From the NCBI GenBank assembly GCA_012522575.1, contig JAAYKE010000056.1, positions 1 through 58,461 on the forward strand: 58,461 nucleotides of DNA, read 5' to 3'. The stretch is from Armatimonadota bacterium. GTDB lineage: Bacteria; Armatimonadota; UBA5829. How positions within the stretch are numbered: the first letter of the stretch is position 1; the number at the start of each line of letters is the position of its first letter. Below are positions 1 to 58,461 of the stretch, piece after piece. The notes below the pieces were generated by a model, which had not been told where the DNA came from, did no database searches, and was given only the letters and a program-made list of their open reading frames with translations. Both the position numbers and the translations under genes were made by a program.

Positions 1-120
1 ACGATCTCGTGCTTTACGAATCGCCGTAGTGTTGATCGCATGCTATATGCAGTGTTTGCACATCAGAATAGACAGTGGGATGAGGCTTATCGACCAAAGC
101 AATTTACACACAAGGCTTGA
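1..120 (+). CDS. C-terminal end of an unidentified protein, truncated by window start
   Basis: Frame 1 is open from base 1 to TGA at 118-120 (...SVDRMLYAVFAHQNRQWDEAYRPKQFTHKA*); other frames possible. Confidence 0.3.
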   Translation, partial: TISCFTNRRSVDRMLYAVFAHQNRQWDEAYRPKQFTHKA

Positions 121-219
121 CGCTACCGTACTAGCCGATCCATTTGATACAGAGGAATCCTAAACAGCCTGTCTAACACTGTATTACAAACCATCTTGCA
201 ATAGCAAAGGAATTGTTCC

Positions 220-1461
220 ATGAATGAGCGACAAAATGCCGATTTACCCTTCCCGGCAACTTTGAATCAAACTTTCAAGCAATGCGGACGAATAATTGTG
301 TTCTGCATGGTTTTATGCTTTATCGTTCGTGCCGGTTTTGCCATTTATGTGGCCACTTTACCGATTGAAGGCGATGGCCGACTCTATGACCAAGTAGCAG
401 TGTCACTTGCCAGCGGACAAGGCTTTGTGTTCAAAAATCTTCCCTTATCGGACAAATCGCCCGGTTACTCGGCATTTCTGGCAGGCATTTACCTGTTGTT
501 CGGTCGCAATTTCCTTTATGTATTTCTAATTCAGGGTCTTTTAACCACCGTTGTCTGCGGAGCTGTTGTGGCGTTGGGTTATGCGGTCACGTTGCAAAAG
601 GAAACAGCTTTGCTGGCTGGGCTTGTAATGGCTCTATATCCGCCCTTAGCGCTTGTCGACGCAAGACTGTATAACGACTCGCTCTTTGGTTTTCTTGTTT
701 TTGCTTTAGTATTAATAGTCGGATATGCCATTTGGTCTAAGAAGCTGTGGCCGTGGGTCATAGGCGGACTCGTATTAGGCTTGGCAATGTATGTTCGCCC
801 AACGCCAATTGCACTTCCATTAATCTTTCTAGTTTTGGCGATATGGCGTGGGTGGCCGCTGCGCAAAGCTGTGCTTGCTATTGTTGTTCTGTTGATATGC
901 ACTGGAGTTGTGCTTATGCCGTGGGCAATAAGGAATCAGCGTTTGTTTGGCGTATTAACCCCAATGCCATCCCAGGGCGGGAGAGTGCTTTATTGCAATT
1001 GGAGCGCGATAAATATGGTGTCGTCGGATTTAGGCTCGCTGCCAGAAGATGTCAAGGCAAAGGTTGAGGCAAAGACCGGATATGAAAGGGATAAAATCTT
1101 AAAACGAATTGCAATCAGTCAAATTAAAGCGCGCCCTGGGGAGTTCGTTGCGTCTTGTTTTATGAAATCCGTGCGCCAGTGGACGAATCTTTTCTGGCCT
1201 CAGAAACCCTCTAAGGCAACGTTGGTTTTCGCCGTAGTAAATACCCTGATGCTGGTTGTTGCAGTACCAGGATTCTGGAGGCGTAGTATCGAGCCATTGT
1301 TCCGCGGCTACACGCTCCTGTTTGTCTTGTATATGACGTTCGTAGCGGCTGTAATGTCAAGCGCAGAAGCCAGATACGCATATTGGACATACCCATTCCT
1401 ATTTATACTGGCAGCGCATACTCTTACAATGATTTGGCATAAGCGTCATAATACGCATTAA
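220..1461 (+). CDS. GT39/ArnT-like polytopic membrane glycosyltransferase
   Basis: 413 aa, many TM segments, early luminal motif 'EGDGRLYDQVAVSLASGQGF' typical of PMT/ArnT-type proteins. Confidence 0.75.
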   Translation: MNERQNADLPFPATLNQTFKQCGRIIVFCMVLCFIVRAGFAIYVATLPIEGDGRLYDQVAVSLASGQGFVFKNLPLSDKSPGYSAFLAGIYLLFGRNFLYVFLIQGLLTTVVCGAVVALGYAVTLQKETALLAGLVMALYPPLALVDARLYNDSLFGFLVFALVLIVGYAIWSKKLWPWVIGGLVLGLAMYVRPTPIALPLIFLVLAIWRGWPLRKAVLAIVVLLICTGVVLMPWAIRNQRLFGVLTPMPSQGGRVLYCNWSAINMVSSDLGSLPEDVKAKVEAKTGYERDKILKRIAISQIKARPGEFVASCFMKSVRQWTNLFWPQKPSKATLVFAVVNTLMLVVAVPGFWRRSIEPLFRGYTLLFVLYMTFVAAVMSSAEARYAYWTYPFLFILAAHTLTMIWHKRHNTH

Positions 1462-1572
1462 CCCACAAAGCCTATGTTGTTTTCCTTGTCCTCCGCAACT
1501 TTCACAGGAGGATAGATGCAACTGTATCGAGAAGCCATTCTACGCTTGTGAATTCCAACGTGGAGACGGCTT

Positions 1573-2445
1573 ATGTTCATCGACTTGCACGCGCATGCCT
1601 ATCGCCAACCCTATCCCGGCCCGGATGGAAAGCCGGTTTTTTCGACGCCGCAGCAGCTTATTGAGCGTTACGATGAACTCGGGGTGGACAAGGGCTGTCT
1701 GATGCCGATTGTTAACCCGGAAGTCTATCTGCCTCAGTCAAACGAAGAAATCCTGGAAATAGCGCGAACATATCCGCATCGATTCATCCCTTTCTGCAAT
1801 ATCGATCCCAGGGCGGTCTCAAACAGCAGCGATGCCGATCTGGGTTACCTGTTGAGATACTATCGTGATAGAGGCTGCAAGGGCATAGGCGAAGTGATGC
1901 CCAACCTGCCTTTTACGGACCCTCTCGTGTGGAACCTTTTCGCGCATGCCCAGCGCGCCCAAATGCCCCTCACATTCGATATATCCACTCGAATCGGCTC
2001 CGCATACGGGCTTTATGACGATCCCGGACTGGTGCAACTGCAGGCATCGCTACAGGCATTTCCCGACCTGATCATAATCTGCCACGGCCCGGCGTTCTGG
2101 GCGGAAATATCGACGCTGGACTCAGTCGATGACCGAGGAGGATATCCGAGCTATCCGGTGCGCTCAGAGGGATCAGTTGCGAAATTGCTCAGGCAAAATC
2201 CTAATATGCGCTGTGACCTGTCGGCATACAGCGGATATAACGCCCTTGCCAGAGACCTGAATTATGCAGTGGATTTTTTAACTGAGTTTGCCGATTGCCT
2301 CTACTTTGGCTTGGATATATGCGCCCACGACCAGCCCGCGCCGTTAGCGGACCTGCTGAACACTCTGCTTGCCGAGGGCAGGATCACCCAGCAGGCGTTC
2401 GACAAAATCGCCCGCGACAATGCCGTAAAACTGCTCGGCTTATAG
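1573..2445 (+). CDS. Amidohydrolase-family (TIM-barrel) metal-dependent hydrolase
   Basis: Starts MFIDLHAHAYR (HxH metal motif), later 'IICHGPAFW' and 'YFGLDICA'. Confidence 0.75.
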   Translation: MFIDLHAHAYRQPYPGPDGKPVFSTPQQLIERYDELGVDKGCLMPIVNPEVYLPQSNEEILEIARTYPHRFIPFCNIDPRAVSNSSDADLGYLLRYYRDRGCKGIGEVMPNLPFTDPLVWNLFAHAQRAQMPLTFDISTRIGSAYGLYDDPGLVQLQASLQAFPDLIIICHGPAFWAEISTLDSVDDRGGYPSYPVRSEGSVAKLLRQNPNMRCDLSAYSGYNALARDLNYAVDFLTEFADCLYFGLDICAHDQPAPLADLLNTLLAEGRITQQAFDKIARDNAVKLLGL

Positions 2446-2498
2446 ACGACTGCCTTCGAGATTGCACCAACGAATTGGCCCTTTGCCAAATTGTCGGG

Positions 2499-2527
2499 TT
2501 GCCAGTTTGATCTATATAAGGCATACT
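2499..2527 (+). promoter_or_regulatory. Putative sigma70-type promoter for paralog 1 (TTGCCA-N17-CATACT)
   Basis: Same spacing and -10 as promoters of paralogs 2 and 3. Confidence 0.6.
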
Positions 2528-2626
2528 TCATTAGCAGAGGTCCTTTAACAACGGTATAAATACCTGCATTTGCGCTCGTTTTGTTCGGGCGCGCTTTTGC
2601 GGGCAACTTATTAAGAAAAGAGGGGA

Positions 2627-5600
2627 ATGATGAGTCAAGATCGCTCCAATCGTTTTTTGTTGCTGGCGTCAGCGCTGATACTGATGATGCTGGCAACCAC
2701 GGCCAGCGCCGCTACGGTAGCTGTGCGTTTCTTTTCCGAAGGGGAATTGTGCACGGTCTCTCGAGCGGTATCTAATGACGTCCCGCTGGCCGAATCGGCA
2801 GTGCGGGCTTTGCTAGCAGGCCCGTTCATTGAAGAAAAAGCTGTCGGAATCACTTCTCGGATTCCGGCAGGAGTGACCATCAAAAAGTTGTCGATCACAA
2901 GCGATACCGCTCAGATCGACCTGTCTGCAGATGTAGTTGCCGGCCTCGACGAAGTCGGACTGAGAGATATTTTCGACCAGTTCCGCTCCACTTTAGGGGA
3001 CTTCCCATCTATTAAGTCCATCCAACTGACCTCCAATGGCAAGCCCTTGGCTTATTACCTGCCTGCTGTTCCCGAAGTAGGGGAACCCGCAAGGCCTCTT
3101 GTTAAGGGCAACGCGGTTGGCCTTGGCGGCAGGAAGGTATGCGTAGGGCCATCGCACGGTCGAGTTTGGAACGGCAGCAGTTGGGGCTGGATGAGATCGG
3201 ACCCATGCGGATTTGGCGAAGCAGTCCTTGAAGACACCAACAGCATCAGACTTGTCCAGTTTTTGAAGCAATATATCGTACAGGACGGCGGGACTTTTTT
3301 CACTCACAGGGAGCTTGATGAAACCAACTGCTGTCATCCCCAAGCTAATATGCCCTGGTGGAAGATGTGCACTTTATCCTGGCTGATGCACAATGGCTTT
3401 CCCTGCTCTGTCTGGGGCACATACACTGGCAACTGCGGCGCAGAGACAGCCACCGGGCGATCCAACGACGACCTTCGCGCTCGACCTCTGTATGCGGACT
3501 ATGTCGGCGCGGATATCTATATCTCCCATCACACCAATGCAGGCGGAGGCACGGGAACCGAAACCTGGCGCGACTCCAAAATGTCATACCCCGCGCACGT
3601 TGCCAATAGCCTTGCGCTGGCCACTGCAGTCAACAGCGGGATAGTCAACACCATTCGCAGCACTTTTCCGGGTGAATCGGAGTGGCGGGATAGAGGTGTT
3701 AAAGACTCCGCTGCAGGCTCCGGAGAGACTCGCATCCCCAACCGACCGGCTTGTCTTATCGAGCTTGCTTTCCACGACCATTGCACGAGGGACGGAGTCT
3801 ATCTAACCGACGATTTCTTCCGATCTTTGTCCATGTGGGGCATCTACAGCGGAATATGCACTTATTTCGGCAATACTCCCGGCTGGGCCAAGTATTCCGG
3901 CGAACTTGTATCCGATACGATTCCAACCTTGATGAACGCCGGGCAGACCTACAACGTTTCGGTGACTCTGAGAAACCGCGGAGTCTGCTGGATGAATACC
4001 TACGGATTCAAGCTCGGTGCAGTCGACGGCAGCAACCCTATTTCCGCTGCCACTCGCCAGACAATATCCGGCACAGTGAGGCCGGGCAACACATACACAT
4101 TCAATTTCACCATGACGGCTCCTGTCGCAGGCGGCACATATACCACCAAGTGGCGAATGATTCGCGAAGGCTATGAATGGTTCGGCCCAACCCTTACCAA
4201 GAACATAACTGTCACTACTCAGGATGACGATGAGCCTCCGACCGCGCCGACCAATTTGCGCGTGACCGGCGTAACTTCATCGAGCATATCCCTTGCCTGG
4301 AATGCCTCTACAGACAACATCGGCGTGGCAGGATATCGCATATTCCGCAATGGAACACAGATTGGCACTGCGACCGGAACGACCTACAATGACACCGGCC
4401 TTGCCAATAATACGACCTATTCATATCAGGTCGACGCTTACGACGGCAAGCCGAACTATTCAGGCAAAAGCAACTCAGTTCAGGGCACGACTATTGCTGT
4501 CATATTCGAGGACGGCTTCGCGAACCTGAACAACTGGGTTCTCGACCCGGTCGCGTCAGGCAACACAATGCCGACGTTGTCCACCGCTCAGAACCACGGC
4601 AGTATAACAGGCGCGAACTCTGTGTTTATGGCAGGGGAAGTAGCAAACTGGGTTTATCACGACTTCTCCACGAACCTGACCTCCGGAGGCTACAGATCCG
4701 GCACTCTGTCCGGCTGGATTTATGACAACGCTGTAAGCGGTCTGAGAGTAGCCTTGCGAGCGTATATGTATGATGCCGCTGGCAACAACTCGACCATGTA
4801 TTGGATCGGGGTGTATCAGCTCGACCCGCCTGGCATTCCGACTCATTATATTGGAGCGATCCTTACGAGCAGTGGTTGGCAGTACCACGACCTCGGCGTT
4901 CGTTCTGCGGGATGGCACAAACTCGCTATTGAGGTCCTGCCATACACTGGCTCAAACGATCTCAAGTTCTATGTGGACGGCGCCCTTAAGCAGACCGCAT
5001 CTCAGCCTGCAAGCGCCGCCAGTTCAACTGTGCGACGAACATATCTTGGGTTCAACTATAAGACCAATCAGCCTGTGTATTGGGATGACATCACGCTTGA
5101 GTCTGTTCCTCCGGCTGCTCCGACCAACGTTTCGGGTGCTGCGCTATCGACGACTTCCATAAGATGGAACTTCACCGACAAGGCGAACAACGAGATTGGT
5201 CATCGAGTTTACAACGGCTCTACCAAGGTAGCCGAGCGCGAGGTGTTTGATATAAGCTATGTCGACGAAACTAACCTTGCGCCTAATACGACCTACAATC
5301 GCACCGTCAAAGCCTATGCCGGTATTCTTGAAAGCGCCGGAACTGCGGGCAGTGGCACGACGCTATCTGTCCCGCCGAGCACATCGAATGTGACCTGTGA
5401 CAAGAACGTCAACGTCACATACGGCGATGACAAGTTCACCTTCACCGCAGTCGGCGGATTCGGCGCGGGCAAGGTGGATCATTATATGGTAGTCTGGGAC
5501 AAGCAGGCCACCCATACCTGGACAGGCTCTGAAGCGACGTGGTCAAGCGGGACTTTGGTTCAGACCGCGGCTTCTACCGGCAGTTGGTATCTGCACCTGC

Positions 5601-6208
5601 GGGGAGTCAACTCCGCAGGCGTAGCGAACGGCACTCTTGATCTTGGCCCGTTCATTTATAATAGCGACAGCGTCGCTCCGCAGATCAACTCCGTAACCGT
5701 TGCTCCTGCGATGGTTATCGGCGGAGATGCGGTTCACGTATCAGTTGATGCAACGGATAACGTTGGTGTTACCGGCGTAAAGGCCAATGGCGTTTCTCTG
5801 ACTAACTCCGGCGGTAATATATGGACAGGCGATATCGTCGCTTTGGCCGGATTGGGAGTCCACCCCGTGAGCGTAGTTGCATCTGATGCTTCCGGCAACA
5901 ATGCCACAGACGCATCAGGATCATATCTGACCGCTCTTATTCGCGGAGCCTCCAACAAGGCTGCCTGGGGAGTCGAAATGAACGCCGCTTCCACTATATA
6001 CCTCTTCAAGTTCTGGGGTAAGGTAGTTGAGGTGGACAACAATAAGTTCACCCTCGACGATGGCTCCGGCTCGCCGATCACGGTTATTGCGCCGGGCTAC
6101 AAGACCAAGGTCTCCACAGGGGACTACGCAGCCGCTCGAGGAATCCTCAGCATCGACGGCCTGTCGCGAGCGATTCAGAGCGAGGTTAACTGGATAACTA
6201 AATACTAG
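2627..6208 (+). CDS. Giant secreted protein: signal peptide, GerMN, Amidase_3-like N-acetylmuramoyl-L-alanine amidase, NBR1-type Ig, FN3, LamG-like, Ig-like, OB-like C-terminus (paralog 1)
   Basis: GerMN-like N-terminus; putative Zn/catalytic residues in 'VGPSHGR', 'LEDTNSIRLV', 'ISHHTNAGG', 'CLIELAFHDH'; NBR1-Ig-like 'GTYTTKWRMIREGYEWFGPTL'; FN3 'APTNLRVTGVTSSSISLAWNAS'. Confidence 0.8.
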   Translation: MMSQDRSNRFLLLASALILMMLATTASAATVAVRFFSEGELCTVSRAVSNDVPLAESAVRALLAGPFIEEKAVGITSRIPAGVTIKKLSITSDTAQIDLSADVVAGLDEVGLRDIFDQFRSTLGDFPSIKSIQLTSNGKPLAYYLPAVPEVGEPARPLVKGNAVGLGGRKVCVGPSHGRVWNGSSWGWMRSDPCGFGEAVLEDTNSIRLVQFLKQYIVQDGGTFFTHRELDETNCCHPQANMPWWKMCTLSWLMHNGFPCSVWGTYTGNCGAETATGRSNDDLRARPLYADYVGADIYISHHTNAGGGTGTETWRDSKMSYPAHVANSLALATAVNSGIVNTIRSTFPGESEWRDRGVKDSAAGSGETRIPNRPACLIELAFHDHCTRDGVYLTDDFFRSLSMWGIYSGICTYFGNTPGWAKYSGELVSDTIPTLMNAGQTYNVSVTLRNRGVCWMNTYGFKLGAVDGSNPISAATRQTISGTVRPGNTYTFNFTMTAPVAGGTYTTKWRMIREGYEWFGPTLTKNITVTTQDDDEPPTAPTNLRVTGVTSSSISLAWNASTDNIGVAGYRIFRNGTQIGTATGTTYNDTGLANNTTYSYQVDAYDGKPNYSGKSNSVQGTTIAVIFEDGFANLNNWVLDPVASGNTMPTLSTAQNHGSITGANSVFMAGEVANWVYHDFSTNLTSGGYRSGTLSGWIYDNAVSGLRVALRAYMYDAAGNNSTMYWIGVYQLDPPGIPTHYIGAILTSSGWQYHDLGVRSAGWHKLAIEVLPYTGSNDLKFYVDGALKQTASQPASAASSTVRRTYLGFNYKTNQPVYWDDITLESVPPAAPTNVSGAALSTTSIRWNFTDKANNEIGHRVYNGSTKVAEREVFDISYVDETNLAPNTTYNRTVKAYAGILESAGTAGSGTTLSVPPSTSNVTCDKNVNVTYGDDKFTFTAVGGFGAGKVDHYMVVWDKQATHTWTGSEATWSSGTLVQTAASTGSWYLHLRGVNSAGVANGTLDLGPFIYNSDSVAPQINSVTVAPAMVIGGDAVHVSVDATDNVGVTGVKANGVSLTNSGGNIWTGDIVALAGLGVHPVSVVASDASGNNATDASGSYLTALIRGASNKAAWGVEMNAASTIYLFKFWGKVVEVDNNKFTLDDGSGSPITVIAPGYKTKVSTGDYAAARGILSIDGLSRAIQSEVNWITKY

Positions 6209-6232
6209 CCGAAAGGTGTGTAGCATCCACGC

Positions 6233-6263
6233 AATCGACCCGGGCGCCCAACCCGGGTCGATT
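6233..6263 (+). terminator. Strong inverted repeat after paralog 1
   Basis: AATCGACCCGGG-cgcccaa-CCCGGGTCGATT, 12-bp perfect stem. Confidence 0.65.
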
Positions 6264-6304
6264 CAATTAATGCAGTCCGGAACGCCGCAAGTTTGACAAA
6301 TTGG

Positions 6305-6333
6305 TTGACATTGGCGGACTCGAATGTTACTAT
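6305..6333 (+). promoter_or_regulatory. Promoter of tRNA-Gly (TTGACA-N17-TACTAT)
   Basis: Consensus hexamers immediately upstream of the tRNA. Confidence 0.65.
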
Positions 6334-6349
6334 AATTTTACTCTGTGGT

Positions 6350-6425
6350 GCGGGAGTAGCTCAGTTGGTAGAGCGCTAGCCTTCCAAGCTGGATGTCGCG
6401 AGTTCGAGCCTCGTCTCCCGCTCCA
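6350..6425 (+). tRNA. tRNA-Gly(TCC), CCA encoded
   Basis: GCGGGAG...CTCCCGC acceptor, D-loop AGCTCAGTTGGTAGAGC, anticodon loop CTTCCAA, T-loop GTTCGAGCC, terminal TCCA. Confidence 0.95.
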
Positions 6426-6548
6426 TTCCTGTATATTTGATCCAACCTCATTGATATTGTATCTTTTCCCATAATAAGAAGTGACTCGGCAATTACGCTG
6501 TTTTGATGCCGCTGGCGAATATGTTCCTCATCTGCCTGATAATCTCAG

Positions 6549-6577
6549 TTGACGCTTGGCTCAATGTAAGGCATACT
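6549..6577 (+). promoter_or_regulatory. Putative promoter for paralog 2 (TTGACG-N17-CATACT)
   Basis: Matches promoters of paralogs 1 and 3, including spacer end AAGG. Confidence 0.65.
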
Positions 6578-6668
6578 GACATTGTACAAAGAAAAGAGTG
6601 TGAATGCTCTAGCCGGGCGGACCTGCGACATCGCACGCAGAAATCCAGCCGGACAATAAGGAGGTATT

Positions 6669-9600
6669 ATGCGAAATCACAATGCTCGATGTGCTTTGAT
6701 TATTGCACTCATTATGCTGGTGGCGTTGACTGCCACCGTATCTTACGCAAACACTGCAGCGGTGCGTTTCTTCTCAGAGGGAAGACTGATCGCTGTTAAT
6801 CGGGCAGTAACCAACGATGTTCCATTGGCGGAGGCAGCGGTCAGAGCATTAGTTGCCGGGCCATTCGTCGAGGAAACTGCCGTTGGGATCACTTCTCGAA
6901 TCCCTGCCGGAGTCAAGATTAAGAAACTCTCCATAGCGGGCAGCGTTGCGGAGATTGATCTTTCTTCGGAGATACTTATCGGATTTGATGAGGCCGGACT
7001 AGTCGATATTTTCGACCAGTTCCGCTCCACTCTGAGCGAATTTCCCTCGATTATGACGATCAAGCTCACCAGCGGAGGCAAACTTCTTTCTTCATTTCTA
7101 CCCTCTGCACCTGAAATAGGGGAGCCGGCTGCTCCGCTTGTAAAGGGCAACGCTGTCGGTCTGAGCGGCAAAAAAATCTGCGTCGGGCCGTCGCACGGGC
7201 GACTCTTCACCGGAACCTGGTATGGCTGGCAGAGGGGCGACTTCTGCAACTTCGGCGAGGCAGTCCTTGAGGACACAAACAGTATCAGGCTCGTTCAATT
7301 CCTAAAGCAATATATAGTTCAGGACGGCGGCACTTTCTCCAGCCCGCGTGAGCTTGACGAAACCAACTGCTGCCATCCGGACACAGGTATGGCGTGGTGG
7401 AAGATGTGCGCCATGTCCTGGCTCAAAAAGACAGGTGTTCCGTGCTCGGTTTGGGCTAGTTCCTCGGGTAACTGCGGGGCTGAGAACGCTACTAACCGCA
7501 ACAGTGACGATATCCGCTGTCGACCTCTTTATGCGGACTATATGGGCGCAGATATATACATTGCGCATCATACCAACGCCGCCGGCAGCAGCCCCAGCAA
7601 CGCCAACGGAACAGTTACATATCGTGACTCGACCATGACATATTCAGCCCATCGCACCAACAGCCTTAACCTGGCAACTGCGATTCAAAACAACATCGTC
7701 GCCACAATTCGCAACACATTCCCCGGTGAGAGCAGTTGGTATGATCGACATGTGCTGGACTCAGCGGGCGGATTCGGCGAGATTCGCATTCCCAACAGGC
7801 CTGCCTGTCTCATAGAGCTTGCCTTCCACGACAACTGCGAGCGTGACGGCCTATACCTCACCGACGATTTCTTCCGCTCACTCAGCGAGTGGGCAGTCTA
7901 TAAGGGCATTTGCGAATACTTCGGCAACACCCCTACGTGGGATAAGTATTCGTGCGAACTGGTCTCAGACACCATTCCAACCTCGATGATGCCCGGACAA
8001 ACCTATAATGTCTCTGTCACAATGCGAAACCGCGGCGTCTGCTGGATGAGCACCTACGGTTTCAAACTTGGTGCGTTCGGCGACAGCGACCCGTTTGCAT
8101 CCACCCGCCACAACGTCTCCGGCACCATTCGACCGGGACAGACATTTACCTTTAACTTTACGATGAAGGCTCCAATGATTCCAGGGACATACGTCTCCGA
8201 CTGGCAGATGTTGCGAGAGAGCTACCAATGGTTCGGTCCTAAGCTCGTAAAGAATATCACCGTAGTGAGCATAGACGACGACGAGCCGCCGACCGCGCCG
8301 ACCAATTTGCGCGTAACCGGGACAACTTCGTCTAGCATATCCCTTGCATGGAACGCTTCTACGGACAACATTGGCGTTGCCGGCTATCGCATATTCCGCA
8401 ATGGAACTCAAATAGGCACTGCGACTGGAACGACCTACAATGACACCGGCCTTGCCAATAACACGACCTATACTTATCAGGTTGACGCTTACGACGGCAA
8501 GCCCAACTATTCTCCTAAGAGTAATTCGGTGCAGGCAACTACTATCGCTGTAATATTCCAGGATGGATTTGCGAACCTCAACAACTGGGTTCTGGATCCT
8601 GTAGCGGACAACAACGTCATGCCTACGCTTTCAAGCGCGCAGAACCACGGCAGCATATCCGGCGCAAACTCGGTCTATTTCCCCGGAAATGTCGTTAGCT
8701 GGATCTACCACGACTTCTCGCCTAACCTTACCTCAGGGGGTTACAGGTCAGGCGTTCTCTCCGGTTGGATGTATGATAACGCAGTTAGCAACCTGAGAAT
8801 TGGTATGAGAGCGTATACATATAACTCATCCGGATCTAACAAGGGTTTGTACTGGATCGGCGTATCAAACGGCAACCCGCCCGGCATTCCGCTCAAATAC
8901 ATGGCGGCGGTATATGATAGCGGTTGGATTTACCACGACCTTGGCGATCGATCTGCGGGGTGGCACAAGTTTACCATCGAGATTCTGCCATACACCGGCT
9001 CAAACGATCTCAAATTCTACGTGGACGGAGCGCTTAAGCTGACCACTAACCAGCCCGCCAGCGTGGCTAATACCGTCTTGAGACGCGCATATCTGGGCTA
9101 CAACTATACGCCCAACCAGCCTACCTATTGGGATGATATCACCCTCGAATCGACCGCTCCTGCCGCACCGACCAACGTTTCGGGAACTGCTCTGTCGACG
9201 ACTTCCATTAGATGGAACTTCACAGACAAGGCGAACAACGAGATTGGTCATAGAGTGTACAACGGCTCTACCAAGGTAGCCGAGCGCGAAGTAATCGATA
9301 TCAGCTATGTTGATGAGGCTGATCTGCAGCCTAACACGACCTACAATCGTACCGTCAAGGCTTATGCGGGTACCTTGACTAGCGTAGGAGCTAACGGCAG
9401 TGGCACGACGCTATCTGTCCCGCCGAGCACATCGAATGTGACCTGTGACAAGAACGTCAACGTCACATACGGCGATAACAAGTTCACGTTTACAGCAGTC
9501 GGCGGATTCGGCGCGGGCAAGGTCGACCATTATATGGTAGCCTGGGACAAGCAGGCCACCCATACCTGGACAGGCTCTGAGGGGGCGTGGTCGAACGGGA

Positions 9601-10256
9601 CTTTGGTTCAGACCGCAGCTTCTACCGGCAGTTGGTATCTGCACCTGCGGGGAGTCAACTCCGCAGGCGTGGCCAACGGCACTCTTGACCTTGGCCCGTT
9701 CATTTACAATAGCGACAGCGTTGCTCCGACTATTAACTCAGTCTCCGTCGCTCCTGCGATGGTTCTCGGTGGAGATGCTGTTCACGTGACTGTAGATGCG
9801 ACTGATAACGTTGGTGTCACCAGCGTCAAGGCTAACGGTGTTTCTCTTACCAATACTGGTGGAAACATCTGGGCTGGTGATCTTTTTGCGTCCGGCGCAC
9901 TTGGCAGTCATTTCATCAGTGTAGTAGCTCAGGACGGCGCGGGCAATTCCGCTACGGACACTTCCGGAAGCTACTTGACTACTCTGGTTCGCGGAGCCTC
10001 CAACAAGTCTGCCTGGGGAGTTGAGATGAACTCAGCTTCCACTATCTACCTCTTCAAGTTCTGGGGCAAAGTGACCGAGGTGGACAACGACAAGTTCACC
10101 CTCGACGATGGCTCCGGCTCGCCGATCACGGTTATTGCGCCGGGCTACAAGACCAAGGTTTCCACTGGAGACTACGCAGCCGCTCGAGGAATCCTCAGCA
10201 TCGACGGCCTCTCGCGAGCGATACAAAGTGAGGTCGATTTGATAACTAAATACTAG
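6669..10256 (+). CDS. GerMN-amidase-NBR1 Ig-FN3 giant secreted protein (paralog 2)
   Basis: Same architecture as 2627-6208; long nearly identical DNA blocks in FN3, Ig and C-terminal regions; RBS aaggaggt. Confidence 0.8.
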   Translation: MRNHNARCALIIALIMLVALTATVSYANTAAVRFFSEGRLIAVNRAVTNDVPLAEAAVRALVAGPFVEETAVGITSRIPAGVKIKKLSIAGSVAEIDLSSEILIGFDEAGLVDIFDQFRSTLSEFPSIMTIKLTSGGKLLSSFLPSAPEIGEPAAPLVKGNAVGLSGKKICVGPSHGRLFTGTWYGWQRGDFCNFGEAVLEDTNSIRLVQFLKQYIVQDGGTFSSPRELDETNCCHPDTGMAWWKMCAMSWLKKTGVPCSVWASSSGNCGAENATNRNSDDIRCRPLYADYMGADIYIAHHTNAAGSSPSNANGTVTYRDSTMTYSAHRTNSLNLATAIQNNIVATIRNTFPGESSWYDRHVLDSAGGFGEIRIPNRPACLIELAFHDNCERDGLYLTDDFFRSLSEWAVYKGICEYFGNTPTWDKYSCELVSDTIPTSMMPGQTYNVSVTMRNRGVCWMSTYGFKLGAFGDSDPFASTRHNVSGTIRPGQTFTFNFTMKAPMIPGTYVSDWQMLRESYQWFGPKLVKNITVVSIDDDEPPTAPTNLRVTGTTSSSISLAWNASTDNIGVAGYRIFRNGTQIGTATGTTYNDTGLANNTTYTYQVDAYDGKPNYSPKSNSVQATTIAVIFQDGFANLNNWVLDPVADNNVMPTLSSAQNHGSISGANSVYFPGNVVSWIYHDFSPNLTSGGYRSGVLSGWMYDNAVSNLRIGMRAYTYNSSGSNKGLYWIGVSNGNPPGIPLKYMAAVYDSGWIYHDLGDRSAGWHKFTIEILPYTGSNDLKFYVDGALKLTTNQPASVANTVLRRAYLGYNYTPNQPTYWDDITLESTAPAAPTNVSGTALSTTSIRWNFTDKANNEIGHRVYNGSTKVAEREVIDISYVDEADLQPNTTYNRTVKAYAGTLTSVGANGSGTTLSVPPSTSNVTCDKNVNVTYGDNKFTFTAVGGFGAGKVDHYMVAWDKQATHTWTGSEGAWSNGTLVQTAASTGSWYLHLRGVNSAGVANGTLDLGPFIYNSDSVAPTINSVSVAPAMVLGGDAVHVTVDATDNVGVTSVKANGVSLTNTGGNIWAGDLFASGALGSHFISVVAQDGAGNSATDTSGSYLTTLVRGASNKSAWGVEMNSASTIYLFKFWGKVTEVDNDKFTLDDGSGSPITVIAPGYKTKVSTGDYAAARGILSIDGLSRAIQSEVDLITKY

Positions 10257-10291
10257 GTATGAGATACATATCATAATATGTGCACATCGAA

Positions 10292-10317
10292 TCGGCCCGG
10301 GCTTCGGCTCGGGCCGA
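10292..10317 (+). terminator. Hairpin terminator after paralog 2
   Basis: TCGGCCCGGGC-ttcg-GCTCGGGCCGA. Confidence 0.65.
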
Positions 10318-10377
10318 AAATCATAAGATTATGATAGATGCCGGGCTTTGAATTGTCACCGTTTCCATAATAATTGG

Positions 10378-10406
10378 TTGACTCTTGCCGGATTATGCGG
10401 CATACT
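10378..10406 (+). promoter_or_regulatory. Putative promoter for paralog 3 (TTGACT-N17-CATACT)
   Basis: Shared spacing and identical -10 hexamer with paralogs 1 and 2. Confidence 0.65.
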
Positions 10407-10529
10407 TAGGCTGGATAGCATTTTTTAATGAGCGCCTCCAGGCCGACCCGGCAGGCGCACCTTCCATGTGCCTCCTGCCTCGGCCTGCGCATTTGTGCGT
10501 AAAGGCAAATTATTGGATGAGGGGGTATT

Positions 10530-13500
10530 ATGAGAAAGTTTTGCGCTCAACGCTCCGTTTTGTTGGTCGCCATAGTGTTATTGGTATTTATGGCCAGCAT
10601 GGCTTATGCCAACACTGTGGTAGTTCGTTTCTTCGCCGATGGCAGACTGGTTACAGTCAACCGGGCAGTCTCAGACGGCGTTCCGTCTGCTGAGGCCGCA
10701 GTCCGGGCATTGGTTGCCGGGCCGTTTGTGGAAGAGGTTGCAGTAGGTCTCTATTCGCAAATCCCGGCCGGCACTAAAGTCAAAAAGCTCTCGATAGCGG
10801 GCAGTGTTGCCGAAATCGATCTTTCTTCGGAGGTTCTGACTGGCCTCGATGAAGTCCTTATAAAGGACATCTTCGATCAGTTCAGCTCCACTCTTGGCGA
10901 TTTCCCGTCCGTTGCCTCAATTAAACTCACCTGCAACGGCAAGCTCTTGTCATCCTATCTGTCGTCTGCTCCATCCATAGGAGAGGCCGCTGCTCCGCTC
11001 ATCAAGGGTAATGCAGTCGGCCTGAGCGGCAAGAAAATCTGCGTCGGAGCTTCGCACGGTCGATTCTGGAATGGCAGCGGCTGGTATTGGCAGCGCGGTG
11101 ATAGCTGCGGATTCGGCGAGGCGGTGCTTGAGGACACCAACAGCGTCAGGCTGGTGCAGTATCTCAAGCAGTATATCACCCAGGACAGCGGCACATTTTA
11201 CAGCGTGAGAGAGCTTACCGAAAGCAACTGCTGCCACTCAGCTACCGGTCTGGCCTGGTGGAAGATGTGTTCTCAATCGTGGCTGCGCAATATCGGCGTC
11301 CCATGTTCGGTATGGGGAAGCTACACCGGCAACTGCGGAGCTGATACCGCTGCGGCACGCGGCAACGACGATATCAGATGTCGTCCGCTTTATGCTGATT
11401 ACGTCGGCTCGAATATTTATATTGCTATGCACACCAACGCAGGCGGCGGCACCGGTACCGAGACTTTCCGCGATACAGCGATGGAAAAACCGGCCCACGT
11501 TGCCAACAGCCTTACGCTTGCTAACGCCGTGAATAATGGAATGGTCAACACCATCCGCAACACTTTCCCCGGTGAGTCCGGATGGGTCAATAGAGGTGTT
11601 AAGGATGGGCAGGGCAACTACGGCGAGATCCGCATCCCCAACCGACCTGCCATTCTCGTCGAGCTTGCTTTCCACGACCATTGCACCAGGGATGCTGTCT
11701 ACCTGAAGAACGAGTTCTTCCGATCTCTGACAATGTGGGGAGCCTACAGCGGAATCTGCTCATACTTCGGCAATACTCCCACTTGGGGCAAATATTCCTG
11801 CGAGTATGTCTCCGACACCATTCCGACGACTATGAATCCTGGTCAGACCTATAACGCCACCATCACCTACCGTAACCGTGGCGTGGTCTGGATGAGCGCA
11901 TACAACTTCAAGGTTGGCGCAGTATCAGCCAACGACCCTCTGATGACGACTCGGCTTTATCCCGTATCCGGGACGATCAAGCCGGGAAGCAATGCTACTT
12001 TCACTATCACTTTGAAGGCTCCCGCCACTGGCGGAGCCTATACCACACAGTGGCAGATGATTCGAGAAGGTTACGAGTGGTTCGGCCCGAAAGTTACAAA
12101 GAACGTAACTGTCGTCGACATTAACGACAACGAGCCGCCGACTGTTCCGACAAACCTGAAGCGTTCTTCGGCTACCAAGACCAGCATCAGCCTGAGCTGG
12201 ACCGCTTCCACAGACAACAATGCAGTTGCGGGCTATCGAATATATCGCAACGGCGCCCAGGTCGGCACTTCCGCCACCAACTCCTACACCGACTCCGGTT
12301 TGGCTGCCAACACAGGCTACACCTATCAGGTCGATGCCTATGACGCAAAACCGAACTACTCGGCAAAGAGCGCCGCGTTTGAGACCGGCACTGGCGGCAC
12401 GTGGACAGCAGAGGCTTCTATGTCCTGCTATACCCGCAGCGGCACTCCTGATGTATGCGGATATGGCGGCATCGCAGTCGGCTACAGCTCAACTGCAACC
12501 CTGCTTAGCAGACGCGGACTGGCTCAGTGGGATATGGACGGCGCGCCGACTCAGGCGGAAGCTCTGAACACATCAAACAGTGTTCGAGTGAAGCTGAATC
12601 AATACACCCAGTATAGCGCCACCAAAGAGGCGTCAATATCGTTGTATAAGGTAAACAACGATTGGAACCAAAGCAACGGCACCTGGAACAATGTCGGAAT
12701 TGGAGCCAAATACTCAGGCGCGACAGTGACGTGTGTTGATGTTGCCGACCGGACATGGCAATGGAACGGCAATACACAGGGCGTTCCTCCTGCCAATAGA
12801 GGCGTTTATATCAAAAACGATTCATCCGAATCCGACGCTAATTTCGCAAAAGTATTCGAAAGCGCCTACAACTCAGGCGCAACGGGCAAAGTTCCGAGGC
12901 TGGAGATAGACTACATCGACCTTACCGCGCCTAAAAACTGCTCCATCAAGATCAACGGGGGCGCGACTCATACCAAGTCAGCTACCGTTACCTTGACCCT
13001 TGCCGCGACTGACCCGCTCAGCGGTATGTCTCAGATGCAGTTCAGCACCAACGGTACGAGTTATTCTACCGCAGAGGCTTATGCGACCTCCAAGAGCTAC
13101 ACTCTTCCGTCTGGCGATGGATCCAAGACGGTCTACGTGAAGTTCAAGGATAAGGTCGGCAACTGGTCTGCGGCCGTATCCTCATCGATCATTCTGGACA
13201 CGGTTGCTCCGACAATCAGCATATCAAACCCGTCGGAGTCGTCGACCAATGTTGGTCCGGTGGCCTACACGGTGACTTATGCCGGAGCCAGTGAAATTAC
13301 TCTGGCCAACAGCAATATCACGCTCAACAAGACCGATTCCGCCAACGCGGGATCGATAGCCGTCAGCGGAACGGGACTGACCAGCCGAATAGTGACTCTC
13401 TCTGAAATTACAGGCAATGGAACCCTTGGTATCTCCATCGCCTCTGGAACAGCCAAAGACGAGGCGGGCAACCTTTGCGCGGCTGCCGGGCCGAGCGTTG

Positions 13501-13790
13501 TCTTTGATGTATTCAGCCATATCGACTCCTATGGTATGAGCAATAAGGCAGCCTGGGATGCGATCATGAGCAACGCAGCGGCAGGCAAGGCGTTTACCCT
13601 GTGGGGTAAGGTTACTGCGCCGATTGATGCCAACAGCTTCTTTGTTGATGACGGTTCCGGTATGCCGATAAAGATCAACTTTGCGAACCACGGATTCAGC
13701 GCATCTGACTACGTGTCCGCAACCGGAGCGCTTGACGTGAGCGGTTCCGCGCCTGTTATGAACGCGCTTACAATTAAAAAGCAGAACTAG
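10530..13790 (+). CDS. GerMN-amidase-NBR1 Ig-FN3 giant secreted protein with divergent C-terminal half (DNRLRE-like and Ig-like modules) (paralog 3)
   Basis: N-terminal ~600 aa collinear with paralogs 1-2; then 'WTAEASMSCYTRSGTPDVCGYGGIAVGYSS...RRGLAQWDM' resembles a DNRLRE module; C-terminal OB-like 'FTLWGKVTAPIDANSFFVDDGSG'. Confidence 0.8.
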   Translation: MRKFCAQRSVLLVAIVLLVFMASMAYANTVVVRFFADGRLVTVNRAVSDGVPSAEAAVRALVAGPFVEEVAVGLYSQIPAGTKVKKLSIAGSVAEIDLSSEVLTGLDEVLIKDIFDQFSSTLGDFPSVASIKLTCNGKLLSSYLSSAPSIGEAAAPLIKGNAVGLSGKKICVGASHGRFWNGSGWYWQRGDSCGFGEAVLEDTNSVRLVQYLKQYITQDSGTFYSVRELTESNCCHSATGLAWWKMCSQSWLRNIGVPCSVWGSYTGNCGADTAAARGNDDIRCRPLYADYVGSNIYIAMHTNAGGGTGTETFRDTAMEKPAHVANSLTLANAVNNGMVNTIRNTFPGESGWVNRGVKDGQGNYGEIRIPNRPAILVELAFHDHCTRDAVYLKNEFFRSLTMWGAYSGICSYFGNTPTWGKYSCEYVSDTIPTTMNPGQTYNATITYRNRGVVWMSAYNFKVGAVSANDPLMTTRLYPVSGTIKPGSNATFTITLKAPATGGAYTTQWQMIREGYEWFGPKVTKNVTVVDINDNEPPTVPTNLKRSSATKTSISLSWTASTDNNAVAGYRIYRNGAQVGTSATNSYTDSGLAANTGYTYQVDAYDAKPNYSAKSAAFETGTGGTWTAEASMSCYTRSGTPDVCGYGGIAVGYSSTATLLSRRGLAQWDMDGAPTQAEALNTSNSVRVKLNQYTQYSATKEASISLYKVNNDWNQSNGTWNNVGIGAKYSGATVTCVDVADRTWQWNGNTQGVPPANRGVYIKNDSSESDANFAKVFESAYNSGATGKVPRLEIDYIDLTAPKNCSIKINGGATHTKSATVTLTLAATDPLSGMSQMQFSTNGTSYSTAEAYATSKSYTLPSGDGSKTVYVKFKDKVGNWSAAVSSSIILDTVAPTISISNPSESSTNVGPVAYTVTYAGASEITLANSNITLNKTDSANAGSIAVSGTGLTSRIVTLSEITGNGTLGISIASGTAKDEAGNLCAAAGPSVVFDVFSHIDSYGMSNKAAWDAIMSNAAAGKAFTLWGKVTAPIDANSFFVDDGSGMPIKINFANHGFSASDYVSATGALDVSGSAPVMNALTIKKQN

Positions 13791-13808
13791 TAAGCCTTGT
13801 CAGTATAT

Positions 13809-13870
13809 GTCCGGCACATTCGACCGGACACGCTATGCGGCCTGTCCCTGATCCGGGGCGGGCCGCAATT
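13809..13870 (+). terminator. Two consecutive hairpins after paralog 3
   Basis: TGTCCGG...CCGGACA followed by GCGGCCtGTCCC...GGGGCGGGCCGC. Confidence 0.5.
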
Positions 13871-13959
13871 ATATTACGGGGAACCTTAGCGAAGGAAGAA
13901 AGATGAAATGGCTGGAAGTATTGAATAGCAAAAGCTTGAAAGAGCAAACGGAGGAAATA

Positions 13960-16830
13960 ATGAGAGCGGCGTGGGTGATCTTGCTTGTCGTGGCGATCTT
14001 CATCACGGCAATGACCGCAGCATACGCTGCAAAGGGCAAAATGGAGACAACTAAAATGGTCGGTAAGACTGATTTCGTGCTCGAAAACGATTATGTTAAG
14101 TGGGTTGTGGCTGCTGATGGCCTCAATCAGAGCTTCATCGACAAAACGACAGGCAAGGATTATCTCAAAAAGGAAGCAGCATCCAAATTTGCTGTTGTCA
14201 AGAAAGCTGATAAGTACTATCAGGCATCGCGGGTTTCACAGGCAAACGGAGAGATCACGATTGACTTTGCCGACTCAGGGGTCAGCGCAGTATTCAAAGT
14301 CGAGTCGAAGAAGAACTACGCCACCGTTGAAGTAGTCTCTGTGACCGGCGAAGGGGTGCAGGAGCTTACTTTTGGCTATGTCGAGCTTAATTTGTCTGGA
14401 GATCCGTCCGAACCGTTCGGGTGCTGTTCGCTGGGACTCAATTTGCAGACAAGGGCGGTCGATATCCCTGGTCCCTGCGGCAGACTTAAAGTGATGTGCT
14501 ATCCCCGGTTTGGCTTTGCAGGAGCGAAGGTCGCCGTGGTAGCCTGCCCGATGGACAAGTTCAGGCCGATTATGCAACAGGTCGTCACGGATGCGACGGA
14601 TATGCCGAAATCGCCTCTCGGAGGGCCGTGGGCGCTGGACTCTGAGATCGCAAGAGGGTCGTATCTCTTCAACTTCGACGGCATCACCGAGGCCAGTGTA
14701 GACCAGTGGATCGAGGTCACCAAGCTGCTTGGCGTCAATCAAATCGACTTCCACGGAGGCAGTTCGTTCAGGTTCGGCGACTGCCGTCCTAACCCGGGAC
14801 TATATCCAAACGGTCGAGCCAGCCTCAAAGCCGTGATCGACAGGCTGCATGCCGCCGGAATCAAGGCCGGGCTGCACCCTTACGCTTTCTTTATGGACAA
14901 GACCTGCGATTGGGTCACGCCTGTTCCCGATCCAAGGCTCGGCAAAGATGCGACCTTTACCCTTTCTCAGGATATCTCCGCAGAATCTACCGATGTGCCC
15001 GTTGTGGAATCCACGGAAAATATGTCGACCATCACCGGCTTCTTTACGCGCAACAGCGTCACATTGATGGTCGATCAGGAACTTATTATCTACAGCGATA
15101 TCTCAAAAACCTCTCCGTATGCGTTCACCAAATGCACGCGAGGAGCGCACGGCACTAAGATTTCGGCTCACGCGAAGGGAGCCAAGGTCCATCACCTCAC
15201 CGAGTGCTTCGGCTATATCGCTCCCGATGGGGACTCAACCCTGCTTGCCGAGGTCGCGCAGTCCGTCGCCGATACCTACAACGAATGCGGCTTCGATATG
15301 ATTTATCTCGATGCCCTCGACGGGGAGGATGTGCTCGGAGGGCCGGGCAATGGATGGCATTATGGCGCGAAGTTTGTTTGGGAGTTGGCGAAACGACTCG
15401 ACAAGCCCTCACTTATGGAGATGTCCACATTCCATCCTCACCTTTGGTGCGTTCGCTCGCGAATCGGCGCGATGGACTTCCCGACCCGAAGCCAGAAACG
15501 CTTCATAGACCTGCACTGCCACGGCGTTCCGGGACACGAGCATGCCTTCGGAAACGTCGCTGCGGTGCGAATGATGCTGCCCGCGCAGTTGGGCTGGTGG
15601 ACGCTGCATACGGCGGGCGACATACAGGTCGAGCGGTCTTTCCCGGACGACATAGAATACCTGATGTGCCGATGCCTTGCCACAAATACCGGGTTCGCAA
15701 TAATGGCGATCAATCCGAGCACTATCAAAAGCGTGCCGCTGTATGCGAGCCTTGCTCCGATATTCAAAAACTACGAAGAACTCCGCCACGCGAATTATTT
15801 CCCGGAATCGGTCAGAAAGAAGCTCGACAAGCCGGGCGCGGAGTTCACTCTGGATAAGGACGCCGATGACAAATGGCAGCTCTATCCGGTCAAATATGAC
15901 AAGCGCAAGGTCACTGAGGCCGACGCTTCCTGGATATCCGGCAACCCGTATCAGGAACAGCAGCCGCGCATTCGCATAGAGGCGCTGATGTCCGCTGCGC
16001 CTTACGATTCCCCTGACGCGGTCACTTTGATTGACTTCGACAAACTCGACGAGTTCGACGACCGATCCGCAAAAGAGGGCGTCGCTGCGGAGCTTGAGGT
16101 ATCCGAGCTTCATAAAAAGGAAGGCGTCAGCGGCAAGTTCTATGCGTGGAGCACACTCGATAAACCTAATGGATCCTGGGTGAAAATCGGCAGGAAGTTC
16201 GAGCCATCGCTGAATTTGGGTGACAAGCAGGCTATCGGAGTATGGGTCTACGGCGACGGCAAAGGGCAGTTGCTCAACCTGCAGGTGATGAGTCCCCCGC
16301 ATCTCGCCTGGGGCATCGGGGATCACTATATAAAGGTAGACTTCACCGGGTGGAAATATTTTGAACTGATCGAGCCTGAGGCCGGAAACATTCAGGACTA
16401 CTTCTGGCCATACAGCCTGACCGTCTACGGCATCTACCGCGAGAAGGTCAACTACGGCAGCGTCGGCTCCGTGTCGCTGTGGTATAACAACCTGCCGCAA
16501 TATGATCAGGCGGAGTGCTACCTCAGCCCTGTCAAGGCTCTGCCTCTGGTCAAGGGCAAGCTCATCAATCCGAAGGTTACGATCAACGGCGAGACGATTA
16601 CCTTCCCTGTCGAGCTGGACAGCTACAGCTATCTGGAGTTCACATCGATGTCTGACTGCAAAGTCTACGGCCCTACCGGCGATGTGATAGCTGAGGTTCA
16701 ACCGCAGGGAGAGGCCCCGACTCTGAAATCCGGAGCCAACAGGGTGAAGTTCGCCTGCGAAACCGAGCCCGGAGTAAGCGCAAGAGCACATGTGACCGTT
16801 ATAACAAGAAACAGCGATCCTCTGCGCTAG
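13960..16830 (+). CDS. Secreted glycoside-hydrolase-like TIM-barrel protein
   Basis: Start moved from 13903 to 13960 (ggaggaaata RBS, MRAAWVILLVVAIFITAMTAAYAA signal peptide); 'GLNQSFIDKTTGKDYL', 'VNQIDFHGGSSFRFGD', 'AGIKAGLHPYAFF', 'FDMIYLDALDGED' resemble retaining GH barrels; family not assignable by eye. Confidence 0.65.
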   Translation: MRAAWVILLVVAIFITAMTAAYAAKGKMETTKMVGKTDFVLENDYVKWVVAADGLNQSFIDKTTGKDYLKKEAASKFAVVKKADKYYQASRVSQANGEITIDFADSGVSAVFKVESKKNYATVEVVSVTGEGVQELTFGYVELNLSGDPSEPFGCCSLGLNLQTRAVDIPGPCGRLKVMCYPRFGFAGAKVAVVACPMDKFRPIMQQVVTDATDMPKSPLGGPWALDSEIARGSYLFNFDGITEASVDQWIEVTKLLGVNQIDFHGGSSFRFGDCRPNPGLYPNGRASLKAVIDRLHAAGIKAGLHPYAFFMDKTCDWVTPVPDPRLGKDATFTLSQDISAESTDVPVVESTENMSTITGFFTRNSVTLMVDQELIIYSDISKTSPYAFTKCTRGAHGTKISAHAKGAKVHHLTECFGYIAPDGDSTLLAEVAQSVADTYNECGFDMIYLDALDGEDVLGGPGNGWHYGAKFVWELAKRLDKPSLMEMSTFHPHLWCVRSRIGAMDFPTRSQKRFIDLHCHGVPGHEHAFGNVAAVRMMLPAQLGWWTLHTAGDIQVERSFPDDIEYLMCRCLATNTGFAIMAINPSTIKSVPLYASLAPIFKNYEELRHANYFPESVRKKLDKPGAEFTLDKDADDKWQLYPVKYDKRKVTEADASWISGNPYQEQQPRIRIEALMSAAPYDSPDAVTLIDFDKLDEFDDRSAKEGVAAELEVSELHKKEGVSGKFYAWSTLDKPNGSWVKIGRKFEPSLNLGDKQAIGVWVYGDGKGQLLNLQVMSPPHLAWGIGDHYIKVDFTGWKYFELIEPEAGNIQDYFWPYSLTVYGIYREKVNYGSVGSVSLWYNNLPQYDQAECYLSPVKALPLVKGKLINPKVTINGETITFPVELDSYSYLEFTSMSDCKVYGPTGDVIAEVQPQGEAPTLKSGANRVKFACETEPGVSARAHVTVITRNSDPLR

Positions 16831-16853
16831 TAAAACTGCATAAACACACGAAT

Positions 16854-16876
16854 GGGGGCGATCCGAAATCGCCCCC
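16854..16876 (+). terminator. Hairpin terminator
   Basis: GGGGGCGAT-ccgaa-ATCGCCCCC. Confidence 0.65.
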
Positions 16877-17048
16877 GATATTTTCCCATCCCGGATATAG
16901 CTCACTTCGGGTTTCTCTATATTCGGGAAACTGCCATATCGCCGCACCCAAAATCCTCACAGAACTAAACAGCTTTGCCCATCGTCAAAGAAATATACCG
17001 GTTATATAACTTGACAAATGCAAAAATCTGTTCATATACTGTGATTGG

Positions 17049-17216
17049 TAACAGCTCACAATTCGTAAGTGGTTGTATTGGCTGGTCTCTGTTCCAGCCG
17101 CACAAAATATGTCATTTCGAACGTAGTGAGAAATCTGCTTTTCGTTAATCGCGAAAGTCCCAAAGAAGCGAAACCCGGAAAAAAGCAGATTCCTCGGCAT
17201 TTGCCTCGGAATGACA
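17049..17216 (+). repeat. MITE-like intergenic palindromic repeat, copy 1
   Basis: Core TGTCATTTCGA...GAGAAATCTGCTTTT / AAAAGCAGATTCCTC...CGGAATGACA (17110-17216); inverted copy at 23489-23655. Confidence 0.8.
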
Positions 17217-17315
17217 ATTTACTTGACGCATTCACAATGCTTGCAAACTTTCCTTTGCATTAAATGAGATATACCGTTTAGTATAACGTCTTTACATGAT
17301 ATGGAGGTGGTTGAT

Positions 17316-18959
17316 ATGCGTAGACTGACCATCATAATGATTTGTTTAATTATTGCCACCGCAGTCATCGCTGGAGCGTCCCAACGACGACCCGATCACA
17401 GCTCAAAAGAGAGCAAGAGCGAAACGACTTCAACCGTGACTGCACCGAGTTCTGCGCGAGTATCTGGCCCGTCATATTCTGCGCCCAGAAACACCGCGAC
17501 GGGTGGAAGTAGTTCACCCGCGAGATATACGCCAAGCCCGGCTGCGACTCCTCAGCCGGACAGGAGCACATATACCCGCGTCGAAAGCCGACCGAGTGTG
17601 ACAGCCGCTCCCAGACCCGCTCCCGTCAGAACCGAGCCTGCTGCCCGCCCCGATAGCCATCGGCCAATCGGATCAAGCTATCAGCGCCCCAGTAGCCCGA
17701 CCCCTGACACTTCTAGGCAGGCTCCGGCAGCCACTCTAACAGACAGCACAACCAGGCCGAGCGGCAGAACAAGCCACTATAGTTCGGGCGGATCGAGAGA
17801 TAGCGGCTACCGCGACCACGGGCCGAGCAACATCCCAGGGGCTGCAAAAACGAGTGAAGCCGTTCTCTATCCCGGCGTCGATACGCAAAAAAAGCCAGAG
17901 ATAACGAGACCGCGTCCCACTTCGCCTGCCGACAGATCGACCCAAAAGCCTGAGGTAACCAGGCCGCGTCCTACTTCGCCTGTCGATAGATCGACCCGGG
18001 GTTCGGAAAAAATCACAGCCGAGCCTGCGACATCGAGCAGCCGAGTAGCCAGACCCGAAACAACTAATCGCGCACCTGCGATGACCGATAACAGGCCGAT
18101 CAGATCCGGGACGAAAGATGACAAATCCATATATCGACCGGATGGTTCTCGCACCAGCGCTCAGCGGGATTCTGGCAATTCGGTTAACAGTCCCAGCAAG
18201 TCTGCTGCGAACAATCTCAGCCAGGCGACAACCAGAACATCTAGCGCTCGCTTGAGCACGCGCGTGCTGGGATACAGGCCGGCTCTGCCTCGAACCACAA
18301 AGTATGTCGTAGGATATCGACCAGCGGTAACATACGTGCCGCCGACCTACAGGCCGCCGGTATATCGAACGGGATTCTACTACTATCCCGCGACATATTA
18401 CGACAGGCCGTGCTATTTCGCATACTGGGCGCCCATTTATGCGCCGGGCTTCAGCTACCGGTCGGTATATTTCAGCTTTGGATTGTTCCCATACGTGACG
18501 GTAACGCGCATATCCAGCTTGTCATATACCAGGGTAAACTATGTCTCCACGCCGATCTATATCGATGGCACATACTATCACAACTCACGGTATGACAGGG
18601 TAGATGATACGCTATCCGATATCCGAAGCGCCTGGATTTCCGGCAGATACGATCTTATAGAGAGGCATGTTCGCGCGGATCGATCGATTGCCGTGCTCCT
18701 TGACGGACAATACGACTACTCTATAGTAGGCGATGACTATCTCGCGATGACCAGAGACGCCCTCGGCGACCTCGAAACCACCGGGTTTGTGTGGAACAAG
18801 GTGCGCGAGCGAGCCGATGGAACGCTGACCGCATTTGGGGAGCATTCGTTCTGGTCTGCAGATAATGTGCGCACTGTATACGTGTCGTACACGTTCCAAA
18901 AAGTCGGAAGCTCCTACTACATCACAGAGGTAGGATCATCCGACTACAGACTGGATTGA
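17316..18959 (+). CDS. Secreted Ser/Pro/Thr/Arg-rich protein with Tyr-rich middle and folded C-terminal domain
   Basis: RBS ggaggt then ATG at 17316; signal peptide; tandem 'KPEITRPRPTSPADRSTQ/KPEVTRPRPTSPVDRSTR'; C-terminal ~110 aa of normal composition. Confidence 0.75.
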   Translation: MRRLTIIMICLIIATAVIAGASQRRPDHSSKESKSETTSTVTAPSSARVSGPSYSAPRNTATGGSSSPARYTPSPAATPQPDRSTYTRVESRPSVTAAPRPAPVRTEPAARPDSHRPIGSSYQRPSSPTPDTSRQAPAATLTDSTTRPSGRTSHYSSGGSRDSGYRDHGPSNIPGAAKTSEAVLYPGVDTQKKPEITRPRPTSPADRSTQKPEVTRPRPTSPVDRSTRGSEKITAEPATSSSRVARPETTNRAPAMTDNRPIRSGTKDDKSIYRPDGSRTSAQRDSGNSVNSPSKSAANNLSQATTRTSSARLSTRVLGYRPALPRTTKYVVGYRPAVTYVPPTYRPPVYRTGFYYYPATYYDRPCYFAYWAPIYAPGFSYRSVYFSFGLFPYVTVTRISSLSYTRVNYVSTPIYIDGTYYHNSRYDRVDDTLSDIRSAWISGRYDLIERHVRADRSIAVLLDGQYDYSIVGDDYLAMTRDALGDLETTGFVWNKVRERADGTLTAFGEHSFWSADNVRTVYVSYTFQKVGSSYYITEVGSSDYRLD

Positions 18960-18996
18960 TCTCAGACAGGGAAGTCAGTAACGCATATAACATAAA

Positions 18997-19024
18997 GCCC
19001 GGATTATGATCCCATAGTCCGGGC
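18997..19024 (+). terminator. Rho-independent-like terminator
   Basis: GCCCGGATTATG-atc-CCATAGTCCGGGC followed by gatttgttttt. Confidence 0.7.
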
Positions 19025-19075
19025 GATTTGTTTTTGAGACCCCAAAAGTATAGTGAGATATTTTCTCATTAGCGG

Positions 19076-19103
19076 TTGACAATTGCAGTGTTTGTGCCAT
19101 AAT
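19076..19103 (+). promoter_or_regulatory. Putative promoter of the RloA-RloB pair (TTGACA-N16-CATAAT)
   Basis: Consensus -35 and near-consensus -10 upstream of ATG 19146. Confidence 0.55.
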
Positions 19104-19145
19104 ACAATATATCCAAGCAATATTATCTCGTTAGGAGCCAATAAA

Positions 19146-20489
19146 ATGTTAGTGAGTTTTTCGCTGGAAAACTGGATGTCTTTTCGCGATGAGACCACTT
19201 TTTCTATGGTTGCCAGTAGGGAGCGTCAGCACGGAAACAGAGTTCCCCGGCTCCAGAAATACAAGACAAGAATTTTGCCTATAGCGGCGATTTATGGTGG
19301 GAATGCGTCTGGAAAAACTAATTTCTTTTCAGCGCTGAGTTTCGCACAGTGGTTAATTGTCAGAGGCACTCAGCCTGATAGCTTGATACCTGTTTCCCCG
19401 TTTCTTTTGGATTCCAGCGCTGAACGTCGCCCATCAAAATTTCGTTTTGAACTGCTGATAGATGAGAATATTTACGAATACAGCTTTGCTGTTACCTACA
19501 AAGAGATCGTAGAGGAAAAATTTGTATTGGTAACTGGCAACAGCGAAAAAGTGATATATCATCGAATCAACCAAAAACCTAGTGTCGGTTTCAATGAAGA
19601 TGCTTCATTCATAAAGCGCGTTTTCGAAAGTACCCGGGATAATCAGCTTTGGCTAACCAATTTGGTGTCATTGAAAGTAGACAGATTTCGTCCGGTATAC
19701 GATTGGTTCAAAGATGTTCTTGAATTGGTGGCGCCGGATTCTCGCTTCAAGCCATTCGATCTTTTCTATGATGATGAGCACCCGCTGTTCTCCACCATGA
19801 ATGAGTTGCTGAAGCAGTTTGATACTGGTATCGCGCGCTTGGGTGGTGAGGATGTCCCGTTCAGCAATATACCTTTGTCGCGTTCATTGGCGACCAAATT
19901 GCAGGAAGATGTCAAAGAGGGAGATAGCGTAGGTATAATAAGTGAGCCGGGGGGCGATCGATTCGTCGTGACACGCAAAGGCGAGGAGTTGGTGGCAAAA
20001 AGACTTGTCACGTATCACCCGAAAACTGATGGCACCGAGGTCACATTTGATGTTCGTAAAGAATCGGATGGTTCGAAGCGTGTAATTGATTTATTACCTG
20101 CCTTTCTTGAACTGTCGGCTCCAAATGCAAAAAAAGTATACATTGTTGATGAGGTCGATCGTAGCCTGCACACGCAATTAACTCGTGCCTTGCTTGAAAT
20201 GTACTTGTCAACTTGCACCACAGATAGCAGGGCGCAGTTGCTGTTTACTACCCACGATGTTTTGCTTATGGATCAAGATCTCCTTCGAAGGGATGAAATG
20301 TGGGTGGCTGAACGCGATGCGTCTGGAGCGTCTACTATGTTCTCATTCAGTGAATACAAGGAGATTCGATACGACAAGGATATTCAAAAAAGCTATTTGC
20401 AAGGTCGATTGGGCGGAACACCACGAATACTATTGGGAGGAGCATTGGCAAACAGGTGTCTTACGGAGCCAAACGAGAAGGAAGGTTAA
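19146..20489 (+). CDS. AAA-family ATPase, RloA/AbiLi-like
   Basis: [24 protein letters not shown]; Walker A '[16 protein letters not shown]'; Walker B '[14 protein letters not shown]'; '[13 protein letters not shown]'. Confidence 0.85.
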
Positions 20490-20490
20490 T

Positions 20491-21081
20491 GTGAATAGAC
20501 GCAAATTTGCGCGAAAACCTGCAATTCGTGAGTATCGCAAATTGTTTATTATTGCCACGGAAGGCAGGAAAACAGAACCGTCGTATTTTGGCATATTTAA
20601 CAGCGAAAATAGTACTGTGCGAGTTACTTGTCTCAAAAGTGGCCACAACAGTTCTCCACAGCAAGTATTGAGGAAAATGAATGCTCGCCTCAAAAAAGAT
20701 GAAAATCGAAAGTTTCCTGGCGAATCCTGGTTGGTGGTAGATCGGGATCAATGGGCTGAAGAACAGTTATCTAAGCTGTGTGCCTGGGCTAAATCGGGCA
20801 AAAATCGCGGATTTGCTCTCAGTAATCCGAAATTCGAATATTGGTTGCTCCTCCACTTTGAGGATGGCAATAACATCAAATCAGCGCAGGATTGCAGCAA
20901 CAGACTGAGACGGTTTCTCCCCAATTACGACAAAAAAGTAGATAGCCACACAATAACTCCAGAAAACATCGATAAAGCAATTAGCCGTGCCAGGAAACGT
21001 GACAATCCGCTCGTCGATTGGCCGCGCGATCTTGGAGGCACAACTGTTTACAGATTGGTTGAAAATATACTTAAGGCTTGA
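20491..21081 (+). CDS. RloB/AbiLii-like protein (predicted TOPRIM-like nuclease component)
   Basis: GTG start 1 nt after upstream stop with gaaggaagg RBS; 'KLFIIATEGRKTEPSYFGIFN', 'WLVVDRDQWAEEQL', 'FALSNPKFEYWLLLHFED'. Confidence 0.85.
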   Translation: MNRRKFARKPAIREYRKLFIIATEGRKTEPSYFGIFNSENSTVRVTCLKSGHNSSPQQVLRKMNARLKKDENRKFPGESWLVVDRDQWAEEQLSKLCAWAKSGKNRGFALSNPKFEYWLLLHFEDGNNIKSAQDCSNRLRRFLPNYDKKVDSHTITPENIDKAISRARKRDNPLVDWPRDLGGTTVYRLVENILKA

Positions 21082-21086
21082 TCAAA

Positions 21087-23201
21087 TCACTCAGCCTTGG
21101 GCTCAGATTTCTTCTCTCGAATCCTATCCTTAATCTCATCATATTCCAGCCCGTGCTCTTCGGCCAGCATATCCTCAGTGAGCGTGCCGGTCAGCCAGGC
21201 TCCGTTCATCGGGTAGATATCCGGATTGAATATGACAAAGTAGAAGTGCCACACGATAATCGCCAGCACCGCCAGCCATGCCTCATAGAAGTGTATGACG
21301 CGGGCGATATCCCAGCCCAGCTTAGTCAACAGGTTCATAAAGTAGTTGTTGGCCCACATGACGATACCGGTGATCGTCATAATCACCGATCCCCACAGCA
21401 AAGCCCAATACTCCGCCTTCTCAACGTAGCTGAATCGGCCCATCTTCGGCCTCTCCTTGACAAGGCCAAAGCCATACAACACAACCTTAATCACATCGAC
21501 AACGTCCTTGCGACGCGGCCACATATCCTTGACAAGCTGCCTGCCTCGTGCGTTGAAGGCGACATAGACGCCATGAATCAGGCAGGCCGCTATCATCCCA
21601 ACTCCCGCAATCCTGTGCAGCAAACTGCGCAGTTCAAAGACATTGGGACTTAACTTGCGAATACACACCACCCACCACGCATCAGGGTAGTGCAGCATAA
21701 AACCGGTGATCGCAAGCACAAAGAAGCTCAACATCATCAAAATATGCTGTATGCGCTCGAATAACGACATGCGGATATACAACCCGTGCAGATCGTGCAG
21801 CTTGAAGTGCTTGCGCAGTTTTTTGAAGAAGTCCAGGAAGTTGTGCGCAAACATCCCTCCGATAACGCCGATAATCAGCAGGGCATAGATAAGCCCGATC
21901 CACCAGAGCACAGGCTGCTGCTTCTGGCTCACCGCAACGTGCACTTTTCCAACGGCAAATCGCTCATTTGCGCCGGGATGACACTGTCCGCAAGTCTGCG
22001 GGATATTCTTTTTGCTCACGCTAGATGTCGGATCGCTGGACGGTTTAATGTCGTGTGCGGTATGACAACTCGCACAGTTGGCCACGTTCACGGCTCCGCC
22101 GCGCATAGCCAGGCCGTGATAGCTATCCGAAAACGTCTGGAACCGGTCGCTGCTGATGCCGTATTTCTCAGAAAGCATCAAAGAGCTATGGCACGTGCCG
22201 CAGACCTGTTCCGCTACGTTCTTGGGAGCGATCGGCGACTTCGGATCACTGGCTTTCAGTATATTGTGCTCGCCGTGACAGGTGGTGCACACAGGAGCGT
22301 CCTTGCTTCCTTTTGCAACCGCCTTGCCGTGAATGCTGCCGACATACTCTTTGGCAATATCCGGGTGGCATTTTCCGCACGTGGTCGCGAGGTTATCTCT
22401 GTTCACGCTCGACTTGGGGTCGATGCCTTTTTCTATAGTATGGCTGCCGTGACAGTCTACGCAGTTCGCCGCCTCGCCGTTGCCGGATTTCAGGGCCATG
22501 CCATGCGCGCTTGTCTCAACGCCCTTAATAAAATGCGAATTAGGCGTTGTGCGACTGCTTATGCCGGGATTATTCACATGGCAGGACATGCAGGCCTTCT
22601 GCTGTGCGAGCTTGAGCTGGGCCGGGCTGCGCTTTCCGGGATGGAAAATATCTTTCTTATGACAGGCAAAGCAGTCCGGGGCCAGGTTGGATCCTGCCAA
22701 CAGAGCCTTGCCGTGTCGATCTTTGGAAAAGTCGCTATGCGCTTCAGGGTGACACGTCGAGCACGCGACAGACAGCGGCTTGCTCATGTGCGAGCCGTGG
22801 CACTCCTTGCAGGAAGCGCTGATCTGCAAAGGTGATCCGCTGGTCGTAACCTGATCCTTATGCGTAGTGTGCAGCGATGCGGCGTCACTGTGACATCCCA
22901 TACAATCCACAGGGACGATATTGGCAGCATGCGGAATCCTGGCCGCGTCCAGTCCCGTATGGCAATCCGCGCATCCAAATTGTCCGTGCGGAGTCGATTT
23001 TAGCGCGGACTCCCGGACATACACAGATTTTCCCTTGCTGGTGGTCAGGGTTTTGTCGTCGTGGCACATCTGGCACTCGGAATTGTCCTGCGCGGCTGCA
23101 ATTCCGTGAAATGCCAACACAGCGAGGATGAGCGCACAAATCAGGCAGAAATATTGTCGGGTTCGGAATATCCCTTGTAAGCGCATATCGGACCAGATCA
23201 A
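21087..23201 (-). CDS. Multiheme cytochrome c (13 CXXCH) fused to cytochrome b-type membrane domain
   Basis: Counted CQMCH, CADCH, CMGCH, CKECH, CSTCH, CFACH, CMSCH, CVDCH, CGKCH, CTTCH, CGTCH, CASCH, CGQCH; C-terminal TM helices with conserved His ('RIQHILMMLSFFVLAITGFMLHYP', 'LHRIAGVGMIAACLIHG', 'IHFYEAWLAVLAIIVWHFYFVI'). Confidence 0.9.
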   Translation of the reverse strand: MIWSDMRLQGIFRTRQYFCLICALILAVLAFHGIAAAQDNSECQMCHDDKTLTTSKGKSVYVRESALKSTPHGQFGCADCHTGLDAARIPHAANIVPVDCMGCHSDAASLHTTHKDQVTTSGSPLQISASCKECHGSHMSKPLSVACSTCHPEAHSDFSKDRHGKALLAGSNLAPDCFACHKKDIFHPGKRSPAQLKLAQQKACMSCHVNNPGISSRTTPNSHFIKGVETSAHGMALKSGNGEAANCVDCHGSHTIEKGIDPKSSVNRDNLATTCGKCHPDIAKEYVGSIHGKAVAKGSKDAPVCTTCHGEHNILKASDPKSPIAPKNVAEQVCGTCHSSLMLSEKYGISSDRFQTFSDSYHGLAMRGGAVNVANCASCHTAHDIKPSSDPTSSVSKKNIPQTCGQCHPGANERFAVGKVHVAVSQKQQPVLWWIGLIYALLIIGVIGGMFAHNFLDFFKKLRKHFKLHDLHGLYIRMSLFERIQHILMMLSFFVLAITGFMLHYPDAWWVVCIRKLSPNVFELRSLLHRIAGVGMIAACLIHGVYVAFNARGRQLVKDMWPRRKDVVDVIKVVLYGFGLVKERPKMGRFSYVEKAEYWALLWGSVIMTITGIVMWANNYFMNLLTKLGWDIARVIHFYEAWLAVLAIIVWHFYFVIFNPDIYPMNGAWLTGTLTEDMLAEEHGLEYDEIKDRIREKKSEPKAE

Positions 23202-23419
23202 CTTTCAAAACAATCGGATGATGGAAAGCGCGGGGTCGCACTCGCCAAAGGCTTCGCGCACATATACAGACCAATATCCCGGCCCGATAATTTGCACGAC
23301 ACCTGTCAATGCTAAGTATACTGTTGAGCTATTCCGGTGTCAATGAGCAATGGGTAACAGCTCACGAATGATGAGTACTCCTGTCCGTAGTGTCCGATCT
23401 CCGTCTCGGACTAGGCCGT

Positions 23420-23454
23420 TTAGAGGTTAGAAGTTGGAAGTTAGAGGTTAGAAT
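23420..23454. repeat. Phased heptanucleotide repeat (TTAGAGG/TTAGAAG), 5 units
   Basis: TTAGAGG TTAGAAG TTGGAAG TTAGAGG TTAGAAT. Confidence 0.85.
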
Positions 23455-23488
23455 GTTTATTGAGAGGGTTCGAGTGGCCTCCAAATTT

Positions 23489-23655
23489 TGTCATTCCGAG
23501 GAATCTGCTTTTTTCCTTTCCATTTCCGGGTTTCGCTTCTTTCGAGCTTTCGCGATTTACGGAAAAGCAGATTTCTCACTTCGTTCGAAATGACATAGTT
23601 TGCGTGGCTGGGACAGAGGCCAGCCAATACAACCACTCACGAAGACTGAGTTGTT
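23489..23655 (-). repeat. MITE-like palindromic repeat, copy 2, inverted relative to 17049-17216
   Basis: Reverse complement reads GTAACAactca...gtgagTGGTTGTATTGGCTGGCCTCTGTCCCAGCC...TGTCATTTCGAACGAAGTGAGAAATCTGCTTTT, aligning along its length to copy 1. Confidence 0.8.
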
Positions 23656-23700
23656 ACAGCAATGGGAGTTGCAGGCAGGCGCGTATCTGCCCAAACCAAA

Positions 23701-24732
23701 TTATGCCGCGCATATATAGTCTCGCGTCTCCGCAAATCCTAAACGGCTCAGTTGCTCGCGAATCAGGTTTCTGGCATGATGCGAGCTGACTGTAACAATT
23801 ATATACGTCTCCGCAGCCCCATGATCGCTCAGATATCCCGGCCCCACAATCGGCCTGCCTCGCAAAACCTGCCCTCTTTTATTCGGGTTAATGCTGATGA
23901 AAGCCGCCAGCGGGACGCCGTTTCGTATCAGATGCTTGCTCAGTCTCCTGCTTGCCTGGCCCACGCCCCACATCAAAATCTTTCGTTGCCCTGCGTTGGC
24001 ATCGTGCGCCAACATCTGAGCAACATAATGCGCCTTGGCTCTCAAAAAGTTCTCCACTGAATAGCGTCCATCGGTAAATGTCAGGCGATTGTCGCAGTGT
24101 CGCCAGAACAACAGATCGCGCTCCACTTTAATAAATCGCTTGCCCGCAGCGTGATATCTCAGCCAAAGGTCATAGTCTTCCGCCCATCCGCTCTCCATAT
24201 ATCCGCCGATATCGATCAGTTCCCGGCGTCTCATAACGGCGCTGGGGTGGGGAATCGGGCTTTCCACAAACATATCCCTGCCGATTTGCTCGCTATCTAC
24301 AAGAGAGTTCAGCCATTGTTCATAGCGCGCCATCCCGCCGGGCAGGTTTGTGCGGGGAAACATTCGAACAAAGCACGAGCAAACGCTGATCTCCGATTGC
24401 CTGTCCATCAATTCCACCTGCATTTCCAAACGCCGCCGATGCGATATGTCGTCGGCATCCATTCGCGCAATCAACTCCCCTGCGCACTCTTCGATTCCCG
24501 TATTCAGAGCGCAGATAATCCCGGAACGCTGCGTGTTTATCACCCTGACCCGTGCATCTTGGCCTGAAATGCGATCGAGGATTGATTCGGTGCCGTCTGT
24601 CGAGCCGTCGTTGACTACCACTACTTCATAATCATCGAAAGACTGCTTCTGGATGCTTGTAAGAGCGGATTCGATGGTCGATTCGGCATTGTATGCCGGA
24701 ATAAGCACGGAAACCTTTGGCTGCTTTTGCAT
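23701..24732 (-). CDS. Family 2 glycosyltransferase
   Basis: 'KVSVLIPAYNAESTIESALTSIQKQSFDDYEVVVVNDGSTDGT', 'LIARMDADDISHRRRLE', 'GWAEDYDLWLRY'. Confidence 0.92.
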   Translation of the reverse strand: MQKQPKVSVLIPAYNAESTIESALTSIQKQSFDDYEVVVVNDGSTDGTESILDRISGQDARVRVINTQRSGIICALNTGIEECAGELIARMDADDISHRRRLEMQVELMDRQSEISVCSCFVRMFPRTNLPGGMARYEQWLNSLVDSEQIGRDMFVESPIPHPSAVMRRRELIDIGGYMESGWAEDYDLWLRYHAAGKRFIKVERDLLFWRHCDNRLTFTDGRYSVENFLRAKAHYVAQMLAHDANAGQRKILMWGVGQASRRLSKHLIRNGVPLAAFISINPNKRGQVLRGRPIVGPGYLSDHGAAETYIIVTVSSHHARNLIREQLSRLGFAETRDYICAA

Positions 24733-24733
24733 T

Positions 24734-25765
24734 CTACGAACGAGCCTGCTTATTCGAAATCATATCAGCAGCGGCCAATATCGCCATCTTCATACCCGTC
24801 GGGTTGGCAACGCCCTTCCAGGCGATATCGAATGCGGTGCCATGATCTACCGATGTGCGCAGCGTCGGCAGTCCAAGCGTAGCGGTTACTGTGCCATGAA
24901 AATCGCGTGTTTTTGCGGCAATATGGCCCTGGTCATGGTAAAGTGAGATCACGCAGTCAAATCTGCCTTCCAACGCCATATTAAAAACAGAGTCCGCGCC
25001 TATGGGGTCGCTGACGTCGATGCCGTCTCTTCGAGCCATCCCGGCAGCGGGCATGAGATGTTTGGCTTCCTCATCGCCGAATTGGCCGCCATCCCCGGCG
25101 TGAGGGTTAAGAGCCGCAAGCCCTATTCTCGGAGAGACATAGCCCAGATCGGTCATGGTAGCGTGCACGCGCACAATGAAATCATACACGTGAGCTTTGT
25201 CTATGTAGTCGATCGCATCTCGCAAGGAGAGGTGTCGGGATAAAAAGAATATGCGCATATTGCCGGTGATAAACAGAGTCAGCGGCTGACGGTCGTCTGC
25301 GCCCATAAATGCGGCCAGCATCTCCGTATGGCCGATATGCTCGATTCCCGCCAGCCTCAGAGCTTCCTTGTTGATCGGAGCGGTTGCAATGGCGTCTATT
25401 TCGCCGGCCAATCCCAAATCGCACGCCTTTCGCACATATAATTCAGAAGCGATTCCGGCATCGGCGCTGAGCACGCCCGGACGTATATCCGCCATGCCTT
25501 GCGATTCTACATGCAAAACATCGATTGCACCGGTTCCTTTCGCCTCTTTCGGCGATCGGATCGGAGCAATTTCCGTCCCCATAAAGCCCGCATCCGCCAT
25601 GCATCGCTTCAGCAGACCCGCATGGCCTATCACCACCGGCACGCAGTGTTTACGCACTTCTCCGTCTGCCAACGCGCCCGGCACAATCTCCGGCCCGATT
25701 CCGGATGGGTCGCCAAGGGTTATTCCTATCACCGGTTTGTTCAATTCGCGCCTCGCCCGAAACAA
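24734..25765 (-). CDS. pdxA: 4-hydroxythreonine-4-phosphate dehydrogenase
   Basis: 'PVIGITLGDPSGIGPEI', 'ATAPINKEALRLAGIEHIGHTEMLA', 'LNPHAGDGGQFGDEE', 'YHDQGHIAAK'. Confidence 0.95.
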   Translation of the reverse strand: MFRARRELNKPVIGITLGDPSGIGPEIVPGALADGEVRKHCVPVVIGHAGLLKRCMADAGFMGTEIAPIRSPKEAKGTGAIDVLHVESQGMADIRPGVLSADAGIASELYVRKACDLGLAGEIDAIATAPINKEALRLAGIEHIGHTEMLAAFMGADDRQPLTLFITGNMRIFFLSRHLSLRDAIDYIDKAHVYDFIVRVHATMTDLGYVSPRIGLAALNPHAGDGGQFGDEEAKHLMPAAGMARRDGIDVSDPIGADSVFNMALEGRFDCVISLYHDQGHIAAKTRDFHGTVTATLGLPTLRTSVDHGTAFDIAWKGVANPTGMKMAILAAADMISNKQARS

Positions 25766-25768
25766 ACG

Positions 25769-26695
25769 CTACTTCTTAACAGGTTTGTTCTGAAGTCGCT
25801 CGACAATCAATTCTTTCGAATACAGTCCCGTATGACGGAACGATTCCTTGCCGTTCTTATCGAAGAATATTTGGGAAGGCAGCGCCTCTATTGCATATCT
25901 GGAGCCTAGAACCGGGTCGGTGTCCATTGAAACCACCAGAATATTCGCGGTCTTTGAGTGTTCTTTTTTCACCGCTTCGATGATCGGTTCCATCAGCTCA
26001 CAGGGCTTGCAGGTTGTGGATGTGAAAGCGACAAATGTGGGCTTGCCTGACTTGCGCGCTTTGTCCAGTGGGTTGTCGATTGCTGCGGAGTACTGCTTGG
26101 CAAGCCAGGTTTTGTCTACTTTAATTACGTAGCGTTTGCCCATTTGCCTGATATATTCCGATCGGGCAGTCGATTTCTTCTGCCCTATCACGAATTCCTT
26201 GAGTTGATCCTTGGCTTTTTCGAAGTCAATTTCCGGGTGATTTTCTTTTTCCGAGTCGTAATATGCTTTCACTTCCTCATCGGTGGCCGTCACGTCTCTG
26301 GTAATGTATTCCATAAACACTATGAAGAGGTCTTCAGGGTTTTCGGGAGCGGAGTTCGGGTTTTTCTCTGCCCAAAGCTCGGCTTCATATTGCAGCAGCG
26401 TTGTGCCAGCCAGGGATTCGAGCACGAAGAACAGGTTGCGTTTCATCTGCGGCCACAGCTTCTCGGGAGCTAGTCGTATCTGTTCGTTGAGGTCTCTTGG
26501 ACCTATTTTATATTCCCCGGACAACAGGATTTCGTTTTCCGGCAGATCATCAAGTATCGCATAGGCCAGCGCATCGGTAGCAAATCCGGGATAGGCTTCT
26601 TCGACTGTCCTGGCCGGCGCGCCGATGGCGCAAGTTGTGGCAGCCAATACACATATCCCAACAGCCAATCCGATCAGTCTAGGACAAATAATCAT
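25769..26695 (-). CDS. Secreted SurA/PpiC-N-like chaperone region fused to thioredoxin-like domain
   Basis: Signal peptide; helical SurA-N-like region; 'PTFVAFTSTTCKPCELMEPIIEAVKKE' and 'ALPSQIFFDKNGKE'. Confidence 0.75.
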   Translation of the reverse strand: MIICPRLIGLAVGICVLAATTCAIGAPARTVEEAYPGFATDALAYAILDDLPENEILLSGEYKIGPRDLNEQIRLAPEKLWPQMKRNLFFVLESLAGTTLLQYEAELWAEKNPNSAPENPEDLFIVFMEYITRDVTATDEEVKAYYDSEKENHPEIDFEKAKDQLKEFVIGQKKSTARSEYIRQMGKRYVIKVDKTWLAKQYSAAIDNPLDKARKSGKPTFVAFTSTTCKPCELMEPIIEAVKKEHSKTANILVVSMDTDPVLGSRYAIEALPSQIFFDKNGKESFRHTGLYSKELIVERLQNKPVKK

Positions 26696-26961
26696 TGGTA
26701 ATTCCCTTCAAGCTCCTGCGGGCAGGCAGGCAAGCAAATAGATTGTTTTACTATTGTAGTGTAGTGCAAAGGCCCCATTGCGTCAATGGCTAATGAGCTG
26801 CTCCGGGGAGTTCAGATATGGCGCGAAAAGGGTATCGTGATATTGTAAGTCGTGCATAATTAGCAATAAATATATCTACCTGCCCATCGACAGCTATGCG
26901 AATTCAGGCCGCGCTTGTAATAGTTGAGCTTCGAGCAATGATTTTATAAGGAGTGATTATA

Positions 26962-27180
26962 ATGCCCGAAATAGACGATTTAATTGTCAGAGTAGCCACG
27001 TTTGCCGAGATGTTCGACTACCCTTCGTCCAAGCAGGACCTGTTGCAGATGGCCAACGAACAGCAGTTTCCAGACGATATTTTGAACCTGCTGGAGGAAT
27101 TGCCCAATATCCATTACACATTGGAAACGGAGGTCGTCGAGGCCATAATGGAGGTCATCTCCGAGAGAGCGCAAGCGTGA
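26962..27180 (+). CDS. DUF2795-like small protein
   Basis: ~73 aa, 'YPSSKQDLLQMANEQQFPDDILNLLEELP'; RBS aaggag at 26949; start 26953-26962 ambiguous. Confidence 0.6.
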   Translation: MPEIDDLIVRVATFAEMFDYPSSKQDLLQMANEQQFPDDILNLLEELPNIHYTLETEVVEAIMEVISERAQA

Positions 27181-27280
27181 TTGCCATGTCGATACACATC
27201 ACAACCGCGGGGTTGACGCGCCCGCAGGATCGCGAGCCATCAGCCCTGCGGTGCAATGCAACAACCGATCTCATCGACCA

Positions 27281-27973
27281 CTAATCGGCCTTGGAGTCCT
27301 TATATTCCTTCTCTCCGCGCACGTGATGATAAACATACAGCGCGATCAGAACCACAAATATCACAGCCAGAACGATATGGGCGTCGTGGAAGTATGGCTT
27401 GAGCACCGTATCCCATTTCGGCCCAACGGCTTTGCCGATCCACGCTAGACCAAGACACCAGGGCAGCGATCCCAAAAATGTGTAGATGAGAAAACGCCAG
27501 AAGTGCATTTTGGATACGCCTGCGGGAAACGATATGAATGTTCTGATAACCGGCATCAACCGGCTGAAGAATATCGCCGCCTCACCGTGTTTGGCAAACC
27601 ACGAATCGGCCTTGTCCAGGTCCTTGGTGCGGATAAGTATGTATTTGCCGTATCTTTCAATGAACGGTCGCCCTCCGAACATTCCGGCCCAATATGCAAC
27701 CGCCGAGCCCCAAACGCAGCCCAAGGCTCCCGATACTCCCATCATCCAAACCGTATATCGACCCGGGTTTTCGTGGACAAGGTATCCGCCAAAGGGCATT
27801 ATGATTTCGCTGGGCAGGGGTATGCAGGCGCTCTCTATGCCCATCATAAGGATAATGCCGGAGTAACCGAGCTTGCTGAGGGAGTCTGTAATCCAATGCG
27901 TCACCGCGGTGAGAATAGCTTCCAATCCGTCCTCCTGGGGCGGATAATTCCGCGCCGCGATATTATAACACAA
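27281..27973 (-). CDS. DedA/SNARE-associated family membrane protein
   Basis: 'ESACIPLPSEIIMPFGGYL', 'FFSRLMPVIRTFISFPAGVSKMHFWRF'; exact start uncertain. Confidence 0.88.
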   Translation of the reverse strand: MCYNIAARNYPPQEDGLEAILTAVTHWITDSLSKLGYSGIILMMGIESACIPLPSEIIMPFGGYLVHENPGRYTVWMMGVSGALGCVWGSAVAYWAGMFGGRPFIERYGKYILIRTKDLDKADSWFAKHGEAAIFFSRLMPVIRTFISFPAGVSKMHFWRFLIYTFLGSLPWCLGLAWIGKAVGPKWDTVLKPYFHDAHIVLAVIFVVLIALYVYHHVRGEKEYKDSKAD

Positions 27974-28073
27974 AACCGCTTTTTTCGATGTCCGAGGTCA
28001 GATGTCCGAAGCTCGAGCCGGTATTGCAACGTCACTTGGTTGCTTGGGTTGCGCCACGTAGATACCTGCTTTT

Positions 28074-28115
28074 CTAACCTCTAACTTCTAACCTCTAACC
28101 TCTAAACCCTAAACC
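28074..28115. repeat. Phased heptanucleotide repeat, 6 units
   Basis: CTAACCT CTAACTT CTAACCT CTAACCT CTAAACC CTAAACC. Confidence 0.85.
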
Positions 28116-28137
28116 GTATCTGCCTGCGATGAACTAA

Positions 28138-29364
28138 TCAGAACCGTGATGTTCTTCGAACCCGCGCATACCCGGCAAGGCCGATTATCCCGGTGAACAA
28201 TGCCAGGGCTGATGCCGGTTCGGGCACTTCCCTGGAAGTCAGCATCGCGATATATCCTGCGGCTCCGGGGAGTGCCTCAGTATGAGATGTCCACGTCAGA
28301 GTATCCAGCGCGGTTACAGTGTTAGTCTGCGGGTTTGTCGCCCACATCAAACTGCCGTCCGCCGATACGGTGCAGAAATGATCGGTAGACGCATCCAGCC
28401 TGTGATACAAACCGCTAAGCGGCAGCGGCAGTCCGTCCTCGCCAAGCGTCAATCGAATCGCCTGGCTGAAGCCTTCGTCATCTCCCACCAGTCCCAGATA
28501 ATTGACGCCATTCAATGTAAAGAACGATATGTCTGTAGGTCGGAATGTGTCCAGCTGGAATGCCGGCCCTACTCTGAACATCAGTTCGTTATCCATAATT
28601 GATATGCTGCCGATATTCTCCAGGCCGATTGCGGGATCATCCTCTGTCGCTCCGTTGGCGATATATGTATAACCATTGGTCCCCGCAGCTATCGCGCTAG
28701 GCAGATAGCCCTGATCATCCAGATTTTGCGTGGACATTACCGTTGAGCCATCCACTCTGGTAACCCATGTCTGGTCGGCAACTATGGAATACACGTCTCG
28801 ATGCGCGATCATGGCGTGGGTTCCCAGCGTATCTATATCAGCCAGCGATGTAGTCTGCAGATTTACAACGGACACATCCGCGCCGGCCCAATTATTAGAT
28901 GATGTAATATATGCATAATTGGAATGCAGTTTGTTGTAATTATCCTGATATCTGCCACCGATCACATATATTCCGCCGTTTGAGTCCACTGTCACCGTTT
29001 TTGGATCCCTCAGGACCTCATTGCCCTGAGCCAGAACAATCGGTTCGCCTACCCATTCGATGGCAGGGTCTGTAAAAAGGTCCACTACATGGCCAACCCG
29101 CAGCACTGCAGTAGAGGTTCCGTTCACGGATATTTTATCAGCCACAAAAACATAGCCGTTGTAGCTGCTTACGCCTGTAAAAAATGACCCGGAGATGCTT
29201 GCTGCCTGATAGCTCGCCACTGTTCCGTTCTCATATTTGACCAGAAACACCTTGTCGATGCTGGTAGTGACGGCCCAATGGGTCGTAGTATCACCTACGG
29301 CTGAAATGGCAATCGCAAGGGTGAATAAAAGGACAAACGATATCAGAGTTACTCGAGTGTACAT
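28138..29364 (-). CDS. Secreted protein with PEP-CTERM sorting signal
   Basis: N-terminal signal peptide; C-terminus 'VPEPASALALFTGIIGLAGYARVRRTSRF'. Confidence 0.85.
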   Translation of the reverse strand: MYTRVTLISFVLLFTLAIAISAVGDTTTHWAVTTSIDKVFLVKYENGTVASYQAASISGSFFTGVSSYNGYVFVADKISVNGTSTAVLRVGHVVDLFTDPAIEWVGEPIVLAQGNEVLRDPKTVTVDSNGGIYVIGGRYQDNYNKLHSNYAYITSSNNWAGADVSVVNLQTTSLADIDTLGTHAMIAHRDVYSIVADQTWVTRVDGSTVMSTQNLDDQGYLPSAIAAGTNGYTYIANGATEDDPAIGLENIGSISIMDNELMFRVGPAFQLDTFRPTDISFFTLNGVNYLGLVGDDEGFSQAIRLTLGEDGLPLPLSGLYHRLDASTDHFCTVSADGSLMWATNPQTNTVTALDTLTWTSHTEALPGAAGYIAMLTSREVPEPASALALFTGIIGLAGYARVRRTSRF

Positions 29365-29471
29365 ACGCTGACCCCTATGGGAGGATTACGGACTATATTC
29401 AAACTTTTGATGTGCACAAAACGTGCCAATGATAAGAATGCCCGCATAATGCGCTATCCGCCAGTAGGACG

Positions 29472-29500
29472 CTGACGATCTGCGGCGAGCGTGGTATAAT
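29472..29500 (+). promoter_or_regulatory. Putative promoter (CTGACG-N17-TATAAT) upstream of giant beta-propeller protein
   Basis: Consensus -10 with correct spacing, ~128 nt before ATG. Confidence 0.5.
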
Positions 29501-29628
29501 TGAATCAGGCCGGCTGTATGGGCCTAAAAGGAACAAAAGGCCGTATTTGCAAGTCAGAAGAAGTAACTTCTAAGGCCATTGTTGCTTGAATTACGAAAGA
29601 GCGAAATGCTTTCGGGGAGAAGGTCATT

Positions 29629-32600
29629 ATGAAGGATACGATTGCGCGCACCCTTCGTACTATAACTGTTATTGTTGGGGTGATGATGCTGTGTGCTCCT
29701 GTGATGGCCCAGAATGCAATCTGGGGCAGGTACCACTACGACGTCCGCCATAGCGGTCAAAATCCCAATTCAACCGATATAAAGGGTCTGCTTAACGGCC
29801 CCAGTTCTCTGAATTTGATCTGGGTATTCCCGCGCCTTGACAGCGCCTACGACTACCCGGACGAGTCCGCTATGATAGTGGATGACTTCAGCGGAACCGG
29901 GTTCTCAAGAACGGGCAAATGGAGCATCGGGCATCATACCGATGCCTATAACGGCGATTTCCACATGACCAAAACAATCAACGTCGCCACCGGAACTGCT
30001 CCAACGGCGACCTGGTTCTGGCCGTCAAATCTGCCCGCAGGCAAATACCAGGTATATGTATGGGTTCCGCCGGCATCAGGTTTTCTGGCGACATCAAGGG
30101 CGAGTTATACGGTCTATGATGACGCGCACCCCGGCGGGGAGACCTATGTGCTGGACCAAAGCTCCGCAGGAGCCTGGAAGCTGCTCACCTCAGATTATTT
30201 CACTTTTGGAGCAAATGCCAACACCAGGGTAGAGTTGACCGCGCGCGTGCTGGATGAAATTCCTCGAGCAGACTATCCGGATCGCGTTGTAGTGGCGGAC
30301 GCGATCAAATTTACGCCTTCGCTGTTGGAGACGGGCATTCAAATCTACTCCTCTCCTGCCAGCGCAGAGATTCCGGTTGAATTGCCTCCGGAAGACCCGG
30401 ATAAAGGCTCTTTGTGGAACGGCAAAGGGCTTTGCACATATATCGGAACGGTCGAGCCGCGTTCGACAGCAGCCAGAAGCGACGATTCTGAACAAACCGA
30501 CGACTACGGAGCCATCTACTGCGTATATGGGATAACACCCACCCTTCAAAACCCTGCGCTCGCCGATGGAAGCCCGGACCCCAATATACCGGACAGCGAA
30601 AAGCTGGTGGCCATATCCAAGTATCTGGGCAAGCCCAAATGGCGATATCCAAACGCTGATCCGACCAAACGCCTGCCCATAGAAGGCCCTATCTCCGGCG
30701 GGATATATTCTTCCCCGACTCTGGTGAAAGCGAAGATCGGCAACGATATTAAGCTCGTCTGCTTTGTTGCTGCGATGGATCATCAAATATATGCCCTTGA
30801 TGCAACCACCGGTAAATTGCTATGGAAAGGCCCCGGCATTACTATCCCCGAAGAGGATGCCGTTGGCTTCAGAAATTATACATTATCCGATCTGCCCAAC
30901 CCTGACTCATTCGGCGGCACATTCAGCTATGCCGAATGCAGCGCCGATGGCGGAAACACCATCACCTGGACTTTTCAGACTACAGACCAAATAAGCGCAG
31001 CCCCCGACGGAGCCGAAGGGTTGTCATATTCGATATATGCCTGGATGCCGGGAGCAGGCGGAACCGGCGGCCGAGCGCGCTCGAATATGGCCACTTATAC
31101 GATTACGTATCAGGACGAATCCGGCAGCCCGAACGAGACCTCCACCGTCACGGTTAATCAGGGAGATCCAAAAGCATACGGCTCCTGGGTTAAGCTGGGC
31201 GGCAGCTTCTTCAACCCAAGCCAGGTCGTTCTCAACAATACGGCAGCCAATGAGCCGCCCGGTTCGGCTGGCGGCCCCGGCAGAGTCGCCAGTGATTTTG
31301 TCGTAGTCGCCGATGCGATAATGATCGTGCCGGATGCCATAGAAGGATTGGGCTACAGCTCGCCGGTCACCGATGCGGAACCTATGATCGGTTCGGAAGT
31401 GTTCGCCAGTCACGTGTTTACCACGAGCGTCAATGGCAGGGCTATGTCCTTTTCGGTTGAATCCAGAGGCTCCAAATATGTTGGTCACCTCGATTGGGTA
31501 TATCCCAGGATCAGGCAGGTGCGATCCCCCAAGCAATCAGAACTCGAACAGCCGTCGTGGGGTGATATCGGCGCATCCCCTGCTTACAGCGCGGACAAGC
31601 TCTACGTTGCGACTACGGATGGCACTGTGCGATGTCTGCAGAATGTAAAAACGCCAAGCCCCAGCCAGAAGTGGGTTTTCCCGGACGACGTAAATAATGA
31701 TGAAAAAACGGCAGCATTCACCTCATCGCCTACGCTCGACCCGCCGGGCAGACTATATATAGGATCTACGGACGGCATATTCTATTGCCTGAGCATGGAT
31801 ACCGGCGCAGTCGATAAAGGCAACGGCACAATGGGGCCGATATGGCAGTATCCGCAGGCGAGTAGCTCCGGATCGCCGGACTCGCCTCCAACCATAAAGC
31901 CGCCACTGGGAGCGTTCAGATACTCGACCCCGGCTTTGGCGACAGTGCATGGAATCAAGAGGGTATGGTGCGCCAGCACGGACGGACACGTCTACTCATT
32001 TTTGGCCGATACCGGCGAAAGGCTGTATCTGGATGATGAGGGACGCCCGGTCAACCAAACCGGCGACTGGTATGCCGAGCCTTCTCTGATGTCGCCGGTG
32101 CAGGGTTCGGTGGCGCTCGATGGCCAGTCACCGCAGGGAAACAGTGTGATGTATGTCGGCGATATGTCCGGCACATTGCATTGGAGGGACGCGGAAAACG
32201 GCACCACCAACAACTGGGAATATTCGGGTTGGACATGCCCGGATATGTTGTTCTCGTCCCCCAACATTACCAATATAGAGGTGGCCACTACGCCTGTGAG
32301 CTGGGTTTTTGTAGGGTGCGCGGACGGCCACCTGTTTGCATTTACCCGCAGAGGCGGCGGATGGGGAGGCGTATGGCAGGGCGGAGAATGGCCGTTCCCC
32401 GGAGAGCCAAACGACAACTCCAGCAAAACCCAGGCTGCGCCGGAAACCGAAATTCAGTTCGATATATTTGACCAGGACTTCTATAACGCTACAAGCTCTT
32501 TCGAGACTTCAAAACTCGACCCGCTAAAAACAGTCGACTCAACAACGTCAACGGACAGCGACTTTATCGCCAACCACTGGCCCAACAATATCATCGTCAG

Positions 32601-35600
32601 CAAGGATATGAAGGTGCTTCCGGCATCCATAGGCACGCTGGCTCCTGAGGACCCGGAAAAAGACAGGCAGATAAAAAGTGAGCTTATCGAGCGGGCAAAG
32701 CAGCGCAGGCAGGAGGGAGTCTTCCCTGTAGGGCGCGTGCCGAAGGCCGGCGTCGACCAGATATACTTCGAGTGGGGCGAGAAGATATGCCTTATTCTAT
32801 GGAATCTGCCGGAGGCTAAGTTCATCTCAGGAAGCGGCGCAAATGCGTTCACCTTTACCATGACAAACGCCAGCGCCGGCGCGAGCGCGGGTTCCACGCT
32901 GAAGGCGACTGTGGGCGATGTACGTTCTTATACAGTCGTATATGACGCCGGCACGGCAGGCGCTCCGGTCTATTCTCCTGTGGTGGACAGCGAAGGAAAT
33001 GTGAGGCGCAGCTTCGTGCTTGCCACTATCTCCCTCGATGGATCAGGCGGAACTGTGCAGCCCAGTCCGGGGCCGGGTTGGGTGCTGAGCGTGCAAATCA
33101 AGATTAAGGCAAACGATTCATCCAACGCCCCGGTGACAACGGTCACAATTCCCTTGGCTAAGCTGGTGAAGAAGGACAAATACTATGAGCCTTTGATCAT
33201 CGATGCCCTGCAAGCCCCGGTAGATGGAGTAGTCCCGAAACAGGTCAGGGAAGCTAACATAGGCATCAACAATCCTCTGGCCATTCGAGACGAGAAGGGG
33301 GCTGCGCTTGGTTGGGGCAATGGAATCAACCCGAACAGGTTCGATCCTGATGTCCATACCAACGGCAACACCAGATGGACCAACACGAGCGGAGGCAACT
33401 ACAACCTGATACCGGTCAACCCGCCGCCGATTATGGATATGTTGTATGTGCAAAACGGCACAAGCTCCAGAGAGGCGAAGCTGGGAGTCCTGGATCGCAG
33501 CGCGATGGGGTTGGCAGGTCGAAAGATAAACAGGTTCCGCATTGATTCCTCCGACTTGACGTTTAGAGGATGGCCGCACTCAGTCGAAAGTCAGCCTTTG
33601 AACGTATCAACCAATCCGCCGACGTTGATTCCTAATGTGGAGTATGGCCTAAGATTCCCGTGGGACGGCGGTTTAGGATCAGTTGACTACCCGCATATAT
33701 ACAGAAGATATCAGGCTTACGAACAGCTTTCGTCAGGCCAGGACCCGACTAATACTGCCTGCGAACTCAAGGAGATCGATAAATTGTCCGGCAGTTCGAG
33801 ATATGAGGACGCCCTCCTGAACCCGGATACGATGCTGGTTTCGGTGGATGTGCCCAGATTCCAGCCCGCCAATACCTGGGTGGACGTGAACCGCAATGAT
33901 GGTTTGGATGGCTACTCAAGGACGATGACCGCTTATGTCGACTCCAACCGCAATGACAGGTTCGATAGTGGCAACTATGTTCGAGGAAGACCGACCGCCC
34001 ATCAGGATACATACAGGAGATTCAGGGTCGGGCTAAAAGTGCCCCCTGATCCTAAAATTGAGGTCGAGGAGCAGCTTGTCGATATAGGAAGCGCGCCGCA
34101 TGGGTTGGGCTGGCCGATGGAATCGAGGCTTGGCTTCTCTCCATACAACGCCAGTCCGCATATCAGGCAGTGGTTTAAGCCCCTGACTATAAAAAACGCG
34201 GGCAATGTCAATCTATACAACATACGCATCAATCCGGCTGTCGGGCTTGTCAGCGACCAGGCTCACCCCGGAGCCGTGTTGTCCGGGGAGGCAATAACAA
34301 GCTCCCTTGATCCGTTGCCGATACCGTCATTCGGGCTGTTTGGCGCTGACCCGTTCATAACTGCTCAGGGCAGCAGGGCAAACGGCCAGAACGTATATCT
34401 TGGTTATACGCTTTCCAAACCCAGGGTAGGCGACCCTGATCCGACTGTTATGACCGTCCCGGACAGGCGAAAATGGGATGTGGAATACGATACCCGAATG
34501 AACGCCGCTACAAAGATCGCGATGGCCGGGTGGGCTGCCATACCGGAAAAAGCCGAGCCATTGCCGGTGCAGGTCGGGCTAAGGGTTCCGCTTACCCAGC
34601 CTATTGGAACCTATCAGAGCATTGATCCGAATCTCAATGCGCCGTATATTGCAGTTTTCGCTGACCTTGACGGCGCCGGCTACCTGCCGCCGGGTAACCC
34701 GGCTCACAATCCGGTTGCCTGGCCGAGTTTCCAGTTGAAAGCTACCGTAAGAGAAAATCAGTTGACCGGCGGAGTGACTCCCACTACGCTGCCGCAAATA
34801 GACTATATGCTGGGTAACGATGGCGTCATCTACCCGGAAATGCTGCCCAGGGTAGGCGACGCTACCCCTGCCGCGTTCAGGGATGCCGACAAGCTCGATG
34901 TTCACCTGGTGTGGTCGAGCAACCGGTTCAGCGATCCCGATTTGTATCCTTCCGACGAAGCTGAACAGGCCAGTATGACGGGAGCGCCGTGGTTCCTGCG
35001 ACGCGCCGTGCTTGGTTATCAAACAAGCCCTGCAAGCAATGGGGTGTGGGCGACGGCGAGTGATCAATCTCGCTGGTGGATAACGCGCAACAACTTCCTG
35101 CCCTCAGATCAGTGGATGCCGTCGCAATCGGGAGCCAATGCTCCGCAACTCCTTCCCTGGGAGTTTGGCAGTTCTCCGAGCGGGCTGCATTCTGTGAGGC
35201 ATTTCAGCCCGAGAATCGGCGACAACGACGCCGTTGCGCTCAATGCGAATACTAACCGCACCTGGCTGGCCTGGGCAGGCAATGCTGATTTCAAGGACCC
35301 TGCTACGGATAAACTGAGCCAGCAGAGCGCGATTTTCTATACGGACTACACTCATGGCGGTTCCGATACGGCGCAAAAGATATGGGCAATCGAGCACGAT
35401 TTCTCTATGTCAAAGCGCAGCCCGTGTCCTGTTCCCTATGGAAGCGATATGTGGATGTTCTGGCAGGGAGGCTCATCGGGCAGTTCGTCGATCTACTACA
35501 GCTTGGCTCACGACCCCGGCGGCGTGTTTGACACCACAAAAACAAAGTGGAGTCCTGATACGAAGCTCAGAACGCCGGACTGTCTGTCCGCGGTAGGCGC

Positions 35601-37050
35601 ACCCAACGCGATTCCGCGTGATATTCGATTCAATAATAAACCGGGTCTTAACGCCAAACTGAACGGGTTTATGGACCCGAATGCAAAAAGGGTCTTCGAC
35701 GTAGTATATGCCGGCGCAAGCAAACTGACCGGCAACTCCGATATAATTATGTCTCGGTATCTGTCCGTGCCTCCCGTTGCGCCTGTGTTGCAGCCGGAGA
35801 ACGCGGAGTTGGACAACCTTAATAAACTCCAGCCGAGTCGCATCGCTCAGCCTCTGCCGAGGGTGTTCGACGAACTTTTGGTCAGAGACCCCAAATTTGG
35901 GTTCTTCACATCCAGACACCTGGCGTGGTCCAGGGCCGGTAGCAACGGGCCGTTTGGGCTTGACCGGTGGGGCGCATACTCCGGCTCAGACCCCGCAGGT
36001 CCCGATGCGCCATACATCAGGGTGTTTTTCCCGGATGGTTATGACGACGGAGCTGGCAACACTCTCGCTGCGGATACTGCTATCAGCGCAACCGATGGGT
36101 CGGTGTGGGTGAACGGAAATGTGAGTCTCAGCGGAAAGATTATTAAACCGGAAGTTGACGACGCAACCGGGATATACACCTATTCTTATGACGAAGATTC
36201 TGTGGCTGACAAGATTCTTGGCAAGACGCTGGTCGATTATTCAGCGGGTATCATCCGATTTACCAACCCGTTGAAAGAGGTGCAGATCGCATCGGGTCCG
36301 AGGAAGGGAGCCTACAGCACCCCCGAGGTGCGCGCAGATTACACGCCGCGGGCGTGGAGAATCACCACCGACGCCGCTGCAGACGGCAGCCCGCATGCAT
36401 TCATCGAACATACTCAGATGGATCCCGGTGTAATACCGGGTCTGGATCCGGACTGGGCTTCCAATAAACCGGCTCCGGTGGATAGAATGTGGGTATTTTG
36501 GAGAAAGACAGGAACTGCAGTCGATAGCTCCACGGTCTTCTATACGACCATGCGAATTGGCGTCGACCTCAAACAACTTGGTCTGCCGCCCATTCCTATG
36601 AACGATAACGGTACAATAGATGGAGCCACAAAACTGGAAGTGACCGGCGCGCTTGGCCCGTGGGAGGTCGACCGAACCGGAACGAAGATATACTTCACGG
36701 AAATAGACGAGAGATACAGATCCCTTAACGCTCCGGAAAACAATAACGAAGTCTGGCTCGGACAGTCTCCCGGACCAATCTCGATTAGTTTTGACAGCAA
36801 CAAAGTCAAGGCTGAATTGCACGATGTTTCGTGTATAACTGAGCTTCCGGAGCAGTCTTTGTTCGGATTTGCGTCGGGCTTCAATGTCAATGAAGGTGGC
36901 ATTTATGCATTTGCCGACCCTCAACCCGATGAAAGCGGAACTTCTGTGGGGATTATGTCATCAAAGATTTGGGTGTTCTGGACAAGCACGCGGGGAGGTT
37001 CTTCGAACCTGTTCTGGGAGACCATCAGCCCCAACTTCTGGGCTAGATAA
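29629..37050 (+). CDS. Giant secreted protein (2473 aa) with PQQ/WD40-like beta-propeller repeats and golvesin-like domains
   Basis: Signal peptide ending VMAQ; 'KVSVVCFVAAMDHQIYALDATTGKLLWKG'-type propeller repeats ('DHQIYALDATTGKLLWKG', 'DGTVRCLQNVK', 'DGIFYCLSMDTGAV', 'DGHVYSFLADTGE'); golvesin-like segments at ~29870-30320 and ~30870-31330. Confidence 0.75.
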   Translation: MKDTIARTLRTITVIVGVMMLCAPVMAQNAIWGRYHYDVRHSGQNPNSTDIKGLLNGPSSLNLIWVFPRLDSAYDYPDESAMIVDDFSGTGFSRTGKWSIGHHTDAYNGDFHMTKTINVATGTAPTATWFWPSNLPAGKYQVYVWVPPASGFLATSRASYTVYDDAHPGGETYVLDQSSAGAWKLLTSDYFTFGANANTRVELTARVLDEIPRADYPDRVVVADAIKFTPSLLETGIQIYSSPASAEIPVELPPEDPDKGSLWNGKGLCTYIGTVEPRSTAARSDDSEQTDDYGAIYCVYGITPTLQNPALADGSPDPNIPDSEKLVAISKYLGKPKWRYPNADPTKRLPIEGPISGGIYSSPTLVKAKIGNDIKLVCFVAAMDHQIYALDATTGKLLWKGPGITIPEEDAVGFRNYTLSDLPNPDSFGGTFSYAECSADGGNTITWTFQTTDQISAAPDGAEGLSYSIYAWMPGAGGTGGRARSNMATYTITYQDESGSPNETSTVTVNQGDPKAYGSWVKLGGSFFNPSQVVLNNTAANEPPGSAGGPGRVASDFVVVADAIMIVPDAIEGLGYSSPVTDAEPMIGSEVFASHVFTTSVNGRAMSFSVESRGSKYVGHLDWVYPRIRQVRSPKQSELEQPSWGDIGASPAYSADKLYVATTDGTVRCLQNVKTPSPSQKWVFPDDVNNDEKTAAFTSSPTLDPPGRLYIGSTDGIFYCLSMDTGAVDKGNGTMGPIWQYPQASSSGSPDSPPTIKPPLGAFRYSTPALATVHGIKRVWCASTDGHVYSFLADTGERLYLDDEGRPVNQTGDWYAEPSLMSPVQGSVALDGQSPQGNSVMYVGDMSGTLHWRDAENGTTNNWEYSGWTCPDMLFSSPNITNIEVATTPVSWVFVGCADGHLFAFTRRGGGWGGVWQGGEWPFPGEPNDNSSKTQAAPETEIQFDIFDQDFYNATSSFETSKLDPLKTVDSTTSTDSDFIANHWPNNIIVSKDMKVLPASIGTLAPEDPEKDRQIKSELIERAKQRRQEGVFPVGRVPKAGVDQIYFEWGEKICLILWNLPEAKFISGSGANAFTFTMTNASAGASAGSTLKATVGDVRSYTVVYDAGTAGAPVYSPVVDSEGNVRRSFVLATISLDGSGGTVQPSPGPGWVLSVQIKIKANDSSNAPVTTVTIPLAKLVKKDKYYEPLIIDALQAPVDGVVPKQVREANIGINNPLAIRDEKGAALGWGNGINPNRFDPDVHTNGNTRWTNTSGGNYNLIPVNPPPIMDMLYVQNGTSSREAKLGVLDRSAMGLAGRKINRFRIDSSDLTFRGWPHSVESQPLNVSTNPPTLIPNVEYGLRFPWDGGLGSVDYPHIYRRYQAYEQLSSGQDPTNTACELKEIDKLSGSSRYEDALLNPDTMLVSVDVPRFQPANTWVDVNRNDGLDGYSRTMTAYVDSNRNDRFDSGNYVRGRPTAHQDTYRRFRVGLKVPPDPKIEVEEQLVDIGSAPHGLGWPMESRLGFSPYNASPHIRQWFKPLTIKNAGNVNLYNIRINPAVGLVSDQAHPGAVLSGEAITSSLDPLPIPSFGLFGADPFITAQGSRANGQNVYLGYTLSKPRVGDPDPTVMTVPDRRKWDVEYDTRMNAATKIAMAGWAAIPEKAEPLPVQVGLRVPLTQPIGTYQSIDPNLNAPYIAVFADLDGAGYLPPGNPAHNPVAWPSFQLKATVRENQLTGGVTPTTLPQIDYMLGNDGVIYPEMLPRVGDATPAAFRDADKLDVHLVWSSNRFSDPDLYPSDEAEQASMTGAPWFLRRAVLGYQTSPASNGVWATASDQSRWWITRNNFLPSDQWMPSQSGANAPQLLPWEFGSSPSGLHSVRHFSPRIGDNDAVALNANTNRTWLAWAGNADFKDPATDKLSQQSAIFYTDYTHGGSDTAQKIWAIEHDFSMSKRSPCPVPYGSDMWMFWQGGSSGSSSIYYSLAHDPGGVFDTTKTKWSPDTKLRTPDCLSAVGAPNAIPRDIRFNNKPGLNAKLNGFMDPNAKRVFDVVYAGASKLTGNSDIIMSRYLSVPPVAPVLQPENAELDNLNKLQPSRIAQPLPRVFDELLVRDPKFGFFTSRHLAWSRAGSNGPFGLDRWGAYSGSDPAGPDAPYIRVFFPDGYDDGAGNTLAADTAISATDGSVWVNGNVSLSGKIIKPEVDDATGIYTYSYDEDSVADKILGKTLVDYSAGIIRFTNPLKEVQIASGPRKGAYSTPEVRADYTPRAWRITTDAAADGSPHAFIEHTQMDPGVIPGLDPDWASNKPAPVDRMWVFWRKTGTAVDSSTVFYTTMRIGVDLKQLGLPPIPMNDNGTIDGATKLEVTGALGPWEVDRTGTKIYFTEIDERYRSLNAPENNNEVWLGQSPGPISISFDSNKVKAELHDVSCITELPEQSLFGFASGFNVNEGGIYAFADPQPDESGTSVGIMSSKIWVFWTSTRGGSSNLFWETISPNFWAR

Positions 37051-37201
37051 CCGGGCATCGGTTGCGGCTGTGGCGGGATTGCACCTGCCCTGTAATGCGG
37101 TGAAATATACGTTATTTGCCCGCGGCAGGCAGGTATCTGTCTGCTTTGCAAATAATGTATTAAATTGGTGCGTAGCTTTTCGTAACTGATGGCAACTTTT
37201 A

Positions 37202-37230
37202 TTGACATGAGCTGAGTTTGATGGTACGAT
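37202..37230 (+). promoter_or_regulatory. Putative promoter of the pil cluster (TTGACA-N17-TACGAT)
   Basis: Consensus -35, 17-nt spacer, ~40 nt before pilM start. Confidence 0.65.
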
Positions 37231-37269
37231 ATACCAATCCCAAGCTCTGCCAAATGGAGAAATCGCAAA

Positions 37270-38829
37270 TTGAGGTCGTCACGCAAATCCGTGCCTTCAG
37301 CTATAGTCGGCTTGGACATCGGCACAGATTCAATTAAGGTCGCTGAAGCCAAGTTCGCCAGGGATGGCATAACGATAACGGGATTGGGCATCGCGCGGAC
37401 GCCTGAAGGGGCTTTCGATAACGAGGTCATCGCCGATGCGAAGGCTCTTGGAGGCGCAATAAAGGCGCTTCTGGGCGAATGTGGCATCAAGACAAAGAAA
37501 TGCGTAAGTTCCGTCTCAGGAGCTTCGCAGGTCGTGGTGCGCGTCATCAGCGTTCCCAAGATGAGTCAGCAGGAACTGGCTGAGACCATGAAATGGGAGG
37601 TAGAGCGGCACGTGCCATTCTCCCCCAGCGAAATCGTCATGGATTTCCACCCGCTGGATCTGCCCGGCGCAGACCCCGCCGCCTCCGAAATGGACGTGCT
37701 CCTTGCAGTGGCGCAGGAACAGCTCATTCAAAATCATGTAGAAGCCCTTTCCGCCGCCGGCCTCAAGCCTGTGGCCATCGATATCGAGCTTCTGGCTGCC
37801 AGTCGCGCGCTTGTGGATATGTCAGCTAATGGCGCACAAAACGAGACCGTGGCAGTGGTCAACATAGGTGCGACACGCACTGACCTCGGAGTATTCGAAA
37901 ACGGTTTATTGACATTTCCCAGCCCTCCCATCGGAGTCGCTGGAATCAATTTTACAAGGGAAATATCCGAAGCCCTGGGACAGACGCTCGAAGAGGCCGA
38001 GATCACCAAAAGGGAGTTCGCGTCGGTTAAGCTGGATGGTTTCCAGCCTGCCCCTGAGCCTGAACCGGAACCTGCCCCGCCGGCAGTTGAGTCCAGCATA
38101 TTCGATACTGCATTCAGCTCCTCCCCGGACGCTACGAGCGCTTTCAATCTAGGGGATGTTGCGCCGGAGCCCTCCGATGAACTTGCGGCTGAGCCGGCAT
38201 CTCTTGAAGACTTTGCAGATACTACCGAAGGGCCGGTATTTGATCTCTCCGGCGATATGGGGCCTACCTTCGATCTGGGCGCAGATGAGCCTGCAGCCGC
38301 CAGCGATTCCATTGATCTGGGAGGGCCTGTTGAGGATACCCCTCCTGTTGCGCCTACTTTTGACCTTGATGATGAGCCTGAACCTGAGCCGGAAACGCCG
38401 GCTGAGCCGAACTTTGACCTCAGTGACGCGGGCGCAGAAACCGATCACGGCGAACAGGCGGAACCGAGCACGGCTCCCGTGCCTGTGGCTCCTGTGGCAG
38501 GATTCGAGGACGGCTCGACGGAGGCCGCAGTATTTCAGGCTATATCAGGGGTGCTGCTGGATTTGGCCAACGAGCTTAGAATGTCACTGGATTACTATAA
38601 CAACAGATATTCGAAGATGCCCGACAGGGTGTACCTGTGCGGCGGCACTGCCAGAATGCCAAATCTGGATAAGTTCCTGAGCCAGGAGCTTGGCGTGCCG
38701 GTTGTGGTGGCCGACCCTGTCAAAAATGTGACGGTCAAAACGCCGGGGGCTTCACCGCAGTATCTGGAAGAGATTTCGCCGATGCTCTCCGTGTCTATAG
38801 GGCTGGCGATTAGAGATATGATTGGTTAG
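37270..38829 (+). CDS. pilM: Type IV pilus assembly ATPase-like protein PilM with internal acidic insertion
   Basis: 'AIVGLDIGTDSIKVAEAKF', 'MKWEVERHVPFSPSEIVMDF', 'VAVVNIGATRTDLGVF', 'YLCGGTARMPNLDKFLSQELGVPV'; TTG start. Confidence 0.93.
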   Translation: MRSSRKSVPSAIVGLDIGTDSIKVAEAKFARDGITITGLGIARTPEGAFDNEVIADAKALGGAIKALLGECGIKTKKCVSSVSGASQVVVRVISVPKMSQQELAETMKWEVERHVPFSPSEIVMDFHPLDLPGADPAASEMDVLLAVAQEQLIQNHVEALSAAGLKPVAIDIELLAASRALVDMSANGAQNETVAVVNIGATRTDLGVFENGLLTFPSPPIGVAGINFTREISEALGQTLEEAEITKREFASVKLDGFQPAPEPEPEPAPPAVESSIFDTAFSSSPDATSAFNLGDVAPEPSDELAAEPASLEDFADTTEGPVFDLSGDMGPTFDLGADEPAAASDSIDLGGPVEDTPPVAPTFDLDDEPEPEPETPAEPNFDLSDAGAETDHGEQAEPSTAPVPVAPVAGFEDGSTEAAVFQAISGVLLDLANELRMSLDYYNNRYSKMPDRVYLCGGTARMPNLDKFLSQELGVPVVVADPVKNVTVKTPGASPQYLEEISPMLSVSIGLAIRDMIG

Positions 38830-38835
38830 ACGATT

Positions 38836-39597
38836 ATGATCAAAATCAACCTGCTGCCCCGCAAGATAAACGAAAAGGCCGCCGTCAGGAACACAGCGAT
38901 CCTGTTCGGCGGGCTGGTTGTATTGGTGGCGCTGGTCGGTATTATCTATACGCAGTTTTTCCTGATCCCGCAGGTTCGCGCCGAAGAGGACCTCGCCACA
39001 CGTACAGAGGCTCTCGAAAAGGAAGTGCTGGCCATCGAAAAACAAACCAGCGATTGGAGAACCAGCAAGATACCGCCGATACAAAAGAAGCTGGATTTCA
39101 TCAACAACGTTATCGACTATAACCTTAAATACCCTCAGCTTTACGAAGATATCGCAAAGTGGACCTATGAAAAAATATCCTATGTGGCTATGGGATGCAA
39201 CGGGACCGAAGTTTCTATGGGAGCGCGCGCTAAAAATATCGAGGATATAGGTCGATTTCTGTTGAATATGTATAGGGCGCAGGACCTCTTTACCGAGGTG
39301 ACTATTTCGGGAGTGCCCGGCTATCCGATGGCTGCAGCGGGCGCTGACGGAGGGATTACACAGCAGTCAGATCCGTTCGGCGGCAGCGGCCCTGAGGCAA
39401 GTCTGGCCGGTATCGGAGCTATTACAACGGGCATCCAGAGCGCGCCGCCGTCAGGTTTTATCGGCTTTTCCGTCAGTGGCAAGCTCAAAACGCCGATCAC
39501 TGCCCCGACATTTGAGGGCCAGGCCGCCGCGGATCAGTCCGGACAACCCACACAGGGCGGGCCGGATATTGCGTCGCAGTTGTATGAGCAGCCGTAA
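38836..39597 (+). CDS. pilN: PilN-like pilus assembly protein
   Basis: 'MIKINLLPRKINEKA' + single TM; position after pilM. Confidence 0.85.
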   Translation: MIKINLLPRKINEKAAVRNTAILFGGLVVLVALVGIIYTQFFLIPQVRAEEDLATRTEALEKEVLAIEKQTSDWRTSKIPPIQKKLDFINNVIDYNLKYPQLYEDIAKWTYEKISYVAMGCNGTEVSMGARAKNIEDIGRFLLNMYRAQDLFTEVTISGVPGYPMAAAGADGGITQQSDPFGGSGPEASLAGIGAITTGIQSAPPSGFIGFSVSGKLKTPITAPTFEGQAAADQSGQPTQGGPDIASQLYEQP

Positions 39598-39657
39598 TAT
39601 GTGCCGGAACGTAATTTGTAATGGATTTTCGGCTCGACATTGTGCTAGGATATAGGG

Positions 39658-40335
39658 ATGAGTTTTTCTAAGCTCAAAAAAATACATGTTATAATCATTG
39701 GCAGCGTGCTTTGCGTGGCGGTCGGCGTCGCCATTTTCTTCCTGATGATCAAGCCTCAAATCGAGGCTTACAAGGTGGCAAAGGCGCGTTACGACAAGGC
39801 CGTGGTCAAAGGCAACGAGCAGTCAAAGCAGAAGGCCAAAAGCGATCTGGCGAAAGCTATGATGGATTTCAGCATCGCGCAGGCGAAGTTGGATGCTCAG
39901 ATGGCAAAACGTATGCCTTCTCTTGACTTTTCGCGGCGTGATATCGGTATGCTGGCGTTGTGGAACGAGCAGATAAAGACCCTTGGGCCGTTGCTGGAGG
40001 AGTTTGCAAAAGACAAAAATGTCAGAGTGCCAAACGTCAGGTTCCAGATTCAGCCCCCGCCGGCCAATCCCAACGATCCGGTATTCGATCAGGATGTGTT
40101 GATATTTCCGCTTGGATCGATATCGGTGCAGGGCAGCTTTAAGCCTATTATGGATAATATAAAACGCTGGAACAACTGCAGCCGTCTGGTGATGGTTGGC
40201 CCGCCGGCTTTAGGCGGAACCAGCCCGCAGCTTACGGCGGCATATTCGCTGACTTGTTATATTTTCCCGAGGGCTAAGGGTGGCAGTAAGATTCAAATGG
40301 CGGGCGAGCCATCTACGTCCGGTTCGAACCCTTAG
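39658..40335 (+). CDS. pilO: PilO-like pilus assembly protein
   Basis: Single N-terminal TM, coiled coil, 'LGSISVQGSFKPIMDNIKRWNNCSRLVMVG'; synteny. Confidence 0.75.
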   Translation: MSFSKLKKIHVIIIGSVLCVAVGVAIFFLMIKPQIEAYKVAKARYDKAVVKGNEQSKQKAKSDLAKAMMDFSIAQAKLDAQMAKRMPSLDFSRRDIGMLALWNEQIKTLGPLLEEFAKDKNVRVPNVRFQIQPPPANPNDPVFDQDVLIFPLGSISVQGSFKPIMDNIKRWNNCSRLVMVGPPALGGTSPQLTAAYSLTCYIFPRAKGGSKIQMAGEPSTSGSNP

Positions 40336-40354
40336 TCCCAGGAGTGTTGTCTGA

Positions 40355-41140
40355 ATGGAATGGCTCAAAGATCCGAAAAACACGCCGATTGTTGCGACTA
40401 TAGCGGGCGTCGTTATATTGGGAGCGCTCTTCAGCTTATGGTGGTTTGTGCTGAGGACGCCGGCTCCGAGCGCTGAGGTTGCCGAGCAGACCGCGCAGAC
40501 GGAATCTATGCCGCCTGAATCTGAAATGCCTGCAGATGCGGGGATGGATCCTAATGCAGCGCCTGAGGAGCCTTCATCGCCGGAAGCCGCGCCGCAACCT
40601 GCCCCTGCGCAGCCCGCTGGCGTAACCGAGGTGGCGTCGGCGCAGCCTATGGAGGCATGGCGGGGAGATCCATTCTTGCCGATTGGATATAAGCCGCCTC
40701 CGAAATCAGCGGTGCAGCCAAAACCGAGAATTGCGGACTTTCCATTTATGAAGTTGCCGGTGAGCCTTCCCGCAGGGGGCGAAAAGGCAAAGAAGATAGA
40801 GAAACCGGAGATCGTGCAGCCATCCAGAAGAATGGCCGGCATACTGCTTGACGACAGGGTGTATGCTATCATCGAGACAAATGGCGTTTCGCAGGTGGTG
40901 CAGCCCGGTGATTATACGACCGATCGACTCGCGCTTGTCGAGCGAATTGAACCCGATAAAGTCGTATTAAAAACTGTCGATGAAAAACCGAGATATATAA
41001 CGGTCAAAATGGCGGCTTCGCCGATTTCACAATCGCAGGATGATATGTCCGCGCCGCCGATTCCGTCCCGACCGGGTATGCCCAGAGCGCCTGCTCCAGG
41101 TGGCGCGGGGGGCAGACCGGATATATGGCCGCCTTTGTAG
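40355..41140 (+). CDS. PilP/GspC-like pilus assembly protein
   Basis: N-terminal TM, Pro-rich linker, 'RMAGILLDDRVYAIIETNGVSQVVQPGD'; synteny. Confidence 0.65.
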   Translation: MEWLKDPKNTPIVATIAGVVILGALFSLWWFVLRTPAPSAEVAEQTAQTESMPPESEMPADAGMDPNAAPEEPSSPEAAPQPAPAQPAGVTEVASAQPMEAWRGDPFLPIGYKPPPKSAVQPKPRIADFPFMKLPVSLPAGGEKAKKIEKPEIVQPSRRMAGILLDDRVYAIIETNGVSQVVQPGDYTTDRLALVERIEPDKVVLKTVDEKPRYITVKMAASPISQSQDDMSAPPIPSRPGMPRAPAPGGAGGRPDIWPPL

Positions 41141-41266
41141 CGGCAGGTCCCTTTTGGAACTTTGCAGGTGACTGCGAAGTCATAAAAGTGTGGCCATGAG
41201 CGTGTACACGTGCAAAATCGCGTGTACAAACTAATATGCTGCGAGTGGTCGCAGGAGGCTTACCAA

Positions 41267-41983
41267 ATGTCTGTTAAATATATAGCCTTGATTATCGCCG
41301 TTGTTCTTGCGGGCAGCCTGGCGTGCTGTGTCGCGCTGGCAGCCGACGAAGATGATACTCCGGTCACGCTTGAGTTGAAAGACGCAGACGTGAGATCGGC
41401 GATTGAATCGCTGTTCAGGGGCAGGAACCGAAACTTCTCTGTGTCACAGGACGTTTCGGGCACCATTCCCAGCCTCTCTATCACCGGCGTATCCTTTGAT
41501 AACGCGCTCAAAAGCCTGTTGAAGTCTGCAGGGCTTGTCTATCGGGTCGAAAATGGCGTCTATATGATCAATAAAAAACCCGATGTGTCTGCTACTGCGG
41601 CTCTCGATGCGGCCGCCCTTACTGCAACCGAAGCAGCCTCGACGGTAGATGAAACTACCACTGTTGAGAGTATTATCGACAAAGTTCCGCTCAATCATAC
41701 CGGTGCGAGCCAGATTCTTGCTATAATGCAGGGAAGCAATTCCAGTTCCGGCAGCAACTACGGTGGCTACGGAGGCATGGGTGGCATGATGGGTGGTATG
41801 GGTATGATGGGCGGCAATTATGGTGGCGGCAGCTACGGTGGTGGTAGCTATGGCAGCTATGGTGGCGGTTATGGCAGCTACGGCGGCAGCAACCGCTACG
41901 GCAGTGGCAGCTATGGCAGCAGCAACCGCTACGGCAGTGGCAGCTATGGCAGTAGCTACGGCAGCAGTTACCGAGGCTGGTAG
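41267..41983 (+). CDS. Secreted stand-alone STN/secretin-N0-like domain protein with Gly/Tyr/Ser-rich tail
   Basis: ATG 41267 with gcaggaggc RBS; 'VTLELKDADVRSAIESLFRGRNRNFSVSQDVSGTIPSLSITGVSFDNALKSLLKSAGLVYRVENGVYMI'; tail GGSYGGGSYGSYGGGYGSYGG... Confidence 0.8.
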   Translation: MSVKYIALIIAVVLAGSLACCVALAADEDDTPVTLELKDADVRSAIESLFRGRNRNFSVSQDVSGTIPSLSITGVSFDNALKSLLKSAGLVYRVENGVYMINKKPDVSATAALDAAALTATEAASTVDETTTVESIIDKVPLNHTGASQILAIMQGSNSSSGSNYGGYGGMGGMMGGMGMMGGNYGGGSYGGGSYGSYGGGYGSYGGSNRYGSGSYGSSNRYGSGSYGSSYGSSYRGW

Positions 41984-42021
41984 TTATTTTTTGCAGGATG
42001 TGTGACCGGAGGAGGAAGTCT

Positions 42022-43704
42022 ATGTTACACACGCTGAGGCCGTGGACAAAATTAAACGCGGCGCTCTATGTTAGAAGAATCACGCTCCTAGTCGTGTTCG
42101 TTGCGCTGGTGTCGTGTTGTGCATTTGCGTCAAACGGAATTACGCTGCAGATTAAAGATCTGCCGCTTAAGGATGTCGTGATGCTTCTTACTCAGCAGAG
42201 TGGGACCAACGTAGTCATTGCCGATGAGTCGAAGCTCGAAAAGAAGATAACGGCCACATTGAACAATGTGCCGCTTCCCAAGGCTCTCGATTATATCGTG
42301 AAAGGCGCCGGGGTGTCCTACAAAAAAATGGATGACGGCACTTATATCATCGGCGGCGCTTTTGAAGAAGAGATCGCCCCTCTGCCGATTCCGGTAGAGT
42401 TGCCTCCGGTGGAATATGTTGCTGCCCCGGTACAAACAGCCAAAATCCGGACTTCCATCAAACTCGTCCACTCCAGACCCAGCGAATTGCTGCGTCTGAT
42501 GGGCTGGCAGGGTGTTAACCCTATGCCTAACTGCGAGCCGATATATCCGGACTTAAACAGGACAAGAGGAGCCAATGTGACTACGACCCCGGGGGGCACG
42601 ACGGTGATCAGCACGCCGTTCGGAGATACGATGCCGGTTGCCAATGGCACCAGTTCTCTGAACGTTCAGCCTGTCGCTCCCACTATCGACTACCGAGCGA
42701 CATCTTCTGATGCCGGAAGAGTTGCTGATCGCGGCTTAGAGGCCGGTCAGGTGCCGACTCCTCCGGGCTATACGAGACCCGCTGCCGCCGCTGCTACGCC
42801 GGCTACTCCAGCGACACGGCAGACTTCGACAAGCACGTCAAACCAGAACTTCCTTTGGCCGGATGGCATAGATAACGCCGTCCCGTTCGATTTGGATAAC
42901 TCCATCATTGTTAAGGGCGAAGAGCAGGCCATTCAGGACTTCAAGGACATCATCAGAATGCTGGATATCCCTCCAAAGCAGGTGTCCATCAAGGCGGAAT
43001 TCGTGGAAGTCTCCACCAACGATTTGAAGCACTTTGGCATTGACTGGAGCCTGGAAAAGCTCAATGATAGTTTCTCCGCGCCGATGAGCGGTGGAACGGG
43101 AAACGTTATTGCGACGTTCGCCACGGGCAACCTGTCTGCCACTTTGCGCACTCAGTTGACCAAGGACATCGGTCGTGTTATCAACTCGCCGATAATTTCC
43201 ACAATAAATAACCAGAACGCGTATATCTCCATCAACTCAGAAATTCCATATTGGACTACATACAATACTATTACAGGCACGGGCACGGTTATCGAGCAGT
43301 CTCAGCCCAACTTCATAACCATCGACACCCGCCTGGAGGTATTGCCCAGAGTCAATGGAGACGGCACTATTACGATGACATTAAGCCCGGGCGTTGCCGA
43401 CACCGGAAACATAGTCAGCGGGCCGGACGGAACTCAGATTCCTGAAACGAGAAACCAGGAACTGTTCACTCAGAGGCGCGTTGCTAATGGAGAGACTATC
43501 GTAGTCGGCGGATTTATCCGCAAAAACGACTCAAACAGCGTCAGCAAGGTCCCGATCCTTGGAGACCTGCCGATAGTCGGCAGCCTGTTCAGGAGCACCT
43601 CCCGGACAACTACCGACCGCGAGTTGTTGATATTCATAACACCGACTATTATTCCGGATTCCACCACCGGTTCAGTTGCGGTGGGGGGCAACCTGATTCC
43701 GTAG
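42022..43704 (+). CDS. pilQ: Type IV pilus secretin PilQ
   Basis: N0 domain 'LQIKDLPLKDVVMLLTQQSGTNVVI', secretin core 'PKQVSIKAEFVEVST', 'KVPILGDLPIVGSLFRSTSRTTTDRELLIFITPTII'; start after ggaggaggaagtct. Confidence 0.93.
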   Translation: MLHTLRPWTKLNAALYVRRITLLVVFVALVSCCAFASNGITLQIKDLPLKDVVMLLTQQSGTNVVIADESKLEKKITATLNNVPLPKALDYIVKGAGVSYKKMDDGTYIIGGAFEEEIAPLPIPVELPPVEYVAAPVQTAKIRTSIKLVHSRPSELLRLMGWQGVNPMPNCEPIYPDLNRTRGANVTTTPGGTTVISTPFGDTMPVANGTSSLNVQPVAPTIDYRATSSDAGRVADRGLEAGQVPTPPGYTRPAAAAATPATPATRQTSTSTSNQNFLWPDGIDNAVPFDLDNSIIVKGEEQAIQDFKDIIRMLDIPPKQVSIKAEFVEVSTNDLKHFGIDWSLEKLNDSFSAPMSGGTGNVIATFATGNLSATLRTQLTKDIGRVINSPIISTINNQNAYISINSEIPYWTTYNTITGTGTVIEQSQPNFITIDTRLEVLPRVNGDGTITMTLSPGVADTGNIVSGPDGTQIPETRNQELFTQRRVANGETIVVGGFIRKNDSNSVSKVPILGDLPIVGSLFRSTSRTTTDRELLIFITPTIIPDSTTGSVAVGGNLIP

Positions 43705-43730
43705 GCTTGCCCGGTAATGTGATAAAATTG

Positions 43731-43756
43731 GGGGGATTGCGGGCAAGCAGTCCCCC
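43731..43756. repeat. REP-like hairpin between pilQ and aroB
   Basis: GGGGGATTGC-gggcaa-GCAGTCCCCC, no T-tract. Confidence 0.55.
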
Positions 43757-43815
43757 TACGTCTGTACCAGCCCTCAAACTGGTATTTGGATTTGGTCGTG
43801 GCTAACGAGGGAAAA

Positions 43816-44913
43816 ATGCCAACCGTTGAGGTCGATTTAGGGGATAGGTCATATACGATAAGCATCGAAGCCGGCGCATTGGCGCGACTTGGCGAGGTAG
43901 TCGCGACCGCTCGACCGACGGCGGTTCTGGTTGTATCCAATCCCGTAGTGGCCGGACATTATGGCGAGGCAGCCATCAGCAGCCTGCAAGATGCCGGTTT
44001 GCGATCTGATCTGATGTGTCTGCCTGCGGGGGAACGATTCAAAACCCTCAATTCGGTAAAGAAGATATACGACGCTTTGCTGCAGTCCCACATCGACAGA
44101 AAAGGCGCGGTAGTTGCGCTCGGCGGCGGGGTAATCGGGGATATGGCGGGCTTCGCAGCCGCTAGCTACCTGAGAGGGGTCGATTTTTATCAGGTTCCCA
44201 CCACTCTGCTGGCGCAGGTCGATGCAAGCGTGGGAGGCAAGGTCGGTGTGGATCTTCCGCAGGGCAAGAACCTGGTGGGTGCGTTTCATCAGCCCAAAGC
44301 GGTTGTGGTCGACACCTCCACTTTGCACACCTTGCCTGCCCGTGAACTGCGCTCAGGGTTGGCCGAGGTAGTCAAGCATGGTATAATTTACGACCAGGAC
44401 TTTCTCATATTTCTCAATCAAAATGCCGCCCGCCTGCTATCCAGAAGCGAGGCCGAAATGGTGCGGGCTGTCAGAAGGTCTGTTGAAATTAAGCGCGACA
44501 TCGTCGTTAATGACGAGCGCGAATCGGGCATCAGGGCGATTCTGAATTATGGCCACACGATTGGCCATGCTATCGAAGTTCTCAGCGGCTACGGCAGATA
44601 TCGCCACGGCGAGGCTGTAGCCATAGGAATGGTGACGGAGGCGATTCTTTCCGAGATGGAGGGGATAGCTCCTAAAGGAACTGCCGGCATCGTAGCCGAG
44701 TCTCTGATACAGATGCGATTGCCCGCAGATATCGACGCATCGTTGCCCACCGAGCGGGTAATTCGAGCGATCGAGTTGGACAAGAAAACTCTCGGCGGGG
44801 TTCTACGACTGGCTTTGCCCGTTGAAGTCGGGAAGTGTTCGGTTGCAGAGGTCAGCCGAGAAGCTCTGACCGCGGCAATAGAAGCTCACAAAGCCCGGCG
44901 GTTTCAGAAATGA
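43816..44913 (+). CDS. aroB: 3-dehydroquinate synthase
   Basis: 'GGGVIGDMAGFAAASYLRGVDFYQVPTTLLAQVDASVGGKVGVDLPQGKNLVGAFHQP', 'LNYGHTIGHAIE'; start 43786 or 43816. Confidence 0.96.
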   Translation: MPTVEVDLGDRSYTISIEAGALARLGEVVATARPTAVLVVSNPVVAGHYGEAAISSLQDAGLRSDLMCLPAGERFKTLNSVKKIYDALLQSHIDRKGAVVALGGGVIGDMAGFAAASYLRGVDFYQVPTTLLAQVDASVGGKVGVDLPQGKNLVGAFHQPKAVVVDTSTLHTLPARELRSGLAEVVKHGIIYDQDFLIFLNQNAARLLSRSEAEMVRAVRRSVEIKRDIVVNDERESGIRAILNYGHTIGHAIEVLSGYGRYRHGEAVAIGMVTEAILSEMEGIAPKGTAGIVAESLIQMRLPADIDASLPTERVIRAIELDKKTLGGVLRLALPVEVGKCSVAEVSREALTAAIEAHKARRFQK

Positions 44914-45101
44914 AGTCTCACTGGCAGGATATATTGCTGTCTATCTGGATACTGCTGGCCGCGGTGTCGTTTTTTGCGCCGTTGCTTTTAATTGCGGGCA
45001 GCGTGGAACTCGAACTGGTGGGACGTTACGTATACCTGTGTGTAGTTGCGACCGGTCTGCTTTGCCTGGCTGTCAGGGCGCTGCGGGCAGTCCGCAGATA
45101 G
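44910..45101 (+). CDS. Small two-TM membrane protein
   Basis: ATGA overlap with aroB stop; MKSHWQDILLSIWILLAAVSFFAPLLLIAG... Confidence 0.65.
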   Translation: MKSHWQDILLSIWILLAAVSFFAPLLLIAGSVELELVGRYVYLCVVATGLLCLAVRALRAVRR

Positions 45102-45187
45102 ATGCGAAGCAGCCTGAGTGCGGATCGGTTCGGCAATAATGCATTTACCCTCAATTTGACTGCGTTGTAATATGGAGGATTGTGATA

Positions 45188-46276
45188 ATGTCTAAGGTAG
45201 CGGTTCTAAAGACTTCCCCGGCTACTGTCGTCGATGATTACGTCAAGCTTATGAAGCTAGCCGATTTTGAAACGGAGCTTCCCAGGGACAAGGACACGAT
45301 CCTCAAAATCAACATCTCCTGGCACTACTATTTCCCTGCGTGTTCCACGACTCCCTGGCAGCTTGATGGGGTGACAAAGGCTCTCAAGGAAGCTGGCTAC
45401 CAGAACCTGATACCTGCCCAGAACCGCACTGTGGTCGTCGACCCGAAGCTCGGTGCAAGAAATAATCACCTCGATACGGTTATCGATAAGCACGACCTGG
45501 AGTTTATGTATTTATATGAAGACGGCGTTAAGTGGATCAAGTATGAGCCGAAGGCCAAAATGCTGGTGCTGGACAAGGTCTTTCCGGACGGCATATTGAT
45601 CCCGGATGTGATGGTCGGCAAAAACGCGGTGCATCTGCCTACCCTTAAAACGCACGTATTTACGACGATGACCGGAGCTATGAAAAATGCCTTCGGAGGA
45701 CTGTTGAGGGAAAACCGCCACTGGACACATTCTGTGATCCATGAAACCCTCGTCGACCTGCTGGCGATTCAAAAGGAGATTCATCCGGGCCTTTTTGCCG
45801 TCACGGACGGGACTATTGCCGGAGACGGGCCTGGCCCTCGCGCTATGGTTCCGATGATAAAGAATTATATACTTGCCAGCGCGGATCAGGTTTCCATTGA
45901 CGCCATTGCTGCCAAAATGATGGGATTTGATCCGATGAACCTCAAATTTCTCAGGCTTGCGCACGAGCATGGGCTTGGGTGCGCCGATGTCAAGGAAATC
46001 GAGGTGGTCGGCGAAGACATATCCGAGGTGAACTTTCATTTCCACGATAAGCAGGAGACGTTTGCAAGTCGAGGCCAGAAACTGATCTACCACGGGCCTT
46101 TGAAACCGCTGGAAAATGTTCTGTTAAGAAGCTGCATCGCGCCCTGGTCATACTACGCATCGCGCTTGTATCACGACGGCTACTGGTATCCGTGCAAGGG
46201 CAAGCCTAGAGTCGATGCCATTCTAAGGACAGAATGGGGTAAGCTGTTTTCCAGCTATGGGAGGAGCAATTCTTGA
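45188..46276 (+). CDS. DUF362 domain-containing protein
   Basis: 'VLKINISWHYYFPACSTTPWQLDGVTKALKEAGYQNL', 'LPTLKTHVFTTMTGAMKNAFGGLL', 'GDGPGPRAM'; start 45182 or 45188. Confidence 0.8.
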   Translation: MSKVAVLKTSPATVVDDYVKLMKLADFETELPRDKDTILKINISWHYYFPACSTTPWQLDGVTKALKEAGYQNLIPAQNRTVVVDPKLGARNNHLDTVIDKHDLEFMYLYEDGVKWIKYEPKAKMLVLDKVFPDGILIPDVMVGKNAVHLPTLKTHVFTTMTGAMKNAFGGLLRENRHWTHSVIHETLVDLLAIQKEIHPGLFAVTDGTIAGDGPGPRAMVPMIKNYILASADQVSIDAIAAKMMGFDPMNLKFLRLAHEHGLGCADVKEIEVVGEDISEVNFHFHDKQETFASRGQKLIYHGPLKPLENVLLRSCIAPWSYYASRLYHDGYWYPCKGKPRVDAILRTEWGKLFSSYGRSNS

Positions 46277-47970
46277 TCGGGAAGATCATCAACTATCGTT
46301 ACGAGTTGCTGGAGAATGTTGGCGAAGGCGGGGTCTTTACCGTATATAAGGCTCGAGACAAGGTTCTAAACCGCCTGGTCGCGCTCAAAGCGGTAAAACC
46401 TGAGCTTGCAGATAATGTTCAGTTCACCACTGCTGTGCGCTCCGGCTACCAAAACGCCGCGCTTCTTGACCATCCCTGCATCGCAAGGGTGATAGAATCC
46501 GACCCTGCATCCGGCGAGGCATATCTGGTGAGCGATTTTGTCCGCGGGATGAACGTCAAGGACAGGATATTGCGCGCAGGTGCGATGCAGGTGTCCACCG
46601 CTCTCGATATCATCATTCTTGCGCTGGAGGCGTTGGATTATGCGCACTCAAACCGCATAGTCCACGGTGATTTGCGGCCGCAGGATATTATTGTCAGCCC
46701 GGATGGCGAGGTAAAAGTAACTGATTTCGGCCTGGCTCCGGCTCTGCGGCAGTGTCCGGAGGTCTCCGATCTGCTGGCGATGAGATCAATTCATTATGAA
46801 GCCCCTGAGGTTGCCGAAGGCGCCGCGCCATCGGTGGTTTCCGACCTATATTCAGTCGGTGTCATTTTGTATGAAATGCTCACAGGCTCACTTCCGTTCG
46901 AGGGATCTACCGCCGTCGCAGTCGCCCTTAACAGGACCAAACAGACACCCACGCCGCCTCGGACGCTCAATGCCGCGGTTCCCAAGTCGCTGAGCGATAT
47001 CGTGATGAGGGCTATTAATAAATCCCCGCAGGAACGCTATGCGAGCGCGAAAGAGATGATGCTGGACCTGCGAACGATCAGAGACGCTATCCGAACGGGC
47101 AAACCCATCAGCGTGTCGCAGCCACACACTTCCGGCGCTGCAAAGCCGATGGAGGTCGAAGTCGATGGCGAGCCGGAAGGGCCGCTTTCGAGGTCGTCAT
47201 ACCTGTGGCTGATCGTGGGGTTTGTCCTGGTGGTTGTGCTGGCGGGCGGGTTGACCCTTACGCTCAGCACAAGGGAAGTCAAACTGGATGTGCCGCTGAT
47301 TATCGGCAAATCACTCGAAGAGGCGCGCGAGCTGGCTCACGAAGCGGGCATGGCCATCGAACAGGACGTGCCCGGGGAAGTCTTCAGCAATGATTATGAT
47401 GAGGGAAGGGTTGCGGTTCAGTTCCCCATTGCCCATTCCAGAGTGGCCAGGGATAAGGCGATCATAAAATATAAGCTCAGCAAGGGACCCAGCGCAAAGC
47501 CGACGCCGGACCTGCTCGGCCTGCCGGAGGCGGACGCATATAGAGCAGCGGAGGATGCGGGCTTCCTTATAAACAAGTTGACTACCGAATATAACGACAA
47601 GATACCCATCAATTCGGTCATCAGGCAGGACCCGGAAAAGGGATCGATGGTTCCGCCGCAGAGTTCAATTTCTCTGGTGATCAGCTTAGGGCCGAAGCCC
47701 GAACAGCCCCAACCGCCGCCCACGGTTCAAGGCTCCGATGAACCCACCGGAGAACAGCGCAATTTTCAGGTCGCAGTGACCGTGCCTTCCGATTCAACCG
47801 GTTCGCAGGAGGTGCGGATATTGGTCAATGATGATCGCGGCGCGACCACTGTCCTGCAGGAGGATCACGAGCCTGGCGACAAACTGACCGAAACCGTGAC
47901 CGCCTATGGATCAAATGTGCGTATCAGGATATATGTCGGCGGTCGACTGGCCAGCGACGAGAGATACTAG
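46273..47970 (+). CDS. PknB/PrkC-type membrane Ser/Thr protein kinase with two PASTA domains
   Basis: 'ALKAVKPE', 'VHGDLRPQDIIV', 'TDFGLAPAL', TM 'LWLIVGFVLVVVLAGGLTL', two PASTA repeats; TTG start overlapping upstream stop. Confidence 0.92.
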   Translation: MIGKIINYRYELLENVGEGGVFTVYKARDKVLNRLVALKAVKPELADNVQFTTAVRSGYQNAALLDHPCIARVIESDPASGEAYLVSDFVRGMNVKDRILRAGAMQVSTALDIIILALEALDYAHSNRIVHGDLRPQDIIVSPDGEVKVTDFGLAPALRQCPEVSDLLAMRSIHYEAPEVAEGAAPSVVSDLYSVGVILYEMLTGSLPFEGSTAVAVALNRTKQTPTPPRTLNAAVPKSLSDIVMRAINKSPQERYASAKEMMLDLRTIRDAIRTGKPISVSQPHTSGAAKPMEVEVDGEPEGPLSRSSYLWLIVGFVLVVVLAGGLTLTLSTREVKLDVPLIIGKSLEEARELAHEAGMAIEQDVPGEVFSNDYDEGRVAVQFPIAHSRVARDKAIIKYKLSKGPSAKPTPDLLGLPEADAYRAAEDAGFLINKLTTEYNDKIPINSVIRQDPEKGSMVPPQSSISLVISLGPKPEQPQPPPTVQGSDEPTGEQRNFQVAVTVPSDSTGSQEVRILVNDDRGATTVLQEDHEPGDKLTETVTAYGSNVRIRIYVGGRLASDERY

Positions 47971-47989
47971 AAACCCGGTGGTGTATGAA

Positions 47990-48667
47990 ATGCAGAAAAA
48001 CAATCGAGTACAGATATTTCCATCAATACTTGCGGCCGATTTTGGCAACCTCAGCAAGGCCGTGACCAGTCTTGACGGCAGTGGAGCAGATGCCGTCCAT
48101 TGCGATACTATGGATGGCAGGTATGTGCCTAACATATCATTTGGGCCTATGGTGGTTAAGGCGATCAAGCCGCACACCAGCCTGCCGTTGTGCTGCCACC
48201 TCATGATCGAAGAGCCGGAGAATTATATCGATGCCTTTGTTGATGCGGGCGCATTTGAGATCAGCGTACATGCGGAGGCGTGCGTTCATCTGCATCGTGT
48301 AATACAGCAGATCAAGGCGGCTGGAGTTTTGGCCGGGGTGGCGCTCAACCCGTCGACTCCGTTATGTATGGTAGAAAATGTTTTTTCTGATATGGATATG
48401 CTGCTAGTGATGACTGTCAATCCCGGCTTTGGAGGGCAGAGTTTTATACCGGAGATGCTGCCCAAAATCGCTATGGCGCGGCAGATGGCAAACGAATTAA
48501 ACCCTGATCTCAATATCGCGGTAGATGGAGGGATCGACGTCAAAACGGCTCCCGAGGTAGTGCGCGCTGGCGCAAACATTCTAATCGCAGGCTCCTCTGT
48601 CTTCGGACACCCGGAGGGCGTGAAACAGGCGTGCGCTGAATTGAGATCTGCATTCGAGGATGCGTGA
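47990..48667 (+). CDS. rpe: Ribulose-phosphate 3-epimerase
   Basis: 'FPSILAADFGNLSKAV', 'DTMDGRYVPNISFGP', 'HLMIEEPENYI', 'MTVNPGFGGQSFIPEMLPKI', 'AVDGGID'. Confidence 0.96.
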   Translation: MQKNNRVQIFPSILAADFGNLSKAVTSLDGSGADAVHCDTMDGRYVPNISFGPMVVKAIKPHTSLPLCCHLMIEEPENYIDAFVDAGAFEISVHAEACVHLHRVIQQIKAAGVLAGVALNPSTPLCMVENVFSDMDMLLVMTVNPGFGGQSFIPEMLPKIAMARQMANELNPDLNIAVDGGIDVKTAPEVVRAGANILIAGSSVFGHPEGVKQACAELRSAFEDA

Positions 48668-49026
48668 TGCACGACGCGATTCAGTGGATTGCGGTGTTGG
48701 GAATGGTTGGGATCGCCGTCGTATTTGTATTTGAACTGCGAAAATGGCGTTCCATCGGGCGGATTATGACGCGTGGGCAGCGCATATTGCGCGTGATGCT
48801 GATTTTGTGCGTGGAAGCCTTATTCGTTATGATGCTCGTCGGCCCGCACGTAACCAGCCGCAAAGATCCGGTGGGGTCGTTGTTATATTGGACGATCTGC
48901 CTGATATTGGGAATAGTCGTAGCGGCCCTTGCATTATTGGACCTGAAAACAATTTTAGGGCAGTATTCTCAGCTCAACAGGCAGCTTCTTGAACAGTTGA
49001 AAGAGGATGACAGGCGCGACAAGTGA
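48667..49026 (+). CDS. Hypothetical membrane protein
   Basis: ATG overlaps rpe stop; three hydrophobic segments. Confidence 0.6.
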   Translation: MHDAIQWIAVLGMVGIAVVFVFELRKWRSIGRIMTRGQRILRVMLILCVEALFVMMLVGPHVTSRKDPVGSLLYWTICLILGIVVAALALLDLKTILGQYSQLNRQLLEQLKEDDRRDK

Positions 49027-50111
49027 GTGATGCCGGCTATATGAATCTGGCCATCAAGTTGGCACGTCGAGGCAGGACCTCTCCAAACCCGATGGTCGGG
49101 GCGGTGGTGGTGAAAGACGGCATAATTGTCGGCAAGGGTTATCACCATAGCGCCGGTGAGCCGCATGCCGAGGCTCTGGCCCTTGACGAAGCCGGTGAGC
49201 AGGCAGCGGGAGCGAGTATGTATGTGACGCTGGAGCCTTGCTGTCACACAGGGCGCACTCCGCCGTGTGTCGGTGCGATCATAAGAGCGGGCATAAAAAG
49301 AGTGTGCGTGGCGATGGAGGATCCCGATTCCAAGGTTGCCGGAATGGGCTTGGCTGCGTTAAAACAGGCGGGCATTGAGGTAGAATGCGGGCTTATGCAG
49401 GAGCAGGCAAGGGCGCTCAATGAGGCGTATATCAAACATCGCACCACCGGGATGCCGCTGGTAATTTTGAAGTCCGCGATGAGCTTGGATGGCAGGATTG
49501 CAACCCGGACAGGGGATTCCAAGTGGATCACAAGTGAACCATCCAGGGCTTTTGCCCATAAAATAAGACGGGACGTGGATGCCATCGTCGTCGGGGCCAA
49601 CACAGCTCGGATGGACAACCCAAAGCTGACGGCGAGGGTTGGCCGCAGGGTATGCTATCCGACTCGGGTCGTGGTCAGCGAGACCGGGAATATCGCCTCC
49701 AATCTCGCCTTGTTCGGGCTTCCGGGTCAAAGTATTGTCGCAGTATCAAAACGGGCGGACCGGCAGGCGATAAAGAGCCTGGAGCAGGTTGGGGCGAGAA
49801 TAATTGTGCTCAAAGACTTCTGTAACCGCGCCTCGATAGCCGACCTTATGCGGCAGTTGGCTGATTTGGGGTGTCTGTCGGCGCTGATTGAGGGCGGCGG
49901 AGAGCTGGCCGCATCTGCGTTGGAAGAAAAAATCGTAGATAAAATTATGTTTTTCTATGCGCCCAAGATTATCGGCGGGCGCGATGCGATAAGCTCGATT
50001 GGAGGAGCGGGCGTCGAGACAGTATCACAATCGGTTCGCATCCGGCAGACCAAAATACGGCGCATCGGCGATGGTTTTACGGTCGAAGGATATGTGAACT
50101 ATGCGGACTGA
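49023..50111 (+). CDS. ribD: Bifunctional riboflavin deaminase/reductase
   Basis: 'MNLAIKLARRGRTSPNPMVGAVVV', 'GEPHAEALAL', 'VTLEPCCHTGRTPPCVGAIIRAGI', 'SLDGRIATRTGDSKWIT'. Confidence 0.97.
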   Translation: MSDAGYMNLAIKLARRGRTSPNPMVGAVVVKDGIIVGKGYHHSAGEPHAEALALDEAGEQAAGASMYVTLEPCCHTGRTPPCVGAIIRAGIKRVCVAMEDPDSKVAGMGLAALKQAGIEVECGLMQEQARALNEAYIKHRTTGMPLVILKSAMSLDGRIATRTGDSKWITSEPSRAFAHKIRRDVDAIVVGANTARMDNPKLTARVGRRVCYPTRVVVSETGNIASNLALFGLPGQSIVAVSKRADRQAIKSLEQVGARIIVLKDFCNRASIADLMRQLADLGCLSALIEGGGELAASALEEKIVDKIMFFYAPKIIGGRDAISSIGGAGVETVSQSVRIRQTKIRRIGDGFTVEGYVNYAD

Positions 50112-50140
50112 CCGCGCCTGCCCGGTGTTAAAATAATACT

Positions 50141-50773
50141 ATGTTTACCGGCTTGATAGAGGAAATTGGGACACTGCGCAGCCTGACTCGAGGTATGGTG
50201 GGTCGGCTCGTAGTCACGTGCCCCGGAGTTGCCGGGGAAGTGGCGGTTGGCGACAGCGTCGCGGTAAATGGCGCGTGTCTCACCGTTACCTCAGTCTCCG
50301 GTAATGATGTCTCCTTTGATGCGGTCGCGGAAACCCTGTCCCGCACAACATTGGGCGATCTCCGAACCGCGGACAAGGTCAATTTGGAGACCAGCCTGAA
50401 AGCCGGCGAACCGATGGGCGGACATTTTGTGCTGGGACATGTGGACGGAGTCGGCGTCATCGAGTCCATACGGTCGATTGCCGAATCGCTATTTATCAAT
50501 TTTGCCGCTCCAAAGGACGTACTTAGATATGTGGTGGAGAAAGGCTCGATTGCCATCGACGGCGTCAGCTTAACCATTGCTTCCTGCGATGAGTCGAGTT
50601 TCGGAATTGCGGTGATTCCACATACGCTTCAGGCCACCACTCTGCACTCTCGGCAAACAGGGGACAGGGTCAATCTCGAAACCGATATTCTGGGTAAATA
50701 TGTAGAGAAATTGCTTGGCAGAGACTCCGGCAAAATCACGCAGGATCTGCTGCGCGATGCAGGATTCATCTGA
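50141..50773 (+). CDS. ribE: Riboflavin synthase alpha chain
   Basis: 'MFTGLIEEIG', 'VNGACLTVT', duplicated lumazine-binding fold, 'GVSLTI'. Confidence 0.96.
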   Translation: MFTGLIEEIGTLRSLTRGMVGRLVVTCPGVAGEVAVGDSVAVNGACLTVTSVSGNDVSFDAVAETLSRTTLGDLRTADKVNLETSLKAGEPMGGHFVLGHVDGVGVIESIRSIAESLFINFAAPKDVLRYVVEKGSIAIDGVSLTIASCDESSFGIAVIPHTLQATTLHSRQTGDRVNLETDILGKYVEKLLGRDSGKITQDLLRDAGFI

Positions 50774-50807
50774 TAAGCATACAAATACGAATGATGAGTT
50801 GTGAATT

Positions 50808-52097
50808 ATGACAGAAGAGAACCTTACACAATCAGAGAACGGCGTTTTCGCCACGATCCCGCAGGCCATAGATGAACTGCAGGCCGGGAAGATGATCATC
50901 GTCGTCGACGATGAGGATCGAGAAAACGAAGGCGATTTTATTATGTCCGCCGAGCACATTACCCCGGAAGCGGTCAACTTTATGGCCAAATACGGCAGAG
51001 GGATGATCTGCGTGCCGGCGACCCCTGAGCGCCTCGACGAGCTTGGATTGCCGGATATGGTAGACCGAAATACCGCCAAGCTTGGCACGGCATTCACCGT
51101 CAGCGTAGACGCTCTGCGCGGGACCACCACCGGCATATCGGCCTCCGACCGCGCAGTGACCATCAAAACCTTTGTCGACCCGGCGGCGAAACCACAGGAC
51201 CTTGCCAGACCCGGACATATTCACCCTCTGCGAGCCGAAAATGGCGGAACGCTGGTGCGGGCAGGGCATACTGAAGCCGTAGTCGACCTGATGCGTCTGG
51301 CGGGATTGGGACCTGCGGGCGTGCTGTGTGAAATACTCAGCGACGACGGTTCAATGGCGCGTCTGCCGGAGCTTACTGAGGTTGCGGCCAGGTGGGATAT
51401 GAAGATCGTCACCATTGCGGATTTGATCAAATATAGACGCATCAACGAGCGTCTGGTCTTCAAGTTCGCCACCTGCCGAATCCCGACTCAATATGGAGAT
51501 TTTATGGCGCACGGCTACCAGGCGACCGTCGAATCCAGCCCGTATATTGCGCTGGTGATGGGAGATGTTACGGACGGCGAGCCGACCCTTGTCAGGATTC
51601 ATTCAGGTTGCTTGACAGGGGACGTGCTAGGGTCATTGAGGTGTGATTGCGGGGAGCAGCTCCACTCGGCTATGCGAACGATCGCCGAGGAGGGCAAGGG
51701 AGTGCTGCTGTATATTCACCATCAGGAGGGCAGGGGAATTGGGCTGGTAAATAAACTAAAAGCCTATGTTCTTCAGGATCACGGCGCAGATACCGTCGAG
51801 GCAAATCACATGCTGGGACTGCCGGGTGATATGCGGGACTATGGCATAGGCGCGCAGGTGCTCGTTGACCTCGGCCTCAAGAAAATCCGCATAATGACCA
51901 ACAATCCCGGTAAACTGGCAGGGCTGCAGGGTTATGAACTGGAAATAGTCGAGAGGGTCCCCATTGTGTGCGCCCCTAACGTGGACAACGCGCGATATCT
52001 GGATACAAAACGCCAGAAAATGGGACACGTTCTCGATGAGCAGATGTTCGATGCCTGCCTGCGCGATGATACCCCGCAGGATACCGACAAATCATAA
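50808..52097 (+). CDS. ribBA: Bifunctional DHBP synthase/GTP cyclohydrolase II
   Basis: 'VVDDEDRENEGDFIMSAE', 'GRGMICVPAT', 'RIHSGCLTGDVLGSLRCDCGEQL', 'YIHHQEGRGIGL'. Confidence 0.97.
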   Translation: MTEENLTQSENGVFATIPQAIDELQAGKMIIVVDDEDRENEGDFIMSAEHITPEAVNFMAKYGRGMICVPATPERLDELGLPDMVDRNTAKLGTAFTVSVDALRGTTTGISASDRAVTIKTFVDPAAKPQDLARPGHIHPLRAENGGTLVRAGHTEAVVDLMRLAGLGPAGVLCEILSDDGSMARLPELTEVAARWDMKIVTIADLIKYRRINERLVFKFATCRIPTQYGDFMAHGYQATVESSPYIALVMGDVTDGEPTLVRIHSGCLTGDVLGSLRCDCGEQLHSAMRTIAEEGKGVLLYIHHQEGRGIGLVNKLKAYVLQDHGADTVEANHMLGLPGDMRDYGIGAQVLVDLGLKKIRIMTNNPGKLAGLQGYELEIVERVPIVCAPNVDNARYLDTKRQKMGHVLDEQMFDACLRDDTPQDTDKS

Positions 52098-52124
52098 GCA
52101 GACTCAATAAAAGGGAGGACTGGA

Positions 52125-52592
52125 ATGCCCAAATTATATGAAGGCAAACTGATAGCCAAGGACCTGAAAGTAGGCATTGTGGCTGGCAGGTTCAACGAAT
52201 TTATCACAAATAAGCTCGTCGAAGGAGCCGTTGACGCCTTGAAACGACATGGAGTAGCCGACGAGGACATCGCGATTGCCTGGGTTCCGGGCGCATTTGA
52301 GATTCCGATGGTTGCAAAGAAGATGGCAGAGGCCGGCAAATGCGACGCGGTGATCTGCCTGGGAGCGGTCATACGTGGTTCGACCCCGCAGTTTGACTAT
52401 GTGGCAGCGGAGGTTTCAAAGGGAGTGGCACAGGTTGGCATGGTCACAGGCATACCGACCATTTTTGGGGTGATAACCACCGACAATATCGAGCAGGCTA
52501 TCGAGCGCGCCGGCACAAAGGCGGGAAATAAGGGTTTCGAGGCGGGGGAAGCCGCCATCGAAATGGTGAATCTGTTCAGGAGCATGGGCTAG
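52125..52592 (+). CDS. ribH: 6,7-dimethyl-8-ribityllumazine synthase
   Basis: '[26 protein letters not shown]', '[16 protein letters not shown]', '[17 protein letters not shown]'. Confidence 0.97.
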
Positions 52593-53798
52593 ATGAAAAA
52601 GTTCGTCTCGTATGTGGTAGTTTTCGTTTTGGGTTTTCTGGTGTGTGCGTGGAGCATACACCATTTCTACGGATCCCCATCGTCTTTCGCGTTGCAATCC
52701 GGCGGCCCGGTGACTCATTCGGGCTTGACGATCACCAAAGAACAAAACAACCCCATACGTGTGGCGGCTAAGGAAGTTAGCAAATATGTTGTCAATATCG
52801 ATACAATCGGCAAAGCTGCACCGGAAACCCCTTTCGATTTTTTCTTCGGGCGGCCTGAACCACGAAAAGGTCAGGGTTCAGGGGTCGTTTTCACCCCGGA
52901 TGGATATATTGTAACCAACAACCACGTCGTCCAGAACGCCTCTCAGATAACGGTCACGCTCAGCGGCGGCGAACGACACAACGCCAAACTCATCGGACGT
53001 GATTCCAAAACGGACCTTGCGGTGGTCAAAATCGACGCGAAAAATCTCCCATACGGCAAATTCGCCGACTCAAGCACCGCTCAGGTGGGGGATTGGGTCA
53101 TTGCGGTCGGCAGTCCCCTTGGTTTTGAATGGACAGTTACCGTCGGAGTGATAAGCGCTTTGGGACGTAACCTTGGCGGTGCGGTCTCGGAGAGGCTGAT
53201 TCAGACCGACGCATCGATCAACCCCGGCAACAGCGGCGGCGCGCTTGCCGATCTTGACGGCAAAGTCATCGGCATAAATAATATGATCGCCTCGACTTCC
53301 GGAGGCAGCGTGGGAATTGGCTTTGCGATTCCCAGCAACATAGTGAGCCGTATCGCCGACAAATTGAAAACCGAGGGCAAAGTCGCCCACGCCTGGATCG
53401 GCGTCAGATATCTGCCTTTGAATGTGCTCAGAGAATCCTCCGCTGTTCGGGGAGTGCCGATTATCGGCGGCGATGGAGTCGTGATCATCTCACAGGGAAA
53501 CCTGCCGGGAGTGGCTCAGGGCAGTCCTGCTGAGCGTGCCGGGCTGCGCGAAGGGGATGTCATACGAAAAATCAACGATAAACCTATTTCACCGGATATG
53601 AAAGCGACAAAAGGCAAAGTCACCATCGGCGAGGTGATAGACAAGATGAAACCGGGAGATCGCGTGACTTTGGATGTATTGAAGGCGGAGACCGGCAAGA
53701 CCAAAAAGGTCACGGTCACCCTCGGCGATATGCCGTTGGATTCCTCCGATCCGCAGACACAACAAAGGCAGTCGCCAAGGCTTCCCTTCAGCCCGTAA
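52593..53798 (+). CDS. HtrA/DegP-like trypsin-type serine protease with PDZ domain
   Basis: 'GSGVVFTPDGYIVTNNHVV', 'SKTDLAVVKID', 'QTDASINPGNSGGALADLDGKVIGIN', PDZ 'AERAGLREGDVIRKINDKPI'. Confidence 0.95.
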   Translation: MKKFVSYVVVFVLGFLVCAWSIHHFYGSPSSFALQSGGPVTHSGLTITKEQNNPIRVAAKEVSKYVVNIDTIGKAAPETPFDFFFGRPEPRKGQGSGVVFTPDGYIVTNNHVVQNASQITVTLSGGERHNAKLIGRDSKTDLAVVKIDAKNLPYGKFADSSTAQVGDWVIAVGSPLGFEWTVTVGVISALGRNLGGAVSERLIQTDASINPGNSGGALADLDGKVIGINNMIASTSGGSVGIGFAIPSNIVSRIADKLKTEGKVAHAWIGVRYLPLNVLRESSAVRGVPIIGGDGVVIISQGNLPGVAQGSPAERAGLREGDVIRKINDKPISPDMKATKGKVTIGEVIDKMKPGDRVTLDVLKAETGKTKKVTVTLGDMPLDSSDPQTQQRQSPRLPFSP

Positions 53799-53804
53799 AA
53801 TACT

Positions 53805-53879
53805 ATGCGAATTGGAGTCATCAGCGATACTCACGGCAATATAACCGCCTTCGCGCAACTGAATAGTGTAAAAGTATAA
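53805..53879 (+). pseudogene. Truncated YfcE/MJ0936-type metallophosphoesterase (N-terminal 24 aa only)
   Basis: MRIGVISDTHGNITAFAQLNSVKV*: D-x-H-G-N metal motif of the family, then stop. Confidence 0.7.
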
Positions 53880-53897
53880 CTCAAATACTTATACAAA

Positions 53898-54377
53898 CTA
53901 TAACGCAACATCCCCGGCGGATAAGCCCAGATTCTCCGAAGAGATCACCCTCCAGACGGGGGCGGGCGCAACCAGCAGATGTCGTCCGGTTTCCCTGGCA
54001 AAGATAAACGTCAGTTCACGGTCATAGAAAACATCACCTCCGCGATGCTTAAACACCACCTGCATTCTCGCCTCAGCCCTCTCGCCATCAACCTCTATCT
54101 CTTGTTTGGAGATCGAAAGATCATACGGAGCCTCGTTGCGCAGTTCTCTGGCTATGAGCAAACGCAGCCTGTCGTGGTTGAGGCCAAGGTCATCTGAATA
54201 TTGCCTGGAGACAAGCGATACCAGAGCGGAGAGGTCGCGATCAGTAACTGCGGCGGCCCCTTTGGTTATCACGTCAGAGATCGATGCACGGTCGTCCAGG
54301 GTCGGAACAGTCAAAAATGCGATCGCGATATAAATCCCAATCAGCGCCGGCGCAATGAGCAATTTTGCAGTTTTCAT
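53898..54377 (-). CDS. Secreted/membrane-anchored hypothetical protein
   Basis: N-terminal hydrophobic segment; NTF2-like-looking C-terminal region. Confidence 0.6.
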   Translation of the reverse strand: MKTAKLLIAPALIGIYIAIAFLTVPTLDDRASISDVITKGAAAVTDRDLSALVSLVSRQYSDDLGLNHDRLRLLIARELRNEAPYDLSISKQEIEVDGERAEARMQVVFKHRGGDVFYDRELTFIFARETGRHLLVAPAPVWRVISSENLGLSAGDVAL

Positions 54378-54459
54378 GATGCTTCTCGCTTATTGACGTT
54401 CACTTGCACTGACTGATATGTGCAGGAATTTGTTTCATTCCGCACGAAGTCTTATCTTG

Positions 54460-55527
54460 ATGGACTGGACCCCAGACTGGCAAAGTCTTATAGCGGAGAT
54501 CATCGCCGAGCCGGGCGTCGTTATGGTGGTCGGCAATGTGGACACCGGCAAGACCCGGTTCTGCCTTGAATTGTGCCTTGCTGCCGCTCAGGCGGATATA
54601 CCTACCGCTGCGGTTGATGCCGATATTGGCCAATCGGAAATCGGCGCGCCCGGCACTATCGGCATGGCGATGATCGAAAAAGATACTCGCTCATTTGTCG
54701 ATCTGAAACCGAGGCGAATCCATTTCGTCGGCGCAACCAGCCCTGTCGAACACGTTGCTGAATGCTGCATTGGCGTCAAAAAAATGGCGGACCAGGCGAT
54801 ATCCCTTGGAGCGAGGATGGTGGTGGCGGACACCACAGGATTAGTGGGCGGATGGCTCGGACGCAAGCTCAAAACCTGCAAAATCGACAATCTTCGACCG
54901 AATTACCTCGTCGGAATCCAGAAAAAGCACGAAATAGAGCACCTGCTGATACCATTTTCGAAAATGTCGGCAATGCGCATACACCGTCTGCCTGCCTCAG
55001 ATAAAGTAATGCGAAAAACGCGGGAGCTGCGAGCCTCCCGGCGCAAGATGAACTACCACAGACACTTTGCCGACTCACACGGACACCTGATACGAATGGA
55101 CGATGTCAATCTGCGCAATACCTGGCTCGGATCCGGACGCCCTATGAAATGGCAATATCGAAAGTTTATAGAGGACGCCCTGAAATGTCCCGTGCTGCAC
55201 GTCGAGGTGACAGGGCAGGGGATATTTATTGTGAGCGAGCGAATGTGTTCCATGACCAATCGCGAGGCTCTTGAGGAGCAGTTCAAGACGGCTAACATCA
55301 TCGCGTCGACCGGAGAGGCGTTCAAAAATGTGATGGTCGGCCTGGCAGACGAAAACGGCTCCACGCTCAATGTAGGTCTTCTCCAAACGATAGACTTCAA
55401 GCACAGGTTCTTGTTTGTGCTGTCCCCTATCAAGACAATCTCACCTGTGCGGGTTGTGCAATTTGGCTCTATCCGCGTGACTCGTGAAGGAGAAGAGCTG
55501 GGGATCATCAAACCTGGGGAGATGTGA
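54460..55527 (+). CDS. Clp1/Grc3-like P-loop polynucleotide 5'-hydroxyl kinase family protein
   Basis: 'GVVMVVGNVDTGKTRFCLELCLAAAQADIPTAAVDADIGQSEIGAPGTIG'; 'VGATSPVEH'; 'MVVADTTGLVGGWLGRKLKTCKIDNLRPNYLVGIQ'. Confidence 0.8.
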   Translation: MDWTPDWQSLIAEIIAEPGVVMVVGNVDTGKTRFCLELCLAAAQADIPTAAVDADIGQSEIGAPGTIGMAMIEKDTRSFVDLKPRRIHFVGATSPVEHVAECCIGVKKMADQAISLGARMVVADTTGLVGGWLGRKLKTCKIDNLRPNYLVGIQKKHEIEHLLIPFSKMSAMRIHRLPASDKVMRKTRELRASRRKMNYHRHFADSHGHLIRMDDVNLRNTWLGSGRPMKWQYRKFIEDALKCPVLHVEVTGQGIFIVSERMCSMTNREALEEQFKTANIIASTGEAFKNVMVGLADENGSTLNVGLLQTIDFKHRFLFVLSPIKTISPVRVVQFGSIRVTREGEELGIIKPGEM

Positions 55528-55559
55528 AGCGCGTAGCATCGCTGCGACAGCATAATAAT

Positions 55560-56183
55560 ATGGCAATAAACCTATACATAGTTAGACACGGGCAGACGCA
55601 GGATAATCTGGAGGGTCGCATTCAGGGCCACACCGATTCTCCCCTGACCGAACTTGGGATAAAACAGGCGGAGGCGATTGCGCGCAGGCTTGCAGCACAG
55701 AATTTGTCAGCGCTCTATTCCAGCGACCTTGGCCGCGCAGTGACAACGGCACAAGCTATTGCCCGCGCACAAAACGTGCAAATGCAACCCCACCTGACTC
55801 CTTTGCTCAGGGAGCTTAACCTGGGCAAGGCTCAAGGGTTGACCAGAGAACAGTACGCTCAACAGAGGCCGGATGAGTTCAAATTGTGGCAGCGCGACTC
55901 TATCAAACATAGACCCTGCGGCGCGGAGACCGTAGAGCAGGCCATCGAGCGCTGCGGACAATTCATCGAATACGTGAGAAGCAAACACAAAGATGGAGAG
56001 ACGCTGGGAGTAATCGGACACGGCGGATCACTCAAAAGCATGCTCATATATGCACTCGGGCTGCCCGTCGAATGCTACCGAAAACTGCTTATGGCCAACA
56101 CGTCACTGTCCATATTGGAGATCGGCGATCAGTCACGCCTGCGCCTGTTTAACGACACGTGCCATTTAGAGGTTGGAGGTTAG
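55560..56183 (+). CDS. Histidine phosphatase family (phosphoglycerate-mutase-like) protein
   Basis: 'LYIVRHGQTQDNLEGRIQGHTDSPLTELGIKQAEAIARRL', 'LGVIGHGGSLKSML'. Confidence 0.92.
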   Translation: MAINLYIVRHGQTQDNLEGRIQGHTDSPLTELGIKQAEAIARRLAAQNLSALYSSDLGRAVTTAQAIARAQNVQMQPHLTPLLRELNLGKAQGLTREQYAQQRPDEFKLWQRDSIKHRPCGAETVEQAIERCGQFIEYVRSKHKDGETLGVIGHGGSLKSMLIYALGLPVECYRKLLMANTSLSILEIGDQSRLRLFNDTCHLEVGG

Positions 56184-56200
56184 AAGTTAGAGGTTAGACG
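56166..56200. repeat. Phased heptanucleotide repeat, 5 units
   Basis: TTAGAGG TTGGAGG TTAGAAG TTAGAGG TTAGACG; overlaps stop codon of the histidine phosphatase. Confidence 0.85.
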
Positions 56201-56222
56201 GATTAGTGAGAGGATTTTGCGT

Positions 56223-56252
56223 TTGCCGTCAAATAATCCCTTAGTGTATAAT
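56223..56252 (+). promoter_or_regulatory. Putative promoter of PPi-PFK (TTGCCG-N18-TATAAT)
   Basis: Consensus -10 ~110 nt upstream of ATG 56361. Confidence 0.5.
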
Positions 56253-56360
56253 AAACGCGGGATAATCAGCGCCTGTGTTTCGCGGGCGCTTTGTGCGCGT
56301 ACGCCTCGTCCGAAGTATGGATCACGGCGCAACCATAATTTAACAAGGAAAGGTAAGCAG

Positions 56361-58031
56361 ATGAATCACGAAATATCCGCGCTGCAAAAGGCGCGGAGCC
56401 AATATCAGCCCAAGCTGCCCAAAGCTCTGCGAGGGGGACCTGTCAAAATCGAGCTTGGCAAACCGTCGCATCCGGCCACCGATGCCGAGACGATCAAGCA
56501 ACTGTTCCCGCAGACATTCGGCCAGCCTGTAGCCAGCATAGTCGAAGGCGAAGGCGGCTTGAATGCTGACGCCATGAAAGTGGGAGTAGTTCTCTCCGGC
56601 GGCCAGGCGCCGGGCGGCCACAACGTCATAGCCGGGCTTTTTGATGCGCTCAAAGCAGCCAATCCGCAAAGCAAACTCTACGGTTTTCTTAAAGGCCCCG
56701 GGGGAGTCATCAGGGGTGACTACAAGGAACTGACCGCAGAAATTATAGATGTCTATCGCAACACGGGCGGCTTCGATATGATTATCAGCGGCAGGGACAA
56801 GATCGAGACGCCGGAGCAGTTGGCGGCCTGCAAGAAAAACTTCGCCGATATGGACCTCGACGGGATTGTAATAATAGGCGGAGACGATTCCAACACAAAC
56901 GCTGCGTTGCTTGCGGAGTATCTGCGGGCGGAAAACTCCAAAACGGTTGTCATCGGCGTGCCAAAGACCATTGACGGTGACATGAAAAACGAGCAGATCG
57001 AGGCCAGTTTTGGGTTCGATACGGCCGCCAAGACCTATTCCGAGCTTATCGGCAACATCTGTCGCGATGCCACCTCTGCCGCCAAATACTGGCACTTCAT
57101 CCGTCTGATGGGCCGGGCTGCAAGCCACGTCACTTTGGAATGCGCCCTGCAAACAAGACCCAATATCACTTTGATCTCAGAGGAAATACAGTCCAAGGGC
57201 ACAACCCTCAGCGAAATCGTAGACTACATAGTCGATATCGTCATCAGGCGCGCCAAGGCCGGCAAAAACTACGGCGTGGTTATTGTGCCGGAAGGCCTGC
57301 CGGAGTTCATATCCGATATCAAGGCGATGATCGACGAGCTAAGCGATATTCTGGGCAAGCACGATGAATATATCCGCGGCCTGCCGGATCATTCCGAGCG
57401 TGTGCAGCATCTGAACAACGTGCTTTCCGATGCCAGCGCCCGGGTCTATGGCTCCTTGCCGGTTGAGATTCAAGTAGTGCTTCTCAAAAGAGACAGCCAC
57501 GGCAATGTGCCCCTGTCGCAGGTCGAAACGGAGCGACTGCTTATCGATCTCGTCTCAGATAAAATCCGGCTTATGAAGGGTCTCGGCGAAACAAATATCA
57601 AGTTCAGCCCTTTGGCGCACTTCTTCGGCTACGAGGGACGATGCGCGACGCCGTCGAACTTCGATGCGGACTACACCTATTCTCTGGGTTTTGCCGCCGC
57701 TCAGTTGGTGCGCGCGTCCCTGACCGGATATACGGTAAACATACAGAACCTGACCAAACCCTCCGACGAGTGGGCTGCGGGAGGCACTCCGGTCACGATG
57801 ATGCTCAACATGGAGATGCGCAAGGGCGAGCAGACTCCGGTCATAAAAAAAGCGTTGGTCGATCAGGAAGCCGCTCCATTCGCATGGTTTGCCGCAAACC
57901 GCACCGACTGGGCGCTCAACGACAGGTATATGTTCCCCGGCCCGATTCAATACTACGGCCCAAGCGAGGTCTGCGACATTCCGACCATAACCCTCGATTT
58001 GGAAAAAGGCAGTTGCGTCGAGTGCGGCTGA
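56361..58031 (+). CDS. pfp: Diphosphate--fructose-6-phosphate 1-phosphotransferase (PPi-PFK)
   Basis: 'GVVLSGGQAPGGHNVIAGLFDAL', 'IIIGGDDSNTNAALLAEYL', 'GVPKTIDGDMKN', 'RLMGRAASHVTLECALQTRPN'; aaggaaaggt RBS before 56361. Confidence 0.95.
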   Translation: MNHEISALQKARSQYQPKLPKALRGGPVKIELGKPSHPATDAETIKQLFPQTFGQPVASIVEGEGGLNADAMKVGVVLSGGQAPGGHNVIAGLFDALKAANPQSKLYGFLKGPGGVIRGDYKELTAEIIDVYRNTGGFDMIISGRDKIETPEQLAACKKNFADMDLDGIVIIGGDDSNTNAALLAEYLRAENSKTVVIGVPKTIDGDMKNEQIEASFGFDTAAKTYSELIGNICRDATSAAKYWHFIRLMGRAASHVTLECALQTRPNITLISEEIQSKGTTLSEIVDYIVDIVIRRAKAGKNYGVVIVPEGLPEFISDIKAMIDELSDILGKHDEYIRGLPDHSERVQHLNNVLSDASARVYGSLPVEIQVVLLKRDSHGNVPLSQVETERLLIDLVSDKIRLMKGLGETNIKFSPLAHFFGYEGRCATPSNFDADYTYSLGFAAAQLVRASLTGYTVNIQNLTKPSDEWAAGGTPVTMMLNMEMRKGEQTPVIKKALVDQEAAPFAWFAANRTDWALNDRYMFPGPIQYYGPSEVCDIPTITLDLEKGSCVECG

Positions 58032-58069
58032 GGCTTCAAGTAGAGGGCAGGTCTGCCCTTTGAAAACAT

Positions 58070-58102
58070 AAGGCGTCTGCGGGTCTAATCCACAGGCGCC
58101 TT
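58070..58102 (+). terminator. Terminator after pfp
   Basis: AAGGCGTCTGcgggtctaatccaCAGGCGCCTT followed by tgtctttg. Confidence 0.65.
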
Positions 58103-58132
58103 TGTCTTTGTCCGTCAATCAAAAAACGAGGT

Positions 58133-58198
58133 TGGTGGGCGATACTGGATTCGAACCAGTGACCCCTTCGGTGTGAACGAAGTGCTCCAAATTGAGCT
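58133..58198 (-). pseudogene. tRNA-Val(CAC)-like 3' portion (anticodon arm, T-arm, 3' acceptor and CCA), 5' acceptor absent
   Basis: Reverse strand GCACTTCGTTCACACCGAAGGGGTCACTGGTTCGAATCCAGTATCGCCCACCA; upstream D-arm shortened (GAGCTCAATTTGGAGC) and no GGGCGAT partner. Confidence 0.7.
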
Positions 58199-58461
58199 CG
58201 AAGTCACAGTTTTGAACTCAGATTACCTGTCCCACTGCCTTCAATTTTTGGGAAAAGAAGCGCTGTTTTCTCGCGCTCCGACAGGGCATATTATAGCATC
58301 TATCCACGCACTTGGCAAGAGGCACTTTTGCTACGGGACGGTGTCAAATAGTTGTGGAGATTTGGCTTGACCTTTTTCTCCAGTTGCGCATCCGTTTAGT
58401 TTTTGCTCCAGTTGTCTTTAGGCAGCGAGCCTAGTGATTTGAGAATTATAGATATTGGCGT

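Follow-up and report, generated by a model that had tools for sequence, protein, structure and literature searches.

Giant secreted proteins with a GerMN-Amidase_3-FW head as members of a module-swapped set of predicted peptidoglycan amidases in an Armatimonadota genome

The window analysed here, a stretch of 58,461 nucleotides from an Armatimonadota bacterium, carries three giant genes on its + strand: gene 1 (2627..6208; P0001, 1193 aa), gene 2 (6669..10256; P0002, 1195 aa) and gene 3 (10530..13790; P0003, 1086 aa). A first-pass annotation had described them as three collinear giant reading frames, each with a signal peptide and GerMN, Amidase_3, NBR1-type Ig (FW) and FN3 domains, and this description was confirmed by Pfam. 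Germane (PF10646) scored 38.9-49.0 bits in the three proteins (cut-off 23), Amidase_3 (PF01520) 34.0-39.5 bits (cut-off 27) and N_BRCA1_IG (PF16158) 32.4-38.5 bits (cut-off 28), and fn3 lay above its curated cut-off in each. The N-termini, read by eye, are signal-peptide-like, with an A-x-A site and without a lipobox. In the gene 1 product the signal peptide is followed by GerMN (residues 50-141), Amidase_3 (about 170-411), the FW domain (434-529), FN3 (540-613), a tail of about 660 residues and an OB-like cap comprising about the last 85. Gene 2 has the same architecture and tail family, such that the two proteins are alike over their full length. In gene 3 the same head is joined to a different tail, made up of a DNRLRE domain (645-793) and a Big_7/OmpL47-like Ig domain (about 811-890), so that beyond the head only the C-terminal OB-like cap is held in common. 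The three copies are thus unequal. The small C-terminal domain 'WGKV..VD...F.LDDGSG' was correctly noted by the annotation as the end of all three proteins. The cap (5954-6205, 10002-10253 and 13515-13787) is shared across unrelated secreted proteins. The AlphaFold model of the tail had a pLDDT of 33, and none of the Pfam cell-wall-binding domains LysM, SH3, SPOR and AMIN was recognised in the giant amidases.

The three genes are collinear, but they are not simply consecutive, since a tRNA-Gly (TCC) gene lies between genes 1 and 2 (6350..6425, + strand); moreover, four further full copies are found elsewhere in the genome. Each gene is preceded on the + strand by its own promoter-like motif: TTGCCA-N17-CATACT upstream of gene 1 (2499..2527), TTGACG-N17-CATACT upstream of gene 2 (6549..6577) and TTGACT-N17-CATACT upstream of gene 3 (10378..10406). 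In general form, TTGAC-N18-CATACT, the motif sits about 100-130 bases upstream of each of the three start codons. With up to one mismatch allowed it occurs four times in the window (0.65 expected), three of these at genes 1-3, and the genome as a whole (3.06 Mb in 189 contigs) contains 11 exact matches, compared with 1 to the reversed pattern. Of the 11, four precede GerMN-amidase genes and several others precede proteins with signal-like starts; the motif may be no more than a promoter type in common use in the organism. On the 3' side, GC-rich inverted repeats without a T-run were seen by eye after gene 1 (gacccgggcgcccaacccgggtc, 6238..6261, + strand) and gene 2 (cggcccgggcttcggctcgggccg, 10293..10317, + strand), and a scan placed a terminator-like hairpin after gene 3 (13836..13867, + strand), although that scan gave no excess over shuffled sequence. 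Given the intervening tRNA gene and the separate promoter-like motifs, we rejected a single operon as the likely arrangement.

Several other features of the window are recorded here in their own right. An AAA_21 ATPase gene followed by one for an RloB-like protein (19083-21081), called as AbiLi and AbiLii by PADLOC, is a candidate anti-phage pair. Next to it on the - strand, a 704-aa protein (21087-23201) fuses a multihaem cytochrome c to a cytochrome b561-type membrane domain. A 2473-aa protein (29629-37050) combines Golvesin_C with beta-propeller-like repeats, and a PilM-like gene, further ORFs, an STN protein and a secretin (37270-43704) make up a type IV pilus or secretion cluster.

The head of gene 1 (residues 27-531; 2705..4219, + strand) was modelled confidently by AlphaFold2 (pLDDT 91.8, pTM 0.90). 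Foldseek matched this model in the PDB to NBR1/ILRUN FW domains (TM by target 0.72-0.81), to Amidase_3 enzymes (Ami1, AmiP and an endolysin EAD; 0.65-0.80) and to GerM (6gz8; 0.65). The amidase motifs quoted in the first-pass annotation are present, and the set H177, E202, H302 and E379 (P0001 numbering) was invariant in all 47 different homologous heads compared. In the model these residues occupy strand ends and a helix start, the positions expected for amidases, and the predicted zinc ligands sit at the canonical sites of the confidently modelled fold; as far as such a model can tell, the annotation's refuting case of ligands lying apart found no support. A profile alignment matched the HTN histidine and the ELxF glutamate to their counterparts in CwlV and CwlD, so that two of the four residues were aligned residue by residue. 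The giant heads also have invariant features of their own, namely an ELxFHD motif and the cysteines C194, C386 and C411, and the FW tryptophans W420, W455, W509 and W518 are kept in 44-47 of the 47.

Two spacings in the amidase domain bear on how the enzyme might be controlled. Compared with an ordinary amidase of the same genome, the giant heads have about 47 extra residues in the loop that links the TR-like motif to the HTN histidine, an insert that could alter specificity or regulate access. In AmiA, AmiB and AmiC the autoinhibitory block follows the HTN motif. The corresponding distance in the giant heads, from the HTN histidine to the glutamate, is 77 residues as against 74 in the genome's ordinary amidase; this ordinary length appears to leave no room for an AmiC-type block, and comparison of the spacings revealed no evident one.

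These results support the view that the giant proteins are multimodular secreted amidases with intact catalytic residues, and peptidoglycan catalysis is likely. They could instead be adhesins or binding proteins that keep the amidase fold for recognition only, as their giant multi-Ig architecture and the protein binding of eukaryotic FW domains (PMC9233695) would allow. However, a dead enzyme would be unlikely to keep all four catalytic positions unchanged across 47 of 47 homologs, and we regard this explanation as very improbable.

The nearest named relatives of the genome place it in Armatimonadota. Searching it for further heads of this kind gave seven in total, the three in the window and one each on contigs C68, C69, C30 and C167. 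The multiplication of amidase genes proposed by the first-pass annotation is thus a real paralogous expansion, with tandem copies in other loci. The tails and FW domains are not confined to this head. In the protein adjoining the C167 copy (P0008), an Amidase_2 head carries the same tail as genes 1 and 2, and FW domains are likewise found behind Amidase_2 heads on C110, C165 and C84 (the last slightly below the FW cut-off) and behind C39-like peptidase heads on C6. The interchangeable heads are therefore GerMN-Amidase_3 (seven), Amidase_2 (four) and C39-like peptidase (two or more). Two adjoining C39-like peptidase proteins carry FW, CarboxypepD_reg and FN3 (L099:1-5857). An Amidase_2 protein elsewhere (L017:3697-8019) has an N-terminal domain, not named by Pfam, that looks lysozyme-like by eye with its catalytic glutamate replaced. 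About 13 secreted proteins, some of them without a hydrolase head, have the OB-like cap as their extreme C-terminus; its profile matches were weak and mostly to OB-fold families (RMI2, BOF and RPA14). The C68 copy (P0004) ends in a dockerin-like sequence, at 18.5 below the cut-off of 22.9. A cellulosome-like assembly, considered because of this end, was rejected since no cohesin match was found in the genome. The proposal of a single dedicated system was not supported: the genes appear to be promoted separately, a tRNA gene separates two of them, and all three belong to a set, spread over the genome, in which modules have been exchanged and some members have Amidase_2 or C39-like heads instead.

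The expansion is not recent. In a tree of the heads, those of gene 1 and of the C69 copy group with heads from a sister species and that of gene 3 groups with C167, placing the paralogs before the split from the sister species. Synonymous divergence between heads is high to saturated. A recent tandem duplication or an assembly artefact was rejected, given this saturation and the orthologs in the sister species. Where dS is unsaturated, dN/dS of the heads is about 0.1, indicating purifying rather than positive selection. Divergence is also uneven along the genes. Between genes 1 and 2 the four-fold-site divergence falls from 0.66 (0.60-0.73) in the head to 0.39 (0.34-0.45) in the tail and is as low as 0.15-0.20 in some stretches; in other pairs the low patches lie elsewhere. 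Uneven synonymous constraint is possible, but hardly accounts for patches that shift place from pair to pair, and repeated recombination or gene conversion among the copies gives the best account of the pattern.

Such patchwise recombination, together with variable tails and several heads for different bonds, would suit lysins aimed at living neighbours whose targets change, and the amidase part does resemble phage endolysins. On the other hand, diversification has proceeded under purifying and not positive selection, and no cognate immunity gene was noticed beside the genes, so that dedicated predatory or competitive lysins seem to us distinctly unlikely. The resemblance to phage proteins is itself limited: matches, to Paenibacillus endolysins, cover only about 30% of the head, namely the amidase part, and on the phage matches obtained here capture of a phage lysin was rejected.

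Giant heads were found in 14 of 201 sampled Armatimonadota genomes. Within the organism's own family the distribution is patchy, with heads in three genera (g1, g3 and g6) and none in three others (g2, g4 and g5), and several other genomes of the class have them. Heads also occur in some Planctomycetota and Verrucomicrobiota MAGs, which may reflect transfer or mis-binning. Tandem neighbours recur (L045, L058 and L070 to L075, where L058 and L072 are apparently the same contig region): six further loci of the class and one Planctomycetota MAG hold two or three copies in a row. The genome also encodes ordinary Amidase_3 proteins (on C34, C161, C26 and C65), which, taken with the patchy distribution, makes a role outside the cell more likely than one in maintaining the core wall.

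Our preferred reading is that the giant proteins are secreted zinc-dependent peptidoglycan amidases with interchangeable heads and tails, most likely used on other cells; we would put its probability at roughly 55%. Each gene product would be exported by Sec and, we assume, cross the outer membrane. Zinc would be bound by H177, E202 and H302, with E379 as the catalytic base (P0001 numbering), and the enzyme would act as an N-acetylmuramoyl-L-alanine amidase, cutting between MurNAc and the stem peptide. The GerMN domain in front may position or stabilise the amidase as a partner in cis. Behind the amidase, the FW domain together with FN3, Ig-like and CBM-like modules and the OB-like cap could hold the enzyme on surfaces or partner proteins. 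The most likely use would be breakdown of the peptidoglycan of other cells, dead or living. Three considerations lead us to prefer this use: close relatives can do without the giant family, the genome has ordinary amidases as well, and exo-enzymes carry tails of a similar kind. MurNAc itself has no genomic support as a food, since the genome lacks both AnmK and a MurQ above the cut-off, although the amino acids of the stem peptide would need neither. A 685-aa ORF elsewhere in the genome (C188:14003-15637) has a split MurQ similarity below the family cut-off and is perhaps a GKRP-like double-domain protein.

The same proteins might alternatively remodel the organism's own wall or surface layer, as redundant autolysins for cell separation, a sheath or a biofilm matrix. 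Amidase_3 enzymes are classic autolysins, a stand-alone amidase-GerMN pair occurs almost throughout the phylum sample and hence seems housekeeping-like, and the secretin with its PilM-like neighbour implies an envelope to remodel. Yet ordinary Amidase_3 genes are already encoded, sister genera lack the giant family, the long FN3/Ig/CBM-like tails are atypical of septal amidases, and these tails are common to other head types. We therefore consider own-wall remodelling rather unlikely. Of the envelope-remodelling or predation/biofilm system envisaged by the first-pass annotation, the multimodular secreted amidases with intact catalytic residues remain, but sequence cannot separate the three roles.

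The annotation had linked GerMN and Amidase_3 to spores, but the Spo0A C-terminal domain was not found in the genome, which makes a spore role unlikely. We rejected a spore or germination system as a working idea; the membership of the domain in the GerMN family is unaffected. GerMN was found in 37 of 41 Armatimonadota genomes, mostly as a single stand-alone gene. A phmmer search with one amidase as its seed, the genome's own from C161, showed an Amidase_3 ORF adjoining the stand-alone gene in 29 of 30 loci (L018 and L118-L146, one per genome). Fusion in one lineage and adjacency elsewhere form the classic pattern of functional partners. Indeed, amidases can depend on a dedicated partner, as CwlD does on GerS in C. 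difficile (PMC8496864), and fusion, adjacency and this precedent together suggest that GerMN is an amidase partner in cis. In some relatives' heads (G003 and G006) GerMN falls under the Pfam threshold, and so it is perhaps not essential. More tentatively, GerMN may be a general partner of Amidase_3, in cis or in trans, acting as activator or positioner outside sporulation. The amidase-GerMN gene pair would then be ancestral in Armatimonadota, one lineage having used the fused pair as a head for giant extracellular enzymes that degrade peptidoglycan and form a combinatorial set with recombination among its members.

The individual domains all have known relatives. The amidase part is like Amidase_3 autolysins and endolysins (CwlV, 1jwq; CwlD, 7rag; Ami1; AmiP) in fold, in its HxG / E / H / E set and in the bond it is predicted to cut. 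It differs from them in the roughly 47 residues inserted ahead of the second zinc histidine, in the ELxFHD motif and in C194, C386 and C411; in the giant proteins it is also preceded by GerMN and followed by FW, FN3 and a giant tail. The single GerMN fold resembles that of B. subtilis GerM (6gz8, 6gzb) by sequence and model, but GerM is a sporulation protein with two GerMN domains and no amidase fusion, in contrast to this genome without Spo0A. In CwlD:GerS a dedicated activating partner stabilises zinc binding by the amidase (PMC8496864); GerS, however, is a separate lipoprotein. The FW domain has the fold of its NBR1/ILRUN counterparts (4ole, 6vhi; TM by target up to 0.81) and shares their conserved tryptophans, although here it would be extracellular and comes immediately after hydrolase heads. 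FW domains had been described in bacteria before, including in XRE-family regulators (PMC9233695, PMC9582228). The modular autolysins surveyed in PMC8051824 likewise combine catalytic and accessory domains in varied order, but GerMN, NBR1 and Armatimonadota are unmentioned there. Our literature search (GerMN with amidase; Armatimonadota amidases) returned nothing on the GerMN-Amidase_3-FW order or on a swapped set. What appears new, in that we found no description of it, is thus the domain order and the shuffled set.

The near-constant pairing of GerMN with Amidase_3 in one phylum, together with the fused forms, turns the non-spore role of GerMN into a simple biochemical question. As to the organism itself, its phylum is uncultured, and a complement of 13 or more modular hydrolases, including 11 amidases that have two unrelated folds but share their tails, would make it a candidate degrader of bacterial cell walls in anoxic habitats.

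Follow-up and report, generated by a model that had tools for sequence, protein, structure and literature searches.

A disordered, acidic insertion with repeated Phe-Asp-Leu motifs in PilM of Armatimonadota, a candidate docking arm

The window analysed, a stretch of 58,461 nucleotides, corresponds to contig C12 of a 3.06-Mb Armatimonadota MAG and contains a type IV pilus gene cluster in the order pilM-N-O-P-(STN)-Q-aroB. The first gene, pilM (37270..38829, + strand), has a TTG start and encodes a protein of 519 aa whose actin-like core (residues 1-255 and 416-519) is split by an insertion. Matches were obtained to Pfam family PilM_2 (PF11104; E = 2.6e-48, 165 bits against a cut-off of 27) and to TIGR01175 (197 bits against a cut-off of 133). 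The best Foldseek matches of the predicted structure were all to PilM, followed by FtsA, indicating a PilM/FtsA actin-like fold, and the model superposed on PilM of Thermus thermophilus (2ych) with a TM-score of 0.90 by target length. Downstream, pilN (38836..39597, +) was assigned from its position and the N-terminal peptide MIKINLLPR, whilst the pilO-like (39658..40335, +) and pilP-like (40355..41140, +) genes lack a Pfam match and were placed by position only. A gene for an STN-domain protein with a Gly/Tyr/Ser-rich tail (41210..41983, +) separates the pilP-like gene from the pilQ secretin gene (41998..43704, +), which matched both Pfam and a curated family model. An STN-domain protein is arranged likewise, with a GGYGGG tail, in one locus of family f32 (L145). 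Directly upstream of pilM (29629..37050, +) is a gene for a 2473-aa protein with Golvesin_C and beta-propeller matches. Homologues adjoin pilM in dozens of Armatimonadota loci, with identities of 67% in locus L034 and ~25% in distant families; this phylum-wide, operon-linked giant may be a tip or surface protein resembling PilY1.

The insertion in PilM (38035..38517, +; residues ~256-415) is ~160 aa long, acidic and Pro/Ala-rich, and is flanked by REFASVKL and STEAAVFQAISG. It occupies the loop between the AE-x-x-K helix (residues 240-250) and a long helix (residues 417-447), a site that presumably corresponds roughly to the subdomain 2B position of MreB/FtsA. A net charge of -41 results from 41 acidic and zero basic residues; Lys, Arg, Cys, Trp and Tyr are all absent. 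In an AlphaFold (AF2) model of PilM alone, most of the insertion had a pLDDT of 42-56 as compared to ~95 for the core, and a charge-hydropathy plot placed it on the disordered side of the line. The canonical TIGR01175 model has only ~7 positions at this point (the N part of the match ends at 243 and the C part starts at 251), and the alignment to the solved T. thermophilus PilM passes from residue 251 to residue 274; canonical loops are ~7-33 residues long as compared to ~160 in the window protein. No match to the insertion was found in NCBIfam. The first-pass annotation had described a long acidic insertion foreign to canonical PilM, which both the family model and the solved PilM sequences confirm, and the disorder that it assumed is borne out as a prediction (pLDDT of 39-56 across two AF2 runs, and charge-hydropathy).

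Six F/I-[D/N]-L repeats had also been noted, and all six were recovered, five as F[DN]L and one as IDL. Motif 1 is FNL (AFNLGD; 38143..38151, +; residues 292-294), motif 2 FDL (VFDLSGD; 38239..38247, +; residues 324-326), motif 3 FDL (TFDLGAD; 38269..38277, +; residues 334-336) and motif 4 IDL (SIDLGG; 38311..38319, +; residues 348-350), the last being FDL in a congener (L005). Motif 5 is FDL (TFDLDDE; 38359..38367, +; residues 364-366) and is invariant in all 14 aligned members of the class; motif 6 is again FDL (NFDLSDA; 38413..38421, +; residues 382-384). Composition alone predicts 0.086 matches to [FI][DN]L in this insertion, and none of 20,000 shuffles reached the observed six. As the DNA triplets of the six motifs (TTCAATCTA, TTTGATCTC, TTCGATCTG, ATTGATCTG, TTTGACCTT and TTTGACCTC) are all different, and the flanks differ too, the array did not arise by recent tandem duplication of DNA. 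The codons of motif 5 (PxFDL) vary synonymously among the 14 class members. Between the window and its congener, whose PilM is 77% identical overall, 16/18 motif residues are kept as compared to 71/133 of the other insert residues (Fisher P = 0.004). Differing codons combined with preferential conservation indicate that selection is acting on the motif peptide.

The array was examined against the remainder of the genome. A DNA pattern search of the whole 3.06 Mb found linked consecutive FDL pairs at pilM only (three linked pairs), whilst pairs elsewhere were isolated (16 versus a control number of 8). Among 466 sampled ORFs (576 kb), no second acidic disordered stretch with FDL repeats was detected. 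These searches rule out a genome-wide compositional habit as the source of the array.

A second conserved block, FADTTEGPVF (38212..38241, +; residues 315-324), has the pattern F-x-x-T-x-[DE]-G-P-x-F and was detected in 12 inserts: besides the window protein, ten close relatives carry it, as does one member of another family (L023). Its Thr could be the target of a Ser/Thr kinase whose phosphorylation of this block controls docking. The occurrence of the block in a second family would fit such a switch, as would a PASTA-domain Ser/Thr kinase encoded downstream of pilQ and aroB (46273..47967, +); but the Thr block was not found elsewhere in the phylum and the proximity of the kinase may be a coincidence, making this explanation very unlikely.

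The distribution of the insertion was surveyed across the little-studied phylum Armatimonadota, with nearly 90 PilM loops compared. A PilM match was present in 243 of the 251 genomes searched, and 81/88 distinct PilM rows in a tree of cores had an insertion of 29-391 aa. The seven exceptions were two paralogues from the window genome and five members of one nested subclade of family f32, whose PilM has the same operon setting but a loop of only 13 residues. The paralogues, on contigs C31 and C131, have 7-8 aa at the insertion point and lie each in its own PilM-to-secretin operon, so that within this genome the insertion is limited to PilM of the window operon. Early gain followed by one loss is the simplest reading of this pattern on the tree, whose deep branches are poorly resolved and whose root is uncertain. 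Every insert is net acidic, with Phe as nearly the sole aromatic residue. Over all inserts, FDL occurs 102 times versus 2.7 expected (37-fold), and a broader pattern, F[DNE][LIMVF], occurs 172 times versus 21.9 expected; of the 78 non-redundant inserts, 58 contain it and 20 lack it. The motif drifts in distant lineages to SPFDIP, MPFDFS (i.e. PFDF), DSVFELS (i.e. SVFEL) and NPFA; the NPFA group has no copy of the strict form, and [SN]PF is enriched across inserts (84 versus 8.2). The first-pass annotation would have been undermined by an insertion absent from close relatives and devoid of motif conservation; the insertion is instead widespread and its motifs are conserved.

Two explanations that dispense with a specific receptor were weighed against these data. 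The insertion could be a passive acidic spacer (an entropic bristle or solubility loop) making no specific contacts, as might be supposed from loop lengths that range from 13 to 391 aa, from a low-complexity composition in all lineages and from a subclade that does without it. The enrichment of the motifs, their preferential conservation and the synonymous divergence of their codons contradict this, and a purely passive role is unlikely. A less remote alternative, although still a doubtful one, is that Phe stickers in an acidic spacer self-associate and cluster PilM molecules or whole machines into a condensate. A Phe-rich, acidic, low-complexity chain whose motifs vary in number and drift in form would suit this behaviour; moreover, the Phe residues are more evenly spaced than in shuffled sequences (CV of 0.79 versus 0.95) and few are adjacent. 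Plain stickers, however, would not require the residue order seen around Phe (Asp and then Leu, with FDL enriched 37-fold), strong like charge would oppose self-association, and the loop lacks Arg/Lys or Tyr partners.

In PilM proteins generally, the N-terminal INLLP peptide of PilN is the conserved ligand. A pilN start with INLLP or IDLLP was found just downstream of pilM in most loci, phylum-wide. The three-residue likeness between this [I/L]-[N/D]-L-L-P peptide and the [F/I]-[D/N]-L copies raises the idea that the insertion mimics PilN, competes for the PilM groove and thereby autoinhibits assembly. In a second AF2 run, the PilM sequence was continued past its TAG stop to include the 21 N-terminal residues of PilN, in imitation of the solved PilM-PilN fusion 5eou. 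The block with MIKINLL had a mean pLDDT of 89 in this model; docking of the PilN peptide on PilM is thus modelled, as judged solely from the rise in pLDDT. The insertion remained at 39-55, similar to the values obtained when PilN was omitted. The two runs therefore give mimicry no support and, within the limits of such models, argue against docking of the insertion on its own PilM core. The flanking charge is also opposite to that of the PilN peptide and there is no resemblance to INLLP in the distant inserts (NPFA, SPFDIP), leaving mimicry as the most improbable of the alternatives.

With docking in cis disfavoured, the role left for the insertion is likely to be binding in trans. The best explanation, to which we assign a probability of about 0.5, is that PilM, the cytoplasmic stator protein, bears in this insertion a multivalent docking arm that is intrinsically disordered. 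The motif has been kept whilst the remaining insertion drifted, so that the insertion probably grips a cytoplasmic partner. The PilN INLLP peptide would hold the folded core beneath the inner membrane, and a floppy acidic chain bearing five or six weak peptides of the F-[D/N]-L-x-[D/E] type would emerge from that core. Each peptide would probably place its Phe and Leu in a small hydrophobic pocket on a single partner protein. Many peptides per PilM, multiplied by several PilM molecules per machine, could provide avidity with fast on/off exchange, and the partner would most likely be another cytoplasmic part of this machine, one that has to come to PilM and depart again. A docking arm for cytoplasmic partners had been proposed in the first-pass annotation; predicted disorder, selection on the motif and spread through the phylum now speak for it, whilst binding and the choice of partner stay at the level of inference. 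A more specific version holds that a dedicated cytoplasmic protein is recruited to the pilus base via a lineage-specific code, F-[D/N/E]-[L/F]-x-[D/E], present in 1 to ~10 copies on PilM as the bacterial equivalent of docking arrays built on Phe motifs; this is put forward tentatively, as a reading that could well be wrong.

The motor ATPases come first in line as partner. PilM has been described as the stator socket for PilB, at which ATPases including PilT compete (PMC11656802), and PilM of T. thermophilus pulls down PilF (PMC6325625). The window genome encodes three PilM proteins and four PilB-like ATPases in 3 Mb (contigs C31, C131, C78 and C181), with a pilB-pilT-pilC-pilD operon on C181 as the likely motor set. 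Across 41 genomes, the charge of the PilB N-domain correlated with motif number (Spearman 0.67), as did that of the rest of PilB (0.55); independent contrasts reduced the former relationship to r = 0.32 with a P of 0.04, uncorrected over several tests, and this weak co-variation did not hold up convincingly against either control. PilB is still full-length and of unchanged architecture in the loop-less f32 subclade, indicating that PilB as such does not depend on the insertion. Loss of a PilB domain alongside loss of the loop was ruled out, none being seen in that subclade. PilB/PilT is accordingly a possible partner but a rather uncertain one; the second candidate is a lineage-specific protein for localisation or regulation. 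Three loop-less f32 loci (L145, L146 and L149) have PilB N-domains with net charges of -11 to -16 versus ~-1 to -8 in most loop-rich lineages.

Comparison with known systems places the window PilM within an established family. PilM proteins of T. thermophilus (2ych), Myxococcus xanthus (3jc8) and Pseudomonas aeruginosa (5eox) resemble it in folded core, operon order and, as far as the model predicts, the N-terminal PilN peptide as ligand, but have a short loop after the AE-x-x-K helix in place of ~160 aa with FDL repeats. The long loop is a variant feature of PilM and not one that defines the family. Members of the Amuc_1101 family (NF045709, Verrucomicrobiota) are likewise longer than canonical PilM, but their extra length is C-terminal of the core with none at the insertion point (profile position 233 is followed by 252). 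The window PilM scored 111.7 bits against this family model, below the equivalog cut-off of 650, and an Amuc_1101-type extension was ruled out on the grounds of its different place. Plasmid-borne PilM, sought as an outside comparison, yielded only uninformative Acinetobacter fragments. Neither this PilM insertion nor a linear-motif code on PilM was described in the open-licence literature searched. The window PilM is a known protein with an apparently undescribed variation rather than a new kind of system. Eukaryotic endocytic NPF/DPF arrays (e.g. Eps15-Dab2; PMC12370899) similarly present many weak Phe peptides in a disordered chain, and the distant PilM inserts also contain NPF; this functional analogy serves as a lead only and implies no homology.

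The array bears on the question of how the pilus base recruits its motors and regulators, PilM being the socket. A selected motif array at a single locus, together with a clade that has naturally lost the loop and two paralogues lacking it within one cell, provides a clean experimental system in which the Phe-Asp-Leu motif is directly testable. The short loop of Thermus PilM (2ych) contains the sequence LLLDFDAERE, which is either a possible single-motif counterpart of the array or a chance resemblance.
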